Notes under the pieces: generated by a model
What the model saw: only the letters and a program-made list of their open reading frames with translations
Database searches by the model: none
What the model was told of the DNA's origin: nothing
Translations under genes and position numbers: made by a program
NCBI GenBank assembly: GCA_002722245.1
Contig: PBLA01000027.1
Location: forward strand, 124,001 to 188,000
DNA length: 64,000 nucleotides
Direction of reading: 5' to 3'
Origin: Flavobacteriales bacterium
GTDB taxonomy: Bacteria > Bacteroidota > Bacteroidia > Flavobacteriales_C > GCA-002722245
In this document: positions 1-64,000 of the stretch, one piece after another
Layout of the letters: every line of letters begins with the position of its first letter
How positions within the stretch are numbered: the stretch's first letter is position 1

Positions 1-1
1 T

Positions 2-1615
2 TCTGGATCTCGAAATGCCCCATTAATTATCTCTTTTAATCGGCATCCTAATTTTATTTGTCACACGGCAGTGGATGAACGATGTGCTGCTTTTTTTGCT
101 TTGGGACTTGCTCAGCAGTTGAAACAGCCCGTAGCTATATGCTGTACTTCTGGCTCAGCAGCTTTAAATTATTCACCAGGAATTGTGGAAGCGTATTATC
201 AAAAAATTCCTCTCCTCGTGTTAACTGCTGATCGACCTCCTGAATGGATTGATCAAATGGATGGTCAAACTATACGGCAGTCAAAAATTTATTCTAATTA
301 TATAAAAGGATCTTTTGATTTTCCTGTTGATGTGAAAACAGAGGACGATCGATGGTATGCACAGCGTATGGTGAATGAAGCCATCGAGATGACTCAATAT
401 CCAGAGGCGGGTCCTGTACATATTAATTTACCATTTCGAGAGCCTTTATATGGTGTTAGAAATTATGTTGAGGAAGAACCTCCTAAAATTTATTCAACCA
501 CAAAAACAAAACTAGAGCTCCCTGAAAATGAAATACGTATACTAAAAGAAGCGTGGAGTAGTTTTGATAAGATATTAGTTATCACTGGACTTCTTCATCC
601 TAACGAAGAACTTAATGTTGCTTTGAATCAGTTGTCTGAACAGCGAAATGTAGGTATTCTCACAGAAACTACTTCGAATGTTTTCGGCTTAAAGTTTAAT
701 AGGAGTATTGATCGTTTGATCGCAGGTATTGAAGGAGAAGAAGAGGTGTTTAGGCCTAATCTGCTTGTGACATTGGGAGGGGCAGTTGTAAGTAAAAAAG
801 TTAAGGCTTATTTGCGTCATTATCAACCGCACGAACACTGGCACATAAACGCATCTAATGATAATGTAGATACTTACCAGTCACTTACGAAAATTATACC
901 ATTGGCTCCTGAAAAAATTCTTCCATTTTTAAAGGGAGATAAGAAATCAGCATACAGAGATTTATGGTTAAAAAAAGATCATACACTTCAAAAAATTTAT
1001 AATAAGTTTTTAGAACGTATTCCTTTTTGTGATTTAAAAGCATTTGAAATTATTTTTGATTTCATTCCATCAAAAAGTCATCTTCAACTGGCTAATTCAA
1101 CGGTTGTTCGATATAGTAATTTGTTTGATCAACCTACCCTTAAACAGTTTGAATGTTTTAGTAATAGAGGAACAAGTGGTATTGATGGTACCTTAAGTAC
1201 AGCTGTTGGAGCAGCCAAGGCGCTTCCTGATAAAATGATTACGTTGATTACAGGAGATCTTTCATTTTTTTATGATTCAAATGCTCTGTGGATTTCTCCA
1301 CTTCCTAATAATTTGAGGATTATATGTATAAATAATGGGGGAGGAAGTATTTTTAGAATAATTAATGGTCCCTCAGAAATAGATGAGCTTGAATCTTATT
1401 TTGAATCAAAGCATGAATTAAACGCCAAGAATATAGCGAAGACTTTTAATGTTGGTTATTATGGATGTCATTCAAAAGAGGAGTTAAATTTTAATTTAGA
1501 GAAAGTTTATTCAAAAGAAAATAACCAAATTGCTTTAATTGAAGTGTTTACTGATAATGAATTGAATCCATCGGTTTTAAAGCGCTATTTTGAAGAGTTA
1601 AAGTCCAAAAAATGA
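2..1615 (+). CDS. menD: 2-succinyl-5-enolpyruvyl-6-hydroxy-3-cyclohexene-1-carboxylate synthase (MenD), 5' end missing
   Basis: ThDP-dependent enzyme of menaquinone synthesis that joins isochorismate and 2-oxoglutarate to form SEPHCHC in the cytoplasm. The frame is already open at the window edge and begins with SGSRNAPL, the typical N-terminal MenD motif, so the true start lies roughly 25-35 codons upstream; the first in-frame ATG (71) is internal. Further on are the TSGSAALN motif and, near window codon 418, the ThDP/Mg-binding segment GDLSFFYDSN followed by NNGGGSIF. The end is intact. menA follows after 6 bases, so the two are probably co-transcribed. The assignment is firm; only the N-terminus is unseen. 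Confidence 0.95.
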   Translation, partial: SGSRNAPLIISFNRHPNFICHTAVDERCAAFFALGLAQQLKQPVAICCTSGSAALNYSPGIVEAYYQKIPLLVLTADRPPEWIDQMDGQTIRQSKIYSNYIKGSFDFPVDVKTEDDRWYAQRMVNEAIEMTQYPEAGPVHINLPFREPLYGVRNYVEEEPPKIYSTTKTKLELPENEIRILKEAWSSFDKILVITGLLHPNEELNVALNQLSEQRNVGILTETTSNVFGLKFNRSIDRLIAGIEGEEEVFRPNLLVTLGGAVVSKKVKAYLRHYQPHEHWHINASNDNVDTYQSLTKIIPLAPEKILPFLKGDKKSAYRDLWLKKDHTLQKIYNKFLERIPFCDLKAFEIIFDFIPSKSHLQLANSTVVRYSNLFDQPTLKQFECFSNRGTSGIDGTLSTAVGAAKALPDKMITLITGDLSFFYDSNALWISPLPNNLRIICINNGGGSIFRIINGPSEIDELESYFESKHELNAKNIAKTFNVGYYGCHSKEELNFNLEKVYSKENNQIALIEVFTDNELNPSVLKRYFEELKSKK

Positions 1616-1621
1616 AAACAT

Positions 1622-2530
1622 ATGTCTACAGTGAAAGACTGGTTGTCCGCATTTAGATTAAGAACTCTTCCTTTAGCATTTTCCTGCATAATAATGGGTA
1701 GTGCAGTTGCTTATCAAAAAGGGTTTTTCAAATGGAATGTTTTTGTACTTTCTATTTTAACGGCTCTTTTTCTTCAAATTTTATCAAACCTAGCAAATGA
1801 TTACGGAGATGCAAAAAAGGGTACAGATAATGAGAATAGAATTGGACCTCTTCGAGCAATTCAGTCTGGATCAATAACTTTAATACAAATGAAAAAGGCT
1901 ATTGTTATTGCTGTTATCCTCAGTTTTGTAAGTGGTCTTTTTTTAATCCTTAATGCGTTTAATTATCAAGCCTTTTGGAATATTGTTTTGTTTGTTCTTT
2001 TAGGAGTTTTAGCAATCTTAGCTGCATTAAACTACACAGTTGGGAAGAAAGCTTATGGATACAATGGTTTAGGAGATCTTTCTGTTTTTTTGTTTTTTGG
2101 ATTAATTGGAGTGTTGGGATCTTTTTTTCTTCACGCCATGAATATTGATCTATCTGTGCTTTTACCAGCTACATCAATTGGACTGTTGTCTGTTGCTGTT
2201 CTTAATTTGAACAATTTAAGGGACTATTCAAACGATAAAGCATGTGGGAAAAATACATTAGTAGTTAAAATTGGTGTTGAAAGGGCAAAAAAGTACCATG
2301 TGATAATTTTAATTTCGGCTGTTTTATGCACTGCGTTTTATACTTTTTTAAACAGTGGAAAGATTATTGATTTTATTTTTTTGATTGCTTTTGCACCGCT
2401 CTTCCCTCACATTAAAAAAGTAATAAAAATTGAACAAGCTAATTTGTTAATGGTTGATGCTGAACTTAAGAAAATTGCAATTTCTACTTTCTTATTTTCT
2501 ATTTTGTTCTGGATATCAATACTAATTTAG
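1622..2530 (+). CDS. menA: 1,4-dihydroxy-2-naphthoate polyprenyltransferase (MenA)
   Basis: Integral membrane UbiA-family prenyltransferase that attaches the polyprenyl tail to DHNA and gives demethylmenaquinone. The 302 residues are the usual length for the family. Two Asp-rich motifs are visible: NDYGDAKKGTD near residue 58 and NLRDYSND near residue 198, which bind prenyl diphosphate through Mg. Between and after them lie about eight or nine hydrophobic helices. It starts with ATG 6 bases behind menD, which fits one menaquinone operon. It ends facing a convergent sugar aminotransferase gene, with no clear hairpin between them. Confidence 0.94.
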   Translation: MSTVKDWLSAFRLRTLPLAFSCIIMGSAVAYQKGFFKWNVFVLSILTALFLQILSNLANDYGDAKKGTDNENRIGPLRAIQSGSITLIQMKKAIVIAVILSFVSGLFLILNAFNYQAFWNIVLFVLLGVLAILAALNYTVGKKAYGYNGLGDLSVFLFFGLIGVLGSFFLHAMNIDLSVLLPATSIGLLSVAVLNLNNLRDYSNDKACGKNTLVVKIGVERAKKYHVIILISAVLCTAFYTFLNSGKIIDFIFLIAFAPLFPHIKKVIKIEQANLLMVDAELKKIAISTFLFSILFWISILI

Positions 2531-2610
2531 TCCCTCCTTCAGGAATAGATGTTTTTTTGCAATTAATTTTAGGGGTGATTATTTGTTATGAATATTAATA
2601 ATTTAACAAC

Positions 2611-3693
2611 CTATAGATTTGAATTTATGATTTCACAGATAGTATAAATATCCGATCTTTTCATTTGATAATATAAAGGAAGACATAAAATTCTCCTGGA
2701 AATATCTTCGGCTATGTTAAGGTCTCTATCTGTTTCAATGTAAGGTAAATTACTCAATGATGGATAAAAATATCTTCTTGGAAAAATATTTCTTTTATTG
2801 AGTTCTTTTTGTGTTTTTTTTAAGGTAGATTCGGATTCAAAAATCACAGGGAAGTATCCATAATTCCACTCGCTATGATTTCGAATTTTTAAGAGAGAAA
2901 TTTTCGCGAGATTTAACTTTCTTTGGTAAATTTCTACTGATTCTTTTCTACTTGAGATAATTTGATCAATATCTTTTAAAACTGTTAGACCAAGCGCAGC
3001 GTGAAATTCACTCATTTTACCATTTATTCCCAAGCCATAAAAGTCTTCATTTCCAAAATGGCCAAAATTATGACTATAAAAAATTTTGTGAAAAAGTTCT
3101 TTATTGTTGCAAAATGCAGCTCCTCCTTCTCCGGAATGAAAAAGTTTAGTTGCGTGGAAACTACAAGTGCTTACATTTCCATATTCGAATATTGACTTGC
3201 CTTTATATTTTACACCAAAACAATGTGCAGCATCATATATCACACTTAAGTTATGTTTTTTTGCAATTTGTTCAATCTCCTCCACATTACAAGGATTGCC
3301 AAAAACATGAGTAGCTAAAATACATGTTGTGTTACTAGTTATTGCCGATTCAATCTTTCTCTCGTCTATGGTTAGATATTCAGGATGAATATCTACAAAA
3401 ATAGGCGTGCAATTTTCCCAAACAATTGAAGAGGTAGTGGCTACATAGGAAAAAGGAGTTGTTATTATATCCCCACCTTTTCCAAGAAGCTTAAGAGCAA
3501 TTTGCAATGGAGTTGTTCCATTATTCATACAAACAATTTGGGAATCATCAATACTAAGTTTGTTTAAAATGGATTTTTCTAAAAGCTTAACATGATTTCC
3601 TCTATTGGTATACCATCCACTTTCGAAAATATTCTGAACGAACTCGAAGTAATCTTCTATATGCGGTTCATATGATTTAGTAACAGGTATCAA
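2611..3693 (-). CDS. DegT/DnrJ/EryC1-family sugar aminotransferase, VioA-like
   Basis: PLP enzyme predicted to aminate a nucleotide-linked 4-keto-6-deoxyhexose. The N-terminus (IPVTKSYEP, then SGWYTNRGN) and the NNGTTPLQIAL segment resemble VioA, which makes dTDP-4-amino-4,6-dideoxyglucose. The PLP lysine is K183 in SFHATKLFH, and Asp154 (YDAAH) should contact the pyridine ring. Length is 360 residues. The start is TTG, because no ATG lies upstream in frame and the conserved IPVTK follows at once; a TAnnTTTG box sits 20 bases upstream. It diverges from the WlbA-like dehydrogenase gene. If the substrate is dTDP-4-keto-6-deoxyglucose, the precursor genes lie elsewhere. Exact sugar specificity is inferred. 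Confidence 0.82.
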   Translation of the reverse strand: MIPVTKSYEPHIEDYFEFVQNIFESGWYTNRGNHVKLLEKSILNKLSIDDSQIVCMNNGTTPLQIALKLLGKGGDIITTPFSYVATTSSIVWENCTPIFVDIHPEYLTIDERKIESAITSNTTCILATHVFGNPCNVEEIEQIAKKHNLSVIYDAAHCFGVKYKGKSIFEYGNVSTCSFHATKLFHSGEGGAAFCNNKELFHKIFYSHNFGHFGNEDFYGLGINGKMSEFHAALGLTVLKDIDQIISSRKESVEIYQRKLNLAKISLLKIRNHSEWNYGYFPVIFESESTLKKTQKELNKRNIFPRRYFYPSLSNLPYIETDRDLNIAEDISRRILCLPLYYQMKRSDIYTICEIINSNL

Positions 3694-3712
3694 AGTGATA
3701 AATAAATTGGTG

Positions 3713-3720
3713 CAAATTTA
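3713..3720 (-). promoter_or_regulatory. -7 box (TAAATTTG) for the VioA-like gene
   Basis: Read on the minus strand the octamer is TAAATTTG, an exact match to the Bacteroidota -7 consensus TAnnTTTG. It lies 20 bases before the TTG start at 3693 and so predicts a very short leader. No convincing -33 TTG was seen at the usual distance. Confidence 0.45.
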
Positions 3721-3806
3721 TATAAATTATGTTAATCGTCGGAGTTGAATTTTACTGTATTTTTACATGTTTAATAATACATTATGTTATTAATATAATT
3801 CATTAA

Positions 3807-4772
3807 ATGAAAAATTTTGCATTAATAGGAGCCTCTGGCTATATCGCCCCAAGACATCTTAGAGCCATAAAAGACACAAATAATAATTTACTCTCAGCAT
3901 ATGATCCTTTTGATAGCGTGGGTATAATTGATAGCTTTTTTCCAAAAGCAGATTTTTTTACAGAGTTTGAGAGATTTGATCGTCATATTGACAAATTAGG
4001 TCGATCAGGAAATGGGTTGGATTATGTTTCTATATGCTCTCCTAATTATCTACATGATTCTCACATAAGATTTGGTTTGAAGGCAGGTGCAAATATAATT
4101 TGTGAAAAACCTTTGGTTTTAAACCCTTGGAATGTTGAGGGTTTAATGGATCTCGAAAAGGAAACTGGAAAAAAAGTTTATAATATACTTCAGCTACGTT
4201 TACATGAAAGTATAATAGCTGTAAAGAAAAAAGTTGATCTGGCTCCTAAAGACAAGGTTTTTGACTTTGATTTAACCTATATTACATCGAGAGGTAAATG
4301 GTATTATACAAGTTGGAAAGGAGACGTTAACAAATCAGGTGGAATAGCAACGAATATAGGAGTTCACTTTTTTGATATGCTCTCTTGGATTTTCGGAAGT
4401 GTCAAGAAGTGTGTTGTTCATTTACATACTCATGATCGGGCAGCAGGTTATTTTGAGTTCGATAGGGCAAGAGTAAGGTGGTTTTTAAGTATCAATAGTG
4501 ATACTTTGCCTGTAGAGGTGAGGGAATCTGGTAAAACAACTTATAGAAGTATGATGTTAGAGGGCCAAGAAATTGAGTTTAGTGACGGGTTTACCGATTT
4601 ACATACAAAAAGTTATGAGCAAGTTTTGAACGGAAAAGGCTACCGTGTTTCTGAAGCCTTAAATGCTATTGAAATTGTACATCAAATTAGAAACGCATCA
4701 CCAATAGGTAAGCAAGGTGAATATCATCCGTTTGTTAATATTGAAACAGTTAAGCACCCTTTCAAAAAATGA
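3807..4772 (+). CDS. Gfo/Idh/MocA oxidoreductase, WlbA/WbpB-like UDP-sugar 3-dehydrogenase
   Basis: NAD-dependent oxidoreductase that probably oxidises C3 of a UDP-N-acetylglucosaminuronate. The N-terminus is a Rossmann fold with GASGYIAPRHLRAIKD (residues 8-23), followed by DPFDSVGIIDSFFP and FFTEFERFDRH, segments typical of WlbA/WbpB. E100-K101-P102 is the conserved EKP, and NIGVHFFD carries the likely catalytic His187. Length of 321 residues fits. In known pathways this enzyme works with a 3-aminotransferase (WlbC), an acetyltransferase (WlbB) and a 2-epimerase (WlbD) to give UDP-ManNAc3NAcA. An epimerase is present at 41024, but no obvious WlbB was seen. Substrate assignment rests on family resemblance. 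Confidence 0.85.
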   Translation: MKNFALIGASGYIAPRHLRAIKDTNNNLLSAYDPFDSVGIIDSFFPKADFFTEFERFDRHIDKLGRSGNGLDYVSICSPNYLHDSHIRFGLKAGANIICEKPLVLNPWNVEGLMDLEKETGKKVYNILQLRLHESIIAVKKKVDLAPKDKVFDFDLTYITSRGKWYYTSWKGDVNKSGGIATNIGVHFFDMLSWIFGSVKKCVVHLHTHDRAAGYFEFDRARVRWFLSINSDTLPVEVRESGKTTYRSMMLEGQEIEFSDGFTDLHTKSYEQVLNGKGYRVSEALNAIEIVHQIRNASPIGKQGEYHPFVNIETVKHPFKK

Positions 4773-4801
4773 TAAATATATTTTCAAACTGAGTAACATT
4801 G

Positions 4802-6214
4802 ATGGTTAAAATTAAAGGTTTATTTAAATGGGTTTTTAATAAAAAGTGCTTCCCTGAGTTTATTTTTAGCATAATTTTCCTTTTTGCTTATCTGCCTCAT
4901 TTTCTTTTTACATGGATTCCTCAAGTTTTAAATGATTCTTATGCTTATTTTTTTATGGCTAAGGACATTTTTGAAGGAAATTTACCTTTAAATGGATATG
5001 TTCATGATTTACCAGCAGGTTACAGTGTTGTTATTGCCATAATCAAAAAAATGGGGGGTAATTTTGGAACAGTTATTTTAATCCAAACGATTGTTTCGTT
5101 TTTATCCTATTTGTTTTTGATTTATAATGTTAAAAAGTTCAATAGGTTATCCGGTTTTTTATTGGCTGTATTTGCGGGGTTGTTTTTAACACTAAGTGAT
5201 AATATTCTTTATAACACGCTGCTTTATACAGAATCTTTTTATTCATCAACTATTGTCGTTTTAACTGCTTTGTTAGTTAATCTCAAAGTAAAAAAGGATA
5301 AATTTATTTTTTTTAAAATAGCAGTGCTCATATTCCTGGCAATGAGTTTGAGGTCCAATGGAATTTATTTGCTTTTTATACCTGTCTTTTTATTTATTGA
5401 TGGACTAATTTCCAAAAGAAATAATTCGTGGATGAACATTATTAGTTTAGTTCTCGCTTTATTTTTTAGTTCTTGCAGTAATTTCTTAATCAAAGGCTAT
5501 TTTTTTCCTGGGGAAGCGAACAGAAATGTAATGGCGTATCAACATATGAAAAAAGGGGAGTTCTGGGTTGATAATAACAAACAAAAGGATTCTGCTGAAG
5601 TATACACAGAAAATTATGTTTTGGGTCAAACTTTTAAACTTTTTACCAATATGGCTAACAGTGAAATGGCTAATCATTATTATTATAGGATGCCAAAAGC
5701 TGTCGACTTTTTTGGCTTTGAGAACTTAAAAAATTCTCTAGATACTCAAGGTTATTTTGAAAGATATTTAATTGATAGAAGAAATTCCTCTGAATATGCT
5801 GAATTTATTTCTGATGGTGTTGAACCGCTCGAGAAAGATAGAGCTACAATGAAAAACATTACCAATATTAATATCCGGCCAAGGCATTTTTGGTTGTATT
5901 CTGTTCATTTACTTCATCTGGCAAAAGATTGTACTAGAAACTTTGTTGTTGTGTTTCTATTTTATTTGGCAGTTTTGATTGGGATAATTAGAGGTATAAA
6001 AGAATTGAAAATTAAAGAATCATTTTGGAAGAATTTTACTTTAATTAGCTTTATACACATCATTTCTATTATGGCGCTTGCAACTACAGTTCCTCGCGAC
6101 ATGTCTCTATCAAGATACTCAATAGTAACTGAGTTTGTAGTTTGGGTTATAATTTCTTTATGTATTCCTAAATTATCTTTTCTTTTTAAAAGACTCAACA
6201 ATTTCAGTACGTAA
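4802..6214 (+). CDS. Polytopic membrane protein, GT-C-like glycosyltransferase (putative)
   Basis: 470-residue protein with about ten hydrophobic helices. The first extracytoplasmic loop contains NDSYAYFFMAKDIFEG (Asp45) and then LPAGYSVVI, which resembles the acidic-residue and PxGYp pattern of GT-C enzymes that use polyprenyl-phosphate sugars. A long hydrophilic segment (about residues 225-375) precedes the last helices. ATG 4802 is preferred over the adjacent TTG at 4799. Its 3' end overlaps the convergent flippase-like gene by 42 bases. The family was not identified with certainty; an O-antigen ligase or polymerase role cannot be excluded. Confidence 0.55.
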   Translation: MVKIKGLFKWVFNKKCFPEFIFSIIFLFAYLPHFLFTWIPQVLNDSYAYFFMAKDIFEGNLPLNGYVHDLPAGYSVVIAIIKKMGGNFGTVILIQTIVSFLSYLFLIYNVKKFNRLSGFLLAVFAGLFLTLSDNILYNTLLYTESFYSSTIVVLTALLVNLKVKKDKFIFFKIAVLIFLAMSLRSNGIYLLFIPVFLFIDGLISKRNNSWMNIISLVLALFFSSCSNFLIKGYFFPGEANRNVMAYQHMKKGEFWVDNNKQKDSAEVYTENYVLGQTFKLFTNMANSEMANHYYYRMPKAVDFFGFENLKNSLDTQGYFERYLIDRRNSSEYAEFISDGVEPLEKDRATMKNITNINIRPRHFWLYSVHLLHLAKDCTRNFVVVFLFYLAVLIGIIRGIKELKIKESFWKNFTLISFIHIISIMALATTVPRDMSLSRYSIVTEFVVWVIISLCIPKLSFLFKRLNNFST

Positions 6215-7153
6215 GTTATTAAAGTTTTTAAAGGAAAAAATTGTTATTATCAAGCCTATTGGAAAGCCAAAAATAAATGTTGTTAAAAGTTGTATTAAAG
6301 AGGTGATTACTCCTATTTCTGGGTCAAGATTGAAAAGAGAAAAGGTTCCACCAACTAAAAGTTGAGTTATGCCAATGTTCCCGGGAGTAAGTTTGGTAAG
6401 TGAGGTTAGTTTCATTAAAAATCCCACTAGAATGAAAAATATAATAGGTACATCAAAGTCTAGAACTTTGCAAAGCCAGTATGACCAAATGGCGTAATTA
6501 ATAACATAACAGATGTCAACAAAAAAGACATAAAATAAAAACTTTTTACTTTTTAAAAGTTGCGTTATATCTTGAATTATTTTAATTATGTATTGTTGCG
6601 CTTGGTTTAGTTTACCTCCCTGCGAAAAGTTAAACTTTTCTATTAGCCATTTGCCAATGTAGGGAAACGTTGGACATAAAACGAAAAACAAGAAAAATAA
6701 AATAAGACCCAGGTCTCCGCCTTTATATATGAGAAAAATTGTTCCTGATATTCCACCCAGAAATAAAGATGCAATAATTATAAGGAAATAAACAGCTAAA
6801 CTACTTTTTACCTCAATCTTGTATTTAGACTTTAAAAAAAGCATACTATACAAAAATGATCCTTGAAATGGAATGATATAACCCCACAGATTTTGCGCAA
6901 TTGGAAGTGATAATGTATCAAATAATGACATTTTTATATTTGTACTTTTCCTAAAAACATTTTTTAGCTGAAAACCCGTTATAGAAAACCCGACAAGCAT
7001 AAAAAAAGCACAAATAAAATGCTCTTCAATACTTAGCAGGTCCACAAATTCAGTTAAATTCTTTTTCAGGAATAATTTTTTAACAACTAAAAGCACGATT
7101 ACTGTTAAAGTAAAAGGTAGAATAAAACTTTTTAATACTTTTTTTAAGGTCAC
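6173..7153 (-). CDS. Flippase-like / lysylphosphatidylglycerol synthase TM-region protein (UPF0104 type)
   Basis: 326-residue membrane protein with about eight helices. The segment LTSLTKLTPGNIGITQLL (about residues 249-266) is the conserved P-G-x-x-G motif of the AglD/UPF0104 family, whose members are linked to lipid or lipid-linked-sugar handling; the precise activity is not settled. The only start at the right place is GTG at 7153, since the next Met is far inside. It follows the GT4 gene on the same strand after 140 bases that contain an inverted repeat. Its last 42 bases overlap the end of the opposite-strand GT-C-like gene. A second family member lies at 52264. Confidence 0.75.
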   Translation of the reverse strand: MTLKKVLKSFILPFTLTVIVLLVVKKLFLKKNLTEFVDLLSIEEHFICAFFMLVGFSITGFQLKNVFRKSTNIKMSLFDTLSLPIAQNLWGYIIPFQGSFLYSMLFLKSKYKIEVKSSLAVYFLIIIASLFLGGISGTIFLIYKGGDLGLILFFLFFVLCPTFPYIGKWLIEKFNFSQGGKLNQAQQYIIKIIQDITQLLKSKKFLFYVFFVDICYVINYAIWSYWLCKVLDFDVPIIFFILVGFLMKLTSLTKLTPGNIGITQLLVGGTFSLFNLDPEIGVITSLIQLLTTFIFGFPIGLIITIFSFKNFNNLRTEIVESFKKKR

Positions 7154-7182
7154 AAACTTGATTGTTAAAAATAAGGGTATGA

Positions 7183-7295
7183 GATCTCTTTTAAGAATTA
7201 AAGATAAGTTATATAGACAACAAATTGTTGTGCAATGATCAAGGAAATTTTGACTAAAGAATATTAAGATGTTTATTAATTCTTAAAAGGTGATC
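7183..7295. repeat. Inverted-repeat element between two minus-strand genes
   Basis: A perfect 14-bp inverted repeat has arms at 7188-7201 (CTTTTAAGAATTAA) and 7276-7289, separated by 74 bases. With one mismatch and a one-base gap the arms extend outward to about 19-20 bp (GATC at the outer ends). The right arm touches the stop codon of the GT4 gene. Inside is a second short palindrome at 7217-7231 (ACAAC...GTTGT). Arms are AT-rich and no T-run follows, so a plain terminator is less likely than a MITE-like remnant or an RNA-processing structure. Confidence 0.45.
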
Positions 7296-8478
7296 ATTTA
7301 CTTTTAAGATAGATTCGATTAATTAGCGCGATATAATTACTAATTGATTTATCCCAACTGAAGTGTTCTTCAACATATTTTCTTCCGTGTTTTACAATGT
7401 AACTTGTGTTATATTTTCTATTAAGTACATTTTCAATTACAATCAAGATAGAATTAGGCGATTTTGGATCGACAAACAATCCTGTTTTTTCAGGTATTAT
7501 ATAATCTTTAATAGCAGGTAATTCTGAAGCAACCGTTAAACATTCACAAGCCATGGCCTCTATAGATACAAGGCCAAGTCCTTCTGAGTGAGAAGGTAAA
7601 ATAAATACTCCTGCTTCATTGTAGTGTTTAGGTAAGTCTTTGTTGTTTACTTTTCCTTGCCAAGTTATTGAATCTTGAATACCCAACTTATTCGAATAAT
7701 TTATAAATTGATCACTATTTCCTGTTCCTATTATTTTAAGTTCTAATCTTGGAAACCTTTTTTTAAGTTCACTAAAGGCATCCAAAAGATCAATTAATCC
7801 TTTTTTTTCAAGTAATGAACCAACAAAAAGTAATTGATTCTCGTTTTTTTTGACATTAAGTTTTTTAAACAGATTCATGTCAACTCCCATTGGATATACA
7901 TAGATGTCTTTTTTTACACCAAAATCAATTAAGTCTTTTTTTAATGCTTGTGATACAACAGTTACAGAGTCTACATTATTGATAGTCCAAAGGATTAATT
8001 TTCTAAAAACTTTTGATTTGAACTTATTAATATCACTTCCATGAATTGTTAAAAGAACTTTGAAGTTTGAATTTCGTAAAATTTTTTTTGCCAGAACAAC
8101 CAATATGCCTTGTGGAATAAGCCAATGTGTATGACAGACATTTATTTTTTCTTTTTTTATAATTTTTAAAATGTTAAACCATTGAAAAAATAGAAAAAAA
8201 GGAATTTTTATAATTAAAAAAGGGTTTGATTTAATATTTCCGAAAATTCCACTTCCACCCGTTAGATTACATCCCTTTTTTAAGAAGTATTTGAACTTTA
8301 TTACTTTTAAACGGTCAAACTTCTTTAATTTTTTTTTTGAGTAGACATATGGAATTAAAACCCTTACATCATATTTTGTTGAAAGACCTGTTGAAAGTGT
8401 TTGAACAAAAGAACCTCCTCCGCTTGCGGAATCTGGTTCAATTGGAAAACTAGATGAGACAACTAGAATTTTTAGCAT
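7294..8478 (-). CDS. Glycosyltransferase family 4
   Basis: Cytoplasmic retaining GT-B glycosyltransferase of 394 residues that would add one sugar to a lipid-linked chain. The N-terminal domain opens with KILVVSSSFPIEPDSASGG, a glycine-rich acceptor loop. The C-terminal Rossmann domain starts near residue 214 (LLFVGSLLEKKGL) and carries the E-x7-E motif as E299 and E307 in SEGLGLVSIEAM, which binds the nucleotide sugar. It starts with ATG, 5 bases behind the upstream GT2 gene, so both belong to one minus-strand operon running toward 6173. Donor and acceptor are unknown. Confidence 0.88.
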   Translation of the reverse strand: MLKILVVSSSFPIEPDSASGGGSFVQTLSTGLSTKYDVRVLIPYVYSKKKLKKFDRLKVIKFKYFLKKGCNLTGGSGIFGNIKSNPFLIIKIPFFLFFQWFNILKIIKKEKINVCHTHWLIPQGILVVLAKKILRNSNFKVLLTIHGSDINKFKSKVFRKLILWTINNVDSVTVVSQALKKDLIDFGVKKDIYVYPMGVDMNLFKKLNVKKNENQLLFVGSLLEKKGLIDLLDAFSELKKRFPRLELKIIGTGNSDQFINYSNKLGIQDSITWQGKVNNKDLPKHYNEAGVFILPSHSEGLGLVSIEAMACECLTVASELPAIKDYIIPEKTGLFVDPKSPNSILIVIENVLNRKYNTSYIVKHGRKYVEEHFSWDKSISNYIALINRIYLKSK

Positions 8479-8483
8479 TTTTT

Positions 8484-9596
8484 CTATTTGTAAAGTCTTT
8501 GATTATCCTGTATGTCTAACCACATTCCAAAAAAGAATAATTGTAAAGAAGTCACACTTAAAAATAAAAAAGCTAAGATTGTTAACGTATTAATTTCTCT
8601 TATGGAGAAAATCCACAGGTATAATATTTTAATTCCGTATCCAAACCCTATTGCACCTAAAATAAAAGAGAGGTTATAAAAAAGAAATAAAGGATGGAAA
8701 TCTTTGAAGAAATATTTAATCCATAACCTTTTAAAGAATGACTTTAAGAGTAAAGTGGAGATTTTAGGAATTACCTTAAAAATTTTCATTTTAGATTGTT
8801 CACCGACATTGTAAACAGGTTTAATTACCATTTCTCTTAATGTGCAATCGGCAATATTAAGCTTTACCAATAAGTCATTGGGCATTCCGTACCTTGGATA
8901 GATTTTATATAACCTAACAGAGTTTAATGCTTTTGAAGAAATTGCAGTGTAACCTGTCTGCGTATCTGAAATTCTCCAGTAACCTGAAGCCAACTTATTC
9001 ATGATAGATAAGGCGCTATTTCCGAAAAATCGAACCTTTGGAATAGCAATCCAAGCACTTGGATGCTTTAGTCTGTTTCCTTTAACGTAATCAACCCCTT
9101 CTTCTATAACAGGTTGGCAAAGCCCTTCTAATTCCTCAGGATCCATTTGCCCGTCACCGGCCATAACGGCAGTGCAATCAATACCTCTATCTTTACACCA
9201 CTTATATCCGGTAGCAATAGCTGCTCCAACGCCTCCATTTTTGAGATGATCTATAAGTATTATACGGTCATTATTTGGGTTGCTATTGGATATTTTGTGT
9301 GGGGTGAAAAAATTTTTTTCTTCAATATTTTGATTATGAACTAATAGGTCTGCATGTTTGTAGTTGTATACGTCTGTTTGAAATTCTTGATTTGTTAAAT
9401 CTTTAAGATTTATATTAGAGTCATTTTCTGGTTTATTCCAATAACTTTTTACAACATCATTCATATTGTCTTTAGAGCAATCATTTACAATAACAATTCG
9501 ATCAACAAAGTCCGGCATTGTTTCGATTACCATTCCTATTTGTTGTTCTTCATTGTAACTAGGGACAACAACCGCAATTGTTTTATTTTTAAACAT
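8484..9596 (-). CDS. Glycosyltransferase family 2 with C-terminal membrane helices
   Basis: GT-A enzyme resembling polyprenyl-phosphate mannose/glucose synthases. It has AVVVPSYNEEQQIG (residues 8-21), VIVNDCSKDN, the metal-binding region MAGDGQMDPEE near residue 165, and DTQTGYTAIS. Two hydrophobic helices lie at about 300-355. Unlike typical family members it has a 50-60-residue Asn/Asp-rich insertion (about residues 45-105) between the second strand and the NGGVGAAI helix. At 370 residues it is longer than usual for that reason. It is the first gene of a minus-strand operon with the GT4 gene. Probably makes a polyprenyl-phospho-sugar for a GT-C enzyme such as that at 4802 (inference). Confidence 0.84.
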   Translation of the reverse strand: MFKNKTIAVVVPSYNEEQQIGMVIETMPDFVDRIVIVNDCSKDNMNDVVKSYWNKPENDSNINLKDLTNQEFQTDVYNYKHADLLVHNQNIEEKNFFTPHKISNSNPNNDRIILIDHLKNGGVGAAIATGYKWCKDRGIDCTAVMAGDGQMDPEELEGLCQPVIEEGVDYVKGNRLKHPSAWIAIPKVRFFGNSALSIMNKLASGYWRISDTQTGYTAISSKALNSVRLYKIYPRYGMPNDLLVKLNIADCTLREMVIKPVYNVGEQSKMKIFKVIPKISTLLLKSFFKRLWIKYFFKDFHPLFLFYNLSFILGAIGFGYGIKILYLWIFSIREINTLTILAFLFLSVTSLQLFFFGMWLDIQDNQRLYK

Positions 9597-9618
9597 GCTT
9601 TTTAATAATTTTAAAGTT

Positions 9619-9626
9619 CAAATATA
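9619..9626 (-). promoter_or_regulatory. -7 box (TATATTTG) for the GT2/GT4 operon
   Basis: On the minus strand the octamer is TATATTTG, an exact TAnnTTTG match, 22 bases before the ATG at 9596. The -33 element is not clear. Confidence 0.45.
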
Positions 9627-9855
9627 ATTCAAAAAACAAATCTTGAGTAATTTGATATAGCCTTAAAGAAATACTTTACCAGTCTATGTTTCTGTTTTAT
9701 ATTATCAAAGTGAATTAACGATATAATGTCTTGAATTTTTCAGTTTAGTATATTTAGTGAACTTTTCTATGTACACTGTAACAAATTAGAATAATCAAAA
9801 CCAGAAAAGGAAATAATTATTCACGTGATTCACACTTAAATATGTCGGATTACTA

Positions 9856-9863
9856 TATTTTTG
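9856..9863 (+). promoter_or_regulatory. -7 box (TATTTTTG) upstream of a 22-codon leader frame
   Basis: Exact TAnnTTTG match, 9 bases before the ATG at 9873. It could start a longer transcript for the ABC exporter operon, in which the short frame would be a leader. Confidence 0.3.
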
Positions 9864-9872
9864 TTGCTTTAA

Positions 9873-9941
9873 ATGAGTTCAAAATTATTAAAACTGAAAG
9901 TACTATTAGTCTTTGGCTTATTTATTTTAGATTTGTTGTAA
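9873..9941 (+). CDS. Possible 22-residue hydrophobic leader peptide
   Basis: A 22-codon ATG frame ends 10 bases before the wzm start. The predicted peptide begins MSSKLLKLK and continues as a hydrophobic stretch ending LDLL, like a short membrane-active or signal-like peptide. Support is limited to the good spacing behind a -7 box (9856-9863) and its place in front of the operon. The second -7 box (9928-9935) lies inside it. A chance frame is quite possible. Confidence 0.2.
   Translation: MSSKLLKLKVLLVFGLFILDLL
9928..9935 (+). promoter_or_regulatory. -7 box (TAGATTTG) for the ABC exporter operon
   Basis: Exact TAnnTTTG match, 16 bases before the ATG of the Wzm-type permease at 9952. It predicts a leader of only about 10 bases. 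No well-placed -33 TTG was seen. Confidence 0.5.
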
Positions 9942-9951
9942 ATTAATTCGA

Positions 9952-10803
9952 ATGTCCAAAAATTCAATTAATATTATATCCTCAAAAAGAGGATTGTTTA
10001 GCATAAATTTTAAGGAAATTTGGCAGTATAGGGACCTTTTAACTTTGTTTGTTAAGAGAGATTTTATTTCTGTTTATAAGCAAACAGTTCTAGGGCCAAC
10101 TTGGTTTGTTATACAGCCAATTTTAACTACTTTCATTTACACGGTTATTTTTGGAGGTATTGCTGGAATAGGTACTGATGGAATTCCAAAGTTTTTGTTT
10201 TACCTAGCAGGAATAACTTGTTGGGGGTATTTTTCGGAATGCTTTCTTAAAACGTCAAATGTGTTTGTGACAAATACTGAATTGTTTGGAAAAGTATACT
10301 TCCCAAGAATGATCGCACCACTGTCAATAGTGGTTTCAAACCTACTAAAATTTACTGTTCAATTTATATTATTTATTGTGGCCTATTGTTATTATTACTT
10401 AACAGGTACAAACGTACATTTTAACTGGGTTTTAACTATGGTTCCGATTCTTATTTTATTAACGGCCTTGATGGGAATTGGATTGGGAATGGTCATATCG
10501 TCGCTCACCACTAAATACAAAGATTTAAGATTTTTAATTGCTTTTGGTGTTCAGTTAGTGATGTACACTACGCCAATAATTTATCCTTTTTCATTAATCA
10601 AAAACAAACTCGGTGAATATTATTGGCTTGCATATTTTAATCCAATAACACCAATTATTGAAAGTTTCAAATATGCCTTTTTTGGAAAAGGCACTTTAGA
10701 TCTAGCTGGTTTAACTTTTAGTGCGATTTTTGCAATTGTTGTGATGATTGTTGGTACAGTTATATTTAATAAGGTTGAAAAATCATTTATGGATACAGTA
10801 TGA
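9952..10803 (+). CDS. wzm: ABC-2 type polysaccharide export permease (Wzm-like)
   Basis: Inner-membrane half of an O-antigen/teichoic-acid-type ABC exporter. The 283-residue protein has six predicted helices after an N-terminal amphipathic stretch containing YRDLLTLFVKRDF, which in this family contacts the ATPase. The segment YKQTVLGPTWFVIQPI and the later TTPIIYPFSLI are family hallmarks. Its stop overlaps the start of the ATPase gene by 4 bases (ATGA), so the two subunits are translationally coupled. It opens a plus-strand operon that runs to 14539. Confidence 0.93.
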   Translation: MSKNSINIISSKRGLFSINFKEIWQYRDLLTLFVKRDFISVYKQTVLGPTWFVIQPILTTFIYTVIFGGIAGIGTDGIPKFLFYLAGITCWGYFSECFLKTSNVFVTNTELFGKVYFPRMIAPLSIVVSNLLKFTVQFILFIVAYCYYYLTGTNVHFNWVLTMVPILILLTALMGIGLGMVISSLTTKYKDLRFLIAFGVQLVMYTTPIIYPFSLIKNKLGEYYWLAYFNPITPIIESFKYAFFGKGTLDLAGLTFSAIFAIVVMIVGTVIFNKVEKSFMDTV

Positions 10804-12041
10804 GTTGGCAGATTAAAGTTGAGAATTTATCCAAAATGTATCGTCTTGGTGAGGTGGGAACGGGAAGTTTGACTCAAGACTTAAACCGATTTTGGGCTAA
10901 AATAAGAGGTAAAGAAGATCCTTATTCCAAGGTTGCATTAACCAATGATAGAACTCAAAAGGCAAAGTCTGATTTTGTTTGGGCGTTGAGAGACATAAAT
11001 TTCACTGTTAATCAAGGAGATGTGTTAGGTATTGTTGGAAGAAATGGTGCGGGAAAGTCTACTTTGTTAAAAGTGCTTTCTAAAATTACTTCTCCAACTG
11101 AAGGGACGATTACTACTAAAGGAAGAATTGCTTCCTTATTAGAAGTTGGTACTGGTATGCATCCAGAAATGACCGCTCGAGAAAACATTTATCTGAATGG
11201 AGCAATTTTAGGCATGACCAAAAAAGAAATAACATCAAAGTTTCATGATATTGTTGATTTCTCTGGTTGTGCTATGTACATAGACACCCCAATTAAAAGG
11301 TTCTCATCTGGAATGAGAGTAAGATTGGGATTTGCTGTTGCTGCATTTTTAGAGCCAGAAATCCTTGTTGTCGACGAAGTTTTAGCTGTGGGGGATGCTG
11401 ATTTCCAGTCGAAGGCGATTGGGAAAATGAAAGATATTTCTAAGAATAGCGGAAGAACGGTTTTATTTGTCAGCCATAACATGGTAGCTGTTAAAAGTTT
11501 ATGTAAAACTGGAATTTTAATTGAGAATGGAACTGTTAAAGCTCAAGATACTGCCAATAATATAGTTGATTTATACTTAGAAAAAGCCTCGGAAAATTTA
11601 ACTCCAGAAATAAATGTTATAGATCCAAAGTTTGAGAATGATCAAATAAAATTTGAGACCTTAACCGTATATCCAAAGGTGCCGAATATTAGCGAAGATT
11701 TTGAAATTAAATTTAAAATTAAGCTTCATAATGATGGATTGAGTGGTTTAAATATTGCCTTTGATTTAGTTTCTAGCCAAGAGGTGATTGTATTTGGGAG
11801 TGGATTGTTTGCTGAAAGAAATACAGATGGTTATGTTGAGGCAACATGCACAATTCCAAAGAACTTTTTAAATACAGGTGTTTACTATTTGAATATATAT
11901 ATTTCTAACGAGTCTAGAAGAAATTTAATGTCATTAAATGAAGTTGTTTCATTTGAAATAATTGAAGATAATAGAGACTATAACTATTTAGGTAAAGTTA
12001 ACGGCTTAATAAGGCCTCAATTAAACTGGAAAGTGAATTAA
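10800..12041 (+). CDS. wzt: Polysaccharide export ATPase with C-terminal chain-recognition domain (Wzt-like)
   Basis: ATP-binding subunit paired with Wzm. The nucleotide-binding domain (about residues 1-255) has Walker A GRNGAGKST (80-88), signature SSGMR (169-173), Walker B ending DE at 192-193, and switch His226. Before Walker A there is the extended loop typical of Wzt and TagH. A further 150 residues (about 265-413) form an extra beta-rich domain, as in Wzt proteins that recognise the capped non-reducing end of a finished chain before export. The protein is 413 residues; short TagH-like versions lack this domain. One base overlaps the next gene (TAATG). Confidence 0.92.
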   Translation: MSWQIKVENLSKMYRLGEVGTGSLTQDLNRFWAKIRGKEDPYSKVALTNDRTQKAKSDFVWALRDINFTVNQGDVLGIVGRNGAGKSTLLKVLSKITSPTEGTITTKGRIASLLEVGTGMHPEMTARENIYLNGAILGMTKKEITSKFHDIVDFSGCAMYIDTPIKRFSSGMRVRLGFAVAAFLEPEILVVDEVLAVGDADFQSKAIGKMKDISKNSGRTVLFVSHNMVAVKSLCKTGILIENGTVKAQDTANNIVDLYLEKASENLTPEINVIDPKFENDQIKFETLTVYPKVPNISEDFEIKFKIKLHNDGLSGLNIAFDLVSSQEVIVFGSGLFAERNTDGYVEATCTIPKNFLNTGVYYLNIYISNESRRNLMSLNEVVSFEIIEDNRDYNYLGKVNGLIRPQLNWKVN

Positions 12042-12724
12042 TGAAAAAGGTAGCTATTCTTCAATCTAATTATATTCCATGGAAAGGTTATTTTGACATA
12101 ATTAATTCAGTTGATACCTTTATTATTTATGATGAAGTTCAGTATACTAAAAACGATTGGAGAAATAGAAATCAAATAAATACAAAAAATGGTTTGCAGT
12201 GGTTAACAATTCCTGTCAGAGTTCAGAGTTTAGACCAGAAGATTTTTGAAACCAAAGTTTCATTTCCAAAGTGGAATAAAAAGCATTGGAATTCAATAAT
12301 AGCAAATTATGGAAAAGCACCAAATTTTAAGGGATTTAAGGATCGTTTCGAGTCATTGTATTTAGATTGTAAAACAGATTTTTTAAGTGAAATTAACTTG
12401 TCCTTTATAAAGTCAATAAATGAGATTTTAGGGATTGATACAGAAATTATTGATTCTAGAGAATTAGAATTAGTTGGTGATAAGAATGAACGTTTAATAG
12501 AGGCGATTAAAAAGGTGGGTGGTAAAATATATTTATCTGGACCGTCTGCTAAATCGTATCTAAATGAATCCTTGTTTGTTCAAGAAGATATTAGTGTGGA
12601 ATGGAAGAAATACATTGGCTATCCAGAATATCCTTCAGTTCATAACAACTTTCAACATGGGGTTTCGATATTAGATATGATTTTCAACAATGTTGAATTG
12701 TCTAAAGGCCTATTTACTATATAA
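12041..12724 (+). CDS. WbqC-family protein
   Basis: 227-residue cytoplasmic protein of the WbqC family (PF08889), common in O-antigen loci but without a settled reaction. The diagnostic N-terminus is AILQSNYIPWKGYFDII (residues 5-21), then DEVQYTKNDWRNRNQI. The C-terminal part holds YLSGPSAKSYLNE and HNNFQHG. The start codon overlaps the wzt stop by one base and the formyltransferase start follows closely, so it is within the exporter operon. Its position between exporter and amino-sugar genes suggests a part in modifying or transferring the amino sugar (inference). Confidence 0.88.
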   Translation: MKKVAILQSNYIPWKGYFDIINSVDTFIIYDEVQYTKNDWRNRNQINTKNGLQWLTIPVRVQSLDQKIFETKVSFPKWNKKHWNSIIANYGKAPNFKGFKDRFESLYLDCKTDFLSEINLSFIKSINEILGIDTEIIDSRELELVGDKNERLIEAIKKVGGKIYLSGPSAKSYLNESLFVQEDISVEWKKYIGYPEYPSVHNNFQHGVSILDMIFNNVELSKGLFTI

Positions 12725-12725
12725 A

Positions 12726-13388
12726 ATGAAAGTACTTTTTTTTTGTTCGGGTAATGGTGGAAACATGAAGTTTCTTCATTTAGTTTCAAAATTAGATGGA
12801 ATAGGTACTGAATTAAAGGGGATAGAAATTATTGGAATTATAGCTGATCGAGACTGTGGAGCTTTGGAATATGCAAAAAGAGAATCCATGTTTTCATGTC
12901 TGCATTCCTTTGATAGAACAGAAAGAGAGGATTTTAAATTAATCAAGTTGATTAATTCGTTGAATCCAGACTTAATTGTAACAAATGTTCATAAAGTTAT
13001 TTCAAAAAGAGTATTAGACGCCTTTGATGGACAAATTTTAAATGTTCATTATTCTATTTTACCTGCATTTGCAGGGTCTATAGGGATGAAAACAGTAGAT
13101 AACGCTATTAAAGAGAGATGTAGATTTTTAGGTTCGACTTGTCATGTTGTCACAACTGATTTAGATGGAGGGCCTATTCTTAGCCAATCGGTTTTCCCAT
13201 ATAATGGTCAAGAAAATGTTTATAATAGTGTATTTAGAACAGGTGCTCTTGCCCTTTTATCAGGCGTTCTTCAAATGAAAATAGAAATGAAGAATGTTCA
13301 TCAATTAAATGAAATCCAAACAAATCCATTAATTAACATTGATAATTCAGTTTTGAAAAAGGTGTTCGATGAATTATCGTCAAAATAG
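12726..13388 (+). CDS. Sugar N-formyltransferase-like protein (PurN/VioF fold)
   Basis: 220-residue protein with a formyltransferase Rossmann fold, predicted to use N10-formyltetrahydrofolate. The catalytic triad of the family is complete: N106 and H108 in NVHYSILPAF and D147 in DLDGGPILSQ, at almost the same positions as in PurN. Start chosen at ATG 12726, one base after the WbqC stop; the frame stays open upstream to 12690 but that would add a non-homologous extension. Placement before a WecE-like aminotransferase gene in a polysaccharide operon argues for N-formylation of a 4-amino-4,6-dideoxyhexose rather than for purine synthesis. It is shorter than many VioF proteins, which carry a C-terminal domain. 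Confidence 0.82.
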   Translation: MKVLFFCSGNGGNMKFLHLVSKLDGIGTELKGIEIIGIIADRDCGALEYAKRESMFSCLHSFDRTEREDFKLIKLINSLNPDLIVTNVHKVISKRVLDAFDGQILNVHYSILPAFAGSIGMKTVDNAIKERCRFLGSTCHVVTTDLDGGPILSQSVFPYNGQENVYNSVFRTGALALLSGVLQMKIEMKNVHQLNEIQTNPLINIDNSVLKKVFDELSSK

Positions 13389-13389
13389 T

Positions 13390-13397
13390 TAAATTTG
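13390..13397 (+). promoter_or_regulatory. -7 box (TAAATTTG) inside the exporter operon
   Basis: Exact TAnnTTTG match in the 20-base gap after the formyltransferase gene, 11 bases before the ATG at 13409. Possible internal promoter for the aminotransferase. Confidence 0.35.
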
Positions 13398-13408
13398 TTT
13401 TATCGATT

Positions 13409-14539
13409 ATGGAAATTCCTTTTAATAAGCCATTTCTAACTGGTAAAGAGACAAAATATATTGAAAAAGCTGTGTTGTCTCAAAAGATTTGTGGAGATGG
13501 CAACTACACTAAATTATGTCATGAGTTTTTTGAAAATAGATATGGTTTTAAGAAGGCTTTACTTACAACTAGCTGCACAGATGCATTGGAAATGGCAGCA
13601 ATTTTGTTGAATATTCAAAAGGGTGATGAGGTTATTATGCCTTCATATACTTTTGTGTCAACAGCAAATGCTTTTGTACTTAGAGGCGCTAAAATTATAT
13701 TTATAGATTCTATGAAGGATCATCCAAATATGGATGTTAATTTACTTGAAGATGTAATTACGAGTAGGACAAAAGCCATTGTACCTGTCCATTATTCCGG
13801 AATGGCATGCGATATGGATAAAATAATGTCAATTGCTAACAAGCATAATCTTTTTGTTGTGGAAGATGCGGCTCAAGCTATTGATGCTTGCTATAAGGGA
13901 AAGCCCCTTGGTAGTTTCGGGCATATGTCTACATTTTCATTTCATGAAACGAAAAATATTATTTGTGGAGAGGGAGGTATGTTAGTTATAAACGATGAAA
14001 GGTTTATTGAAAGAGCAGAAATAATCCGAGAAAAAGGAACAAATCGAAGTCAGTTTTATCGAGGAGAGGTTAATAAGTATGGTTGGATGGATATAGGTTC
14101 TAGTTTTTTGCCATCCGATGTCATTGCGGCTTTTTTATATGCTCAGTTAGAAAAAATTGAGGAAATTCAATCAAAAAGAAAGATTATTTGGAATAAATAT
14201 TATTCGGACTTAAAACACCTCGAAGATCAAGGCTTGATTCAACTGCCTAAATTACCTAGAGATTGTTCAAACAATGCACATTTATTTTATATGATTCTTA
14301 AAAATGTTGAGGAGAGAAATCATTATTTGAGTCATATGAGGGAAAATGGGGTTAACCCTGTTTTTCATTATTTAAGCCTGCATCGATCCCCTTACTATGA
14401 AGATAAGCATGGAAGTCGAGAACTGCCAGAATCCGATAGGTATACGGAAACTTTAGTTAGGTTACCATTGTTTTTTTCTTTGCAAGAAGACGAAATTGAA
14501 TACATTATTTCAAAGACGATAAACTTTTTCAAAAGTTAA
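13409..14539 (+). CDS. dTDP-4-amino-4,6-dideoxygalactose transaminase (WecE/RffA-like)
   Basis: PLP-dependent DegT-family enzyme of 376 residues. The N-terminus IPFNKPFLTGKETKYIEKA, then LLTTSCTDALEMAA and MPSYTFVSTANAFVLRGA, follow the WecE/RffA pattern, which makes dTDP-Fuc4N from the 4-keto-6-deoxyglucose. Catalytic Lys182 lies in SFHETKNI, Asp153 in VEDAAQAID. It is the last gene of the exporter operon. Next to a formyltransferase it may supply the 4-amino group that is then formylated. It differs clearly from the VioA-like aminotransferase at 2611, so two different amino sugars may be made. Confidence 0.88.
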   Translation: MEIPFNKPFLTGKETKYIEKAVLSQKICGDGNYTKLCHEFFENRYGFKKALLTTSCTDALEMAAILLNIQKGDEVIMPSYTFVSTANAFVLRGAKIIFIDSMKDHPNMDVNLLEDVITSRTKAIVPVHYSGMACDMDKIMSIANKHNLFVVEDAAQAIDACYKGKPLGSFGHMSTFSFHETKNIICGEGGMLVINDERFIERAEIIREKGTNRSQFYRGEVNKYGWMDIGSSFLPSDVIAAFLYAQLEKIEEIQSKRKIIWNKYYSDLKHLEDQGLIQLPKLPRDCSNNAHLFYMILKNVEERNHYLSHMRENGVNPVFHYLSLHRSPYYEDKHGSRELPESDRYTETLVRLPLFFSLQEDEIEYIISKTINFFKS

Positions 14540-15393
14540 ATTTTAAGTCTTATTTATACATTAAAAGGAAAAGTAATAAGTTCATAAAATCTTGGGCTGA
14601 TGTCGAATGTATCAGTATACTGAGAGACAGATTTATTATTATTTTATAAAAGGGGTTCGATTCTGCACCGAATTATCCTAATGGTTACTCAGATGTTTTT
14701 CTGTAAATTGATACAGCAAATAGTTAGAGCGTATTTATTACAAGTAAGTTTTACTTTTAAAATCAATAATCGTCAGATCAATTACATTCAAGAAATCATA
14801 TTAATAAGACTGTAGAGGGAAGTTTGTAATCAATTAGAATTTTCTCTTATTATCCTTTAGTCTGAGGTGTTTTGTAAGAAAAAATGTTTAATCACCAATT
14901 GGTTCTCGAGTAAATGATAACTTTGTAAGACTTTTATATGGGGTTATGTTCCAGATGAATTGAAGTTAGTAGATGATCTTTTAAACTTTTATAAGTTCCA
15001 GAACATAGATATGATTGGGCTTGCATATAAATGTTGTTAAAGAAATAACAATGTTTTTTCTTTAATCACTAGTGCTCGGAATATATAAAACGAAATAGTA
15101 ATATTAACTGTTTTAAGTCAGTTTTTAATTCCGAAATTAAAGTTACCTTAGACACACTTTTTAAGAATAAACCCTTTTATAAATACACTATACAGTCATA
15201 TGAAATCCGTGAGAGTAAATTATAACATGGGAGCCGAAACAATTGATTTAATATTTCGGGGAGAAACTTATTTAGGTGAGCAAAGAATATTCTTACTAAA
15301 TACGATTCATGGTGGAGGGCATAATTTTCAAAACGATACAACTCGAATTTTTTTCGAGGTGAGATTTTGGAGTAACGTAAATAAGCTTTAATT
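14540..15393 (+). pseudogene. 854-base region without an intact gene; probable decayed reading frame
   Basis: No intact gene. Reading frame 2 (codons beginning at 14540) has only about nine stops in 284 codons, though DNA this AT-rich would be expected to give more than twenty. It includes a 62-codon open stretch (about 14624-14810), a protein-like stretch at 14921-15037 containing GYVPDELKLVDDLL, and a final open stretch at 15200-15391 containing FRGETYLGEQRIFLL and GGGHNFQND. The same frame ends 3 bases before the next gene. I could not recognise the family. It may be a former glycosyltransferase or sugar-modification gene broken by point mutations, or simply spacer. Confidence 0.35.
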
Positions 15394-16506
15394 ATGGAAA
15401 AAATAAAACTTTTACTTGTCGTAACTGAATTTTGGCAGGCAGGTTGCCAGAGATACAATTATGAATTAGACTCAAATATAGATAAGTCTAAATTTAATAA
15501 CGAAATTTTGTCGTTTAGAGATTTATCAACCAATCCAGATTGGCCTGATTATTATTATAAACATCATAAGAAACTTGGTACTCAGATAAGATTTTTAAGT
15601 GAGTTTTATGAGGAGAAACGGAGAATTGTAAAATCTAGCAATGTTCTTAATGTTAGGGGATTAAATGATTATTTTGATTCATTTGATATCGTATTGTTTC
15701 AAGGTGAATATTGTTGGAATAGATTTATGAATTACATGAAATTCGATACAGAGAGGTTTTTTATTTCTCTTCATAATAGTAGGCTGCAAAATGCGGATAA
15801 TTATATATTTTACGATAAATCAATTAAATATAATTTCGTAAGCTCATTTACATCGGATCAAATCGATTTTGAGCTTGCGGAATTTGATGACTATAATTAT
15901 TTTTATTTTCCTTTTTCAATATCTGCCGATTGGAAAAATCAATGGTTAGAAACGTCAAAGAATCAATCTAGAATCGCAATTTTCACAAGGCTAACCTCTG
16001 GCAAGCCTATTGAGCCTTTTTTATATAGTTTTCAAAATATTTTAAAATCAAATCCCTCAGTAGAATTATGGATTTATGGAAATGGAGATTCTAATGAGGT
16101 AGGTTTAGATCGTCATATTGAAATACTGAATCTGGGTGATAAGGTTAAGTTTAAGGGGCATTCAGAAGATATAGTTAAGTCTGCTATCAATGATGGTATT
16201 AATTTAGTTTTGATGCATTCGTATCACAAAATACCTGGCGGTTTTGCATCATTTCAATTAAGTTCCGCAGGAATACCACAAGTATTTTTTGAAATGATTC
16301 CACAGGATTTTTTCACAGATAACGAAGCATTCTTTTGCACAAATGAAATTAACGCTTTGTCAGAGAAAGTTAACCACTTTTTAAAAGATGATTTGTCACT
16401 TATTGATTGCTCAAAAGAGCAATTTGATCACAGTTTCAAAGAACGAAATATAGAAAGTAATATTAAGAAATTGGAGGACTATTTTATTTCAAAGGCAGGA
16501 AAGTAA
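15394..16506 (+). CDS. Putative GT-B glycosyltransferase (GT4-like)
   Basis: 370-residue protein with the two-domain GT-B outline. It opens with a Rossmann strand (IKLLLVVTEFWQAGCQRY), and the C-terminal half starts near residue 190 with RIAIFTRLTSGKPIEPFL, followed by VELWIYGNGD and VKFKGHSEDI. The usual E-x7-E region is poorly conserved (PGGFASFQLSSAGIPQVFF), so donor binding may differ. ATG at 15394 follows the decayed region. No tight operon partner; 107 bases separate it from the next gene. Divergent family member; function beyond sugar transfer unknown. Confidence 0.7.
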   Translation: MEKIKLLLVVTEFWQAGCQRYNYELDSNIDKSKFNNEILSFRDLSTNPDWPDYYYKHHKKLGTQIRFLSEFYEEKRRIVKSSNVLNVRGLNDYFDSFDIVLFQGEYCWNRFMNYMKFDTERFFISLHNSRLQNADNYIFYDKSIKYNFVSSFTSDQIDFELAEFDDYNYFYFPFSISADWKNQWLETSKNQSRIAIFTRLTSGKPIEPFLYSFQNILKSNPSVELWIYGNGDSNEVGLDRHIEILNLGDKVKFKGHSEDIVKSAINDGINLVLMHSYHKIPGGFASFQLSSAGIPQVFFEMIPQDFFTDNEAFFCTNEINALSEKVNHFLKDDLSLIDCSKEQFDHSFKERNIESNIKKLEDYFISKAGK

Positions 16507-16578
16507 AAATAGGAATAGTATGAATATAAAACATATTATCAGTTCAGTTTTTATCTATGAAATTGTAATATGAAAGTT

Positions 16579-16586
16579 TATATTTG
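16579..16586 (+). promoter_or_regulatory. -7 box (TATATTTG) before the GtrB-like gene
   Basis: Exact TAnnTTTG match 27 bases before the GTG start at 16614, in the 107-base gap after the GT4-like gene. Confidence 0.45.
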
Positions 16587-16613
16587 CACCAAGTTATTAA
16601 AAAGTAAATTCTG

Positions 16614-17564
16614 GTGAAGAAAGTCTCAATAGTAATACCTGCATACAATGAAGAGGGAAATATAAAGGCTTTCTTGGAACGTATTCAAAATACGATGATT
16701 GACTCATACGAATATGAAGTTATTTTCGTCAATGATGGTTCTTCGGATAATACATATCAAGAGCTTAAAAACGCCTCACTTACTTATTCATGGGTTGGGT
16801 TTATATCCTTATCAAGGAATTTTGGTCATCAATATGCACTAAAAGCTGGTTTAGATTCTTGTACAGGTGATTGTTTGGTTACTTTGGATGCTGATTTGCA
16901 GCACCCTCCAGAACTTATTTCCAAGTTAGTTGAATATTGGGAAAGTGGAATTGATATAGTTTATACAATACGGCAGGAGGATAAAAACTTGGGATTTATT
17001 AAAAGAAAGACATCAAAGTTATTTTATAAAATTTTGAATTTGTTAGGGGGGATAGAGTTGGAAGAAGGTTCTGCTGATTTTAGATTAATTGATAAAAAAG
17101 TAGTTACACTTTTCAAACAAAATATTAAGGAGTATCATTTGTTTATGAGAGGTATGGTGTCATGGGTTGGGTACTCTCAAGTTGCTGTTTCATATAAACC
17201 CGAAAAAAGGTTCGCAGGTTCGAGTAAGTACTCTATGAAAAAGATGATTCGATTTGCTGTTGAGGGCTTGACATCCTTTAGTACCTTACCCCTAAAGTTT
17301 GCGGTTTATTTAGGTGCTATTGTGTCTTGTTTAAGTTTTTTATATTGCTTATATGTTTTGTATGGATATTTATTCACGTCAAAAAATGTAGAAGGTTGGA
17401 CATCTATGATGATGAGTATTTTAGTTCTAAGTGGTTTTCAGCTTCTGTCCATCGGATTATTAGGGGTTTATATAGGTAAGATCTTTTTTGAAGTTAAGGG
17501 TAGACCGAGTTATATTATTGATGAATTTCATAAACCTAATTATGATAAAAATACTGAGTTATAA
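16614..17564 (+). CDS. Polyprenyl-phosphate glycosyltransferase, GT2 (GtrB/ArnC-like)
   Basis: Membrane-attached GT-A enzyme of 316 residues that would load a sugar onto undecaprenyl phosphate on the cytoplasmic face. Visible are VSIVIPAYNEEGNI (4-17), NDGSSDNT, LSRNFGHQYALKAGLD, the metal-binding DADLQHPPEL (D92, D94) and RFAGSSKYSMKKM. Two C-terminal helices (about 228-290) anchor it, as in GtrB and ArnC. The start is GTG: no ATG is in frame and the family N-terminus follows at once. The next gene, a GT-C-like membrane protein, overlaps its end by 23 bases, which suggests a GtrB/GtrC-like pair for side-branch modification. Confidence 0.9.
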   Translation: MKKVSIVIPAYNEEGNIKAFLERIQNTMIDSYEYEVIFVNDGSSDNTYQELKNASLTYSWVGFISLSRNFGHQYALKAGLDSCTGDCLVTLDADLQHPPELISKLVEYWESGIDIVYTIRQEDKNLGFIKRKTSKLFYKILNLLGGIELEEGSADFRLIDKKVVTLFKQNIKEYHLFMRGMVSWVGYSQVAVSYKPEKRFAGSSKYSMKKMIRFAVEGLTSFSTLPLKFAVYLGAIVSCLSFLYCLYVLYGYLFTSKNVEGWTSMMMSILVLSGFQLLSIGLLGVYIGKIFFEVKGRPSYIIDEFHKPNYDKNTEL

Positions 17565-18897
17565 AAGACTTTATAATTTGATGTTTTCTTTTTTCGGTGC
17601 TGGAATAACCTTTGCTCTTCTTTATGGTGCTTTGAACTCTGTTCCTTTATTAGATGATTATTCATGGCCATCCGCTTTTAAAGAATTTGGGGGATTTGTA
17701 GATGTTCAATTTATATTTTATGAACGAGTTAATGGTCGTGTGCTTTCTACTTTTTTTTCTACATTACTTTTAAATAATAGTGTTTTTTATGGTCACTATG
17801 GTTTTGTTTTAGTTTTATTTATTCTAGGTAGCTCTTATTTATATTTCAAGCTTTTTTATAAGTTGACAGATTCTAGAGCTTTTCTCTCTATTAGCTTATC
17901 AATTTTGATAAACTTATTCCTCGTAGCAAATTCAAAACAACTTGCTACTCAGTTTTTTTGGTTAACTGGAGTTTTAGTATATCAACTATCATTTATTTTA
18001 GCATTAATAGCTATCATATTTTATTTTGGTGAGTATAAGTTTAAATGGCTTGTAATATTTTTCACTTCGTTCTTAAGTGTCCTAGCTTTTGAAATGGTGG
18101 TCTTCTTATTTGTTCCACTAATATTAGTTCTGGAGCTTAGAAAGTTAAGATCCAATTATAAGGCTATTATTGGTTTATCTAGTATTATGGCTTTTTCTTT
18201 GTTAATTAATTTGAAGGCTCCTGGTACAAGTATTAAATCTGAAGAATATTCTGCAGTTATAACTGAAGATTTCTTTCTTTCTATGAAAACTGCTTTTGAA
18301 CATTTGATGAGGTTTTTATTGGATGGCCAATTCATTACACTATTGGCATTTGGTATTATATTATATATTGCAAGGTTGACCTTTAACATACATAAACAAA
18401 TAAATTCTAGCCCGGTTCTTTTATCATTACTAGTTATCTGTAATCATTTAGTATTTCAATTTATTTATTTTTACAAAATAGGTAATAGAGTTGCTCCTAG
18501 AGTAGAAAATTTTTTAAATATTTTTGACTTTGTCATTGTAATACTTTTTGTTTTCTCACTTAGACTCTTAAAATTTAATATTAAATTACAACCGTTGTTT
18601 TTAACTTTATCATTCTCAATGATTGTTCTTCCTTTTGTGCGTGTTTCGAATCTAGGGTTATTGATTGGAGATGCGAAAAATGGTAGGATGAATGCATATA
18701 AATTTCAAATGGAACGCAGATATGACTTAATTGAAAATTGCCAGAGTGAAGTTTGTCTAGTTCCTAAAATTCAGAATATTCCATATTCTATATTTTATCA
18801 GCCACTCCCTTCAGATAGTGTTTCTAATAATTCTTTTTATTGCAGTCAATTAGGAGATTTTTATAATAAGGCATGGGTATTCACGGATGAGAATTAA
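17542..18897 (+). CDS. Polytopic membrane protein, DUF6056/GtrC-like GT-C glycosyltransferase (putative)
   Basis: 451-residue protein with about ten or eleven helices. The first outer loop has LLDDYSWP (Asp38, Asp39) and then ERVNGRVLS, a pattern like DUF6056 and Gtr-type enzymes that transfer sugars from polyprenyl phosphate in the periplasm. A hydrophilic C-terminal tail of about 55 residues follows. Start chosen at ATG 17542 (MIKILSYKRLYNL); an upstream ATG in frame at 17488 would lie deep inside the preceding GT2 gene. The 23-base overlap with the GtrB-like gene supports a two-component unit. The exact sugar is not known. Confidence 0.6.
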   Translation: MIKILSYKRLYNLMFSFFGAGITFALLYGALNSVPLLDDYSWPSAFKEFGGFVDVQFIFYERVNGRVLSTFFSTLLLNNSVFYGHYGFVLVLFILGSSYLYFKLFYKLTDSRAFLSISLSILINLFLVANSKQLATQFFWLTGVLVYQLSFILALIAIIFYFGEYKFKWLVIFFTSFLSVLAFEMVVFLFVPLILVLELRKLRSNYKAIIGLSSIMAFSLLINLKAPGTSIKSEEYSAVITEDFFLSMKTAFEHLMRFLLDGQFITLLAFGIILYIARLTFNIHKQINSSPVLLSLLVICNHLVFQFIYFYKIGNRVAPRVENFLNIFDFVIVILFVFSLRLLKFNIKLQPLFLTLSFSMIVLPFVRVSNLGLLIGDAKNGRMNAYKFQMERRYDLIENCQSEVCLVPKIQNIPYSIFYQPLPSDSVSNNSFYCSQLGDFYNKAWVFTDEN

Positions 18898-18927
18898 TAT
18901 ATTTAGACATTTTGATCTTTATAAATA

Positions 18928-19836
18928 ATGTTTTTAAAAGATAAAAAACCAGTAATTATTTCAGGTTCACCAAGGTCAGGCTCCACTTGGATTGGTAGAG
19001 TTTTAGAAGTACACAAGAATACTAATTATGTTCATGAACCATTTAATATTGGTATAGATCGTCCCAATAATCCATTCAAGTATTGGATGGAAGGTGTATT
19101 TAATGAGCAAAGTAAAAACCACCTTCGTGAAGTAAAAGCCTATTTGGATTCTTTTTATTCCATTGATAATAAATACATAAGGAAGGAGCTAAATGGTGTA
19201 TCTAATTTGAATGATTTTCGTGATTCATTTTGGAGATATAGAGAACGAAGAAAGAAAACTACAATTTTAAAGGATCCGATTGCTTTTTTTGCCTTAGATT
19301 GGTTGTCTAAGAATGTTACTGATAAAATTATTGTTACTATTCGACATCCAGCATCAGTTGTTGCTAGTTTAAAGCAAAAACAGTGGGGATATGAGTTTGA
19401 GCAAATGTTGAAGCAACCAATTTTAATGGAAAAATATCTTTTGCCATTGAAGTCAGAAATTGAAGAGTTTGCAAAGTCAGAAAAATCAATTGTTCAACAA
19501 GGCGCCTTGCAATGGAAATGTGTCTACTACACTAATCTTGAATTTATGAAGGCTCATCCACATTGGCTTTATGTAACAAATGAGAATCTATCACTAAATC
19601 CGTTGCAGGAATTTGAGAGAATTTTAAATTATATTGATTTACCTATTACTGAAAATGTTAAAAATCACATAATCGCCTCTACAACTGCAAGGAAAGGCGA
19701 GGAGACTGATTTAGTTAGAGACTCTCGAAGTAATATAGATAAGTGGAAAAAGCTTTTAACGAATGAAGAGATTGCGTACATAAAGTCCTCAACAGAGGAA
19801 GTATGGTCGCACTACTACAATGAAAGTGATTGGTAG
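18928..19836 (+). CDS. PAPS-dependent sulfotransferase
   Basis: 302-residue cytoplasmic sulfotransferase. The 5'-phosphosulfate-binding loop is SGSPRSGSTW (residues 12-21) and the 3'-phosphate site is IRHPASVVASL (138-148). The C-terminal RKGEETDLVRDSRSNIDKW matches the RKG region of the family that also holds the 3'-phosphate. Context implies sulfation of a polysaccharide or of a lipid-linked intermediate. Spacing to neighbours is about 30 bases on each side, all on the plus strand, so it probably belongs to the 16614-21602 operon. No PAPS synthesis genes are in the window. Confidence 0.85.
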   Translation: MFLKDKKPVIISGSPRSGSTWIGRVLEVHKNTNYVHEPFNIGIDRPNNPFKYWMEGVFNEQSKNHLREVKAYLDSFYSIDNKYIRKELNGVSNLNDFRDSFWRYRERRKKTTILKDPIAFFALDWLSKNVTDKIIVTIRHPASVVASLKQKQWGYEFEQMLKQPILMEKYLLPLKSEIEEFAKSEKSIVQQGALQWKCVYYTNLEFMKAHPHWLYVTNENLSLNPLQEFERILNYIDLPITENVKNHIIASTTARKGEETDLVRDSRSNIDKWKKLLTNEEIAYIKSSTEEVWSHYYNESDW

Positions 19837-19865
19837 TAGAAAATAAATTATAACGAATTATTAAA

Positions 19866-20816
19866 ATGCCTAAAGTTTCTAAAGAGCTCAAAATAATTAG
19901 CTACGATTATAGTTTAAAGGAACGAACTTTTGGTAGACTAAATTTTATCATTAAAGTTTTATTAGATAGGTACTTCAGACCAAAAAGAAACAAACCTTTG
20001 AATTTAAAGGTTGATCGTGAAATTAAATATAAAAACATTGATTTTAAAGAGTGTCTAATTACTTGTTATTTTACAAACTTGAAAGACCCTATAAAAGGTT
20101 TTGTAAGAAAAAATCCTGATATAAATTATATTGCTCCGTGGTACAATAGTGTAAGAAGCTTAGGTTTAAATGGTATCATTGTTCATGATGGATTAACAGA
20201 GGAATTTATTTCAAAATATGAAACTGAAAAAATACTTTTTATAAAATATAAGCCTGGTAGATATTCAATCTTTGAGGAAAGGTGGATGGCTTATTTCTTG
20301 ATACTAAAAAATAGTACCATTAGAAATGTTTTTATAACAGATGCGAATGATATTACCGTTAATAGTAATCCTTTTGAAAGACATCGAAATAAAGATTTAC
20401 TATATGTAGGTCGAGATCAAGCCAATAGAGTAGGAGATTCACAATGGATTTTGGATGAGATGAATAACTTTATTGAAGAATCTAATTATAAGGTCAACCC
20501 TATTGTTTTAAATCAAATCCTATTTAATGCTGGTATATTAGGAGGAGAAGTGAAAACAGTTTTACCAATTATCCAAAGAATTATTTCACTTACTTTACTT
20601 ACCGATTCTGATGTTCATAAGGACATGAGTCTATTAAACATTGCGATTAGTGAGCTTATTAAACCAAAAATTAGTTTATCATATTACCAAGATAAGTTAG
20701 TTAACCCTAAAAAGGATTTTGGCTTAAAAATTAAAGGTATTTGTACAGGTTATCCTTTAAATAGCGCTTTTCAAGCTTTTGAAACAAATTCTCAGGCAAC
20801 ATTTACTCATAAATAG
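19866..20816 (+). CDS. Unrecognised protein, possibly a GT-A-fold glycosyltransferase
   Basis: 316 residues, soluble, no signal peptide. I did not recognise the family. The centre has a strand ending in an acidic cluster, FITDANDITVNSNPF (about 156-170), similar in form to the DxD metal-binding loop of GT-A enzymes, and later VLNQILFNAGILGG, like the acceptor-side helix plus glycine turn found in GT8-like proteins. A run CLITCYFTNLKDP near residue 63 could be the first strand. It stands between a sulfotransferase and a GT2 gene with 6 bases to the latter, which supports a sugar-transfer role (inference). Confidence 0.5.
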   Translation: MPKVSKELKIISYDYSLKERTFGRLNFIIKVLLDRYFRPKRNKPLNLKVDREIKYKNIDFKECLITCYFTNLKDPIKGFVRKNPDINYIAPWYNSVRSLGLNGIIVHDGLTEEFISKYETEKILFIKYKPGRYSIFEERWMAYFLILKNSTIRNVFITDANDITVNSNPFERHRNKDLLYVGRDQANRVGDSQWILDEMNNFIEESNYKVNPIVLNQILFNAGILGGEVKTVLPIIQRIISLTLLTDSDVHKDMSLLNIAISELIKPKISLSYYQDKLVNPKKDFGLKIKGICTGYPLNSAFQAFETNSQATFTHK

Positions 20817-20822
20817 ATTCAA

Positions 20823-21602
20823 ATGAAACCAAAGGTTAGTATAATAATACCATATTTTAATCATGGTGAGTATATTAATCAAGCTTTAAATTCAGTTCAT
20901 AATCAGGGATTTGATGATTATGAAATTATTCTCGTAAATGATAGTTCTGTTGATAAGCAAAGTATTGAAGTCTTTAATGCTCTAGAGCACTCCAAGGTGC
21001 GGAAGTACACTATTAGTAATGGAGGGCCATGTGTTGCTAAAAACTATGGTGTTTCTATGGCTAGAGGAAGTATTCTAGGCTTTCTTGATTCTGATAACAT
21101 GTTGTTATCACCGTATATTAAAGAAGCTGTTTATGCGATTGACACTGAAGATTTTGAATGGGTATTCGGAGACGCTGAGCTATTTGGTTGTGAAACAGGA
21201 GTTAAATCACAAAAACTAAAAGGTTTAGAAGAAATTTTTATTAATAGTGTCATTGATAATTGTTTTTTTATTAAAAAGTCAACTTTTGAAAGTATTGGTG
21301 GTTTTGATGAATCACTTTCTCGTTTAGGTTTGGAAGACTGGGAGCTAAGTGTCAGATTAATAATTAATAATATTAGATTTAAACATTTAGAAAGTCCACT
21401 TTTCAAGTATCGAGTATTAGAGGATTCAAGAACGAATAAAGAAGCAAAGGATAATAGGGAATTAATTATGAAATATGTTTTTGAAAAACACCATTTATCC
21501 TTATTTGAGAATTATTCTAATATGTTTTTTAAGTTATTAAAAACTGAGAATAAATTTGAGGTAAAACTAGGAAATAGAATAAGACGTATTTTGGGGAAAT
21601 AA
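20823..21602 (+). CDS. Glycosyltransferase family 2
   Basis: 259-residue inverting GT-A enzyme. KVSIIIPYFNHGEYINQAL opens the domain, ILVNDSSVDKQS is the nucleotide-binding strand, and LDSDN (88-92) is the DxD metal site. FDESLSRLGLEDWELSVRL gives the ED motif with the likely catalytic base, near residue 164. No membrane helix. It is the last gene of its plus-strand run and stops 5 bases short of the convergent GT4 gene. Acceptor and donor are unknown. Confidence 0.88.
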   Translation: MKPKVSIIIPYFNHGEYINQALNSVHNQGFDDYEIILVNDSSVDKQSIEVFNALEHSKVRKYTISNGGPCVAKNYGVSMARGSILGFLDSDNMLLSPYIKEAVYAIDTEDFEWVFGDAELFGCETGVKSQKLKGLEEIFINSVIDNCFFIKKSTFESIGGFDESLSRLGLEDWELSVRLIINNIRFKHLESPLFKYRVLEDSRTNKEAKDNRELIMKYVFEKHHLSLFENYSNMFFKLLKTENKFEVKLGNRIRRILGK

Positions 21603-21607
21603 AAAGA

Positions 21608-22642
21608 TTAAATTTTTATCATTTTATCATTATATTCATTAACCTTTTTGTTGAATTTTTCAAGATCAAAGTCGGTGTTTAAATTTTGATTAATTACCTC
21701 TTTTATCTTATTTGTTAGCGCCATAACATTATCATAGTCTTGGATTACATACGTAACTGATTCAATAATATCTGAAATATCAGAATTGCAGGAATATAAA
21801 CAAGGTACATTTAATGATAGACTCTCTATAATAACCTGTCCCCAGCTTTCTGAGAATGAGCAATATAGATTTAAATGCATACTTCCAAGTAATTCAATGA
21901 ATTGTTTTCTAGAAAGTCCTGAATATGTTTTAATTCGATCTTTTGGAAGTATGTAATCAAATTCATTAGGCTCCAAAATGTGAATGACTGAGTTTTTAAT
22001 TAGGGATGCTGCAAAAACTTGGGTATGTCTATTTTTATTATAGGTAGAGTTGCCAAAAATTCCAATATGAATTTGAGTATTATCCCTTTTTAAGGGATTT
22101 AATTTTGAAGGAAGGCTAAGTGGAGGGATTACCCTAAATATTTCTTTATTTGTTGCTTTTTTAAGCCACTCGTCTAATCCTTTTTTAACAACACCAATGC
22201 GATTTATAATATTCTTTTTTGAGTACTCAATAATTTTACTAAAATTTTCTTGTTTTGACTTATTGCCATTAAATTCAGCTACACCTCCATGGAAAATAAT
22301 TCCTGTATTAATGTTTGCCCTATGAAATTCTTTTAACCAATTAAAACTATAATCGGGAAGACCAGAAAATATTATTAGATCTAATTTGTTTTCAATTAAA
22401 ATTTCGGTGAATTTTTTTCTTTGTGTTTCACTTAAAAGACTATTACTATATGATTGCGGTAGGACGAGGAAATTTTCTGGATACATTGCTTTTGTGGCAG
22501 TTTGTACACCCTGCCAATTGGCTCCAGTGGCTTGATAAGTAAAAACAATAACATTGCTTTTAGTAAGAATTTTTAATGCTCTTTGGATAAGTTCGTCAAA
22601 TTGAACATCACTTATCCAAGGTTTTTTCCATCTTTTTAGCAT
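21608..22642 (-). CDS. Glycosyltransferase family 4-like protein
   Basis: 344-residue GT-B protein. The C-terminal domain starts near residue 190 with HIGIFGNSTYNKNRHTQ, and the E-x7-E-like motif is in SESWGQVIIESLSLNVPCL (E264 region). The N-terminal half is divergent, with YQATGANWQGVQTATKAMYP. It is a lone minus-strand gene between two plus-strand groups, only 5 bases from the convergent GT2 and 42 bases from the divergent KASIII gene, so any promoters for the divergent pair must be compact. Confidence 0.78.
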   Translation of the reverse strand: MLKRWKKPWISDVQFDELIQRALKILTKSNVIVFTYQATGANWQGVQTATKAMYPENFLVLPQSYSNSLLSETQRKKFTEILIENKLDLIIFSGLPDYSFNWLKEFHRANINTGIIFHGGVAEFNGNKSKQENFSKIIEYSKKNIINRIGVVKKGLDEWLKKATNKEIFRVIPPLSLPSKLNPLKRDNTQIHIGIFGNSTYNKNRHTQVFAASLIKNSVIHILEPNEFDYILPKDRIKTYSGLSRKQFIELLGSMHLNLYCSFSESWGQVIIESLSLNVPCLYSCNSDISDIIESVTYVIQDYDNVMALTNKIKEVINQNLNTDFDLEKFNKKVNEYNDKMIKI

Positions 22643-22684
22643 ACATAAGGCAATATGGCCTTAAATTTATACAAAATTTAAAGA

Positions 22685-23635
22685 ATGAAATTTTTTGTAG
22701 AATATCCAGAGAATATTCTTTCTAATTCTAATTTGGAAGATGAGTTTAGTGATGTTGATATTAACAGATTAGAAAAAAAGCTTGGAATTAAGAAAAGACG
22801 CATTGTAGCTAAGAATGAAACAGCGTTAGATTTAGCTAAAAAGGTGTGTTCAAAAATATCAGCAGAGGATCTTGATCAAATTGATTTTTTACTCTATTGT
22901 ACCCAAACTCCCGAATACTTTTTGCCTTCAACCGCCTGTGTTTTACAGAATGAAATAGGATTAAGAAAAACGTGTGGGGCATTTGATTTTAATTTGGGTT
23001 GCTCTGGATATATTTATGGTCTTGCAATGGCTAAATCGTTTTTGCAATCGGGGGTTGCTACCAAGGTGCTTTTCGTTACTTCAGAAACATATTCAAAGCA
23101 TCTTCACAAAGAGGATTGGTCGAATAGGTCGATTTTTGGTGACGCTGCGACTGCTACAATTATTGAAGATAAAGATGTGAAAAAAATTGGATTGTTCGAT
23201 TTAGGAACAGATGGAGAAGGTGCTGAAAACTTAATAGTTAAAGGGGGTGCTGGAAAATCAAATTTTGAACAGAATTTCGAAAGGGATAATCTTTTTTTTA
23301 TGAATGGTCCAGAAGTGTTCAAATTTACTCTTGAAAATGTTCCAATAACCGTTCAATCTTGTTTGGATAAAAACGGGAAATCAATGGAGGATATCGATTA
23401 CGTTATTTTCCATCAAGCCAACGCTTACATGCTAAAAAAGTTAAGAAAAAAAGTAAATGTTTCAGATGAAAAATTTTATATAAATGTTGAGTCGATTGGA
23501 AATACTGTTTCTAATACCATTCCAATTGCAATTGACGATTCATTGAAAAGAGGTTTGATAAAGTCCGGCGATTGTTTACTTTTGTGTGGGTTTGGAGTAG
23601 GATATTCGTGGGGTTCAACATTAATTACAATTTAG
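22685..23635 (+). CDS. 3-oxoacyl-ACP synthase III (FabH-like KASIII)
   Basis: Condensing enzyme of 316 residues joining an acyl-CoA starter to malonyl-ACP. The catalytic triad is visible: Cys106 in FNLGCSGYIYGL, His243 in FHQANAYML, Asn273 in IGNTVSN. The C-terminal LLCGFGVGYSWGS closes the fold. It is not in a fatty-acid operon but in a polysaccharide region, directly followed by its own ACP, an SDR reductase and an acetyltransferase-like gene. This points to a dedicated short acyl chain for decorating a sugar, such as a 3-hydroxyacyl group (inference). A role in lipid synthesis is less likely here. Confidence 0.9.
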   Translation: MKFFVEYPENILSNSNLEDEFSDVDINRLEKKLGIKKRRIVAKNETALDLAKKVCSKISAEDLDQIDFLLYCTQTPEYFLPSTACVLQNEIGLRKTCGAFDFNLGCSGYIYGLAMAKSFLQSGVATKVLFVTSETYSKHLHKEDWSNRSIFGDAATATIIEDKDVKKIGLFDLGTDGEGAENLIVKGGAGKSNFEQNFERDNLFFMNGPEVFKFTLENVPITVQSCLDKNGKSMEDIDYVIFHQANAYMLKKLRKKVNVSDEKFYINVESIGNTVSNTIPIAIDDSLKRGLIKSGDCLLLCGFGVGYSWGSTLITI

Positions 23636-23643
23636 AATTAGTT

Positions 23644-23880
23644 ATGACAAAAGATTCGTTTTTTTCAGAATTAGAAGATTTACTAGAGTTAGAAGGTGAA
23701 TTAGAGTCCAATGCCAATACATTAATTGAGGATGTATTAGAAATAGACTCTTTAGCACATATCACAATTATATCATATGTGAAAGATGAATTAGGTTTAG
23801 ATATTAAGGCTGAAGATTTTTCAAAATTTGAGACGTTAGGTGATCTCGTTCAAGCCATAGGGGACGATAATTTTAAGTAA
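23644..23880 (+). CDS. Acyl carrier protein
   Basis: 78-residue acidic protein with the phosphopantetheine site Ser36 in EIDSLAHITI and a following DELGLDIKAEDF helix. Start set at ATG 23644, 8 bases after the KASIII stop; the frame is open further upstream but only inside the KASIII gene. It is not a copy placed with general fatty-acid genes, so it is probably the private carrier for the acyl chain made by the neighbouring KASIII and reduced by the SDR. Confidence 0.9.
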   Translation: MTKDSFFSELEDLLELEGELESNANTLIEDVLEIDSLAHITIISYVKDELGLDIKAEDFSKFETLGDLVQAIGDDNFK

Positions 23881-23881
23881 A

Positions 23882-24637
23882 GTGATAGACCTTTCAGGTG
23901 AAAAATATTTAATCACAGGATCAACTTCAGGTATTGGGATGGAAGTGGCTCAGTTGCTAAATTCTCTTGGTGCATTCACTGTTATATGTGGTAGAAATGA
24001 GGAAAAGTTAAATGAATTAAAAGAAAATTTGACTAAACCAGATTATGCTGAGGTATTCGTATTGAATCTTGCAGATTCATTTTCAGCTAAGTCTTTTTTA
24101 AAATTAAGTGTTGATAAAAGTGGCCTATATACCGGTATGGTTCATTGTGCAGGTATGGATATTACTAAGCCATATAAACTTTTAAAACAAAAAGATTTTG
24201 ATCTTTTGAATAGATTAAATATTACCGCTCCTTTTCAATTAGCTAAAGAGTTGGTAAATAAATCTATTTTTTCTCAAAAAGGAGGCAGTATAGTTTGGAC
24301 AAGCTCTGTTATGGGAAGTCTTGGACAAAAAGGTAAAATAGCGTACTCATCAAGTAAAGCATCAGTTGAAGGGTTGGTAAAGTCATTTGCTTTAGAGTTG
24401 GCACCAAAAAAAATCAGAGTAAATAGTATAGCTCCAGGAATAGTTAAAACACCACTAACGATTGATTTATTTGAAAAAATTTCTTCGGAAGCAGTTCAAG
24501 AAATTGAAAACATGCATCCTTTGGGATTTGGGGAGGTGGAAGATATAGCTTATCTGGTAGCTTTTTTAGTGAGTAATAAATCTAAATGGATTACAGGAAC
24601 TACTCACTTTATTGACGGTGGATACCATATTCAGTAA
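23882..24637 (+). CDS. Short-chain dehydrogenase/reductase, FabG-like ketoreductase
   Basis: NAD(P)H-dependent reductase of 251 residues. The cofactor loop is TGSTSGIG (12-19), the catalytic Tyr155 and Lys159 lie in IAYSSSKASVEG with the serine in IVWTSSVMG. The C-terminus WITGTTHFIDGGYHIQ is typical FabG. GTG start at 23882, one base after the ACP stop, is the only start consistent with the fold. It probably reduces the 3-ketoacyl group on the ACP to a 3-hydroxyacyl. Its stop overlaps the next start by one base (TAATG), indicating coupled translation. Confidence 0.88.
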   Translation: MIDLSGEKYLITGSTSGIGMEVAQLLNSLGAFTVICGRNEEKLNELKENLTKPDYAEVFVLNLADSFSAKSFLKLSVDKSGLYTGMVHCAGMDITKPYKLLKQKDFDLLNRLNITAPFQLAKELVNKSIFSQKGGSIVWTSSVMGSLGQKGKIAYSSSKASVEGLVKSFALELAPKKIRVNSIAPGIVKTPLTIDLFEKISSEAVQEIENMHPLGFGEVEDIAYLVAFLVSNKSKWITGTTHFIDGGYHIQ

Positions 24638-25581
24638 TGAAAGAATTTAAGTTTACTAGATTATCAGATTCAAATTTTGGATTATTAGTCCCTTTATATA
24701 AAAAAGCATTTGGAAAAGAAATAGATGAAGATTTTTTGAAAAAAAAATTTGATACTTCTATAATTTGTGGATTAAAGAATTTTGGTTTTTTAGCAATTCA
24801 TTCAAATGGAGATGCAGCTGCATTTTATGGAGTATTTCCCTGTTATTGTGTGAAAAATGATCAAAGGTTTTTAGTAGCTCAATCCGGAGATACTATGGTT
24901 GACCCCTTACACCGAAGAAAGAAACTTTTTATTAAGCTAGCTGAGTTGACTAATGAGCTCTGTAAAGAACACAAAATAAAAGCTATATTTGGATTTCCGA
25001 ATATATTTTCACTACCTACGTTCACTAAAAAGTTGGGATGGACTCATACACATAGTATTGAGGCCTTTCACTTTAAGGTAAAATGTTTGCCATTCATTAG
25101 ATTACAAAAGTTATTTAAACTTAAAAATGATTTTTTCTTAAATTATCAAAATACTCTATTAAGGTTGAACTCAGTTCAAAAAACAAACTTTACCTCAATA
25201 TTATTATCTAACAATTTCTTTTCAATAGAGCGCGATGCATCCTATTTTTCTTACAAGGTTAATCCGAAAAAATATATATTATTAATTAACGGAGTTTATT
25301 TATGGGTTAAGCTTACTCCAATGTATTTATTAATTGGTGATATTAGCGAATGTAGTACTCAAGATTTTGAAAAAGTAAAAATGGGATTGAGAAAACTCTG
25401 TTTTAAACTCGGTGTACCTCATTACAGATTTCAAACCTCTCCTGGCACAACCTTCCATGAAATGCTGAAGAACTCTTTAACCAAGCTAGAAAATGAATAT
25501 CCGGCTTGTGGAATCTCTTTTGATCAAAAGTTTGATATATCGAACTTGAGTTTTATTTTGGCTGATAACGATACATTTTGA
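24637..25581 (+). CDS. GNAT-family N-acyltransferase-like protein
   Basis: 314-residue protein. The N-terminal half looks like a GNAT domain: FKFTRLSDSNFGLLVPLYKKAF, then an AQSGDTMVDPLHRRKKLF segment (about 88-105) matching motif A, the acyl-CoA/ACP pyrophosphate loop, and IFGFPNIFSLPTFTKKLGW with the later helix. The C-terminal 140 residues are of unknown fold. Being locked between the ACP-linked reductase and a deacetylase with overlapping codons, it is the best candidate for moving the ACP-borne acyl group to a sugar amine (inference). Family assignment is moderate. Confidence 0.68.
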   Translation: MKEFKFTRLSDSNFGLLVPLYKKAFGKEIDEDFLKKKFDTSIICGLKNFGFLAIHSNGDAAAFYGVFPCYCVKNDQRFLVAQSGDTMVDPLHRRKKLFIKLAELTNELCKEHKIKAIFGFPNIFSLPTFTKKLGWTHTHSIEAFHFKVKCLPFIRLQKLFKLKNDFFLNYQNTLLRLNSVQKTNFTSILLSNNFFSIERDASYFSYKVNPKKYILLINGVYLWVKLTPMYLLIGDISECSTQDFEKVKMGLRKLCFKLGVPHYRFQTSPGTTFHEMLKNSLTKLENEYPACGISFDQKFDISNLSFILADNDTF

Positions 25582-26594
25582 TGTTTAATAAACTCGTTAT
25601 AAAACTTTGTTACAAGATACCATTCTTCGCTAAATTCTTTTTAAAGGGAAGAGGTTTTGTTTTCATGTTGCATAGGGTTCTTCCACAAGAAAAGAGGGGA
25701 TTTGATTGGAATAAGAGTTTAGCGATATCTCCTGAGAGTTTAGAGGAATGGATTAAATTTTTTAGAAAAAAAGGATTTGATATTGTTTCAATGGATGAAG
25801 TGTGTCAGCGAATAAAGACAAAAAAAGGGAAAAAGTTTATTGCTTTTACAATGGACGATGGTTATAAAGATAATTTGTATAACGGATTACCAATTTTTAA
25901 AAAATTAAATGTGCCATGCACCATATATGTTTCAAATTGTTTTCCTAACAATCATGCTGTTTATTGGTGGTATTTTTTAGAGGATTACATAAAAAAAAAT
26001 AATACTATCGATTTGAAAGAGATCGGGATCACTTACAAGAAGACTTTTTCAGATTCAGAAAAATTTATTGCATACAATGAAGTAAGAGAATTATTGAGGA
26101 AATCAGATTATGGCACTCAATTAAATTTTGCTTTAAAAATTTGTAAAATAAAAGATCTCAAACAAATGAATAGATCTTTCAATTTAACTTGGGATGAAGT
26201 TAAAAGATTATCTGAAGACCCATTAATTACAATTGGTGGACATACAATTCATCATATAAGTTTAAAGAATCAATCTAATGCTGTTTGTAAACATGAAATT
26301 AATAAAGGAACACAAGAATTGAAAGATAAAATAGGAGAGACAATAAAGCATTTTGCTTATCCTTATGGTTCAAAAGATGATTATTCAATAGATTTAATTG
26401 AGCTCTTAGAGAAGAATAACTATAAATCAGCCGTCATTAATCATCCAGGAAGTATTTTGTCTAATTCACGAGAAGCTCTTTATAGTATTCCTAGAATGGG
26501 GTTAACAGATGAAACGTCAATTGGGAAAATTAATGATTTATTTTCTGGTAGAGTTCATTTGAATTTTAATGGAGTGTCAAAAGAATATATATAA
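25581..26594 (+). CDS. Polysaccharide deacetylase (NodB domain)
   Basis: 337-residue carbohydrate esterase 4-type protein. The metal-binding motifs are TMDDGYKDN (D92, D93) and GGHTIHHISL, where both histidines of HxxxH are present; FAYPYGSKDD is the third motif. The N-terminus (about 1-30) may be a weak membrane-associating helix; no clear signal peptide. ATG 25581 overlaps the previous stop by one base; a TTG just upstream was not chosen. It could remove an N-acetyl group from a sugar so that another acyl can be attached by the upstream enzymes (inference). Confidence 0.85.
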   Translation: MFNKLVIKLCYKIPFFAKFFLKGRGFVFMLHRVLPQEKRGFDWNKSLAISPESLEEWIKFFRKKGFDIVSMDEVCQRIKTKKGKKFIAFTMDDGYKDNLYNGLPIFKKLNVPCTIYVSNCFPNNHAVYWWYFLEDYIKKNNTIDLKEIGITYKKTFSDSEKFIAYNEVRELLRKSDYGTQLNFALKICKIKDLKQMNRSFNLTWDEVKRLSEDPLITIGGHTIHHISLKNQSNAVCKHEINKGTQELKDKIGETIKHFAYPYGSKDDYSIDLIELLEKNNYKSAVINHPGSILSNSREALYSIPRMGLTDETSIGKINDLFSGRVHLNFNGVSKEYI

Positions 26595-26595
26595 A

Positions 26596-27531
26596 ATGGA
26601 TGTTTCGATTATAATAGTAAACTATAAAACTCCTAAATTACTTTTAGATTGTATAAGAAGTATTTATCATTTTACTAAAGATGTTTCATTTGAAATTATA
26701 GTTGTAGATAATAATTCAGAAGATAATAGTAAAAGTACCATATTAAGAGAATTCCTCGATGTGAATTGGATTGATATGGAGTATAACGCAGGTTTTGGTA
26801 GAGCCAATAATAAGGGTATTGATGTTGCTAAAGGGAGATATACTTTACTTTTAAATTCAGATGTGGAACTTTATGAAGACGCCATATCTTTAACGCTTGA
26901 TCATTATAAGTCATTAGAACTTAAGCAAAAAGTAGGCCTGGTTGGTTGTCAAATTAAACATAAAAATGGGAAACTTCAACCTTCCTGTAATTACTATTGG
27001 GCAGGATTAAGGGAGGTTATCGAAGAACACCCTATTGGAATAAAAATTCTTCAACATTGGCTTAGGATAAAAAAGTTGAGGAGTAGAGATAAGTATTTGA
27101 ATTTGAGTGTTAATCATAAAATAACGTGGTTAGGGGTTCCGTTTGCCTTAATCGACTCTGAAATTATCAAATCTTTTAAGTTTGATGAGGATTTCTTTTT
27201 ATATTCAGAGGATGAAGAATTAAATTTCAGGTTATCGAAAAACGGATATTCTTCATTTTTTTTCTCTGGAGCAGGTGTTTATCATCATATAGGAGCAAGT
27301 TCAGAAAATAACAATAAAAGGGACCTGCAAATTTTTTATTCAAAATTGCAATTTGTAAAAAAGGCATACGGTAGTCTATACTTTTGGATTTATTGTAAGT
27401 TATTAACTTCTTGTTTTAAATGGAATAGTAAGTTAGATAGTACAGGTTCCAAGTTTTATAAAATTGAAGAAATGAATAATTATATTGATGAGAGAGGAAT
27501 GTTGAATGTTTACAAAAATTTTCGTGACTGA
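26596..27531 (+). CDS. Glycosyltransferase family 2, rhamnosyltransferase-like
   Basis: 311-residue GT-A protein resembling WbbL-type rhamnosyltransferases. It has DVSIIIVNYKTPKLLLDCI, VVDNNSEDNS, NAGFGRANNKGID, and the metal site LLLNSDVEL near residue 85. LYSEDEELNFRLSKNGY supplies the ED catalytic region. Start chosen at ATG 26596, one base after the deacetylase stop; an upstream in-frame ATG (26569) would overlap the deacetylase end. The last 22 bases overlap the convergent membrane-protein gene. Confidence 0.88.
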   Translation: MDVSIIIVNYKTPKLLLDCIRSIYHFTKDVSFEIIVVDNNSEDNSKSTILREFLDVNWIDMEYNAGFGRANNKGIDVAKGRYTLLLNSDVELYEDAISLTLDHYKSLELKQKVGLVGCQIKHKNGKLQPSCNYYWAGLREVIEEHPIGIKILQHWLRIKKLRSRDKYLNLSVNHKITWLGVPFALIDSEIIKSFKFDEDFFLYSEDEELNFRLSKNGYSSFFFSGAGVYHHIGASSENNNKRDLQIFYSKLQFVKKAYGSLYFWIYCKLLTSCFKWNSKLDSTGSKFYKIEEMNNYIDERGMLNVYKNFRD

Positions 27532-28916
27532 TTAATTAGAAAATTTTCATCACTTACTTCTTCATCTTTGAACTCTGTATTCTGTGGAGCTTTTTTCAAT
27601 TGGACTTCGTTATCTAGCCATTTAATTTTGCTTAATAATAAAAATATAAAAAATGGTAGAAATGGTATTTTATATCTTACCAAAGCCCCAAAATTCGCGG
27701 TACTCAGACCTACTCCAAATGCAAGTGTCAAGGTGAATAGTAAACAAAAAATTAAAAATGAATCATTTCTTAAAGATTTTAAAAATGAAAAGGGTTGAAT
27801 CAACAAAACCCATATTGCTAAACTTAGAGTTATCGTATTTTCAAGTCCTGAAAGTAACATTGTAGGATTACTGACCTCTGTGATGTATGGCCTGAATAAG
27901 GCAGCATTTATTGCAGGTCTAAAAACAGAAAGAACACCATCAAGAGTTGGTTCAAATGTACCAATATCAAAAGAGTTTTCTCCATAAACTGATCGTTTTA
28001 GGTCGGCGTTTTGGACTGCTGCTTCATCCAAGAGATTATCTGCGGAATATTTTCCAAATAAGTCATCAGAATCAAATAATAATGCATTAATAATAATTAT
28101 TGAGAAACTAAATGTGATGGGTAAAAGAATGATTTTTACAAATTTTGATTTTATTTTTTTGAGTCTTTCAAAATTTGTAAAGATGAGAAGTCCGGGAAGT
28201 AGAGCAAACATGATATAGGACTTCATTGTAATTATAATGTAAAGTGCTAATATTAACTTAAAAAAAGTGCTGAAACTTTTTTTTCTAGCAATAAAAATTT
28301 GATGAATACCAAAAACAATAAAACAGGTAGCGCAAAAAGTATATGTATCCTTCATAATTCCTGAGGCCCAGAAAATGGAAGATGGTAAGTACAAAACAGC
28401 GAGATTGATTGCCTTTGTTTTTTCTGGATACCTCTTTCTGAAGAAAACGTAAAATTTCCAAATCCATGAAAAAGAAAATAGAGAAAGAATAATACTAGTA
28501 CTATAAAACCCACCTAAACCAGGAATAGCAAAAATAGAGGAAAGTTTGATAACTGCCATTGTCCTCGGATCTCTAAGCATGTACATTGGGGGGTACGCTT
28601 TTGCTTTATAAAAGATGAAGTTTAATTCCACTCCTTGTTCAGCTGTAAATAATTTTAAATAATCCAAAGGATTATTTAACAGGACCTCTAAGCATGCCTT
28701 TACTCCAACGAAATAATTCGTGGTATCCCCTCCTCCATAATAAAAAACATATATACTACAGAAGGATATTGTTCCAATTAATTTTGTGTAGATTCCAGCA
28801 TTATAATATTTTAAAAGCTCAGGGTTTTTACTTTTAACTCTTCCTTTAAGAATAGTAGGAAGAATAAGTATTAAAATCAATGCGTAGAATAAATCGAATG
28901 CAGAGGTAAAATTCAA
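27510..28916 (-). CDS. Polytopic membrane protein, EpsG/Wzy-like (putative polymerase)
   Basis: 468 residues with ten or more hydrophobic helices. Early loops contain YYGGGDTTNYF (about 60-70), and LPSSIFWASGIMKDTYTF lies near residue 177; both segments recur in Bacteroidota proteins from polysaccharide loci that resemble EpsG or Wzy polymerases, which join repeat units in the periplasm. A hydrophilic C-terminal tail of about 35 residues follows the last helix. The start is TTG at 28916 because no ATG is available before the first helix. Overlaps the convergent GT2 gene by 22 bases. Function is inferred from topology and context. Confidence 0.55.
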   Translation of the reverse strand: MNFTSAFDLFYALILILILPTILKGRVKSKNPELLKYYNAGIYTKLIGTISFCSIYVFYYGGGDTTNYFVGVKACLEVLLNNPLDYLKLFTAEQGVELNFIFYKAKAYPPMYMLRDPRTMAVIKLSSIFAIPGLGGFYSTSIILSLFSFSWIWKFYVFFRKRYPEKTKAINLAVLYLPSSIFWASGIMKDTYTFCATCFIVFGIHQIFIARKKSFSTFFKLILALYIIITMKSYIMFALLPGLLIFTNFERLKKIKSKFVKIILLPITFSFSIIIINALLFDSDDLFGKYSADNLLDEAAVQNADLKRSVYGENSFDIGTFEPTLDGVLSVFRPAINAALFRPYITEVSNPTMLLSGLENTITLSLAIWVLLIQPFSFLKSLRNDSFLIFCLLFTLTLAFGVGLSTANFGALVRYKIPFLPFFIFLLLSKIKWLDNEVQLKKAPQNTEFKDEEVSDENFLINQSRKFL

Positions 28917-29012
28917 GGCTGTTAAATATTAGATTTAATCTTATTATTAAAATTCAGATATAGTTGATTGTGTGAAATTACACAATTACAACAAATATCA
29001 TAGATAAATCTT

Positions 29013-29020
29013 TATATTTG
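29013..29020 (+). promoter_or_regulatory. -7 box (TATATTTG) for the GT25 gene
   Basis: Exact TAnnTTTG match ending 7 bases before the ATG at 29028, so the transcript would be nearly leaderless. A second in-frame ATG at 29034 is also possible as the start. Confidence 0.5.
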
Positions 29021-29027
29021 AAAGTGA

Positions 29028-29789
29028 ATGCAGATGAAAATATTTGTTACCAACCTTAATGGATTTGACGATCGTAGGCATTGGATCAAAACTCAATTTA
29101 AAAAGTTTGACTTAGACTTTGAGTTTATTGATTGTTTTGACGGGAGAAAGTGGGAGGATGATGATGTAAAGAAAATTGTCACAAATGAATTTTTTGATTA
29201 TCACAAGAGAAAAGAATCTTGGGTCACTAAAGGGGCAATTGCAGCTACTTTAACACACGTTGAAAGAATTTATAAACGGATGGTGGAAGAAAATATTGAG
29301 TATGCTTTATGTTGTGAAGATGATATAAAATTGAGCAAAGATTTTAAAGAAAAGCTTCAAATAATTGATCAATATATTAATCGTGTAAGTTTTGAGGGTG
29401 TTTTGTTGCTTCATTTTTTTCTTAGTCAATCAACAAAATTGTCCGATTTAGAAAAAGTTCAGTTAGATAGACAAACAGCTGTGTATAAACTACCTAGAAA
29501 ATTTAAAGTTGGATCTGGAGCTGGTTATATTATTTCAAGAAAAACTGCAAAACAGCTAATTCAGGACCAGTCACCAATTAAAAGAATAGCAGACTGTTGG
29601 AATGATCATCCTATTGATAATGTTAATTTCGCTTATCCTGTAATGATAAGAACTGGAGTTTTCTCAACAACATTAGGTTACCAAGAAAATATTTTAAGCA
29701 AAATAACTAAATTAATACCCGAAAATATTAGAATGTTTTTTCGCATGAAAAAATTAATAAGAAAAGAAGAAAATAATATTCAGAGATGA
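29028..29789 (+). CDS. Glycosyltransferase family 25 (LPS-type)
   Basis: 253-residue GT25 enzyme, a family of galactosyl- or glucosyltransferases in LPS synthesis. MKIFVTNLNGFDDRRHWIK opens the fold, WVTKGAIAATLTHVERIY (about 65-82) is the conserved GxxACxxSH-like segment with Ala in place of Cys, and CCEDDIKL (EDD 97-99) is the metal site. GSGAGYIISRKTAKQL matches the GT25 YxxS/T region. Starts at ATG 29028 or 29034. Overlaps the next gene by 4 bases (ATGA), which means coupled translation with the acyltransferase. Confidence 0.85.
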   Translation: MQMKIFVTNLNGFDDRRHWIKTQFKKFDLDFEFIDCFDGRKWEDDDVKKIVTNEFFDYHKRKESWVTKGAIAATLTHVERIYKRMVEENIEYALCCEDDIKLSKDFKEKLQIIDQYINRVSFEGVLLLHFFLSQSTKLSDLEKVQLDRQTAVYKLPRKFKVGSGAGYIISRKTAKQLIQDQSPIKRIADCWNDHPIDNVNFAYPVMIRTGVFSTTLGYQENILSKITKLIPENIRMFFRMKKLIRKEENNIQR

Positions 29790-30337
29790 GTTTTTATTCT
29801 AGGAATGAACTTTCAAAATTAGGATTTAAAAGTATTGGAGAAAATGTTCTTGTTAGTACCAAATGCTCTATTTATAGCCCTAATGAAATCGTACTAGGAA
29901 ATAATGTTAGGATTGATGATTTTACGATCCTATCGGGTAGTATAAGAATTGGAAATAACGTCCATATTTCTGCCTTTTGTGGATTATATGCTAGAAATGG
30001 TATTGAGATAATGGATTATAGTGGTTTATCGCCTAGGTCAACAATTTTTTCAGCTATGGATGATTTTTCTGGAGAGTTTCTTATTAATCCTACGGTGGAT
30101 AATCACTTAACAAATGTGGTTGGCGGTAAAGTAGTTATGGAGAAATTCACTCAAGTTGGAGCTCATTCAGTTGTATTTCCTAATGTTAAAATTAAGGAAG
30201 GCTCAGTAACAGGAGCTTTTAGTTTAGTATTAAAAGATTTGGAAGGATGGTCAATTTATGCTGGTATTCCAGTAAAGAAGATTAAAAATAGATCAAAAGC
30301 TTGTTTGAATAAATTGAATAACATACCTGAAGTTTAA
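29786..30337 (+). CDS. Left-handed beta-helix acyltransferase (WbbJ/LacA type)
   Basis: 183-residue hexapeptide-repeat protein, predicted to O- or N-acetylate a sugar with acetyl-CoA. Repeats run from about residue 35: IVLGNNVRIDDFTIL, IRIGNNVHISAFCGL, IEIMDYSGLSP, and later FTQVGAHSVVFPNVKIKEGS, ending with GIPVKKIKNRS. The histidine in VGAHSVVFP is the usual catalytic position. Four-base overlap with the GT25 gene suggests that it modifies the sugar added by that enzyme. Substrate unknown. Confidence 0.85.
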   Translation: MSFYSRNELSKLGFKSIGENVLVSTKCSIYSPNEIVLGNNVRIDDFTILSGSIRIGNNVHISAFCGLYARNGIEIMDYSGLSPRSTIFSAMDDFSGEFLINPTVDNHLTNVVGGKVVMEKFTQVGAHSVVFPNVKIKEGSVTGAFSLVLKDLEGWSIYAGIPVKKIKNRSKACLNKLNNIPEV

Positions 30338-30533
30338 ATTATTATAATTTTCGTCAAGTGCTATAAGTATTGTAGATAAATTTTGAGTTTTAATGTTATT
30401 CTAGAGAAGTGTTTTCAAAACCAAAGATTAATTTAACTTATATTAAAAAGCATTGTAATTTTTCTTTTTCTAATGGTATCTTATATGGAAAAGAGAAAAG
30501 TTTTTTAAATCAAAAAACATCTAACTTTCCAAA

Positions 30534-31658
30534 ATGGAAAAATTGAAAATATTACATTTAGTTCCAAATCTTGCAATTGGAGGTGCAGAAAGGATATGTG
30601 TAGATATTTGTGAATCGCTTTTTAAAAATAAGGTACATGTTGAGATTATAATTTTTGATAAAAAAATGGAACTTTCTTTGAAAGATGTGAAAATTACATT
30701 TTTTAATCTGTTAAAAAATTTCTCATTACGAAATCATAATACAGAGGAGTTTAAAAGATTTTTGCAATATGTTAAATCATTCAACCCAAATGTTGTACAT
30801 ACACACCTTTATTCTGCAGAGTTGATTTGGAAATTGACAAAGTTAAAGGTGCCAACGGTTTTTCACTTACATGACAATATAAAAGTGTTCTCTCCATTTA
30901 GAGAAAGTTTCTTTAGGAAGTCAAGTTATACCATGTTCTACGAGAAATTATGGTACAAAAGGCTTAAAAGAATACAACCAACTCATTTTTTAACAATTTC
31001 AAGAGATACTAGTTGTTTCATTAAAAAGACTTTAAATATCAAAAGGAATGAAGAAACATTGCTTCCAAATGCAATAAATTGGGATAAGTTTTATGCACCT
31101 TTAGAAAACAAAAGTTTATCGTCGATTGAACTTATCACGGTTGGCAGTTTGAATGCAAATAAAGATCAGAAATTCTTAATAGAGGTAGTACGTCAATTAA
31201 AAGACTTTACTAAAAAGTCAATTAATTTAAATATTGTAGGTGATGGTCCTCTTCGAGGCGAACTAGAGGCATATGCAAATCAATTAGGGTTAAGAAGTCA
31301 GGTTAATTTTGTTGGTAAGGTAGGTAATCCCGAGGATTATCTAAAAAAAGCGAATATATACGTGCATTCAGCTATCAGCGAGGCTTTTGGTTTAGTTTTA
31401 GTTGAGGCAATGGCTTCAGGTTTACCAGTTTATTCAACAGATGGGGGAGGAAATCGTGACTTAATTGAAAATGACTTCAATGGTAGAATTTATACCAAAA
31501 GAGATCCCAAAAAAATGGCAAGAGATATTTCTGAGTTATTTGACAACAAATTGAAGTACTCTGAATTAGCAAAAAATGCACAAGATTTAAGTAGAGGATA
31601 TAAGTTAGAAATTTATACTAAAAAATTAATTGAACTTTATATTTATTTAATAAAGTAA
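30534..31658 (+). CDS. Glycosyltransferase family 4
   Basis: 374-residue GT-B retaining glycosyltransferase. N-terminal KILHLVPNLAIGGAERICVD has the GGAE acceptor loop; the C-terminal domain starts near residue 197 with LITVGSLNANKDQKFLIEV. The E-x7-E motif lies in SEAFGLVLVEAMASGLPV, with GGNRDLIE behind it. It starts 196 bases after the acetyltransferase gene and overlaps the convergent asparagine-synthase-like gene by 16 bases at its end. Donor unknown. Confidence 0.9.
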   Translation: MEKLKILHLVPNLAIGGAERICVDICESLFKNKVHVEIIIFDKKMELSLKDVKITFFNLLKNFSLRNHNTEEFKRFLQYVKSFNPNVVHTHLYSAELIWKLTKLKVPTVFHLHDNIKVFSPFRESFFRKSSYTMFYEKLWYKRLKRIQPTHFLTISRDTSCFIKKTLNIKRNEETLLPNAINWDKFYAPLENKSLSSIELITVGSLNANKDQKFLIEVVRQLKDFTKKSINLNIVGDGPLRGELEAYANQLGLRSQVNFVGKVGNPEDYLKKANIYVHSAISEAFGLVLVEAMASGLPVYSTDGGGNRDLIENDFNGRIYTKRDPKKMARDISELFDNKLKYSELAKNAQDLSRGYKLEIYTKKLIELYIYLIK

Positions 31659-33499
31659 TTTCTCACCCAAATATGGAACACCAAAACTGCATATAATTTA
31701 TGTCCATTTGATTTTCCATCAAGTTGGTCATTCCAAATTTTTCGTATATAATCATAATTTAAATCAATCAAATTTTGTTTTTTTTCCAAAACTAATTCTT
31801 CGAATATTTCTCTCCAATTTGTAATTAGCCAATTATCTATGGGAATTGAAAACCCTGTTTTTGGTTTGTTTAATATTTCATTTGGAAGTAAATCAGAGGC
31901 AAGACCTTTGAGTATTCCTTTAAGATTTAAATTAGGGATTAATATTTCTTTATTTAGTGTTTTTATATAGTTAAAAAGTGTGTCCTCCAGAAAAGGTGAT
32001 CTTATTTCCAACGAGGCAAACATTGAAGCCCTGTCAATTTTTACTAAATAATCATTTAAGAGTCTTGTACGGATACATCCATAATATATTGTTTTAAATA
32101 GTTCGTTCTCGTTATAATCAGTTTCATCAATTTTTTGTTCAAATGATTCAATTAATGAAAAATTTATGTCGGAATTAAAAAGAGCGCTAATTTCATTTTC
32201 TTTAAAACCAAGATTTCGATTCATCTCTCTAGCGCAGAATAATTTTGGATTGTTTTGTAAAGAAATAAGTTTCTTTAGCTGAGCTATTGGGATCTTTTCT
32301 AAGATTGGAACAAGTGATTTTATTTGATTGATCTTATTTTTCAAATTATCAAACTTGTATGCTTGAATATATGTTTTGTTACCACAAAATAATTCATCAC
32401 CACCATCTCCAGATAAAACTACTTTTTGGTGTTTAGAAACAATTTTAGAGATTAAGTAACTTGGAATCATTGATGAGTCAGCAAAAGGCTCCCCAAATTC
32501 TAAAATTAGTTTTTCAATGTCAATATCATTTGAATTAACAATTAATTCATGATGTTGCGTATTGTATTTTTTTGCCACCAAATTTGCAAATTGTCTTTCG
32601 TCAAACTTGCTGTCTTCAAAACCAACTGTGAAAGTGTTTAGGTTTTCAGTAAATTGTTTCGATAAACTAACAATTAATCCTGAGTCAATACCTCCACTGA
32701 GGAATGCTCCAACAGGGACATCAGCTTGTAATCTTGATTCAATTGCATCAGAGAGTAAATTTTTAACCCTTTTTTGAGGGTCTTCTGTTTTATAGTTCGG
32801 GTGATTTATAGTCTCTTGATATAAATCAATATACTTTATGTATTCTATTTTTGAATTTCGATATTTAATACAATAACCAGGATCAACCTGAAGAATTTCA
32901 TTAAAAATAGTTTGTGGTTGAGGAAAAGATAATTCAGAAAAATAGTATCTCAACCCATCCTCGTTAATGTGAAATTTATAAGGTAAATGACTAAAACTAC
33001 GAATGTCACTACTAAATGAAATATGGTTGTTGTTTCTGTAATAATATAGTGGTTTTTTTCCCCATCTATCGCGTGCAAGATATAGAGTGCCTGAATCCTT
33101 ATTAAGAATAGCAATAGCAAACATCCCGTTAAGTTTTTTAAACGTTTCCTCGGGTTCATTTTTTTGAAGCAATTCTAATATAACCTCTGTGTCTGAGTTG
33201 GTATGGAATTTTGATCCAGATTGAATTAAATCCTTTCGAAGTTCTCTAAAGTTATATATTTCACCATTAAAAATAATTTGCCAAGAACCTTTTGACATTG
33301 GTTGATTAGCGGAGTCTTGAAGATCAATTATACTTAATCTATGATGTGCAAGACCATAAAAATTTTTTTCGTCAAATCTTCCAGATTGTAATCCGAATGC
33401 ATCAGGTCCTCTGAATTTATTGTATTGAGAAAATTGTTCAAGAAAATCATTTGAAGTTAAAGAATAGTTTGAATCAATTATCCCAGCAATACCACACAT
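31643..33499 (-). CDS. Asparagine synthase-like glutamine amidotransferase, copy 1
   Basis: 618-residue AsnB-type protein. Met is followed directly by Cys2, the N-terminal nucleophile of the glutaminase, with RGPDAFG, HHRLSIIDL and FNGEIYNF in the first 210 residues. The synthetase domain has the ATP-pyrophosphate loop SGGIDSG (268-274) and the later DGGDELFCGNK. In sugar loci such proteins (WbpS type) amidate the carboxyl group of uronic acids rather than aspartate. Single minus-strand gene, its 3' end overlapping the GT4 gene by 16 bases. A second copy lies at 42218; the two differ over their whole length. Confidence 0.85.
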   Translation of the reverse strand: MCGIAGIIDSNYSLTSNDFLEQFSQYNKFRGPDAFGLQSGRFDEKNFYGLAHHRLSIIDLQDSANQPMSKGSWQIIFNGEIYNFRELRKDLIQSGSKFHTNSDTEVILELLQKNEPEETFKKLNGMFAIAILNKDSGTLYLARDRWGKKPLYYYRNNNHISFSSDIRSFSHLPYKFHINEDGLRYYFSELSFPQPQTIFNEILQVDPGYCIKYRNSKIEYIKYIDLYQETINHPNYKTEDPQKRVKNLLSDAIESRLQADVPVGAFLSGGIDSGLIVSLSKQFTENLNTFTVGFEDSKFDERQFANLVAKKYNTQHHELIVNSNDIDIEKLILEFGEPFADSSMIPSYLISKIVSKHQKVVLSGDGGDELFCGNKTYIQAYKFDNLKNKINQIKSLVPILEKIPIAQLKKLISLQNNPKLFCAREMNRNLGFKENEISALFNSDINFSLIESFEQKIDETDYNENELFKTIYYGCIRTRLLNDYLVKIDRASMFASLEIRSPFLEDTLFNYIKTLNKEILIPNLNLKGILKGLASDLLPNEILNKPKTGFSIPIDNWLITNWREIFEELVLEKKQNLIDLNYDYIRKIWNDQLDGKSNGHKLYAVLVFHIWVRNYFIK

Positions 33500-33554
33500 T
33501 TTACAATACTTTGGCTATTTTTGTTTTCTAAAGAAATCAACTCATTTTTTGTGG

Positions 33555-34802
33555 ATGGAGCCTATTCGAGTACTTTTTATATCTTACGATGGTTTAACCG
33601 ATCCACTCGGTCAATCACAGGTTTTACCTTATTTAGTTAAACTTAGTGAGCTAAATTATAAAATAACTGTAGTAAGTACTGAAAAGGAAAAGAATTTTTT
33701 AAAAAATAGGGTTACAATTGATTCAATATGTAAAAATGCTGGAATAGATTGGGAATTTATTTTTTACACTAAAAACCCTCCTATCTTTTCAACAATTCGA
33801 GATGTAAGCAATTTAAAAAAGAAGGTAAACGAATTATATAAAAGATCCGAGTTTCAAATTGTTCATTGTAGAAGTTATATTGCTGCCTTGACAGGAATGT
33901 ATATCAAACGAAAATTTAAGACAAAATTTTTGTTTGATATGAGAGGATTCTGGGCTGATGAAAGAGTTGATGGTGGAATTTGGAACTTGAATAACCCAGT
34001 TTTTAAGTTAGTCTATAATTTTTTTAAGACTAAAGAGAAAGCTTATTTTTTATCTGCTGATGCTGCAGTTTCTTTGACGTATAATGGAAAGAAGGAAATA
34101 GTTTCCTGGGATTATATGAGGCATGCAAAATATGAGATATCAGTTATCCCTTGTTGCGCTGATCTAAATTACTTTAACTACCGAGAGATCGATGAAAATA
34201 TTTCCGTGAAATATGAATTAGGAATCTCCTTAGACAACAAAGTTATATGCTATTTAGGCTCAACAGGAACTTGGTATATGATTGATGAAATGTTAGATTA
34301 TTTTAAAATTCATTTAGAGAAGTATCCCAAAACTACATTTTTATGGATAACGAAAGATAATCCTAACGATATTCTTCAGTTGTCAAAGGAAAGAGGAATT
34401 GATTCTAAAGTTGTAATTAAAGGAGTTGAGAGAAAAGAATTGCCTCAATTATTATCTATATGCGATGCATCAATCTTTTTCATAAAACCATTATATTCTA
34501 AAAAAGCGAGTTCTCCTACCAAGATGGCTGAGTTACTAGGTATGGGGATTCCATTAATTTGTAATACAGGAGTTGGTGATACGGATGAGATTGTGGAAAA
34601 AGAAAAGGTTGGGTTAGTAGCTCAAGAGTTTACAGAGAAATCCTACAGAGAATTGGTTGAAAGTTTTGATAAGTTGCTTAATATTCCCAAAAGTCAACTT
34701 AGATCGGTTGCTCAAAAATATTTTTCTCTTGATACTGGAGTTAAGCAATATGAGGCCATATACAAGAAAATAATAGCTGATTATGAGTGTGAAATCAAAT
34801 AG
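33555..34802 (+). CDS. Glycosyltransferase family 4
   Basis: 415-residue GT-B enzyme. The N-terminal domain begins EPIRVLFISYDGLTDPLGQSQ; FDMRGFWADERVDGG (about 133-147) is typical for a Bacteroidota GT4 subgroup. The C-terminal domain has ICYLGSTGTWYMIDEM and SPTKMAELLGMGIPLI in place of the classical E-x7-E. ATG 33555 is preferred to the TTG two codons upstream. The sulfotransferase-like gene that follows overlaps its end by 20 bases, so transfer and sulfation may be linked. Confidence 0.85.
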   Translation: MEPIRVLFISYDGLTDPLGQSQVLPYLVKLSELNYKITVVSTEKEKNFLKNRVTIDSICKNAGIDWEFIFYTKNPPIFSTIRDVSNLKKKVNELYKRSEFQIVHCRSYIAALTGMYIKRKFKTKFLFDMRGFWADERVDGGIWNLNNPVFKLVYNFFKTKEKAYFLSADAAVSLTYNGKKEIVSWDYMRHAKYEISVIPCCADLNYFNYREIDENISVKYELGISLDNKVICYLGSTGTWYMIDEMLDYFKIHLEKYPKTTFLWITKDNPNDILQLSKERGIDSKVVIKGVERKELPQLLSICDASIFFIKPLYSKKASSPTKMAELLGMGIPLICNTGVGDTDEIVEKEKVGLVAQEFTEKSYRELVESFDKLLNIPKSQLRSVAQKYFSLDTGVKQYEAIYKKIIADYECEIK

Positions 34803-35454
34803 GTATTCAAACTACCTTAAATCAAGATTTTTAAGTAAAAAAGAAAAAATCTTTTGTATTGGTTGTAACAAAACAGGAACAACTAGTTTGGCTCAAGCGA
34901 TGAATAAAATGGGTTTCCATGTTGCTCCTCAAGCTAGAGGCGAACGTTTGCTTAAAAATTACATTAATAATGATCTTGACAGTATCATTTCTTTTGTGCG
35001 TAGGCATGGAGTTTTCTTTCAAGATGTACCTTTTAGTCTTCCTGAGGTATTCAAACATATTGATAAAGCTTTCCCTGAAAGTAAGTTTATTTTAACAATA
35101 CGAGATTCTTCAGATGTATGGTATAATTCTATTTCCAAGTTTCATTCTAAGTTGTTTGGAGGGGGAAATATTCCATCTAAAGAATTATTGATGAATGCGA
35201 ATTATATTTACAAAGGATGGATTTGGGACTTTATGAAGGTATACGGCGGTTTAGATCATGCTCCATATGATGAAGAAAGTTTAAAAAACTTTTATAACAA
35301 ATACAATGAAGATGTATTATCATATTTTAGGGATAAACCTGATAAACTTTTGGTTGTAAACTTAAAAGATTCCAATGCAATATCAAGACTGGCTGATTTT
35401 ATAGGTGTTTCTGATACAGGTTTAGAGGAAATGCCTTGGGCAAATAAAACATAA
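34783..35454 (+). CDS. Sulfotransferase of the P-loop type (Sulfotransfer_4-like)
   Basis: 223-residue protein. IGCNKTGTTSLAQAM (about 26-40) is a 5'-phosphosulfate-binding loop, FILTIRDSSDVWYNS (about 98-112) the 3'-phosphate site. It lacks the overall pattern of the sulfotransferase at 18928 and belongs to a different subfamily. The long helical insert YKGWIWDFMKVYGGLDHAP is usual there. The start at ATG 34783 overlaps the GT4 stop by 20 bases. Likely acceptor is the sugar chain or a lipid intermediate; PAPS would be the donor. Confidence 0.78.
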   Translation: MSVKSNRYSNYLKSRFLSKKEKIFCIGCNKTGTTSLAQAMNKMGFHVAPQARGERLLKNYINNDLDSIISFVRRHGVFFQDVPFSLPEVFKHIDKAFPESKFILTIRDSSDVWYNSISKFHSKLFGGGNIPSKELLMNANYIYKGWIWDFMKVYGGLDHAPYDEESLKNFYNKYNEDVLSYFRDKPDKLLVVNLKDSNAISRLADFIGVSDTGLEEMPWANKT

Positions 35455-35480
35455 ATACTTCGCTACGATATTTGAAAATA

Positions 35481-36323
35481 ATGAAAAAAAATAACGAAAT
35501 AATTCGTGCTATTGAATTAGCTTTTAAGGAGGATTTAGGTGACGGTGATCATTCATCTTTAGCTTGTGTTCCAAATCATGCTAAGAATAAAGCTAAACTT
35601 ATCGTTAAGCAAAATGGAGTAATAGCTGGAATAGAAATAGCAAAAAATATTTTTAATTATTATGGAGATTTTGAAATTAAAATTTTAATTAAAGATGGTT
35701 TAAAGGTTAAAAAAGGAGATGTTGTTTTTGAAGTATATGGAAGTTCTCAAGGTATATTAGCTTGTGAAAGATTAGTTCTTAATATTATGCAGCGTATGAG
35801 TGGTATTGCGACTTATACTTCTTTTTTAAAGGATATAATATGTGATACCAAAGCTGAGTTATTAGATACTAGAAAAACGACGCCAAATTTCAGGGTGTTT
35901 GAAAAAGAAGCTGTTCGTATTGGTGGAGGCATGAATCATAGATTTGGTTTGTATGATATGATTATGCTTAAAGATAATCATATAGATTATGCTGGGGGTA
36001 TTCGACAAGCCTTGACAAAAACAAAAGAGTATTTAAAGAATACAAATAAAGATTTGAAGATAGAAATCGAAGTAAGAGATTTTCAAGAGCTAAACGAAGC
36101 CCTTACAGTTGGAGGTTTTCACCGTATTATGTTAGATAATTTCACCCCTTTAAATACTAAAAAAGCCTTGATCCTTATTGACGGGAAGTATGAAACAGAA
36201 AGCTCAGGAGGAATTACAGATAAAACCATTTTAGATTATGCTAAGACAGGCGTTGATTATATTTCAGTAGGCGCTTTGACTCATCAAGTTAAAAGTTTAG
36301 ATTTAAGTTTGAAAGCATTTTAA
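35481..36323 (+). CDS. nadC: Nicotinate-nucleotide pyrophosphorylase, carboxylating (NadC)
   Basis: Quinolinate phosphoribosyltransferase of de novo NAD synthesis: quinolinate plus PRPP give nicotinate mononucleotide and CO2. 280 residues, normal length. The signature ELLDTRKTTPNFRVFEKEAV and GGGMNHRFGLYDMIMLKDNHI are intact, as is GGFHRIMLDNF near residue 215. ATG 35481 is preferred over TTG 35472. Its stop overlaps the BrkB-family start by one base (TAATG). A housekeeping gene inside the polysaccharide region. Confidence 0.95.
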   Translation: MKKNNEIIRAIELAFKEDLGDGDHSSLACVPNHAKNKAKLIVKQNGVIAGIEIAKNIFNYYGDFEIKILIKDGLKVKKGDVVFEVYGSSQGILACERLVLNIMQRMSGIATYTSFLKDIICDTKAELLDTRKTTPNFRVFEKEAVRIGGGMNHRFGLYDMIMLKDNHIDYAGGIRQALTKTKEYLKNTNKDLKIEIEVRDFQELNEALTVGGFHRIMLDNFTPLNTKKALILIDGKYETESSGGITDKTILDYAKTGVDYISVGALTHQVKSLDLSLKAF

Positions 36324-37249
36324 TGTTTAAAAGGGTAAAGACAAGGATATTAGAGTTCAGAAGAGTAAGGAATTTCATAAATTTCACGAAAAATAACAGT
36401 GTTCCAGGATTTGAAGGGGTTCCAATTTATGAAGTAGCCTATTATTTTAAAGATGCTATACTAAAAGGGTCTCTTTCAACACGATCTGCTAGCTTAGCAT
36501 TTAATTTTTTCCTAGCTCTCTTTCCAGCATTACTTTTTTTATTTACTCTAATTCCATACATACCAATTCAAGGAGTTCTAGATGAAATGTTATTCAATTT
36601 AAATGAAATTTTACCTACTTCTGTAAACGAGCCCGTGATGAGATCATTAAATGATTTAATTAATAACGAGCATGAAGGTCTTTTGATTTTTAATATCATT
36701 TTAACACTTTATTTTGCAAGTAATGGGATTGATAATTTAATGATACAATTTAACAGTACTCATCTCTTTAGGGAAAGAAGAGTCTGGTGGAAAAAACGGT
36801 TAATTGCTATTTTTTTGGTTATGCTTTTAACAGTACTTTTAGTTTCGGCAGTAATTTTAACATCTTTGACAAAAACTTTATTTGAAAAAGTAATGTTTGA
36901 ACAGTCATTTAACAATTCTTTCACTTGGCAATTGGTGAATTTACTCAGGTGGGGAATAGCTATGTTTCTGTTTTATTTAGCAATCAGTTCTTTATATTAT
37001 TTTGGCCCCGCTAAAAGGAAGAATTGGAAATTTTTCTCAGTTGGATCTAGCGTTGCTACTTTATTAATGTTATTAGCGAGTTCAGTCTTTGCATACTACA
37101 TAAATAATTTTAGTCAATATAATGCAATCTATGGGTCAATAGGTACTATTATTATAATGATGCTATATTTTCAATTAACATCATTTGTTTTACTTTTAGG
37201 ATTTGAATTAAATGCAAGTGTAAGAAAAGGAGGTAGTTTGAAAAGTTAG
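36323..37249 (+). CDS. YihY/BrkB-family inner membrane protein
   Basis: 308-residue membrane protein with six hydrophobic helices. After a charged N-terminus, STRSASLAFNFFLALFPALLF (starting near residue 55) is the conserved BrkB entry helix, and GSIGTIIIMMLYFQLTSFVLLLG the last helix motif. The family was once called ribonuclease BN, but the nuclease activity belongs to another gene; its true role is unknown. Coupled to nadC by a one-base overlap. The end overlaps a convergent deacetylase gene by 4 bases. Confidence 0.88.
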   Translation: MFKRVKTRILEFRRVRNFINFTKNNSVPGFEGVPIYEVAYYFKDAILKGSLSTRSASLAFNFFLALFPALLFLFTLIPYIPIQGVLDEMLFNLNEILPTSVNEPVMRSLNDLINNEHEGLLIFNIILTLYFASNGIDNLMIQFNSTHLFRERRVWWKKRLIAIFLVMLLTVLLVSAVILTSLTKTLFEKVMFEQSFNNSFTWQLVNLLRWGIAMFLFYLAISSLYYFGPAKRKNWKFFSVGSSVATLLMLLASSVFAYYINNFSQYNAIYGSIGTIIIMMLYFQLTSFVLLLGFELNASVRKGGSLKS

Positions 37250-38232
37250 ATGTTTAAGTCTGATATAGTAACAAATTGGTTTCCCATTTCATGAAGTTTT
37301 TTAATCATATCAGCACTTTTTGGAGACAGTAGTTTAGGATGGGATAATATGGTAATTAGTTGTTGATTTGATGAAATAATTTTATTCAAGAGCAATTTAT
37401 CATTAAAATTGCCATCTAATGAATAAATGTAGGAATCAGATTTTAATTTTGATAATTTGTTTACTCTAAGACTGGATTTGGGAGGTAATGCTTTACCATC
37501 TCCAAATATTTTAAATTCCTCGCTGTTATTTCTCTGAATTTTTCCTAAAATTTTATCAATTAAATTTTTTTTATAAGTGAATATTGGTATTTGCGTAAAT
37601 GAACCTTTTTTAACCTCTAAAGAAGGTTCATCCTCAAATTTATATATCTCTTTTTTTGGAGCTAGTGTAAAATCATATGATTGAGCGGGTGAATCTATTT
37701 TGCCACCAACAAGAACAGATGAATCAATTTTTATATTGTATTTCTCAAATAATGGTTTTAAAACGTTAAATGGTTGAATGCATAATCCTCCTGCTCTAAA
37801 AGATGTAATTTTATAATTAGGATTAACAGTTTGACAAATTTTAGTGAGCTTATTATATCCTTGATCGAATATAGAATTCAAATCCTTTTGATTAAGAGAT
37901 TGAAGTTTATAGTTTTCGTATTTCGACAGATTCCATTCCTGAGAGATTGCGTTATATTTCGCGTCTATCCAATGAGGGTGTAAGTGCAATTCCACTTGAT
38001 GACCTTTTTCAATAAGTAATTGAATATTTTTTTCAACTAATTCATAATCGCTCTTCAATCCTTCTTTCTCAAGCTGTAAAAGGAAAAGAATATCCACAAA
38101 GAAAACTGCTTTAATATTAGTTTTGTCAAAGGTTTTAAGAAGAAGATCAACAGGTTTTATAATACAATTTTCAATACTTCCAGATTGAAGTAAAAACAGT
38201 TCGTAATCAAATGTAAGAAGTATTTTTTTCAT
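37246..38232 (-). CDS. Polysaccharide deacetylase-like protein (NodB fold)
   Basis: 328-residue protein that starts KKILLTFDYELFLL, the first NodB metal motif in the TFDxE form, and has HQVELHLHPHW (about 93-103) as the histidine motif. TSFRAGGLCIQPF is the third conserved block (RxPxG-like). No signal peptide. Its start overlaps the stop of the FemAB-like gene by 4 bases, so both are translated together. A pair of a deacetylase and a FemAB-like protein is known from exosortase-associated polysaccharide loci, but no exosortase is seen here. Substrate unknown. Confidence 0.75.
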   Translation of the reverse strand: MKKILLTFDYELFLLQSGSIENCIIKPVDLLLKTFDKTNIKAVFFVDILFLLQLEKEGLKSDYELVEKNIQLLIEKGHQVELHLHPHWIDAKYNAISQEWNLSKYENYKLQSLNQKDLNSIFDQGYNKLTKICQTVNPNYKITSFRAGGLCIQPFNVLKPLFEKYNIKIDSSVLVGGKIDSPAQSYDFTLAPKKEIYKFEDEPSLEVKKGSFTQIPIFTYKKNLIDKILGKIQRNNSEEFKIFGDGKALPPKSSLRVNKLSKLKSDSYIYSLDGNFNDKLLLNKIISSNQQLITILSHPKLLSPKSADMIKKLHEMGNQFVTISDLNI

Positions 38233-39197
38233 ACTTTTTCAACACTTTCTATTATATCCTTTGGAAAGGAGCGATTCTTAGAGAAGTACAAAAGCTTAAA
38301 TAAAAAGCATTGGAAAGGTTTTAAGTTTGCTTTCCACAAAAATCCAATTTTCACTTCACCACCAAATCTTATTTTAAACCTCTTTATACCGTATAATTTT
38401 GAATCTTTTGAAGGGTTTATTCGAATACCAACGAAATCATAGCTTTTCACATCCATTGCTTTAAAATGCATCATGATTTTCCAATGCATAAAATTCATTG
38501 CCCCGGTGGAGGGTCTCACTGGACTTCCTCCAAGAAGATAAAAAGCGTCTCTTTTATCATAAGGAATAATTGCTGCTCCATGAATTTCATCATTTTTTTT
38601 GACAACAAAATATTCAACCTGGTTGGCTAAGCTATCATATGTTTTACAAAAAGTCTCATGTGATTCAAAATAAACATGTTCTCTATCTAATGTAGATTTA
38701 ATCAATTCATAACAATCTTCACGAAGATGAGATCCATATTCAAATTTTATATTGTCTTTTTCTGCTTTTCTTATTACGTTTCTATGTTTTCCGTGAAGGT
38801 TTTTAAACAAGACCTCTTCAGAAAGTGTTAAATCATTTTTAACTGTCCCGAATTCTGCACTTTTACAACCCTTTATATTTGCCTTATATGGAAATATAAC
38901 ATGAGAGGGCGGACACGTGATAAAGGATATATTTAAATCTTTTTTAAGTTTCTCTAAAATGAGATTTAATTCAATATTATAAGACTCTTCACTTAAACTC
39001 TCATGAGCTTCAAATGCAGTAAAAGTTAATCTTTTTATTCCAACAACTGATTTAATAAAAAAGAATAAATGTAAATTTTGGCTTTTAATTGCTCCAAATC
39101 TATCAGATTGAGATGCCAAAAAATTATACTTTCCAAATACAGATGCGCAATTTAAGGTTTTTAAAGATTGTTCATCATATAGTGTAATTTCCTGCAT
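38229..39197 (-). CDS. FemAB/GNAT-like acyltransferase
   Basis: 322-residue protein of the FemAB-like (PF13480-type) group. KNLHGKHRNVIRKAEKDNIKF (about 132-150) matches the conserved K-x-R-N-x-I-R-K-A segment, followed by FVVKKNDEIHGAAIIPYD and YLLGGSPVRPSTGAMNFM, the acyl-site half. Start at ATG 39197 is preferred over a TTG 15 bases upstream. In peptidoglycan such enzymes add amino acids from tRNA; in polysaccharide loci they may attach amino acids or acyl groups to sugars (inference). Overlaps the deacetylase gene by 4 bases. Confidence 0.78.
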   Translation of the reverse strand: MQEITLYDEQSLKTLNCASVFGKYNFLASQSDRFGAIKSQNLHLFFFIKSVVGIKRLTFTAFEAHESLSEESYNIELNLILEKLKKDLNISFITCPPSHVIFPYKANIKGCKSAEFGTVKNDLTLSEEVLFKNLHGKHRNVIRKAEKDNIKFEYGSHLREDCYELIKSTLDREHVYFESHETFCKTYDSLANQVEYFVVKKNDEIHGAAIIPYDKRDAFYLLGGSPVRPSTGAMNFMHWKIMMHFKAMDVKSYDFVGIRINPSKDSKLYGIKRFKIRFGGEVKIGFLWKANLKPFQCFLFKLLYFSKNRSFPKDIIESVEKV

Positions 39198-39262
39198 AAT
39201 AGAGAATGTCAAAATTAGTAATTAAGGACAATTAATTAAATAAAATCATAGGGATTATTCAT

Positions 39263-39270
39263 TATTTTTG
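39263..39270 (+). promoter_or_regulatory. -7 box (TATTTTTG) for the GT4/acyltransferase pair
   Basis: Exact TAnnTTTG match 8 bases before the ATG at 39279; near-leaderless arrangement. It lies in an 81-base divergent gap facing the FemAB-like gene. Confidence 0.5.
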
Positions 39271-39278
39271 ATTTTTAA

Positions 39279-40424
39279 ATGATTAATGTTTTATTCATAG
39301 GGAATCCAAATTCAATTCATGATTATAAATGGATTAAAACAATTGTATGTTCTCATAATGTTAAAGGATTTTTGATCACTGAAAACTCATATTCTAGAAA
39401 GCATGTTGAAAAATTTGGTGACATAAATGTTAAGATCGCGTTCAAATTAAACCCTTACAGCATCAAAAATTTTGGTCGGAACATTAAGAATTTGTGGACG
39501 ATAAAAACGTTTATTAAGAATCAGAGTATAAATATTGTTCACGTTTTTATAGGGACTTCTCAAGTTATTTTACCATCTAAAATTGATATCCCTGTTATAT
39601 TAACAACAAGAGGTACTGATGTTAATTTCACCTTGAGAGGGTTACATAAATCAGATAAAATACTCAATAAGATACTTTTTAAACGTTTAAAGAATGCTTA
39701 CAAAAGAGTTGATCAAATTACTTGCACATCTTTGTCTCAAATTGATGTTTTAGAAAAAATAATTCCTGATATTTCAAATAAACCTTTATTAATAAGGACG
39801 GGAGTAAACATTGATGGCGTATTAGCCTCAGAAAAAAAAGTTTTTGAAAAAAGTAAAAATCGTAAACAAGTACTTTTTATAAGGAACATCCATTCTAATT
39901 ACGATCCTTTACTTTCTGTGGATGCTGTTGTTCATCTTCGAAAGGAACTGTTATTAAATACTCATTTTGTTTTCATGAAAGGAATAGATTATGACAGAGT
40001 TCTCTTTGAAAGAATGGAAAAAACTCTTCAAGAAAATCGAGTTCATTTTACCTTTTTAGATGCAATGCCCAATGAAAAGGTTTGGCAGATAATTAAGTCC
40101 TCAGATTTAGTCGTGATGAACCCAATTACAGATGGAACTCCGAATACTGCCATAGAAACAATGGCTGCGAAAAAAAAATTAATCATGGGTTATTGTAAGT
40201 ATGATAACGATTTATTCAATGATAAAACAACAATTTTCTTGTCTAAAAGAGATGCTTTTGAATTAAGTGATTTGATTGAAAACGAATTAAAGTGTAAAAG
40301 AACAGATCGAATAAATTATGCATTTGAAATAATTAATCAATTAGCATCGCAGGAAAAGGAAATGAGTAAGGTTTTTAATCTCTACAAAAAATTAATAAAA
40401 AATGGGACTATTATTAAGAGTTAA
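39279..40424 (+). CDS. Glycosyltransferase family 4
   Basis: 381-residue GT-B protein. N-terminal NVLFIGNPNSIHDYKWIKT; TTRGTDVNFTLRGLHK near residue 110; the C-terminal domain starts near residue 193 with RKQVLFIRNIHSNYDP and ends with NPITDGTPNTAIETMAAKK, a variant of the E-x7-E region with Glu in AIETMAA. The following acyltransferase gene begins 23 bases before its stop. Sugar donor and acceptor are unknown. Confidence 0.85.
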   Translation: MINVLFIGNPNSIHDYKWIKTIVCSHNVKGFLITENSYSRKHVEKFGDINVKIAFKLNPYSIKNFGRNIKNLWTIKTFIKNQSINIVHVFIGTSQVILPSKIDIPVILTTRGTDVNFTLRGLHKSDKILNKILFKRLKNAYKRVDQITCTSLSQIDVLEKIIPDISNKPLLIRTGVNIDGVLASEKKVFEKSKNRKQVLFIRNIHSNYDPLLSVDAVVHLRKELLLNTHFVFMKGIDYDRVLFERMEKTLQENRVHFTFLDAMPNEKVWQIIKSSDLVVMNPITDGTPNTAIETMAAKKKLIMGYCKYDNDLFNDKTTIFLSKRDAFELSDLIENELKCKRTDRINYAFEIINQLASQEKEMSKVFNLYKKLIKNGTIIKS

Positions 40425-40980
40425 AAACAAGATTAAATATTTGCTTAATTCAAGCATCAAACCAGAAATGATAGGTTATACTAATTGGAATTCAGAGAAA
40501 AGAATAGGATTAAGAATTAGTAATTTCTCTCATTTATCGAATGCAAGGGAAATTATTTTGAAAGATTATGTTTTTATAGGTCATTTCAATTATTTGGACG
40601 GACATAGTGGTTTGGAGATTGGAGAAGGTGTGCAAGTGAGTAATTATGTAACAATAGCCACTCATTCTTCACATAACGCGATAAGGATGTTTGGGAAAAA
40701 ATATGGGAAATTAAACAAACATGATATAATTCAAAAGGGAAAGGTTGAAATTGGTGATTACACATACGTTGGGCCACACGTGGTGATAACCCCTAATACG
40801 AAAATAGGAAAGGGATGTATTATATCAGCTTTTTCCTTTGTAAAGGGAGATATTCCAGATTACTCTATTGTAAGAGGGATTCCAGGCGAAATAATAGGAA
40901 CGACAAAAGATATTGATAATGAATTTTTAAAAAAATACCCGGACTTGGAGGAAAGTTATTATCAGAGTAGGAATTTTTAG
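40402..40980 (+). CDS. Left-handed beta-helix O-acetyltransferase (Maa/WbbJ type)
   Basis: 192-residue hexapeptide-repeat acetyltransferase. REIILKDYVFIGHFNYL begins the coil, LEIGEGVQVSNYVTIATHSSH (near residue 75-95) has the catalytic-type histidine, and VEIGDYTYVGPHVVITPNTKI, then ISAFSFVKGDIPDYSIVRGIP end the helix. A WlbB-type N-terminus is absent, so it is not the missing acetyltransferase of the ManNAc3NAcA pathway. Overlaps the GT4 gene by 23 bases. Confidence 0.85.
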   Translation: MGLLLRVKNKIKYLLNSSIKPEMIGYTNWNSEKRIGLRISNFSHLSNAREIILKDYVFIGHFNYLDGHSGLEIGEGVQVSNYVTIATHSSHNAIRMFGKKYGKLNKHDIIQKGKVEIGDYTYVGPHVVITPNTKIGKGCIISAFSFVKGDIPDYSIVRGIPGEIIGTTKDIDNEFLKKYPDLEESYYQSRNF

Positions 40981-41023
40981 TGCAGTTTGAAGATATATTC
41001 CTAAGATGTAGCTAAACAATAAA

Positions 41024-42133
41024 TTAACCTATTACCATTCTCTTAAAATAGCGACTAATAACCTCAACAATTCTATCTGTCGCATCTCCATCCCATAACT
41101 CAGGAATAGCTCCTTTTTTATAGGTTCCAGCAGAGATTTCTGCAACAAAGGTTAAAATTTGCTCTTGATCTAATGGAAGTAAGGTATTTGATCCGATTTC
41201 ATTGGTTACTGGTCGTTCGGTATTTGGCCGGATGGTTAAACATGGAACTTGCATGAATGTAGTTTCTTCTTGAATACCACCACTATCAGTAATTACACCA
41301 ATTGAATTACTTATTAATTTCATGAAATCGATATATCCAACAGGTTCGGTTAGAATAATATTACTATCCTGAACATCGTCCCATAAACCAAATTTTTTAA
41401 GATTATTTTGAGTTCGCGGGTGAACAGGGAAAACAACTCTGTTTTGGGCTGCAATTCCTTTAATAGTGCCAACTAACTCACTTAGTTTTTCTTCTTTGTC
41501 AACATTTCCAGGGCGGTGGAATGTGAACACAAAGTAGCTTTTAGGGTCAACGGATAATTCGTTTAATATTTCAGACTTTTCAAAAACAGGCTTAAATTGG
41601 ACCAGTGAATCGATCATCGTATTACCAACGTAATGAACGTTTCCTTTATCTTTTTGCTCCTCTTTTAAGTTTTTCAATCCGGAAGGCTCTGTTACAAAGA
41701 ACAAATCGGCCAATTCATCAATGACTAATCTATTAATCTCTTCTGGCATCGATCTGTCGAAACTTCTTAACCCTGCCTCAATGTGCCCAACAGGAAAACC
41801 TAATCTGGATGCAGCAACTCCACATGCCATAGATGAGTTAACATCTCCAGGGACAAGAACTAAATCTGGATTAAGCTCAGTAACATATTCCTCAAACTTT
41901 ACCATCATTTCTGCAATTTTACCCACTGCAGATTCCGCTTCAAGCTTAAAAATTTTATCAGGTTTGGGAATGCCAAGTTGATCAAAGAAAATTTCACTCA
42001 TTTTGTAATCATAATGTTGTCCTGCGTGAAGAATTACAAGTTCTAAATTATCATACTTTTCAAAGCATTGTTTGAATTTTGTAATCTTAATTAAGTTTGG
42101 ACGAGTACCTACAACTACTAATACTTTTTTCAT
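41024..42133 (-). CDS. wecB: UDP-N-acetylglucosamine 2-epimerase, non-hydrolysing (WecB/WbpI-like)
   Basis: 369-residue epimerase that converts UDP-GlcNAc to UDP-ManNAc, or a UDP-2,3-diacetamido-uronate to its mannose form. KKVLVVVGTRPNLIKI, LHAGQHYDYKMSEIFF, GDVNSSMACGVAA, HIEAGLRSFDRSMPEEINR and DSGGIQEETTFMQVPCLTIR are all conserved family motifs. Start set at ATG 42133; an ATG three codons earlier (42142) is possible. A WlbA-like dehydrogenase at 3807 makes the second substrate (WbpI/WlbD) worth considering. Single gene facing the second asparagine-synthase-like gene divergently. Confidence 0.9.
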   Translation of the reverse strand: MKKVLVVVGTRPNLIKITKFKQCFEKYDNLELVILHAGQHYDYKMSEIFFDQLGIPKPDKIFKLEAESAVGKIAEMMVKFEEYVTELNPDLVLVPGDVNSSMACGVAASRLGFPVGHIEAGLRSFDRSMPEEINRLVIDELADLFFVTEPSGLKNLKEEQKDKGNVHYVGNTMIDSLVQFKPVFEKSEILNELSVDPKSYFVFTFHRPGNVDKEEKLSELVGTIKGIAAQNRVVFPVHPRTQNNLKKFGLWDDVQDSNIILTEPVGYIDFMKLISNSIGVITDSGGIQEETTFMQVPCLTIRPNTERPVTNEIGSNTLLPLDQEQILTFVAEISAGTYKKGAIPELWDGDATDRIVEVISRYFKRMVIG

Positions 42134-42203
42134 ACTGAGCATTTATCAACAAAACTAACAACTTCCAACAGAAATTGAGGAGTAAATTTTGATTAATTTC
42201 AAT

Positions 42204-42211
42204 TACTTTTG
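42204..42211 (+). promoter_or_regulatory. -7 box (TACTTTTG) for the asnB-like / M1 peptidase pair
   Basis: Exact TAnnTTTG match, 6 bases before the ATG at 42218, giving an almost leaderless transcript. Confidence 0.5.
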
Positions 42212-42217
42212 TCACCT

Positions 42218-44050
42218 ATGTGCGGGATTAACGGAGTACTTTCAAGCTCAACATTCGATAAACATGATTTGGTTCTGAGAATGAATGCTAGGATTAATCA
42301 TCGTGGTCCTAATGCCTCAGGGGTTTTTCTTGAAGAAAATAGTGCCCTTGGTCATGTTCGGTTATCGATTATTGATCTCTCTGATGCAGCTAATCAACCA
42401 TTTGAAGATTCAGAGTATGCATTGGTATACAATGGCGAAATCTACAATTTTGAGGAGTTAAGAGAAAAATATAAAATGAGTTGTGTTACCAGCTCAGATA
42501 CAGAGGTGGTTTTTTGGGGGTTAAAAGTGTTGGGAGAAAAATTTCTTCAAGAATTAAATGGAATGTTTTCTTTGGCCTTTTATAATAAGAAAACCAAGGA
42601 ATTATTATTGGCTAGGGATAGGTTAGGTATAAAACCTCTTTATTATTTTCACAGGAAAGACTTAATGGCTTTTTCTTCTGAATTAAAGGCATTAAAATCA
42701 ATAAAAAATGAGTTGGGAGGTTTTACAATCAACCACGACTCCATCAACTCATTTTTACATTTAGGATATATTCCTAAACCTTTTACAATATTTAATGAAG
42801 TAAAGAAATTTCCACCTGGTCATTTTGCAAAGTATAAAAATGGAGAGCTTACCATGTCGCAATATTGGTCTGCTAACTCTTCCATTGAGAAAGAGTCACT
42901 TAAGGATGAGCGTGTGGCCAAAAAACAGCTTACCAATTTATTATACTCCTCTATAGAGTATCGGTTAAAAAGTGATGTGCCATTTGGAACCTTTTTGAGT
43001 GGAGGAATTGATAGCTCTATCGTTTCTTCTATTGCGCAACAAGTTTCTAATCAGAAAATAAAAACGTTTAGTATTGGATTTAATAATCCAAAATTTAATG
43101 AAGCCGCATTTGCTAAAGAAGTAGCCACCCATATAGGAAGCGAACACCATGAATTCATGGTTTCAGAGGATGATGCAAAAGAATTAGTCGGTGACATCAT
43201 TAAATATTATGATGAACCTTTTGGTGATAGCTCATCCATACCCACCATGCTTGTTTCCCGATTAGCTAAAAAAGAAGTCACGATGACCCTTTCTGGTGAT
43301 GGAGGAGACGAATTATTTCATGGATATGGATTTTATAATTGGGCGAATAGGCTCTCTAATCCCGGAGTGAAATTAGGAAGGCATCTTATAGGATCGGCAC
43401 TACGTTTGGGAGATAATCGAATGAAAAGAGCTGCACATTTATTTAACTATCCAAAAGGACAACTTAAATCGCATATTTTTTCTCAAGAACAATACTACTT
43501 TACGCAAGCAGAAATACATAATATTCTCAAGATAAAAACCTCTTATCCGAGTTTCATGGATTTAGAGACTAATCTTTCCAGAACATTATCTCCAAAAGAA
43601 TCACAAAGCTTATTTGATATTAATTATTATTTGCGTGATGACCTTTTAACCAAGGTAGATATCGCATCTATGCGATATTCACTGGAAACAAGAGTGCCTC
43701 TTCTTGATCACAGAATTGTGGAGTTTGCCTTGAATTTAGATGAGAACTTGAAAATTAAACAAGGAGAACAAAAATATCTTTTAAAACAAGTACTCTATGA
43801 TCATGTACCTGAAAAAATATTTGACCGCCCAAAAAGAGGGTTTAGCGTGCCACTTCAAAAATGGTTAGAAACGGATTTAAGTTATTTAGTAGATAATAAT
43901 CTTAATGAAGAAAACGTGAATAATATTGGAGTAGTTAAGTATGAAGAATTAAAGAACCTATTGATTAGGTTTAAACAGGGAGAAGGGTATTTATTTACAA
44001 GAATATGGGCAATGATTGTGTTGCATGAATGGTTAAAAGAAAACGTATGA
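42218..44050 (+). CDS. asnB: Asparagine synthase (glutamine-hydrolysing)-like protein, copy 2
   Basis: 610-residue AsnB-type enzyme. Cys2 follows the Met, so the ATG at 42218 must be the start; the in-frame TTG at 42209 would bury the nucleophile. Glutaminase motifs are HRGPNASG and YNGEIYNFEE; the synthetase part has LSGGIDSSIVSS (near residue 260) and LSGDGGDELFHGYG. It could be the true asparagine synthetase or a sugar-uronate amidotransferase beside the epimerase gene. Its stop overlaps the M1 peptidase start by 4 bases, a curious coupling of unrelated enzymes. Confidence 0.88.
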   Translation: MCGINGVLSSSTFDKHDLVLRMNARINHRGPNASGVFLEENSALGHVRLSIIDLSDAANQPFEDSEYALVYNGEIYNFEELREKYKMSCVTSSDTEVVFWGLKVLGEKFLQELNGMFSLAFYNKKTKELLLARDRLGIKPLYYFHRKDLMAFSSELKALKSIKNELGGFTINHDSINSFLHLGYIPKPFTIFNEVKKFPPGHFAKYKNGELTMSQYWSANSSIEKESLKDERVAKKQLTNLLYSSIEYRLKSDVPFGTFLSGGIDSSIVSSIAQQVSNQKIKTFSIGFNNPKFNEAAFAKEVATHIGSEHHEFMVSEDDAKELVGDIIKYYDEPFGDSSSIPTMLVSRLAKKEVTMTLSGDGGDELFHGYGFYNWANRLSNPGVKLGRHLIGSALRLGDNRMKRAAHLFNYPKGQLKSHIFSQEQYYFTQAEIHNILKIKTSYPSFMDLETNLSRTLSPKESQSLFDINYYLRDDLLTKVDIASMRYSLETRVPLLDHRIVEFALNLDENLKIKQGEQKYLLKQVLYDHVPEKIFDRPKRGFSVPLQKWLETDLSYLVDNNLNEENVNNIGVVKYEELKNLLIRFKQGEGYLFTRIWAMIVLHEWLKENV

Positions 44051-47000
44051 GTCGATTATTACTAGTGTCATCTATATTTCTTTGTTGTGCTTCTATTTTT
44101 GCTCAGAGTAATCATCGATATTGGAAAAATAAAAAGCCTTACAATGGTTATTGGCAACAAGACGTGGCCTATTCCATGAAGGTAAAAATTGATGAACGAA
44201 AATTAACAGTAGGTGGAAACTTAGAATTACTCTACACGAACAATTCACCCGACACACTAAAAGAGGTTTTTTTCCATTTATATCAAAATGCATTTCAAGA
44301 AGGGGCTTATTATGATCAACTTCAAAAAAGCCACGGGGTAAAACCCCGATATGGACTTTATGAGAAAGATGGGTTGGGAACTGAGGTAAAGAAAATAGAA
44401 TGCTCAAAGGGAGTGGATACATTAATATATGATAATACTATTTTAAATGTCAAGCTAAAGCAACCTATACCTCCTAAAGGAGTAGCCAAATTCAAGATTG
44501 CTTTTACAACATATTGGGGAAATGGTAGCTCCAGAAGAAGAATGAAAGCGTACTATGTAGAAGGAACCAATATTCATTTCAATGGAACTCATTGGTACCC
44601 CAGAATGGCGGTCTATGATCGAAAATTTGGTTGGAACACCAATCAACATTTGGACAAAGAGATTTATGGTGATTTTGGAACCTTTAGAGTAGAGCTGGAT
44701 TTTGCGAATGATTATATTGTGGAGGCAACGGGAGAGTTAATCAACGAAGAGGAAGTTTTACCTAAATCATTAAAGAATAAAATACATATTTCAAATTTTT
44801 ACCATCGAGGTAAAAATGGACTTGGCGACACATTGTCTGTGCCCATTAAAAGAGAAAAAAACAGTCGGAAAGTATGGAGGTATTATGCAGAAAACGTCCA
44901 TGATTTTGCATTTACTGCCGATCCAACCTATCGAATAGATGAAAGAGAATGGATGGGAATAAAAACAGTAGCGATTGTAGAAGAAAGACATTGCCCCAAA
45001 TGGACATCAGCTGCTCAATTTGCAATGGATGTTATTCAGTGTTACTCAAAAGATTTTGGAATGTATGAATATCCCAAAATGGTAGTTGCTGACGCACAAG
45101 ACGGTATGGAATATCCTATGCTAACCCTTGATGGTGGGGTAGAACCTTACTTCAAAGGGTTGTTTGCACACGAAATTGCCCACAATTGGTTTTATGGCAT
45201 GTTGGGCTCTAATGAAACCTACAGAGCGTTTATGGATGAAGGGTTTACACAATTTCTAACCATATGGAGTTTAGAAAAATTAGATGGGATAATTTATTCA
45301 CCTTATAATCGTCCAAGAAATAAATGGTACAAGGATAAGTATCGAGAAGCGCCAAAATCTAGAGATTTAAGGGCTTATCTTGGGTATTTAACAATGGCTA
45401 TCAAAGGTGAAGATCCTCCACTTAACACTCACTCCTCAGATTTTGATGGTGGATCATTAAGGCATGGAGGTGGTTACGGACAAGTATATTCAAAAACTGC
45501 AGTGATGCTTTATAATCTTCAGTATGTACTTGGAGATAGTTTATTTCTTAATGCGATGAAGAATTATGTTAATCGATGGAAGTTTGCGCACCCATATCCT
45601 GAAGATTTTAGATCAGCTATCATTTCCTATACAAACGTTGACTTAAATTGGTTTTTTGATCAATGGTTGGAAACGACCAAGTCCATTGATTATGCCATTA
45701 AAAAAGTTAGAAAAATAAAGGGCGATACTTTTGAAATTTCCTTTATCAGAAAGGGGGAAATGCAGATGCCTATTGATTTTTCTGTTCTGGGTTTTAATGA
45801 TACCGTTTATAACTATCACATTCCAAATACTTGGTTTGTAAAATCAACAAACGCTAAAGTATTACCCAAATGGTACGGGTGGGGTAAGCTAAATCCTGAA
45901 TACAAAGCGCAAGTAGTCGTTCCTTCAGGAATTTATGATGTTAAAATAGATACAACAGGAAGGTTAGCCGATATTAATCCCCTTAATAATACGTTAAAAT
46001 TCCCTCTATTGATTGAATATGATGCTCAACTACGAACGTATGCCGATAAAGAACATTATCGGGTTAAAATTAAACCTGATTTTTGGTGGAATAGTTATGA
46101 TGGAATTAAAGCAGGAGCCGATTTAAAGGCGAATTTTTTTAATTTAAAACATGTTATTGATGCGAAAATATGGTTAAATACCTCCATCATGCAAAGTAAG
46201 TATGGAGAGGAAGTGGCTATAGGCGGTTATGACGATTTATCCTATGATCTTAATTACAAAGATTTGTTGGCGAAATATGCTGAAAAATTATCCGTTAAAG
46301 GTAGACTAGCTTTAACAGGGGGGGTGCATAAATTTCAAATCGGTTTGTATAAAAAATCGCACAACGTAAAACATCAATTTGGAGGTTATGCGAAATCATT
46401 ATTTAGAAGAAATGAAAACCAACTAATGTATGCTTTGTATCCGGATGCATGGCAAGTGAACAAATTAAACAATACGTTGAATTTATATTATAAACATAAA
46501 TACAAAACGTGGAAAGGAAACGGTAGCCTACTAATTAAGTATAGAACAAGCGCTCTTTATAGCGATTTCAACTATGATGTTTTTTCTTTTGAAAATAAGT
46601 TTAATAAGTCCTTAAGAAAGTTTGTTTTAAAAACAAGAATATTCGGAGCGCTCGGTTACGGCGATTTATGGGCACCAGAATCCATGCTTTATTTAGCAGG
46701 AGCAAATCCTGAGCAGTTAAATGAGAACAAATTTACACAAGCTGAAGGGGTGTTTACGAAATCACACACACAATTTGGAGAAAATATGAATGTTTTTCAT
46801 GCAGGCGGAGGGCTTAACCTTAGAGGTTATGCAGGTTATTTAATACCTGAACAAGTTGATGGTACTATTTTTTCTGCTTATCAAGGAACATCAGGTGCTT
46901 CAATTAATTTGGAGCTTGAGTTTGATCGCTACCTTGGTTTAAACTCTGTAAATCTGTTTCGAAGATGGATTGCGTTTAAAACATATGCATTTGCAGATGC

Positions 47001-47223
47001 TGGAATCATCAATGTGGTTGATTCAGATCCATTTTATTTTTCTGCTCCCAGAGTTGACGCAGGTATGGGATATACAGTTACAATAAAGAAATTCTATCAA
47101 TTTGAAACAACCAAGCCTGTGACGTTCCGAATGGATTTCCCCGTTTTTTTAAATAGAACCCCTAATGTGAGTCCAGATAGTTTTACGTATAGATGGATAA
47201 TAGGAATAAATAGAGCGTTTTAA
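44047..47223 (+). CDS. M1-family metallopeptidase with C-terminal outer-membrane barrel
   Basis: 1058 residues, longer than usual for M1. A signal peptide (1-19, ending ASIFAQ) directs it out of the cytoplasm. The catalytic domain has DGMEYPMLTLDGG near residue 350 in place of GAMEN, and zinc site HEIAHNW near 375 with the second Glu in MDEGFTQF about 19 residues on. A beta-sandwich follows, closing with GIYDVKIDTTGRLADINPLN. The last roughly 400 residues alternate polar and aromatic strands, contain GGGLNLRGYAGY like the RGY loop of Omp85 barrels, and end in Phe. This suggests a periplasm- or surface-facing protease anchored in the outer membrane. ATG 44047 chosen by the 4-base overlap with asnB. 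Confidence 0.85.
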   Translation: MSRLLLVSSIFLCCASIFAQSNHRYWKNKKPYNGYWQQDVAYSMKVKIDERKLTVGGNLELLYTNNSPDTLKEVFFHLYQNAFQEGAYYDQLQKSHGVKPRYGLYEKDGLGTEVKKIECSKGVDTLIYDNTILNVKLKQPIPPKGVAKFKIAFTTYWGNGSSRRRMKAYYVEGTNIHFNGTHWYPRMAVYDRKFGWNTNQHLDKEIYGDFGTFRVELDFANDYIVEATGELINEEEVLPKSLKNKIHISNFYHRGKNGLGDTLSVPIKREKNSRKVWRYYAENVHDFAFTADPTYRIDEREWMGIKTVAIVEERHCPKWTSAAQFAMDVIQCYSKDFGMYEYPKMVVADAQDGMEYPMLTLDGGVEPYFKGLFAHEIAHNWFYGMLGSNETYRAFMDEGFTQFLTIWSLEKLDGIIYSPYNRPRNKWYKDKYREAPKSRDLRAYLGYLTMAIKGEDPPLNTHSSDFDGGSLRHGGGYGQVYSKTAVMLYNLQYVLGDSLFLNAMKNYVNRWKFAHPYPEDFRSAIISYTNVDLNWFFDQWLETTKSIDYAIKKVRKIKGDTFEISFIRKGEMQMPIDFSVLGFNDTVYNYHIPNTWFVKSTNAKVLPKWYGWGKLNPEYKAQVVVPSGIYDVKIDTTGRLADINPLNNTLKFPLLIEYDAQLRTYADKEHYRVKIKPDFWWNSYDGIKAGADLKANFFNLKHVIDAKIWLNTSIMQSKYGEEVAIGGYDDLSYDLNYKDLLAKYAEKLSVKGRLALTGGVHKFQIGLYKKSHNVKHQFGGYAKSLFRRNENQLMYALYPDAWQVNKLNNTLNLYYKHKYKTWKGNGSLLIKYRTSALYSDFNYDVFSFENKFNKSLRKFVLKTRIFGALGYGDLWAPESMLYLAGANPEQLNENKFTQAEGVFTKSHTQFGENMNVFHAGGGLNLRGYAGYLIPEQVDGTIFSAYQGTSGASINLELEFDRYLGLNSVNLFRRWIAFKTYAFADAGIINVVDSDPFYFSAPRVDAGMGYTVTIKKFYQFETTKPVTFRMDFPVFLNRTPNVSPDSFTYRWIIGINRAF

Positions 47224-48527
47224 ACCATTTTTGATTCAAGAATAGTGACAAGATTCTCCACTTGTCTTTCCCTCGAAAACGCCTGAATTCGATCCGTTGA
47301 AATATCATTTGATTCTGCTATCCCTTCTTTGTATTTCGTATATTCGGTTTCTAAAAATTTGACGAGATCTTCTTCATCAGACAAAACACAACCACAACCT
47401 GATGAATTTACGATGTCTTCAATTGCTCCATTATCAGATGGAGCAACAATAATTTTTGTCCCGCTCGCAATGTATTCATATATTTTACTTGCTATAATAC
47501 CTTTATACCCTTGCCAGGCGACATGAAGAAGCAAATGAGCTCTTTTTTCAAGAGTAAGAATATCTTCTCGAGGAATACGATCGGAACACTCAAAATAATC
47601 TTCATAACCCTCCATAATTTTTTTTATTCTGGATTCTTGCTCTCCAAAAAAAGCTAAGCCAGGAAAAAGTAACTTTGTTTTAATGTCCGTGTGTTGATCA
47701 ATTAACTTTTTAAAAGCACTACAGAAAAGTTCAATTTTTTGACCGTCATATAAAGTACCAATATAGGTAATTGTAAAATCCTCTAATTTTGAGTCATCTT
47801 TTACCACGTTAAAGTCCTCAAAAGCAATTCCATTAAAGAGAGGAGCACTTTTTACACCCGTTAATTTTTCAATTGACTTACCAATAGGACCCGAACTTGC
47901 CGTGACGGAATGTGCTGTTGATACCCATTTTTTTTCAAACTTACGGTCAAGTGAATGAATAATTCGTCTGAACAACGAACTAGTGTGATCATTTATCTCA
48001 CTTGTGGACCATGCATCGCGATAATCTGCAGTCCATGGGATGCCAAAAGTTTTATGAAGAAGGTAACCGAACTTAAATGTATTAAAAGGATTGCCGCTGA
48101 TGATTAAATGCGAGAAACGTTCTTTTTGAATGAGTTTTTTAGAAAAGGAATAAATGTTAGAATAAGGAATAGCAACATTTGAAAAATATTGGAAGAAGAG
48201 CTCTAGAAAAGTAAGAGCCTGTCTTATTTTTGAATATTTTGACTCACCATATTTCTGATAAATACGATCCCTAAGGTTACCCTTATAAGGCAAATAGTAT
48301 ACTTCGTAATGTTCGTTTTTCACATGCTCTATTCCATCAGAACTTGGCAGAGAAACATCTTTTAATGTCTTTAACTTTGTTTCCCATTTTCGAGTAACAA
48401 TTACAGGGTAATATCCAAACTTATGCAACCATTTTGCCCAGGAAAAAACGCGTTGCGAAGCAGTGAGGCTACAGGGAGGGAAAAAGTATGAAATAATTAA
48501 AATAGGTTTCAACGTACTGCTTTTCAT
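47220..48527 (-). CDS. Glycosyltransferase family 4 protein
   Basis: 435-residue GT-B protein. N-terminal PILIISYFFPPCSLTASQRV is typical for a Bacteroidota GT4 group; DYRDAWSTSEIND lies near residue 165. The second domain starts near residue 245 with FTITYIGTLYDGQKIELFC and has KIYEYIASGTKIIVAPSDNG in the donor-site region, a Tyr-Glu-Tyr variant of the usual Glu motif. Its start overlaps the stop of the M61 peptidase gene by 4 bases; the stop overlaps the convergent M1 peptidase gene by 4 bases. Confidence 0.83.
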   Translation of the reverse strand: MKSSTLKPILIISYFFPPCSLTASQRVFSWAKWLHKFGYYPVIVTRKWETKLKTLKDVSLPSSDGIEHVKNEHYEVYYLPYKGNLRDRIYQKYGESKYSKIRQALTFLELFFQYFSNVAIPYSNIYSFSKKLIQKERFSHLIISGNPFNTFKFGYLLHKTFGIPWTADYRDAWSTSEINDHTSSLFRRIIHSLDRKFEKKWVSTAHSVTASSGPIGKSIEKLTGVKSAPLFNGIAFEDFNVVKDDSKLEDFTITYIGTLYDGQKIELFCSAFKKLIDQHTDIKTKLLFPGLAFFGEQESRIKKIMEGYEDYFECSDRIPREDILTLEKRAHLLLHVAWQGYKGIIASKIYEYIASGTKIIVAPSDNGAIEDIVNSSGCGCVLSDEEDLVKFLETEYTKYKEGIAESNDISTDRIQAFSRERQVENLVTILESKMV

Positions 48528-50224
48528 GCTCCAAGCCAGTTTTTTAATAATTTATTTTGTTTAGAAGAAGGTAAAATTAATCTAACTTTTGGGAAGAATG
48601 ATTGAGATGAAGGGAATAGATTCATATTTTTCGTTCGTCCGTCTTTTTTTATTGTTACCTCTAATTTTCCACCAAAATATTCAGCCCAGTGTTTAGCACT
48701 ATCGCTTTTAATCGTTATGCCGTTAATTGCAATAATTTCATCGCCTATCGTAATGCCAGCTTTCTCGGCTGGTGAATCTGGAGCAATGAGGTAGGCTTTA
48801 GAAGATCCCAAAGAAGAGTAAAAACCATATTTTGCAGCGAGTTTATCTTGATTTTCCTCTTTTTTTAATCCGATACCAAAAGGCTGAAGAACTTCCTTCA
48901 GAACAGAGTAATATTGCTCCTTACCATAGAAATAATTTTTCCATAATAAATCAAGAGAACTCCCTAAAGCTTTTTCAATTGAAAGTTTAAAAAAATCCTC
49001 TGTAATTCCCTTGTTTAACTTTGCTCTTTTGTTAAAAAAAGTATTCATCACATCATCTAGTGATTTTTCACCTTGACTTTTTCCACGAATAGTAAGGTCC
49101 AATATGCAAGCCATTAGGCAACCCTCGGTGTAAATGGATCCTTTTCTATTTGGTATACCTCTTTCATAGCCATCTAACCACGTGTCGAAGGAGGAATCAG
49201 CAACAGACTTATTTAAAGTACCGTAATTATAAAAATGACGATCAAGAGTTTTGTTAATTTGTTTTATGAATTGATCTTTTGTGAAAACACCACTTCGTTT
49301 GAGCATTAAATCACCATAATATGTAGTAACCCCTTCTGTGAGATAACCCATTCTCGTATAGTTTTCTTTGGTGTAATCATAAGGAAGCATATCAGCTGGT
49401 CGGATTGATTTTACATTCCATGCATGAAATAATTCGTGAGACGAAACACCTAAAAATTCTTCATAGTTCTCGTCATCGAAAACAGAATAACCAGGCCCCA
49501 AACAAATAACAGTACTTTTTTGATGCTCAACACCGTGATAGGCTTTAAAAGGAAGTATTTGGTATAAAAAGTGATATTCGGTAAATGGAAATTCATTAAA
49601 AACATTTAATTGTTCTTGTGTAAAGCGCTTAAAATCTTTTAAGATTTTCTTCCATGGTGGCTTGCATTCTCCATGAAACCAAACGTTAAATTTCACTCCC
49701 TTAACCTTATATGATCCGTGCTGTAAACGTTCACTAATTATAATAGGAGAGTCTACAAGCTCATCGAATGATTCAGCAAAAAAGTAATTTTCCTTTTTTT
49801 TCAAACTCGTAGCAATATCATTCTTTTGTGTATTTTCTAAAATCACACGAACAGATTCGTGTTGTCGTCCTTCAACATATAGACAACAATTAATAGGATT
49901 GATGTAGATTTGGTGATCATCAACCCATGTTGATCCGGCATCTAATGTATTCGCATAGTAATTATAGGTAATTTTGAATTTTTTAATTTTGCCCGTTTTA
50001 ATTCTCCATTTATCTTTTGTGACTTTTTCAAAATCTAACCTTTTGTTGTTCAGGGTTCTTACTTCAAGTTTTTGAATATTCTTAGCGAAATTTGCCAGCT
50101 CATAACGACCAGGTCGCCAAGCTGGGAGTTGCAAAAATACCTCCTCATCCTTATTGTTTTCAACTGTGCACTCAATATCTAAAAACTTGCTCCCTCGATT
50201 AAAAGACTGAAAAGAATATACCAT
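48524..50224 (-). CDS. M61-family glycyl aminopeptidase with PDZ domain
   Basis: 566-residue metallopeptidase. The zinc motif is HELFHAWNVKSIRP (near residue 260) with the third ligand Glu in YLTEGVTTYYGDL about 40 residues on. An N-terminal beta-sandwich (QLPAWRPGRYELANFAKN) and a C-terminal PDZ domain (about 470-535, with APDSPAEKAGITIGDEIIAING) complete the M61 layout. No signal peptide is evident from the chosen start; the sequence begins directly with beta strands, so the protein may be cytoplasmic or the start may lie elsewhere. The GT4 gene that follows overlaps by 4 bases. Confidence 0.9.
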   Translation of the reverse strand: MVYSFQSFNRGSKFLDIECTVENNKDEEVFLQLPAWRPGRYELANFAKNIQKLEVRTLNNKRLDFEKVTKDKWRIKTGKIKKFKITYNYYANTLDAGSTWVDDHQIYINPINCCLYVEGRQHESVRVILENTQKNDIATSLKKKENYFFAESFDELVDSPIIISERLQHGSYKVKGVKFNVWFHGECKPPWKKILKDFKRFTQEQLNVFNEFPFTEYHFLYQILPFKAYHGVEHQKSTVICLGPGYSVFDDENYEEFLGVSSHELFHAWNVKSIRPADMLPYDYTKENYTRMGYLTEGVTTYYGDLMLKRSGVFTKDQFIKQINKTLDRHFYNYGTLNKSVADSSFDTWLDGYERGIPNRKGSIYTEGCLMACILDLTIRGKSQGEKSLDDVMNTFFNKRAKLNKGITEDFFKLSIEKALGSSLDLLWKNYFYGKEQYYSVLKEVLQPFGIGLKKEENQDKLAAKYGFYSSLGSSKAYLIAPDSPAEKAGITIGDEIIAINGITIKSDSAKHWAEYFGGKLEVTIKKDGRTKNMNLFPSSQSFFPKVRLILPSSKQNKLLKNWLGA

Positions 50225-50269
50225 CGCTTAAAATTTGAATAGTTTAAAACTAAGTAATTGTTTTTATTC

Positions 50270-50350
50270 GGACGCAGAGAAAATAAGAATACGCAGAGAT
50301 CCCAGGTCCTCTCTTTTTCCTTTGCGTCATCTCTGCGACCTCTACGTTGA
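50270..50350. repeat. REP/MITE-like CGCAGAG inverted-repeat element
   Basis: A local GC-rich island in AT-rich spacer. It has two direct copies of ACGCAGAGA (50272-50280 and 50291-50299) and, 28 bases further, ATCTCTGCG (50329-50337), the exact inverse of CGCAGAGAT at 50292-50300. It continues with CTTTGCGTC and CTCTACGTTG. From general knowledge, TTTGCG/TCTGCG-rich repeats of this kind recur between genes in many Bacteroidota genomes. The 78-codon frame that crosses it is not considered a gene. Confidence 0.6.
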
Positions 50351-50395
50351 ACGAATCGCGAACATGTTTAAATCAACATGTGTAAAAAATACCTT

Positions 50396-50412
50396 ATGTC
50401 CTTTTGGGACAT
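50396..50412 (+). other. Small hairpin in the lpdA upstream region
   Basis: ATGTCC and GGACAT form a perfect 6-bp stem around a TTTTG loop, 56 bases before the lpdA ATG. No T-run follows directly. Could be the end of an upstream transcript or part of the lpdA control region. Confidence 0.25.
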
Positions 50413-50428
50413 CCTCCTCTAAATATCA

Positions 50429-50436
50429 TATCTTCG
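50429..50436 (+). promoter_or_regulatory. Probable -7 box (TATCTTCG) for lpdA
   Basis: One mismatch to TAnnTTTG, otherwise in the favoured TATCTTnGCA context, 31 bases before the lpdA ATG. Confidence 0.3.
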
Positions 50437-50467
50437 CAGAAGATTTTGTCACTAAAAAATTAAGGAA

Positions 50468-51856
50468 ATGAATTACGATGTTATTGTCATAGGAAGTGGA
50501 CCTGGAGGATATGTAACTGCAATAAGAGCATCTCAATTGGGATTAAAAACAGCTGTAGTTGAACGATCTGAATTGGGTGGGATTTGCTTGAATTGGGGAT
50601 GTATACCAACAAAAGCGTTATTAAAAAGTGCCAATGTATTTGAATACATTCAGCATGCAGAAGACTATGGAATTACCGTTAATGATGCGAAGGCTGATTT
50701 TAATGCAATGGTGAAAAGAAGTAGAGGTGTAGCTGAAGGGATGAGTAAAGGCATTCAATTCCTTATGAAGAAAAATAAAATCGAGGTTATCGCTGGAACA
50801 GCCAAGCTAAAAGCAGGTAAAAAAATAGATGTTACTGATGCTGAAGGTAAGGTTGCTGAATATTCTGCCGAGAGCATTATAATCGCTACAGGAGCGCGTT
50901 CAAGAGAGTTGCCTAATTTGCCTCAAGATGGAGAAAAAATTATAGGATATCGAAAAGCAATGACCTTAGAAAAACAACCGAAATCGTTAGTGGTGGTTGG
51001 ATCAGGAGCTATAGGTGTTGAGTTTGCTTATTTCTACAATTCAATTGGTACAGATGTTACGATTGTAGAATTTTTGCCAAACATTGTTCCAAATGAAGAT
51101 GAGGATGTTTCAAAGACACTTGAAAAAAGTTTCAAGAAGCAAGGAATAAAGATCATGACAAAATCTTCCGTTGAGTCTGTAGATACTTCAGGAAAAGGAT
51201 GCAAGGTTAAAGTGAAGACAGAAAAAGGAGAAGAAACATTAGAGGCAGACGTGGTGTTGAGTGCAGTTGGTATTCAATCAAATATTGAGAATCTTGGGCT
51301 GGAGGATGTAGGTATTGTAGTTGATGCAGGAAAAATAATCGTGGACGACTACTACCAAACTAATATTCCTGGATATTATGCGATAGGAGATGTTATTCCA
51401 GGTCCTGCACTTGCGCATGTGGCCTCAGCAGAAGGAATCACTTGTGTAGAGAAGATAGCAGGAATGGATGTAGAAACAATAGATTACAATAACATTCCAG
51501 GGTGTACCTATTGCTCTCCAGAGGTTGCCTCTGTAGGGTATACAGAAGCGCAAGCCAAAGAAGAAGGATATGAAATCAAAGTAGGGAAGTTTCCATTTTC
51601 AGCATCAGGAAAAGCTTCTGCTGCAGGTACGAAGGATGGTTTTGTGAAAGTGATTTATGATGCCCAATATGGTGAATGGTTAGGAGCGCATTTTATAGGA
51701 GCAAATGTAACAGAAATGGTTTCTGAAGCAGTTGCTGCAAGGAAACTAGAAACAACTGGTCATGAAATATTAAAAGCCATACATCCGCATCCAACATTAA
51801 GTGAGGCTGTTATGGAAGCCACCGCTGCTGCTTATGATGAGGTGATTCATTTATAA
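50468..51856 (+). CDS. lpdA: Dihydrolipoyl dehydrogenase (E3)
   Basis: Flavoprotein that reoxidises the lipoyl group of 2-oxoacid dehydrogenases and the glycine cleavage system. 462 residues, normal. FAD-binding VIGSGPGGYVTAIRA at the N-terminus, redox pair C40 and C45 in GGICLNWGCIPTK, NAD site VVGSGAIGVEFAYFY (about 177-191), YAIGDVIPGPALAHVA for the flavin, and the C-terminal HPHPTLSE with the active-site His-Glu dyad. A single gene followed by a strong terminator; not next to E1/E2 genes. Confidence 0.96.
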   Translation: MNYDVIVIGSGPGGYVTAIRASQLGLKTAVVERSELGGICLNWGCIPTKALLKSANVFEYIQHAEDYGITVNDAKADFNAMVKRSRGVAEGMSKGIQFLMKKNKIEVIAGTAKLKAGKKIDVTDAEGKVAEYSAESIIIATGARSRELPNLPQDGEKIIGYRKAMTLEKQPKSLVVVGSGAIGVEFAYFYNSIGTDVTIVEFLPNIVPNEDEDVSKTLEKSFKKQGIKIMTKSSVESVDTSGKGCKVKVKTEKGEETLEADVVLSAVGIQSNIENLGLEDVGIVVDAGKIIVDDYYQTNIPGYYAIGDVIPGPALAHVASAEGITCVEKIAGMDVETIDYNNIPGCTYCSPEVASVGYTEAQAKEEGYEIKVGKFPFSASGKASAAGTKDGFVKVIYDAQYGEWLGAHFIGANVTEMVSEAVAARKLETTGHEILKAIHPHPTLSEAVMEATAAAYDEVIHL

Positions 51857-51887
51857 CGTATACTACCTTCGCTAATAAGGTGCAAAT

Positions 51888-51926
51888 AAAAAAGCCCAAT
51901 AAAGAGTTCTTTATTGGGCTTTTTTG
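51888..51926. terminator. Bidirectional intrinsic terminator between lpdA and the DUF551-like gene
   Basis: The stem AGCCCAATAAAGA (51893-51905) pairs perfectly with 51908-51920, flanked by an A-run on the left and a T-run on the right. It therefore works for lpdA on the plus strand and for the convergent gene on the minus strand. Confidence 0.9.
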
Positions 51927-51946
51927 TCCCTCAATTTCATGAAAAA

Positions 51947-52231
51947 TCATTCAGGTTTTTCGGGTAATGGCATCCAGTGGGTAACCTCTTGAAAAAAGTG
52001 ATTACTTAATCCCTCACCACTCCAAAAATCATTTGTATCACTGTTTTTGTGTTTTGGTTTATGTTCTCCGTAAAAATTCTTAATAAAGGTAAGTACCTTA
52101 ACAGGTTTAAGTTCAACCTCACCTGGTGTACCTGGAAGTGGCACATAATTTTCAGGTACAAAAGCGATTACGCGTTGGCCGTCCTCAGGTAGTTGGTCTA
52201 TGGTTTTAATCCAATCCATTTCTATTTCCAT
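51947..52231 (-). CDS. DUF551-like small protein
   Basis: 94-residue soluble protein. The pattern DWIKTIDQLPEDGQRVIAF at the N-terminus and THWMPLPEKPE at the C-terminus matches the DUF551 outline (W...LP..G..V ... HWMPLPE.P), a family often of phage origin and unknown function. Start is ATG 52231, or ATG 52219 four codons later. It lies 32 bases after the flippase-like gene on the same strand and ends at the shared terminator. No phage genes are nearby. Confidence 0.7.
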   Translation of the reverse strand: MEIEMDWIKTIDQLPEDGQRVIAFVPENYVPLPGTPGEVELKPVKVLTFIKNFYGEHKPKHKNSDTNDFWSGEGLSNHFFQEVTHWMPLPEKPE

Positions 52232-52263
52232 TTACTGCAAAAAATTTTGAATGATAGGGACTC

Positions 52264-53268
52264 CTACGAAAATTTTTCAGTTTTGTTCATGTATGGAAGA
52301 ACAGCAAATGAAATTAAACCCGCAATCACTACGGTGATCGTCATTACAACAAATGCAACATTTGCCCAAATAGTTGCGGATTCTTCTTGAACATTAAGCG
52401 CAGTCAATGCCATAATTACCATAATCTGCCATGCTCCAGCGCCACCCGTAGTGGGAGCCACCATACCAAAACTTCCAGCAATAAAAGCAGTAAGTCCGGC
52501 TGCTAATGATAAATTTGAGGTAGGTTCATAAGCAAAGAAGCATATGTAAAACATTCCCACGTAACCTATCCATATTACAAGAGTGTGTAAAAAAAATAAG
52601 CCTTTCGTTTTCATTTTAAAAACTTGGATAAAACTGGCTTTTAATTCACGTAATAATTTTTCTACTTTTTTCATCGGCGACAACGAAAAGATTTTTTTTC
52701 TCAATTTATAAAGCAGAATCAAACAAATAAGACTAAGTAGTGATAGTACTATGATCATTACTCGATTATTAATTACACTCGTGACTAAATCAGGCAACGA
52801 GGATTTAAAATATAAATTACTAAAGAGGTCAAATTGAAGTATTAATAGGAGTCCAGTGAAAAAAAGCAATGTGAGTAAATCAAAGGCTCGTTCAATAAAT
52901 ACAGTTCCAAGAAGTTGAGGGACAGGAATGCCTTCATATTTATATAATGTCCCACACCTAGCAACCTCTCCCGATCTTGGAATTGCAACATTGGAAGCGT
53001 ACATAAATAAAACGCTAGCAAAAACATTTTTGGTTTTAGGACGATGTCCGGTAGATTCAATTAACAGTTTCCAGCGTAAAGCTCTAGAATAATGTGAAGC
53101 CATTGCGAATACGGCTGAAATTGCAAAAAAACCGTAATTCATTGATTTGGCACCGTTCCAAAATGCATCAAAAGTTAAGTTTGTTCTCGAGAAACTCCAC
53201 CATACTAATCCTATCCCAATAGAAAGGAATAATGCCTGTTTAAAGAGTTTTTTAGTTTGAATATTCAC
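52264..53268 (-). CDS. Flippase-like / lysylphosphatidylglycerol synthase TM-region protein
   Basis: 334-residue membrane protein of the UPF0104 (TIGR00374-type) family with about eight helices. IPRSGEVARCGTLYKYEGIPVPQLLGTVFIERAFDLLTLL (begins near residue 96) and GMVAPTTGGAGAWQIMV (about 269-285) are family hallmarks, clearer than in the paralogue at 6173. Possible role in moving lipids or lipid-linked sugars. The start is GTG at 53268, directly before NIQTKKLFKQA; a -7 box lies 5 bases upstream. Confidence 0.85.
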   Translation of the reverse strand: MNIQTKKLFKQALFLSIGIGLVWWSFSRTNLTFDAFWNGAKSMNYGFFAISAVFAMASHYSRALRWKLLIESTGHRPKTKNVFASVLFMYASNVAIPRSGEVARCGTLYKYEGIPVPQLLGTVFIERAFDLLTLLFFTGLLLILQFDLFSNLYFKSSLPDLVTSVINNRVMIIVLSLLSLICLILLYKLRKKIFSLSPMKKVEKLLRELKASFIQVFKMKTKGLFFLHTLVIWIGYVGMFYICFFAYEPTSNLSLAAGLTAFIAGSFGMVAPTTGGAGAWQIMVIMALTALNVQEESATIWANVAFVVMTITVVIAGLISFAVLPYMNKTEKFS

Positions 53269-53273
53269 TGAGA

Positions 53274-53281
53274 CAAATGTA
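53274..53281 (-). promoter_or_regulatory. -7 box (TACATTTG) for the flippase-like gene
   Basis: Read on the minus strand: exact TAnnTTTG match, 5 bases before the GTG start, so the mRNA is probably leaderless or nearly so. Confidence 0.5.
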
Positions 53282-53451
53282 CATAATAATATTTCTAGTC
53301 AAAATGGCGAAAAAAAATAGCTGTTTAAATGCAGCGTACAAATTAATCTTAGACAACATAAAAATTAACAGTTGAAATTATTTCTGAGATTGATTTAAGG
53401 TGTTGTAAATGTGTGTTTTAAGTGTTTTGGTAATCTTAAATGCTCAAAAAT

Positions 53452-53469
53452 TTAACATAAACATTACAC
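53452..53469 (+). promoter_or_regulatory. Pho-box-like direct repeat upstream of the lipoprotein gene
   Basis: TTAACAT, four bases, then ATTACAC: two 7-base half-sites with an 11-base period, the geometry of PhoB/PhoP operators. Located 54 bases before the -7 box at 53523. Imperfect, and to be read together with the perfect repeat at 54856. Confidence 0.35.
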
Positions 53470-53522
53470 ATTATTAAAAAACTAATAATTGAACATTAAC
53501 GCATTTTAAATCACTTACGAAC

Positions 53523-53530
53523 TAATTTTG
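53523..53530 (+). promoter_or_regulatory. -7 box (TAATTTTG) for the lipoprotein gene
   Basis: Exact TAnnTTTG match 34 bases before the ATG at 53565. No clear -33 TTG at the right spacing, which would suit an activator-dependent promoter. Confidence 0.45.
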
Positions 53531-53564
53531 AGCAAACTAATTATAATTTAATTACCTACGTATT

Positions 53565-54779
53565 ATGAAAAAGAATTTTTTAGCTATCGCAACGTTTTTA
53601 GTAGCTAGCTCTCTAACATTTACCTCGTGTAATCTTGATAATGATAAAGACAATGATAATGATAATCAGATCGAGGAGGTTTCAGCATCGAACATTATTG
53701 AAGTTTCAAAAAACATTTCCGCAGATACTGAATGGAAGAAAGACACAATCTATGTGCTTACTTCAAGAATAACTGTTGAGTCAGGAGCTACTTTAACTAT
53801 TGACCCAGGTACAGTTATAAAGGGAAAATCAGGTACAGGAGTTAATGCCACTGCTCTTTTAATTGCCAGAGGGGCAAAAATTATAGCAGAGGGAACAGTT
53901 GATGAACCAATTATTTTTACTGCAGAGAGTGATCAAATAGAATCGGGAGAAATTGTTTCCCCTAATTTACCAAGCAATTTAAATGGCTTGTGGGGTGGAC
54001 TAATCGTTTTAGGTTATGCTCCAATTTCTGCTGATGACGCTTCTGTTCAAATTGAAGGTATTCCTGTGTCCGATAAAAATGGTTTGTTTGGGGGAGATAA
54101 GGAAGAAGATAATTCAGGAATAATCAAATATGTTTCCGTGCGTCATGGAGGCGCTAATATTGGAGATGCAAATGAAATTAATGGAATTACATTCGGAGGA
54201 GTTGGATCTGGAACTGTTGTAGAAAATATTGAAGTAGTTGCTAATCAAGATGATGGTGTGGAGTTCTTTGGTGGTTCAGTATCCGTTAAAAATGTACTTG
54301 TTTGGAATAATGGTGATGATGCACTCGATACAGATATGGCATGGTCTGGAACAGTTGATAATTTTGTTATTATTAATCCTGGAGATGAGGCATTGGAATT
54401 AGATGGTGGTGAAGGTTTGTTTAATAAAGAGCAAACTTTTGTAAATGGGACAGTATATGCACAACAAGCGGAAGGTCTCGTTGATATTGATTCCACCGCG
54501 AGTGGAGATGTTGGAAACACATGGGTAAATATTTCTAAAGTATATTTTACTGACTTACAAGGTTCTGGACAAGATTTTGATGATTTAAATGATATTATGA
54601 CAGTTGCTGATTTAGAATTTACATACCCTTTAGAAGGAGCTGGAACAAAAGAAGATTACTTTGCCAAAGGATCTGACGAGTTTGTCACTGATGTTGAAGA
54701 AGGAAAAGCTACAGTTGGTGCTGATTTAGAAAAATTCACAAATTGGTCGTGGGCAGCAGTTGAAGGGGTACTCAAGTAG
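53565..54779 (+). CDS. Outer-membrane lipoprotein with parallel beta-helix-like repeats
   Basis: 404-residue secreted lipoprotein. Signal peptide with lipobox LTFTSC (Cys22), then a very acidic Asn/Asp linker, which in Bacteroidota can direct lipoproteins to the cell surface. The body has short beta-rich turns: ITVESGATLTIDPGTVIKG, ALLIARGAKIIAEGTVDEPI, WGGLIVLGYAPI, YVSVRHGG, VENIEVVANQDDGVEFFGG, as in right-handed beta-helix proteins. No catalytic residues recognised. Together with the TonB-dependent receptor gene 129 bases downstream it may form a surface binding or uptake unit. It has its own terminator. Confidence 0.8.
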   Translation: MKKNFLAIATFLVASSLTFTSCNLDNDKDNDNDNQIEEVSASNIIEVSKNISADTEWKKDTIYVLTSRITVESGATLTIDPGTVIKGKSGTGVNATALLIARGAKIIAEGTVDEPIIFTAESDQIESGEIVSPNLPSNLNGLWGGLIVLGYAPISADDASVQIEGIPVSDKNGLFGGDKEEDNSGIIKYVSVRHGGANIGDANEINGITFGGVGSGTVVENIEVVANQDDGVEFFGGSVSVKNVLVWNNGDDALDTDMAWSGTVDNFVIINPGDEALELDGGEGLFNKEQTFVNGTVYAQQAEGLVDIDSTASGDVGNTWVNISKVYFTDLQGSGQDFDDLNDIMTVADLEFTYPLEGAGTKEDYFAKGSDEFVTDVEEGKATVGADLEKFTNWSWAAVEGVLK

Positions 54780-54803
54780 AAAATACATACTGTATGATTA
54801 GAT

Positions 54804-54830
54804 AAAAGGGAAGCTTGTCTTCCCTTTTTT
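54804..54830 (+). terminator. Intrinsic terminator after the lipoprotein gene
   Basis: AAAAGGGAAG (54804-54813) pairs with CTTCCCTTTT (54819-54828) around a five-base loop, and a T-run follows. The receptor gene downstream therefore needs its own promoter. Confidence 0.88.
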
Positions 54831-54855
54831 ATTGTAATGTAATGGTGACAGCTAG

Positions 54856-54873
54856 TTAACAATTACTTAACAA
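54856..54873 (+). promoter_or_regulatory. Perfect Pho-box-like direct repeat upstream of the receptor gene
   Basis: TTAACAA at 54856-54862 and again at 54867-54873, four bases apart: an exact 7-base direct repeat with an 11-base period. It ends about 8 bases before a weak -7-like box (GTTCTTTG, 54882-54889), the place where an activator such as PhoB would replace a -33 element. The gene for a PhoB-type regulator lies 3 kb downstream. Confidence 0.45.
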
Positions 54874-54908
54874 CAATTAAAGTTCTTTGCATTCATAATT
54901 TGAAACGA

Positions 54909-57878
54909 ATGAATTACACGGAAAAAAAGAAGGGATTGAGTGGAGTAATATTGTTACTTCTGATTGTTTTAAGTGGTTTTGTAAGTGCCCAAAATGCGAC
55001 ACTAAGAGGACGTTTAATTGATGAAGTAGGTGAAGCAGTTCCATTTGCTCTCGTAATAGTGGGAGAAGGTGAATATTCTACTATGACGGATTTAGATGGT
55101 GCGTTTAATTTAGAGGTTCCTGCAGGGCGGTACAAGGTTACTGGAATGCAAGGAGGGTTAAAAGTAGAAGTAGAAGTAGTTGCTTTAGCAGGTCAAGTAA
55201 AAGTGTTGGGCGATCTTACGTTAAAAGCTACTGCTGAAAAAATGGAGGAAGTTGTAATCACTGTTACTGGTGCAGTAAAATCAGCAGGAGCAGTTCAACG
55301 CCAAATAGAGAAAGCTGTAGTAGTGAAGAGTGGGACATCCAAAGAGGATATTCAACGATCAGGAGATGGTAATGCTGGTCAAGCTGCAAAGAGAATTCCT
55401 GGAATATCAATTGTTGGAGGGAAGTATGTATTTGTTCGAGGTATAGGAGATCGATACAATAAAACTACCATCAATGGTGTTGATATTCCAGGTTTAGATC
55501 CTGATAGGAACTCAATACAGATGGATTTATTTCCATCCAATATCATTGATAACATATTAATTAGTAAATCACTATCTGCCGATCTTCCGGCAAACTTTGC
55601 AGGTGGAGTCATTGATTTAGGGTTGAAAGATTTTCCTGATCGAAAAGAAAGCAGTTTTGGATTAAGTGCAGGATACAACCCTTCTATGCACTTTAATTCT
55701 CAATATTTAAGTTATGATGGCGGTCCCTTGGATTTTATCGGTTTAGCGGGTAGTGATCGAGATATTCCAACCAATGTGGTGGTGGAAGACGATATTCTTT
55801 TCGGAAGAAAAACATCTCAGGACTGGAATGCATACATTAGTCAGTTTGATCAACAAATGGCTGCTTATGAAACCTCGAGTCTTATGGATTTCTCACTTTC
55901 AGGAGGTCATGGGAATCAAATTCCGTTGAAAAATAAAGGGTCTATTGGCTACAATTTTGCGACATCCTATTCAAATACAACAAAATATTATAGCGAGGCA
56001 GAGTTTGGAGACTATGGAATGAAGGAAAATGTTGATTCCGTTGGATTAAATTTACGAAACAATCAAGTTGGTAGAATTGGAACAAATAGTGTTTTACTGA
56101 GTGTAATGGGAGGAGTAGCCTACAAAAAAGGGGCTTCAAAAATTAAATTAAATGCATTACGCATTCAAAATGGAGTTCGGCGAGCGGGACAATTTGATTT
56201 TAATAAAGACGATCAAGGGAATGATTTCTTTGGAAGAAAATATACCTTGGGGTTTAATGAGCGAATATTAAATAACTTTTTACTGGAAGTTAAACATAAG
56301 TTTGGTGTATCGAAAGACTCTACAGGGAAAAAAACGGGAGTACCAAAATGGGAAATGTCTTGGAAATTAGCACCAACAATAGCTTCTATTAACGATCCTG
56401 ATATTCGAAGTACTAGCTATGAAATAGAAGAAGGAAATAATATAACGAATTCTAATGTAGGTTTTCCATCCAGACTTTGGAGAGCCATGTCTGAAACAAC
56501 AATTGCAAACAGGGTTGATTTTTCACGAACATTGAAAGAAAAAAATAACCTAAAGTTTGGAGCTGCTTCTACATATAAATATCGAGATTTTAATATTCGA
56601 AGCTTTAACATTGAAGGATCTGTGGATGATTTGAACGGAAATGGAAATGAAGTCTGGGATAATGTTTGGAATGGGGAATTATCAACTATTGGAGGGGAAG
56701 TATACAGAATTAAACCTGACTTTATACCAAATGCGACCAATGCCTATCAATCTCGATCATTGTACAATGCAGGGTATGTTTCAACACAAATTTCTACTGG
56801 AAAAAGATTAAAGTCAGTTTTAGGATTAAGGGTAGAAAAATTTGATCAATGGTATTCAGGAAAATTTCTAAATGCGCTAAATGGTGGTGGTTTGGATGAG
56901 GTAATCGATTCTCTTGTTTTAAGCGACTTTGATTTCTTCCCAACCATTAATATGATTTATGCATTAAGTGAAAACAAAAACAATCGACAGAATTTAAGAT
57001 TTTCTGCATCAAGGACCATAGCTCGTCCATCAATGAAGGAAAAATCATATGCGATAATTATAGATCCCTTCACAGGGCGAACATTTAATGGTGGTTTATG
57101 GCCATCTGCAAATGCTTCAGGTGATTTAATTTGGAATGGAGACTTAGTGAGTACAGATATTACAAACTTAGATTTAAGATGGGAAGCGTTCCAAAAAATG
57201 GCACAAACTGTATCTTTTAGTGCCTTTTACAAAAATTTCCAAAATCCTATTGAGATTGTCCAGTTTGCAACAGCAAGTAATAATATTCAACCTCAAAATG
57301 TAGGTACAGGAAATTTAATTGGGGGAGAATTTGACTTTAGAAGAAGATTGACATTTTTGGACTCAAATCTTGTGAATTGGGCCTTCAATACTAACTTCAC
57401 CTATTCTTACTCGCAAATAAAAATGTCGGAAAACGAATACACCAGTAAAGTGGCAAATGCGAGAACAGGGCAAGAAATTAAAGAATATCGAGCAATGGCT
57501 GGTCAAGCTCCATATTTGATTAATGCTGGGTTGTCTTACCTTGGTGGTATAAAAGACAGTACTTTTTGGCGAGGTGTTCAAATGGGTATGTTTTATAATG
57601 TGCAGGGAAGGACATTGCAAATTGTGGGTATTGCAGATAAACCAGATATATACACCAAGCCATTTCACAGCTTGAATTTCACAGCTTCAAAGAAATTTGA
57701 AAAAAAGGATGAAAATGGAGAGGTTGTTCGTACACATACGATAGGGATTAAAGCATCCAACATATTAAATGATTTACGAGAATCGATCTTTGATGCTTAT
57801 GGTGTTAACGAGGAGTATTTCTTTTCTCGATTGGCTCCAGGAACGGCTTTTAAAATGAAGTACTCATTGAAATTTTAG
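54909..57878 (+). CDS. TonB-dependent outer-membrane receptor
   Basis: 989-residue receptor. Signal peptide (to about residue 27, ending VSAQ), then a carboxypeptidase-regulatory-like domain (about 30-105: LRGRLIDEVGEAVPFALVIV), then the plug with AAKRIPGISIVGGKYVFVRGIGDRYNKT and NFAGGVIDLGLKDFPDRK (about 150-240), and a large barrel ending in Phe (YSLKF). The ligand is not evident. No SusD partner is present; instead the beta-helix lipoprotein gene lies upstream. ATG 54909 is preferred over TTG 54900. A Pho-box-like repeat precedes it. Confidence 0.93.
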   Translation: MNYTEKKKGLSGVILLLLIVLSGFVSAQNATLRGRLIDEVGEAVPFALVIVGEGEYSTMTDLDGAFNLEVPAGRYKVTGMQGGLKVEVEVVALAGQVKVLGDLTLKATAEKMEEVVITVTGAVKSAGAVQRQIEKAVVVKSGTSKEDIQRSGDGNAGQAAKRIPGISIVGGKYVFVRGIGDRYNKTTINGVDIPGLDPDRNSIQMDLFPSNIIDNILISKSLSADLPANFAGGVIDLGLKDFPDRKESSFGLSAGYNPSMHFNSQYLSYDGGPLDFIGLAGSDRDIPTNVVVEDDILFGRKTSQDWNAYISQFDQQMAAYETSSLMDFSLSGGHGNQIPLKNKGSIGYNFATSYSNTTKYYSEAEFGDYGMKENVDSVGLNLRNNQVGRIGTNSVLLSVMGGVAYKKGASKIKLNALRIQNGVRRAGQFDFNKDDQGNDFFGRKYTLGFNERILNNFLLEVKHKFGVSKDSTGKKTGVPKWEMSWKLAPTIASINDPDIRSTSYEIEEGNNITNSNVGFPSRLWRAMSETTIANRVDFSRTLKEKNNLKFGAASTYKYRDFNIRSFNIEGSVDDLNGNGNEVWDNVWNGELSTIGGEVYRIKPDFIPNATNAYQSRSLYNAGYVSTQISTGKRLKSVLGLRVEKFDQWYSGKFLNALNGGGLDEVIDSLVLSDFDFFPTINMIYALSENKNNRQNLRFSASRTIARPSMKEKSYAIIIDPFTGRTFNGGLWPSANASGDLIWNGDLVSTDITNLDLRWEAFQKMAQTVSFSAFYKNFQNPIEIVQFATASNNIQPQNVGTGNLIGGEFDFRRRLTFLDSNLVNWAFNTNFTYSYSQIKMSENEYTSKVANARTGQEIKEYRAMAGQAPYLINAGLSYLGGIKDSTFWRGVQMGMFYNVQGRTLQIVGIADKPDIYTKPFHSLNFTASKKFEKKDENGEVVRTHTIGIKASNILNDLRESIFDAYGVNEEYFFSRLAPGTAFKMKYSLKF

Positions 57879-57904
57879 CGTATGGTTAAGCTTTATTTTT
57901 CTTC

Positions 57905-57922
57905 TTAACGCTTTCATAACCT
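57905..57922 (+). promoter_or_regulatory. Weak third Pho-box-like repeat before the response regulator
   Basis: TTAACGC, four bases, ATAACCT, again an 11-base period but with poorer agreement. Located 30 bases before the -7 box at 57953. It could indicate autoregulation; support is low. Confidence 0.2.
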
Positions 57923-57952
57923 TGAACACATATTACTACTGTGTTGCATAAG

Positions 57953-57960
57953 TAATTTTG
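57953..57960 (+). promoter_or_regulatory. -7 box (TAATTTTG) for the response regulator
   Basis: Exact TAnnTTTG match 19 bases before the ATG at 57980. Confidence 0.45.
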
Positions 57961-57979
57961 TTGAATAAATTTTAAAAAA

Positions 57980-58678
57980 ATGGAAAACACTAAGGTTTTA
58001 CTGGTTGATGATGAACAGGATATCATTGAGTTTGTTAAATATAATCTTGAGCGTGAAGGGTATTGGATTGAGACGGCAAATAATGGAAAAGAAGCCTTAG
58101 AGGTTGCTGTTAAATTCCAGCCTGCATTAATTTTATTGGATGTAATGATGCCAGAAATGGATGGTATTGAAGTTTGTCATAGATTGCGAGAAAATAAAGA
58201 AATTGACAATACAATAATCGCCATGCTAACCGCTCGTAATGAGGATTATACTCAAGTGGCAGGATTGCAGGCAGGTGCAGATGATTTCATTAAAAAACCC
58301 ATCAAACCGCGCTTACTTGTGACCAAAGTAGAATCTTTACTTAGACGAAGGGGAGCACAAAACAATCATTCAGAAAACGATAATAAGTCCGCAATTGTTA
58401 TTGATCGTGAACGTTTTCTAGTGCTTAAAAAAGGAGAAAAGATCTCCTTGCCAAAAAAAGAATTCGAACTATTACTTCTTCTATCATCAGTTCCTGAACG
58501 TGTATTTACCAGAGATGAAATTTACGGTAAGATATGGGGAAGTCAGCTTATTGTTGGAGATCGAACAATTGATGTACATATTCGAAAATTAAGAGAGAAA
58601 TTAGGGGATGAATGTATTCAGACTGTGAAAGGGGTGGGGTATAAGTTTAATCCAGAAGAAGACTCAAAGACCGACTAA
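57980..58678 (+). CDS. OmpR/PhoB-family response regulator, orphan
   Basis: 232-residue two-domain regulator. The receiver domain (1-120) has the acidic pocket DDE (10-12), phospho-acceptor Asp54 in LLDVMMP, Thr84 and Lys106. The winged-helix DNA-binding domain (about 130-228) has LPKKEFELLLLLSS, GDRTIDVHIRKLREKLG and VKGVGYKF, as in PhoB/OmpR. No histidine kinase gene is adjacent, which is unusual since PhoB-type regulators generally sit beside PhoR. The place behind the receptor gene suggests it controls that unit (inference). Ends before an inverted-repeat terminator. Confidence 0.92.
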   Translation: MENTKVLLVDDEQDIIEFVKYNLEREGYWIETANNGKEALEVAVKFQPALILLDVMMPEMDGIEVCHRLRENKEIDNTIIAMLTARNEDYTQVAGLQAGADDFIKKPIKPRLLVTKVESLLRRRGAQNNHSENDNKSAIVIDRERFLVLKKGEKISLPKKEFELLLLLSSVPERVFTRDEIYGKIWGSQLIVGDRTIDVHIRKLREKLGDECIQTVKGVGYKFNPEEDSKTD

Positions 58679-58771
58679 TTAATATTTAATTTTGAGAACT
58701 AAATATTTGTATCTTTAAAGCGCTTTAATTTTTAGCGAGTAGAAATCAACATCCTTAAAATCACAATATTT

Positions 58772-58839
58772 CCCACAGGAGGTTTTTAGGTTTCTTTTTT
58801 TGCTTTAGCTTTTCATGGTTTTTCCTTCTGTGGGTTTTT
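58772..58839. terminator. Long-loop inverted repeat, probable bidirectional terminator
   Basis: CCCACAGGAGG (58772-58782) pairs with CCTTCTGTGGG (58824-58834) apart from one position, and TTTTT follows on the plus strand. The loop is about 41 bases and pyrimidine-rich. It lies between the ends of the response-regulator gene and the convergent lipoprotein gene and stops 3 bases short of the latter. Confidence 0.55.
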
Positions 58840-59263
58840 AAGGAAAATCTTTCGTGCAAGTTGTTTTCACAGTGTCTTTAACGTTACTATCATCTACAAA
58901 GTACGTCATTTCAATTTGGTCATCAATCAGTGTTCCAGAACCACTAATAGAATGATTACTCACAGTTTGAGAAGGTATTGTAAATGAATTGGGATCAAAA
59001 GTTGATTCTTCCACATACACATACTCCTCAATACCTAAAGCATAAAGATTCTGGATATTTAATTGATTGTTTTTAACAGAATCTACTGATATAATAATTG
59101 AGTAAACACGATCTCCTAGAATTGAACTTTTTTCAGAAACCAACCAATCTCCGATAAAATCATTTCCTTTCTCAACATCATCATTTTCAGGTAAGTTCTT
59201 CATGCAACCCATCAGACAAGAAAAAAGTGCGCCGAAAAAAAGAAAATAAGAGAACGGTTTCAT
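58838..59263 (-). CDS. Small hypothetical lipoprotein
   Basis: 141 residues. Signal peptide FSYFLFFGALFSCLMGC with lipobox LMGC (Cys20) shows that it is an exported lipoprotein. The rest forms short beta strands: FIGDWLVSEKSS, YSIIISVDS, a central TVSNHSISGSGTLIDDQIEMTYFV. The outline GDWLV...GSGTL...I.. is like small lipocalin- or lipid-binding-like Bacteroidota lipoproteins, but no family was recognised. The ATG directly follows the stop of the DUF5522 gene with no gap, so the two are translated from one message. Confidence 0.7.
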   Translation of the reverse strand: MKPFSYFLFFGALFSCLMGCMKNLPENDDVEKGNDFIGDWLVSEKSSILGDRVYSIIISVDSVKNNQLNIQNLYALGIEEYVYVEESTFDPNSFTIPSQTVSNHSISGSGTLIDDQIEMTYFVDDSNVKDTVKTTCTKDFP

Positions 59264-59446
59264 TTACTTTTTGGAAAATTTTTGCGTTTTATTGTCCCAA
59301 CCATATGGGCAATGTTTACAACCATTTTTGCAACAATACCCCCTTTTTAACAAATATTGACTTGTAAATACGCGGTAACCCATTTCGTTAATGTAATAAT
59401 CACCTTCTTCAAATTGATTTCTGCCTAAATCGTCAAATTCACCCAT
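59264..59446 (-). CDS. DUF5522-family cysteine-rich small protein
   Basis: 60 residues. YYINEMGYRVFTSQYLLKRG followed by YCCKNGCKHCPYGW is the DUF5522 signature; the four cysteines in C-C-x3-C-x2-C could bind a metal. Function unknown; the family is typical for Bacteroidota. It starts at ATG 59446, only 21 bases from the divergent deaminase gene, and its stop is immediately followed by the small lipoprotein gene. Confidence 0.85.
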   Translation of the reverse strand: MGEFDDLGRNQFEEGDYYINEMGYRVFTSQYLLKRGYCCKNGCKHCPYGWDNKTQKFSKK

Positions 59447-59455
59447 AATATGCGT

Positions 59456-59463
59456 TAACTTTG
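59456..59463 (+). promoter_or_regulatory. -7 box (TAACTTTG) for the deaminase gene
   Basis: Exact TAnnTTTG match, 4 bases before the ATG at 59468. Any -33 region would lie inside the DUF5522 gene on the other strand. Confidence 0.5.
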
Positions 59464-59467
59464 ATCT

Positions 59468-60382
59468 ATGTTTCCGCCTCTATCAAATATACCCATTCAA
59501 CCTATACAGAGCGAAGTTTTACAAAAAAATAATGTTTCATTGTTTATTCAAAGGGATGATTTAATTCATGCCGATGTCTCCGGTAATAAATGGAGAAAAC
59601 TAAAAAACAACATTAATTATTTTTTTGAAAAACAATTTTCAGAGATCGTTACTTTTGGCGGTGCATATAGCAATCATATAGCCGCAACAGCAGCTGCAGG
59701 TAAGCTTTGTGGTATTTCAACAGTTGGAATAATTAGAGGCGAACCGCATTCAACTGCAAACCCCACATTAGCTAAGGCAATGGATGATGGAATGTTATTG
59801 AAGTATGTATCAAGATCGAGTTATAGCGATAAATTATCCAGTAAAGAAGTGGCTACAATACTTCAAGAGTTTTCTAATCCCTACATAATACCTGAAGGAG
59901 GAGATAACAGATTAGGCTTAATGGGTTGTTCGGAAATTATTGATAAGGAGAAACATTTTGATCTCTATGTAACAGCCTGTGGAACAGGTTCAACACTTGG
60001 CGGTATGGTAGCTGGGCTTGAGGGCAGAAGTTGGGTGTTAGGTTTCCCTGTGTTAAAAGGAATGAACCGATTGGCAAGAGAAATTGATGATAACTTATTT
60101 AAGTTAGGAATAACCAATCCAAGCAATTGGAGTTTAAATCATAATTATCATTTTGGCGGATATGCCAAAGCGGATTCTTCTTTAATTAACTTTATTTGTG
60201 ATTTCTGGAAAAATCATAATATAAAATTAGATCCTATTTACACAGGGAAGGCCATGTATGGGGTGTTCGACCTTATTCAAAAGGGGCAAATTCAAAATCA
60301 ACGTGTTTTATTTGTACATACGGGTGGTCTGCAAGGTATTCAAGGATTTGAGGACCGTTATCAAATAAAGTTATTTTCTTAG
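59468..60382 (+). CDS. ACC deaminase / D-cysteine desulfhydrase-family PLP enzyme
   Basis: 304-residue fold-type II PLP protein. The PLP lysine is K41 in SGNKWRKLKN, followed by TFGGAYSNHIAATAAAGK and IPEGGDNRLGLMGCSEI; GTGSTLGGMVAG forms the phosphate-binding glycine loop near residue 175. The family covers ACC deaminase, D-cysteine desulfhydrase and L-cysteate lyase. The substrate cannot be fixed from sequence alone; D-cysteine-type activity is more usual in bacteria without plant hosts. Single gene, divergent from the DUF5522 pair with a 21-base gap. Confidence 0.85.
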   Translation: MFPPLSNIPIQPIQSEVLQKNNVSLFIQRDDLIHADVSGNKWRKLKNNINYFFEKQFSEIVTFGGAYSNHIAATAAAGKLCGISTVGIIRGEPHSTANPTLAKAMDDGMLLKYVSRSSYSDKLSSKEVATILQEFSNPYIIPEGGDNRLGLMGCSEIIDKEKHFDLYVTACGTGSTLGGMVAGLEGRSWVLGFPVLKGMNRLAREIDDNLFKLGITNPSNWSLNHNYHFGGYAKADSSLINFICDFWKNHNIKLDPIYTGKAMYGVFDLIQKGQIQNQRVLFVHTGGLQGIQGFEDRYQIKLFS

Positions 60383-60517
60383 TGCCTCTTTTAGAAGCGA
60401 TTTTTATTTTGAAGTTAATTTCATCTGTTTTATTTGTAAACAGTTTAAATAAAGCGAACTAGTTAAAGTATTAGCTATATCGGTAACTGAGGACTTTTTT
60501 CTTATTATTTTTTGTTG

Positions 60518-60525
60518 TATTTTTG
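60518..60525 (+). promoter_or_regulatory. -7 box (TATTTTTG) for gltB
   Basis: Exact TAnnTTTG match followed by CAG, 42 bases before the ATG at 60568. It predicts a leader of about 35 bases that includes a GC-rich hairpin. Confidence 0.5.
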
Positions 60526-60536
60526 CAGTCCCTTTC

Positions 60537-60551
60537 GCGGGTTCTTCCCGC
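60537..60551 (+). other. GC-rich hairpin in the gltB leader
   Basis: GCGGG and CCCGC pair around a TTCTT loop, just downstream of the predicted transcription start and 16 bases before the gltB ATG. Possibly an mRNA stability or translation-control element; no T-run follows. Confidence 0.35.
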
Positions 60552-60567
60552 TTTAATTTACTGTAAT

Positions 60568-63500
60568 ATGGCACAAAAACAAGGACTATACGACCCCAGT
60601 TTTGAACACGATTCATGTGGAATCGGTTTTGTAGCGAATCTGAATAATAAAAAATCGTTTTCCTACATCCAAAATGCATTAGACATGTTAGTAAACATGG
60701 AGCATAGAGGAGGTTGCGGTTGTGAGCCAGAAACTGGCGATGGTGCGGGTATACTATTACAAATACCGCATGAATTTTACTCCAACGAATGTGAGAAATT
60801 AGGGTTTAGTTTGCCAGTAGAGGGAAATTATGGGGTAGCAATGACATTCTTTCCAAAAGACGAGAAGTTAAGAGCGAGTGTTAAATCAAGATTTGAAGAA
60901 TATCAAAAACGACTAGGATTTCAATTGTTGGGTTACAGAAAGGTGCCTACAGACAATTCAATGATTGGAAAAACTGCATTAAGAGTAGAACCTCAGGTTG
61001 AGCAAGTCTTTCTTAAATATTTAGGGTCAAAAGATCAAAAAGACCTAGAGCGTAGACTAGTTGTGTTGAGAAAATATGCAATCCGAACCATAAGAAGCGA
61101 GATGAAAGGGATTGATGATAGTTTCTATATTGCATCTTGTTCATCAAAAAAAATCGTTTATAAAGGAATGCTTAGAACTGATCAGGTTCAACAGTATTAC
61201 CTTGATTTACAAAATCAAGAAATGAAAACAGCGCTTGCCGTTGTTCATTCAAGATTTTCTACCAACACATTTCCACAATGGAGATTAGCACAACCCTTTA
61301 GATATATTGCACACAATGGAGAAATTAACACAATTAAGGGTAATGTAAACTGGATGAAAAGCAAACAGGTTTTGCTTGAATCAACAGAATTTACTTTAGA
61401 AGAAATTGATTGGATGATGCCAATATGTGATATTCGCAGATCAGACTCTTCTAACTTAGATAATGTAGTTGAATTGTTAACCCTTGGAGGTCGATCCCTA
61501 CCTGAGGTTATGATGATGCTTGTTCCAGAGGCTTGGCAAAATAACCCAGAAATGAGAGAAGAAAAAAGAGCATTCTATGAATACTACTCTTCGATCATGG
61601 AACCATGGGATGGTCCAGCATCTATTTCATTTACAGATGGTGATGTTGTTGGTGCAACATTGGATAGAAACGGTTTAAGACCGTCAAGATATTGTGTGTT
61701 AAATGATGGAACAATTGTGATGTCCTCTGAGGCAGGGTCCCTAATAGTGGATGAGTCTAAAGTTGTTAAAAAAGGAAGACTTCAACCCGGAAAGCTCTTT
61801 GTAGCAGACCTTAAAAATGGGAAAATCATTTCTGATGAAGAATTGAAAGACGACATTTGCGCACGTCAGCCATATGGAAGATGGTTAAAAGAAAATAAAT
61901 TGTCGTTAGCTGATATTGCACGTCCAAGATCAAAATCTAAAACACCATCTACTGGAGAAGAGCTTTTACAAAAACAAATTGCCTTTGGATTTACACGAGA
62001 AGATTTATCAGATATTCTCGAGCCAATGGCTAAAGCCGGTAAAGAGCCACTAGGGTCAATGGGTGCAGACACCCCATTAGCTGTATTATCTACTCAGGCT
62101 CAACATATTTCAAATTATTTCAAGCAGTTATTTGCTCAGGTATCCAATCCACCGATTGACCCCATCAGGGAAGCGGTTATCATGTCATTATATACCAATC
62201 TGGGCGAGCAAAGAAATATTTTGGCTGAAACACCTGAACATTGTAGACAAATCCACCTGGATACACCTGTTTTATCTAATGGTCAGTTGGATAAAATAAA
62301 AGAATTGAATGATGATTCTTTCAAATCATACATAATAAATGCTACGTTCTCAGCAACCAATCGAGCAGGAGCTCTGGAGCGCGCAATTGACGAAATATGT
62401 GCCAATGCTGAACGAGCAACACTAATGGGATGTAATATTCTTATTGTTTCGAATAAACTCCTAAGTGAGAGTGATGCCCCAATTCCATCTCTGTTGGCTG
62501 TTGGTGCAATACATACTGCTTTAACCAAGAAAGGACTAAGAGCTAAAACATCCATTGTTGTGGAGGGTGGAGATGTTATTGAAACACATCACTTCGCTAC
62601 ACTCATTGGATTTGGTGCCAACGCTGTAAATGCGTACTTAGCGGGAGATACGATTAGAAGTTTATTTATTGAAGAACTTGAATCAGGAGAGGTAACTATT
62701 AAATCATTATTAAAGAATTACAGCAAATCTATTTGCGGAGGATTACTGAAGATCTTTTCCAAGATGGGGATTTCTACTTTACAATCCTATCAAGGTGCTC
62801 AAATATTTGAAGCCTTGGGAATTTCTGATGCAGTAATTGAAAAATGTTTTAAAGGAACCACTTCAAGAATACAAGGGATGACTTTTGATGATATTGCCAA
62901 AGAAGCAATTATCAAACACGAACGGGCGTTCCAAAACTGGAGTTCAGATAAACATCTTTATGTTGGAGGGTATTACCAGTGGAAGAGAAAAGGTGAAGCC
63001 CACTTATTTAATCCAACAACCATTCATCTTTTACAGAATTCTTCAAAAAATAATGATTACGCAACTTACAAGCGTTATGCGCAAGCGATTAACGATCAAA
63101 GTAAGCGACACATTACTTTAAGAAGCTTATTGGAATTCAAAAAAGGAACCTCTATTCCTTTAGAAGAAGTTGAATCGAAGGAAAGCATCATGAAAAGGTT
63201 TGCCACTGGAGCAATGTCCTTTGGATCTATATCACATGAGGCACATAGTACACTTGCAGTTGCTATGAATAGAATTGGAGGTAAATCCAATTCAGGAGAA
63301 GGAGGAGAAGATGAAGCGCGTTTCATTAAAAAAGAAAACGGTGATTGGGAAAGATCAGCTATTAAGCAAGTTGCTTCAGGGCGTTTTGGTGTTACATCAA
63401 ATTATCTTACAAATGCAGACGAACTTCAGATAAAAGTTGCTCAAGGTGCGAAACCTGGAGAAGGAGGACAATTACCAGGTCACAAAGTAGATGACTGGAT

Positions 63501-64000
63501 TGGAAGAACACGTCATTCAACGCCTGGTGTAGGATTGATATCACCGCCACCACACCATGATATTTACTCTATTGAGGATTTAGCTCAATTGATTTTTGAT
63601 TTAAAAAATGCCAATAGAGAAGCTCGAATTAATGTAAAATTAGTTTCGGAGGCTGGTGTAGGAACAATTGCTTCCGGTGTAGCAAAAGCTAAGGGTGATG
63701 TTGTTATGATCTCTGGATATGATGGTGGGACAGGAGCATCTCCATTATCATCAATAAGACACGCTGGATTACCTTGGGAACTTGGTTTGGCAGAAACACA
63801 TCAAACATTAGTAATTAATGACTTAAGATCAAGAATTACTGTACAAACAGATGGACAGTTACGAACAGGTAAAGATATAGCTATAGCAGCATTGTTAGGC
63901 GCAGAAGAGTGGGGTGTAGCAACAGCTGCTTTAGTTGTTGAGGGATGTATAATGATGAGAAAATGTCATTTAAACACGTGTCCAGTTGGAATTGCTACTC
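60568..64000 (+). CDS. gltB: Glutamate synthase, large subunit (GltB), 3' end beyond the window
   Basis: Large subunit of NADPH- or ferredoxin-dependent glutamate synthase (glutamine + 2-oxoglutarate to two glutamate). The open frame runs 1144 codons to the window edge; the full protein should be about 1500. Cys17 in [11 protein letters not shown] is the class II amidotransferase nucleophile exposed after a short propeptide is removed. [32 protein letters not shown], the FMN domain ([27 protein letters not shown]) and the 3Fe-4S cysteines in [11 protein letters not shown] at the edge all fit. The small subunit gltD may follow outside. Confidence 0.96.

Follow-up and report, generated by a model that had tools for sequence, protein, structure and literature searches.

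The window, a 64,000-nucleotide stretch of DNA, derives from a marine Bacteroidota bacterium and carries an ABC-transporter-type O-polysaccharide locus, within which a six-gene module occupies positions 22685-27531 (Table 1). An earlier note, made from the sequence alone, described these genes as running head to tail with gaps of at most 8 bases and one-base overlaps, and this is confirmed by spacings of 8, 1, -1, -1, and 1 bases along KASIII, ACP, SDR, GNAT, CE4, and GT2. An upstream ATG at position 26569 is a possible alternative start of the GT2 gene. The catalytic residues of the KASIII, SDR, ACP, and CE4 proteins are intact. The KASIII scores 260.6 bits against NF006829 (cut-off 249), matches both ACP_syn_III domains, PF08545 and PF08541, above their cut-offs, and features the complete Cys-His-Asn triad that the earlier note had reported. 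The ACP matches PF00550 with 28.6 bits and its DSL serine is residue 36 counted from the ATG. The sole family matched by the GNAT is PF13527 (35 bits); no NCBIfam family covers this protein and a PDB sequence search returned nothing significant. The CE4 protein matches PF01522 with 71 bits and has all of the D, D, H, and H metal/base residues, and the GT2 protein matches PF00535 with 65 bits.

Table 1. Genes of the module and associated features of the O-polysaccharide locus (positions in the window).
Feature	Position	Strand	Remarks
KASIII condensing enzyme	22685-23635	+	316 aa; triad C106-H243-N273; polysaccharide-cassette clade
ACP, dedicated	23644-23880	+	78 aa; Ppant serine within IDSLAH
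FabG-like SDR, predicted 3-oxoacyl-ACP reductase	23882-24637	+	GTG start; S138, Y155, K159
Tandem-GNAT acyltransferase	24637-25581	+	314 aa; C-terminal end DNDTF; Eis/NMT-like; P-loop G96 replaced by K
CE4 (NodB-superfamily) de-N-acetylase	25581-26594	+	PgaB/IcaB/PplD-like fold; cleavable signal peptide not obvious
GT2 glycosyltransferase	26596-27531	+	Third gene of the glycan-side GNAT-CE4-GT2 unit
Wzm/Wzt-type ABC transporter of the host O-polysaccharide locus	9952-12041	+	Context
WbqC-like, formyltransferase, and DegT aminotransferase, a separate amino-sugar decoration unit	12041-14539	+	Context
Hexapeptide (LbH) acyltransferases of the locus	29786-30337 and 40402-40980		

The locus also contains many glycosyltransferases, sulfotransferases, and a UDP-GlcNAc 2-epimerase, and the window has two DegT genes. 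Together with the Wzm/Wzt transporter and the WbqC-formyltransferase-DegT unit, these genes indicate an exported, heavily decorated polysaccharide. Family searches identified a housekeeping FabH, encoded elsewhere in the genome in a plsX-fabH-accB context, and one other PF00550 ACP of the housekeeping type. The KASIII and ACP of the module are therefore dedicated, and the ACP is private, as the earlier note had proposed. The module KASIII lies outside the Bacteroidota FabH clade and scores 239.7 bits against TIGR00747, below the cut-off of 292.1.

The KASIII-ACP-SDR Cassette

At E ≤ 1e-75, 40 of the 395 class genomes searched with the module KASIII contain a relative; at the stricter threshold of E ≤ 1e-95, relatives occur in 19 of the 395 genomes sampled from the phylum. 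In layout (a), KASIII-ACP-SDR or KASIII-ACP-KASb-SDR is combined with a PglD/LbH acyltransferase (L172, L173, and L237-L245), usually with DegT and often with a PglC-like phosphosugar transferase as partners; L246 and L247 are partial forms. Layout (b) features KASIII-ACP-SDR flanked by glycosyltransferases and LbH proteins of ~190 aa (L171 and L233-L236), and layout (c) has the order KASIII-ACP-KASb-SDR-GT2-small GNAT (L174-L189). The cassette KASIIIs of all layouts separate from FabH in trees with a support of 100/100, and the window-type KASIII groups near layouts (a) and (b) with a support of 99/95, or 91/90 in a wider tree. These comparisons describe KASIII-ACP-SDR as a modular, predicted acyl-donor cassette of many Bacteroidota polysaccharide loci, usually accompanied by a PglD-type acyltransferase and DegT. 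The cassette itself is not new; it recurs with PglD-type acyltransferases and has already been proposed for the Flavobacterium psychrophilum (F. psychrophilum) O-antigen.

The F. psychrophilum wfpC-wfpG genes of O-antigen R1 comprise two KAS genes, an ACP, a reductase, and a PglD-like transferase, and were proposed in 2019 to make the 3,5-dihydroxyhexanoyl amide determined by NMR, the gene assignment being a prediction (PMC6519341). The module is similar in that a KAS, a dedicated ACP, and a ketoreductase are adjacent within an O-polysaccharide locus, and a hydroxyacyl chain is predicted to be built on the ACP for an amide bond to an amino sugar. However, wfpC-wfpG features two KAS proteins (C6 dihydroxy product), a PglD-like acyltransferase, and a PglE/PglF amino sugar, whereas the module has one KASIII, a CE4 deacetylase, and a tandem GNAT in place of the PglD-type hexapeptide N-acyltransferase, which is missing from the cassette. 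The presence of one KAS here and two in F. psychrophilum would predict one condensation and a chain that is one unit shorter, and one condensation would give 3-hydroxybutyryl if acetyl-CoA is the starter. The idea in the earlier note that the glycan locus has its own small synthase for 3-hydroxyacyl-ACP is supported as a prediction.

The Tandem GNAT and the CE4 Deacetylase

The earlier note regarded the C-terminal half of the GNAT as unknown and suggested a structure prediction. An AlphaFold2 model based on 74 homologues (mean pLDDT 94.6, pTM 0.90) has a GNAT fold across both lobes, and Foldseek aligns it over most of its length with Eis-like GNATs (4my3, 3n7z, 2ozg, and 2hv2) and N-myristoyltransferases (NMT) at TM ~0.5-0.6 and 10-14% identity. 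The C-terminal half is therefore no longer without assignment; it is modelled as a second GNAT-like lobe, an architecture as in Eis and NMT. At its C-terminus the protein has a nearly invariant DxD[TIV]F motif, in which D312 is present in 74/74 sequences and D310 in 99%, and the last residue is F in 72/74 and W in 2/74. The C-terminal carboxylate is the base in NMT (L455) and has been proposed as such in Eis (F402) (PMC4964394). The DxD[TIV]F end probably puts the C-terminal carboxylate of the GNAT in the active site, although catalysis by this terminus is an analogy, since TM ~0.6 is reached at 10-14% identity. Eis differs from the GNAT in having a third, SCP-like domain and in acetylating aminoglycosides and peptides, and NMT differs in transferring myristoyl from myristoyl-CoA onto peptides.

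Among homologues that lack the cassette, 71/72 have G at position 96 in the P-loop, whereas the three cassette-linked proteins have K, N, and K; G96 is absent only from this trio and one other sequence. The P-loop of GNAT proteins normally binds the CoA pyrophosphate, so the loss of G96 fits an acyl-ACP donor, and the change in the cassette-linked sequences hints at such a donor. The trio is monophyletic (support 99/96); the P-loop change is therefore one unreplicated event and its link with the cassette could be coincidence.

The CE4 residues D93, D94, H222, and H226 are invariant across 59 sequences. The CE4 model (pLDDT 87.6) matches the folds of Streptococcus pyogenes PplD, PgaB, IcaB, and BC0361, and the catalytic Asp, the metal Asp-His-His, and the NodB fold place the protein in the CE4 (NodB) superfamily. 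The N-terminus is modelled as a low-confidence helix and not as an evident cleavable signal, which is consistent with an enzyme in the cytoplasm or at the membrane surface.

A GNAT profile search of named genomes yielded 80 loci, most of them in Bacteroidota and some in Legionella, Herbaspirillum, and other taxa; no relative was found in the viral contigs scanned. The CE4 gene directly adjoins the GNAT gene in 64 of the 78 loci with a GNAT called, a lower bound because CE4 also adjoins GNAT in L065 and L079 outside that count, and in 24 of 27 loci in the class sample. These loci were collected with GNAT as the only query. Outside G002 and G003, the two further module-bearing genomes, no ACP or KASIII was found in the GNAT loci except for one marginal ACP match (E = 0.006, L085). 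GNAT-CE4 is a far wider pair than the cassette, almost always without KASIII or ACP, and acyl-CoA use would be the default of a GNAT family that mostly pairs with CE4 without ACP genes, which counts against an ACP donor. Crocinitomicaceae-like loci (L033, L037-L040, L042, and L045) feature GNAT-CE4-GT2 without the cassette in a similarly ordered ABC-type O-antigen cluster, so the cassette is an addition to an older pair. The module is a meeting of two units of different history, the acyl-donor cassette and GNAT-CE4. Deacetylation followed by acylation would be sensible for such a pair only if the incoming acyl group is not acetyl or is placed at another position.

Conservation of the Module

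A neighbourhood search for KASIII, ACP, SDR, GNAT, and NodB, as suggested in the earlier note, found the whole set in two congeneric species, G002 (L018/L032) and G003 (L019/L036). All six genes are contiguous in both species, and thus in three of the five genomes of the genus examined, which argues that the arrangement is not due to chance. The order in G003 is CE4-GT2-(inverted GNAT)-KASIII-ACP-SDR; the genes have stayed together despite the inversion of GNAT, so the linkage has outlived rearrangement. A KASIII match is absent from the two other genomes of the genus, one of which is 74% complete. Further cassette-bearing genomes were not found at the family and order level, a result that reflects an order sample of only 10 genomes.

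The housekeeping FabH proteins of the module-bearing genomes are 94-95% identical. The module, by contrast, has diverged: between the window and G002/G003, KASIII is 60-61% identical and GNAT is 41-45% identical. The G002 and G003 proteins share 84, 95, and 86% identity for KASIII, ACP, and SDR and 40, 46, and 51% for GNAT, CE4, and GT2. The donor unit is conserved and the glycan-side unit is diversifying, as expected if one acyl group goes onto different glycans.

Proposed Function and Alternatives

The gene content, the intact catalytic residues, the conserved linkage, and the folds were established computationally, and from here we infer the reaction steps, the acyl group, ACP and not CoA as the donor, and the sugar acceptor. 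The reading that we hold to be somewhat more probable than its negation is that CE4 frees the amine of a hexosamine and GNAT caps it with a hydroxyacyl group from the private ACP, with private donor and acceptor lines in one operon. On the dedicated ACP, KASIII would join malonyl-ACP to a short acyl-CoA starter, and the SDR would reduce the product to a 3-hydroxyacyl-ACP. Because the operon encodes a single condensing enzyme and a single reductase but lacks a dehydratase, 3-hydroxybutyryl-ACP is probably the simplest product; with a branched starter, the 3-hydroxyacyl group would be branched as well. CE4 would act on the cytoplasmic side and strip the N-acetyl group from a single hexosamine of the lipid-linked glycan. 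The tandem GNAT, probably with its own C-terminal carboxylate as the general base, would move the hydroxyacyl group from the ACP to the freed amine. GT2 would then add a sugar at or beside the acylated residue, followed by export through Wzm/Wzt.

The main alternative is that DegT produces a 4-amino (or 3-amino) nucleotide sugar, which GNAT acylates, while CE4 acts on another residue. In F. psychrophilum, PglD/WfpG is proposed to acylate an amino sugar (PMC6519341), and PglD and DegT are the commonest partners of KASIII-ACP-SDR cassettes. The window has its two DegT genes, and the GNAT of L044 directly follows a DegT gene with CE4 absent, so the amine can have another source. However, the GNAT neighbour conserved across phyla is CE4 and not DegT, the 181-kb contig of G002 that carries the module has no DegT match, and a DegT in the window is grouped with WbqC and a formyltransferase, which is already an N-acyl source for that amine. 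This alternative is considered unlikely. The earlier note had left the amine to either a deacetylase or an aminotransferase, with GNAT joining it to the acyl group; the coupled amine-exposing and acylating pair is retained, and the deacetylase is favoured because CE4 travels with GNAT and DegT is unmatched on that contig.

It is also conceivable, with a rather low probability, that the cassette makes an O-acyl or other ester that is moved by one of the two LbH acyltransferases of the locus, and that GNAT-CE4 works separately with cellular acyl-CoA. The cassette and the GNAT-CE4 unit are distributed independently and diverge at different rates, and LbH proteins lie beside the cassette in L171 and L233-L236, all of which agrees with an ester. 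In the three module-bearing genomes, however, the cassette is contiguous with GNAT-CE4-GT2 in 3/3, also where GNAT is inverted; LbH genes were not matched next to it, including in the G002 and G003 loci; and the P-loop change coincides with the presence of the cassette. It is highly improbable that the module is a passenger in the polysaccharide locus and makes a free lipid or small molecule (resorcinol-, flexirubin-, or N-acyl-type). KASIII relatives do produce secondary metabolites and weak DarB-type matches exist, but the DarB/StlD models score 45-54 bits against cut-offs of 450-550 and resorcinol/DarB-type chemistry was rejected on these scores. Additionally, no aromatase/cyclase or aryl-acyltransferase was seen and the relatives of the cassette occupy glycan loci. 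The earlier note had named lipid or resorcinol neighbourhoods as evidence against its proposal; the flanks of the KASIII relatives examined are mostly glycosyltransferases, sugar acyltransferases, or sugar aminotransferases, and did not refute it.

Relation to Known Systems

The hydroxyacyl-capping reading has parallels in the rhizobial nodE/F/G and nodA/B/C genes, which likewise encode a KAS, an ACP, a ketoreductase, an ACP-dependent N-acyltransferase, a NodB-superfamily deacetylase, and a GT2, and which share the sequence of deacetylation and then N-acylation. NodE is FabF-like. NodA belongs to a different, shorter family that the GNAT does not match, NodC is a processive chitin synthase against which the GT2 scores 20 bits (cut-off 550), and the product is a long fatty acyl group on a secreted oligosaccharide. 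The order of deacetylation by NodB and acylation from ACP by NodA is established (PMC5080398). For the Caulobacter holdfast, it was suggested that the GNAT HfsK acylates amines exposed by the cytosolic deacetylase HfsH (PMC5362036). Unlike the module GNAT, HfsK is an effector of c-di-GMP, its gene lies apart from hfsH, and it has no accompanying acyl synthase. The best model is that the module works like NodB-NodA with a dedicated ACP and like the HfsH-HfsK proposal while being a member of neither.

The unusual point is a partner swap, tandem GNAT and CE4 instead of PglD and DegT. The combination, the acyltransferase architecture, and the P-loop change are new, and each half is of a known or recurring kind; no paper on GNAT-CE4-KASIII modules in O-antigen was found in the open-access literature. 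A broader reading is tentative, and we consider it somewhat improbable. It holds that a family of tandem GNATs whose C-terminal carboxylate is catalytic forms permanent pairs with CE4 across several phyla and carries out N-acyl exchange on glycans, and that in this genus the loss of the P-loop glycine, after capture of KASIII-ACP-SDR, switched it from acyl-CoA to acyl-ACP. The result would be a counterpart of Nod-factor N-acylation that was assembled independently within an O-antigen. If the hydroxyacyl-capping reading is right, N-acyl groups other than acetyl would be predictable from sequence for the surface polysaccharides of bacteria, with the number of KAS genes giving the chain length and hydroxyls and the type of acyltransferase giving the kind of acceptor. 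The choice between CoA and ACP donors would have a directly testable one-residue hypothesis, the P-loop glycine, and the uncharacterised but widespread GNAT-CE4 pair of Bacteroidota, Legionella, and other Proteobacteria would gain a function.

Gene context of the acyltransferase and the acyl-donor cassettes

The locus L044 is an exception to the pairing of the tandem GNAT acyltransferase with the CE4 deacetylase, with no CE4 found within the 20.9 kb of it that the analysis covered. GNAT directly follows a DegT aminotransferase in this locus, which suggests that GNAT can use an aminotransferase-made amine. The O-antigen locus L045 contains a second tandem GNAT copy, which groups with L102 in a distinct clade of the tree. 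In a group of Mucilaginibacter/Dyadobacter loci that includes L051, L054, and L063, a conserved gene block adjoins the CE4-GNAT pair. Pfam identifies a methyltransferase and an amidohydrolase in this block, which, judged by eye, probably also encodes radical-SAM-type proteins; here the pair apparently serves a different glycan pathway.

The Bacteroidota loci L174-L189 repeatedly feature a KASIII-ACP-KASb-SDR-GT2-small GNAT (PF13302) operon, adjoined in several cases by a large membrane protein, which contains TPR in L174. This operon looks like a separate acylated-glycan pathway. Across the Bacteroidota, polysaccharide loci (L172, L173, L237-L247) repeatedly combine acyl-donor cassettes with DegT and PglD-type acyltransferases; these cassettes have one or two KAS genes, a count from which acyl chain length may be predictable.

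Coordinates of features in the window and in related loci
Feature	Locus	Position
Sulfotransferase	window	18928-19836
Asparagine-synthase-like protein, first	window	31643-33499
FemAB-like protein	window	38229-39212
Asparagine-synthase-like protein, second	window	42209-44050
DegT, GNAT	L044	8768-11931
Second tandem GNAT	L045	13826-14764
KASIII to small GNAT operon, example	L174	7673-12371

The window locus also encodes a sulfotransferase, a FemAB-like protein, and two asparagine-synthase-like proteins, and its polysaccharide is therefore probably heavily decorated.
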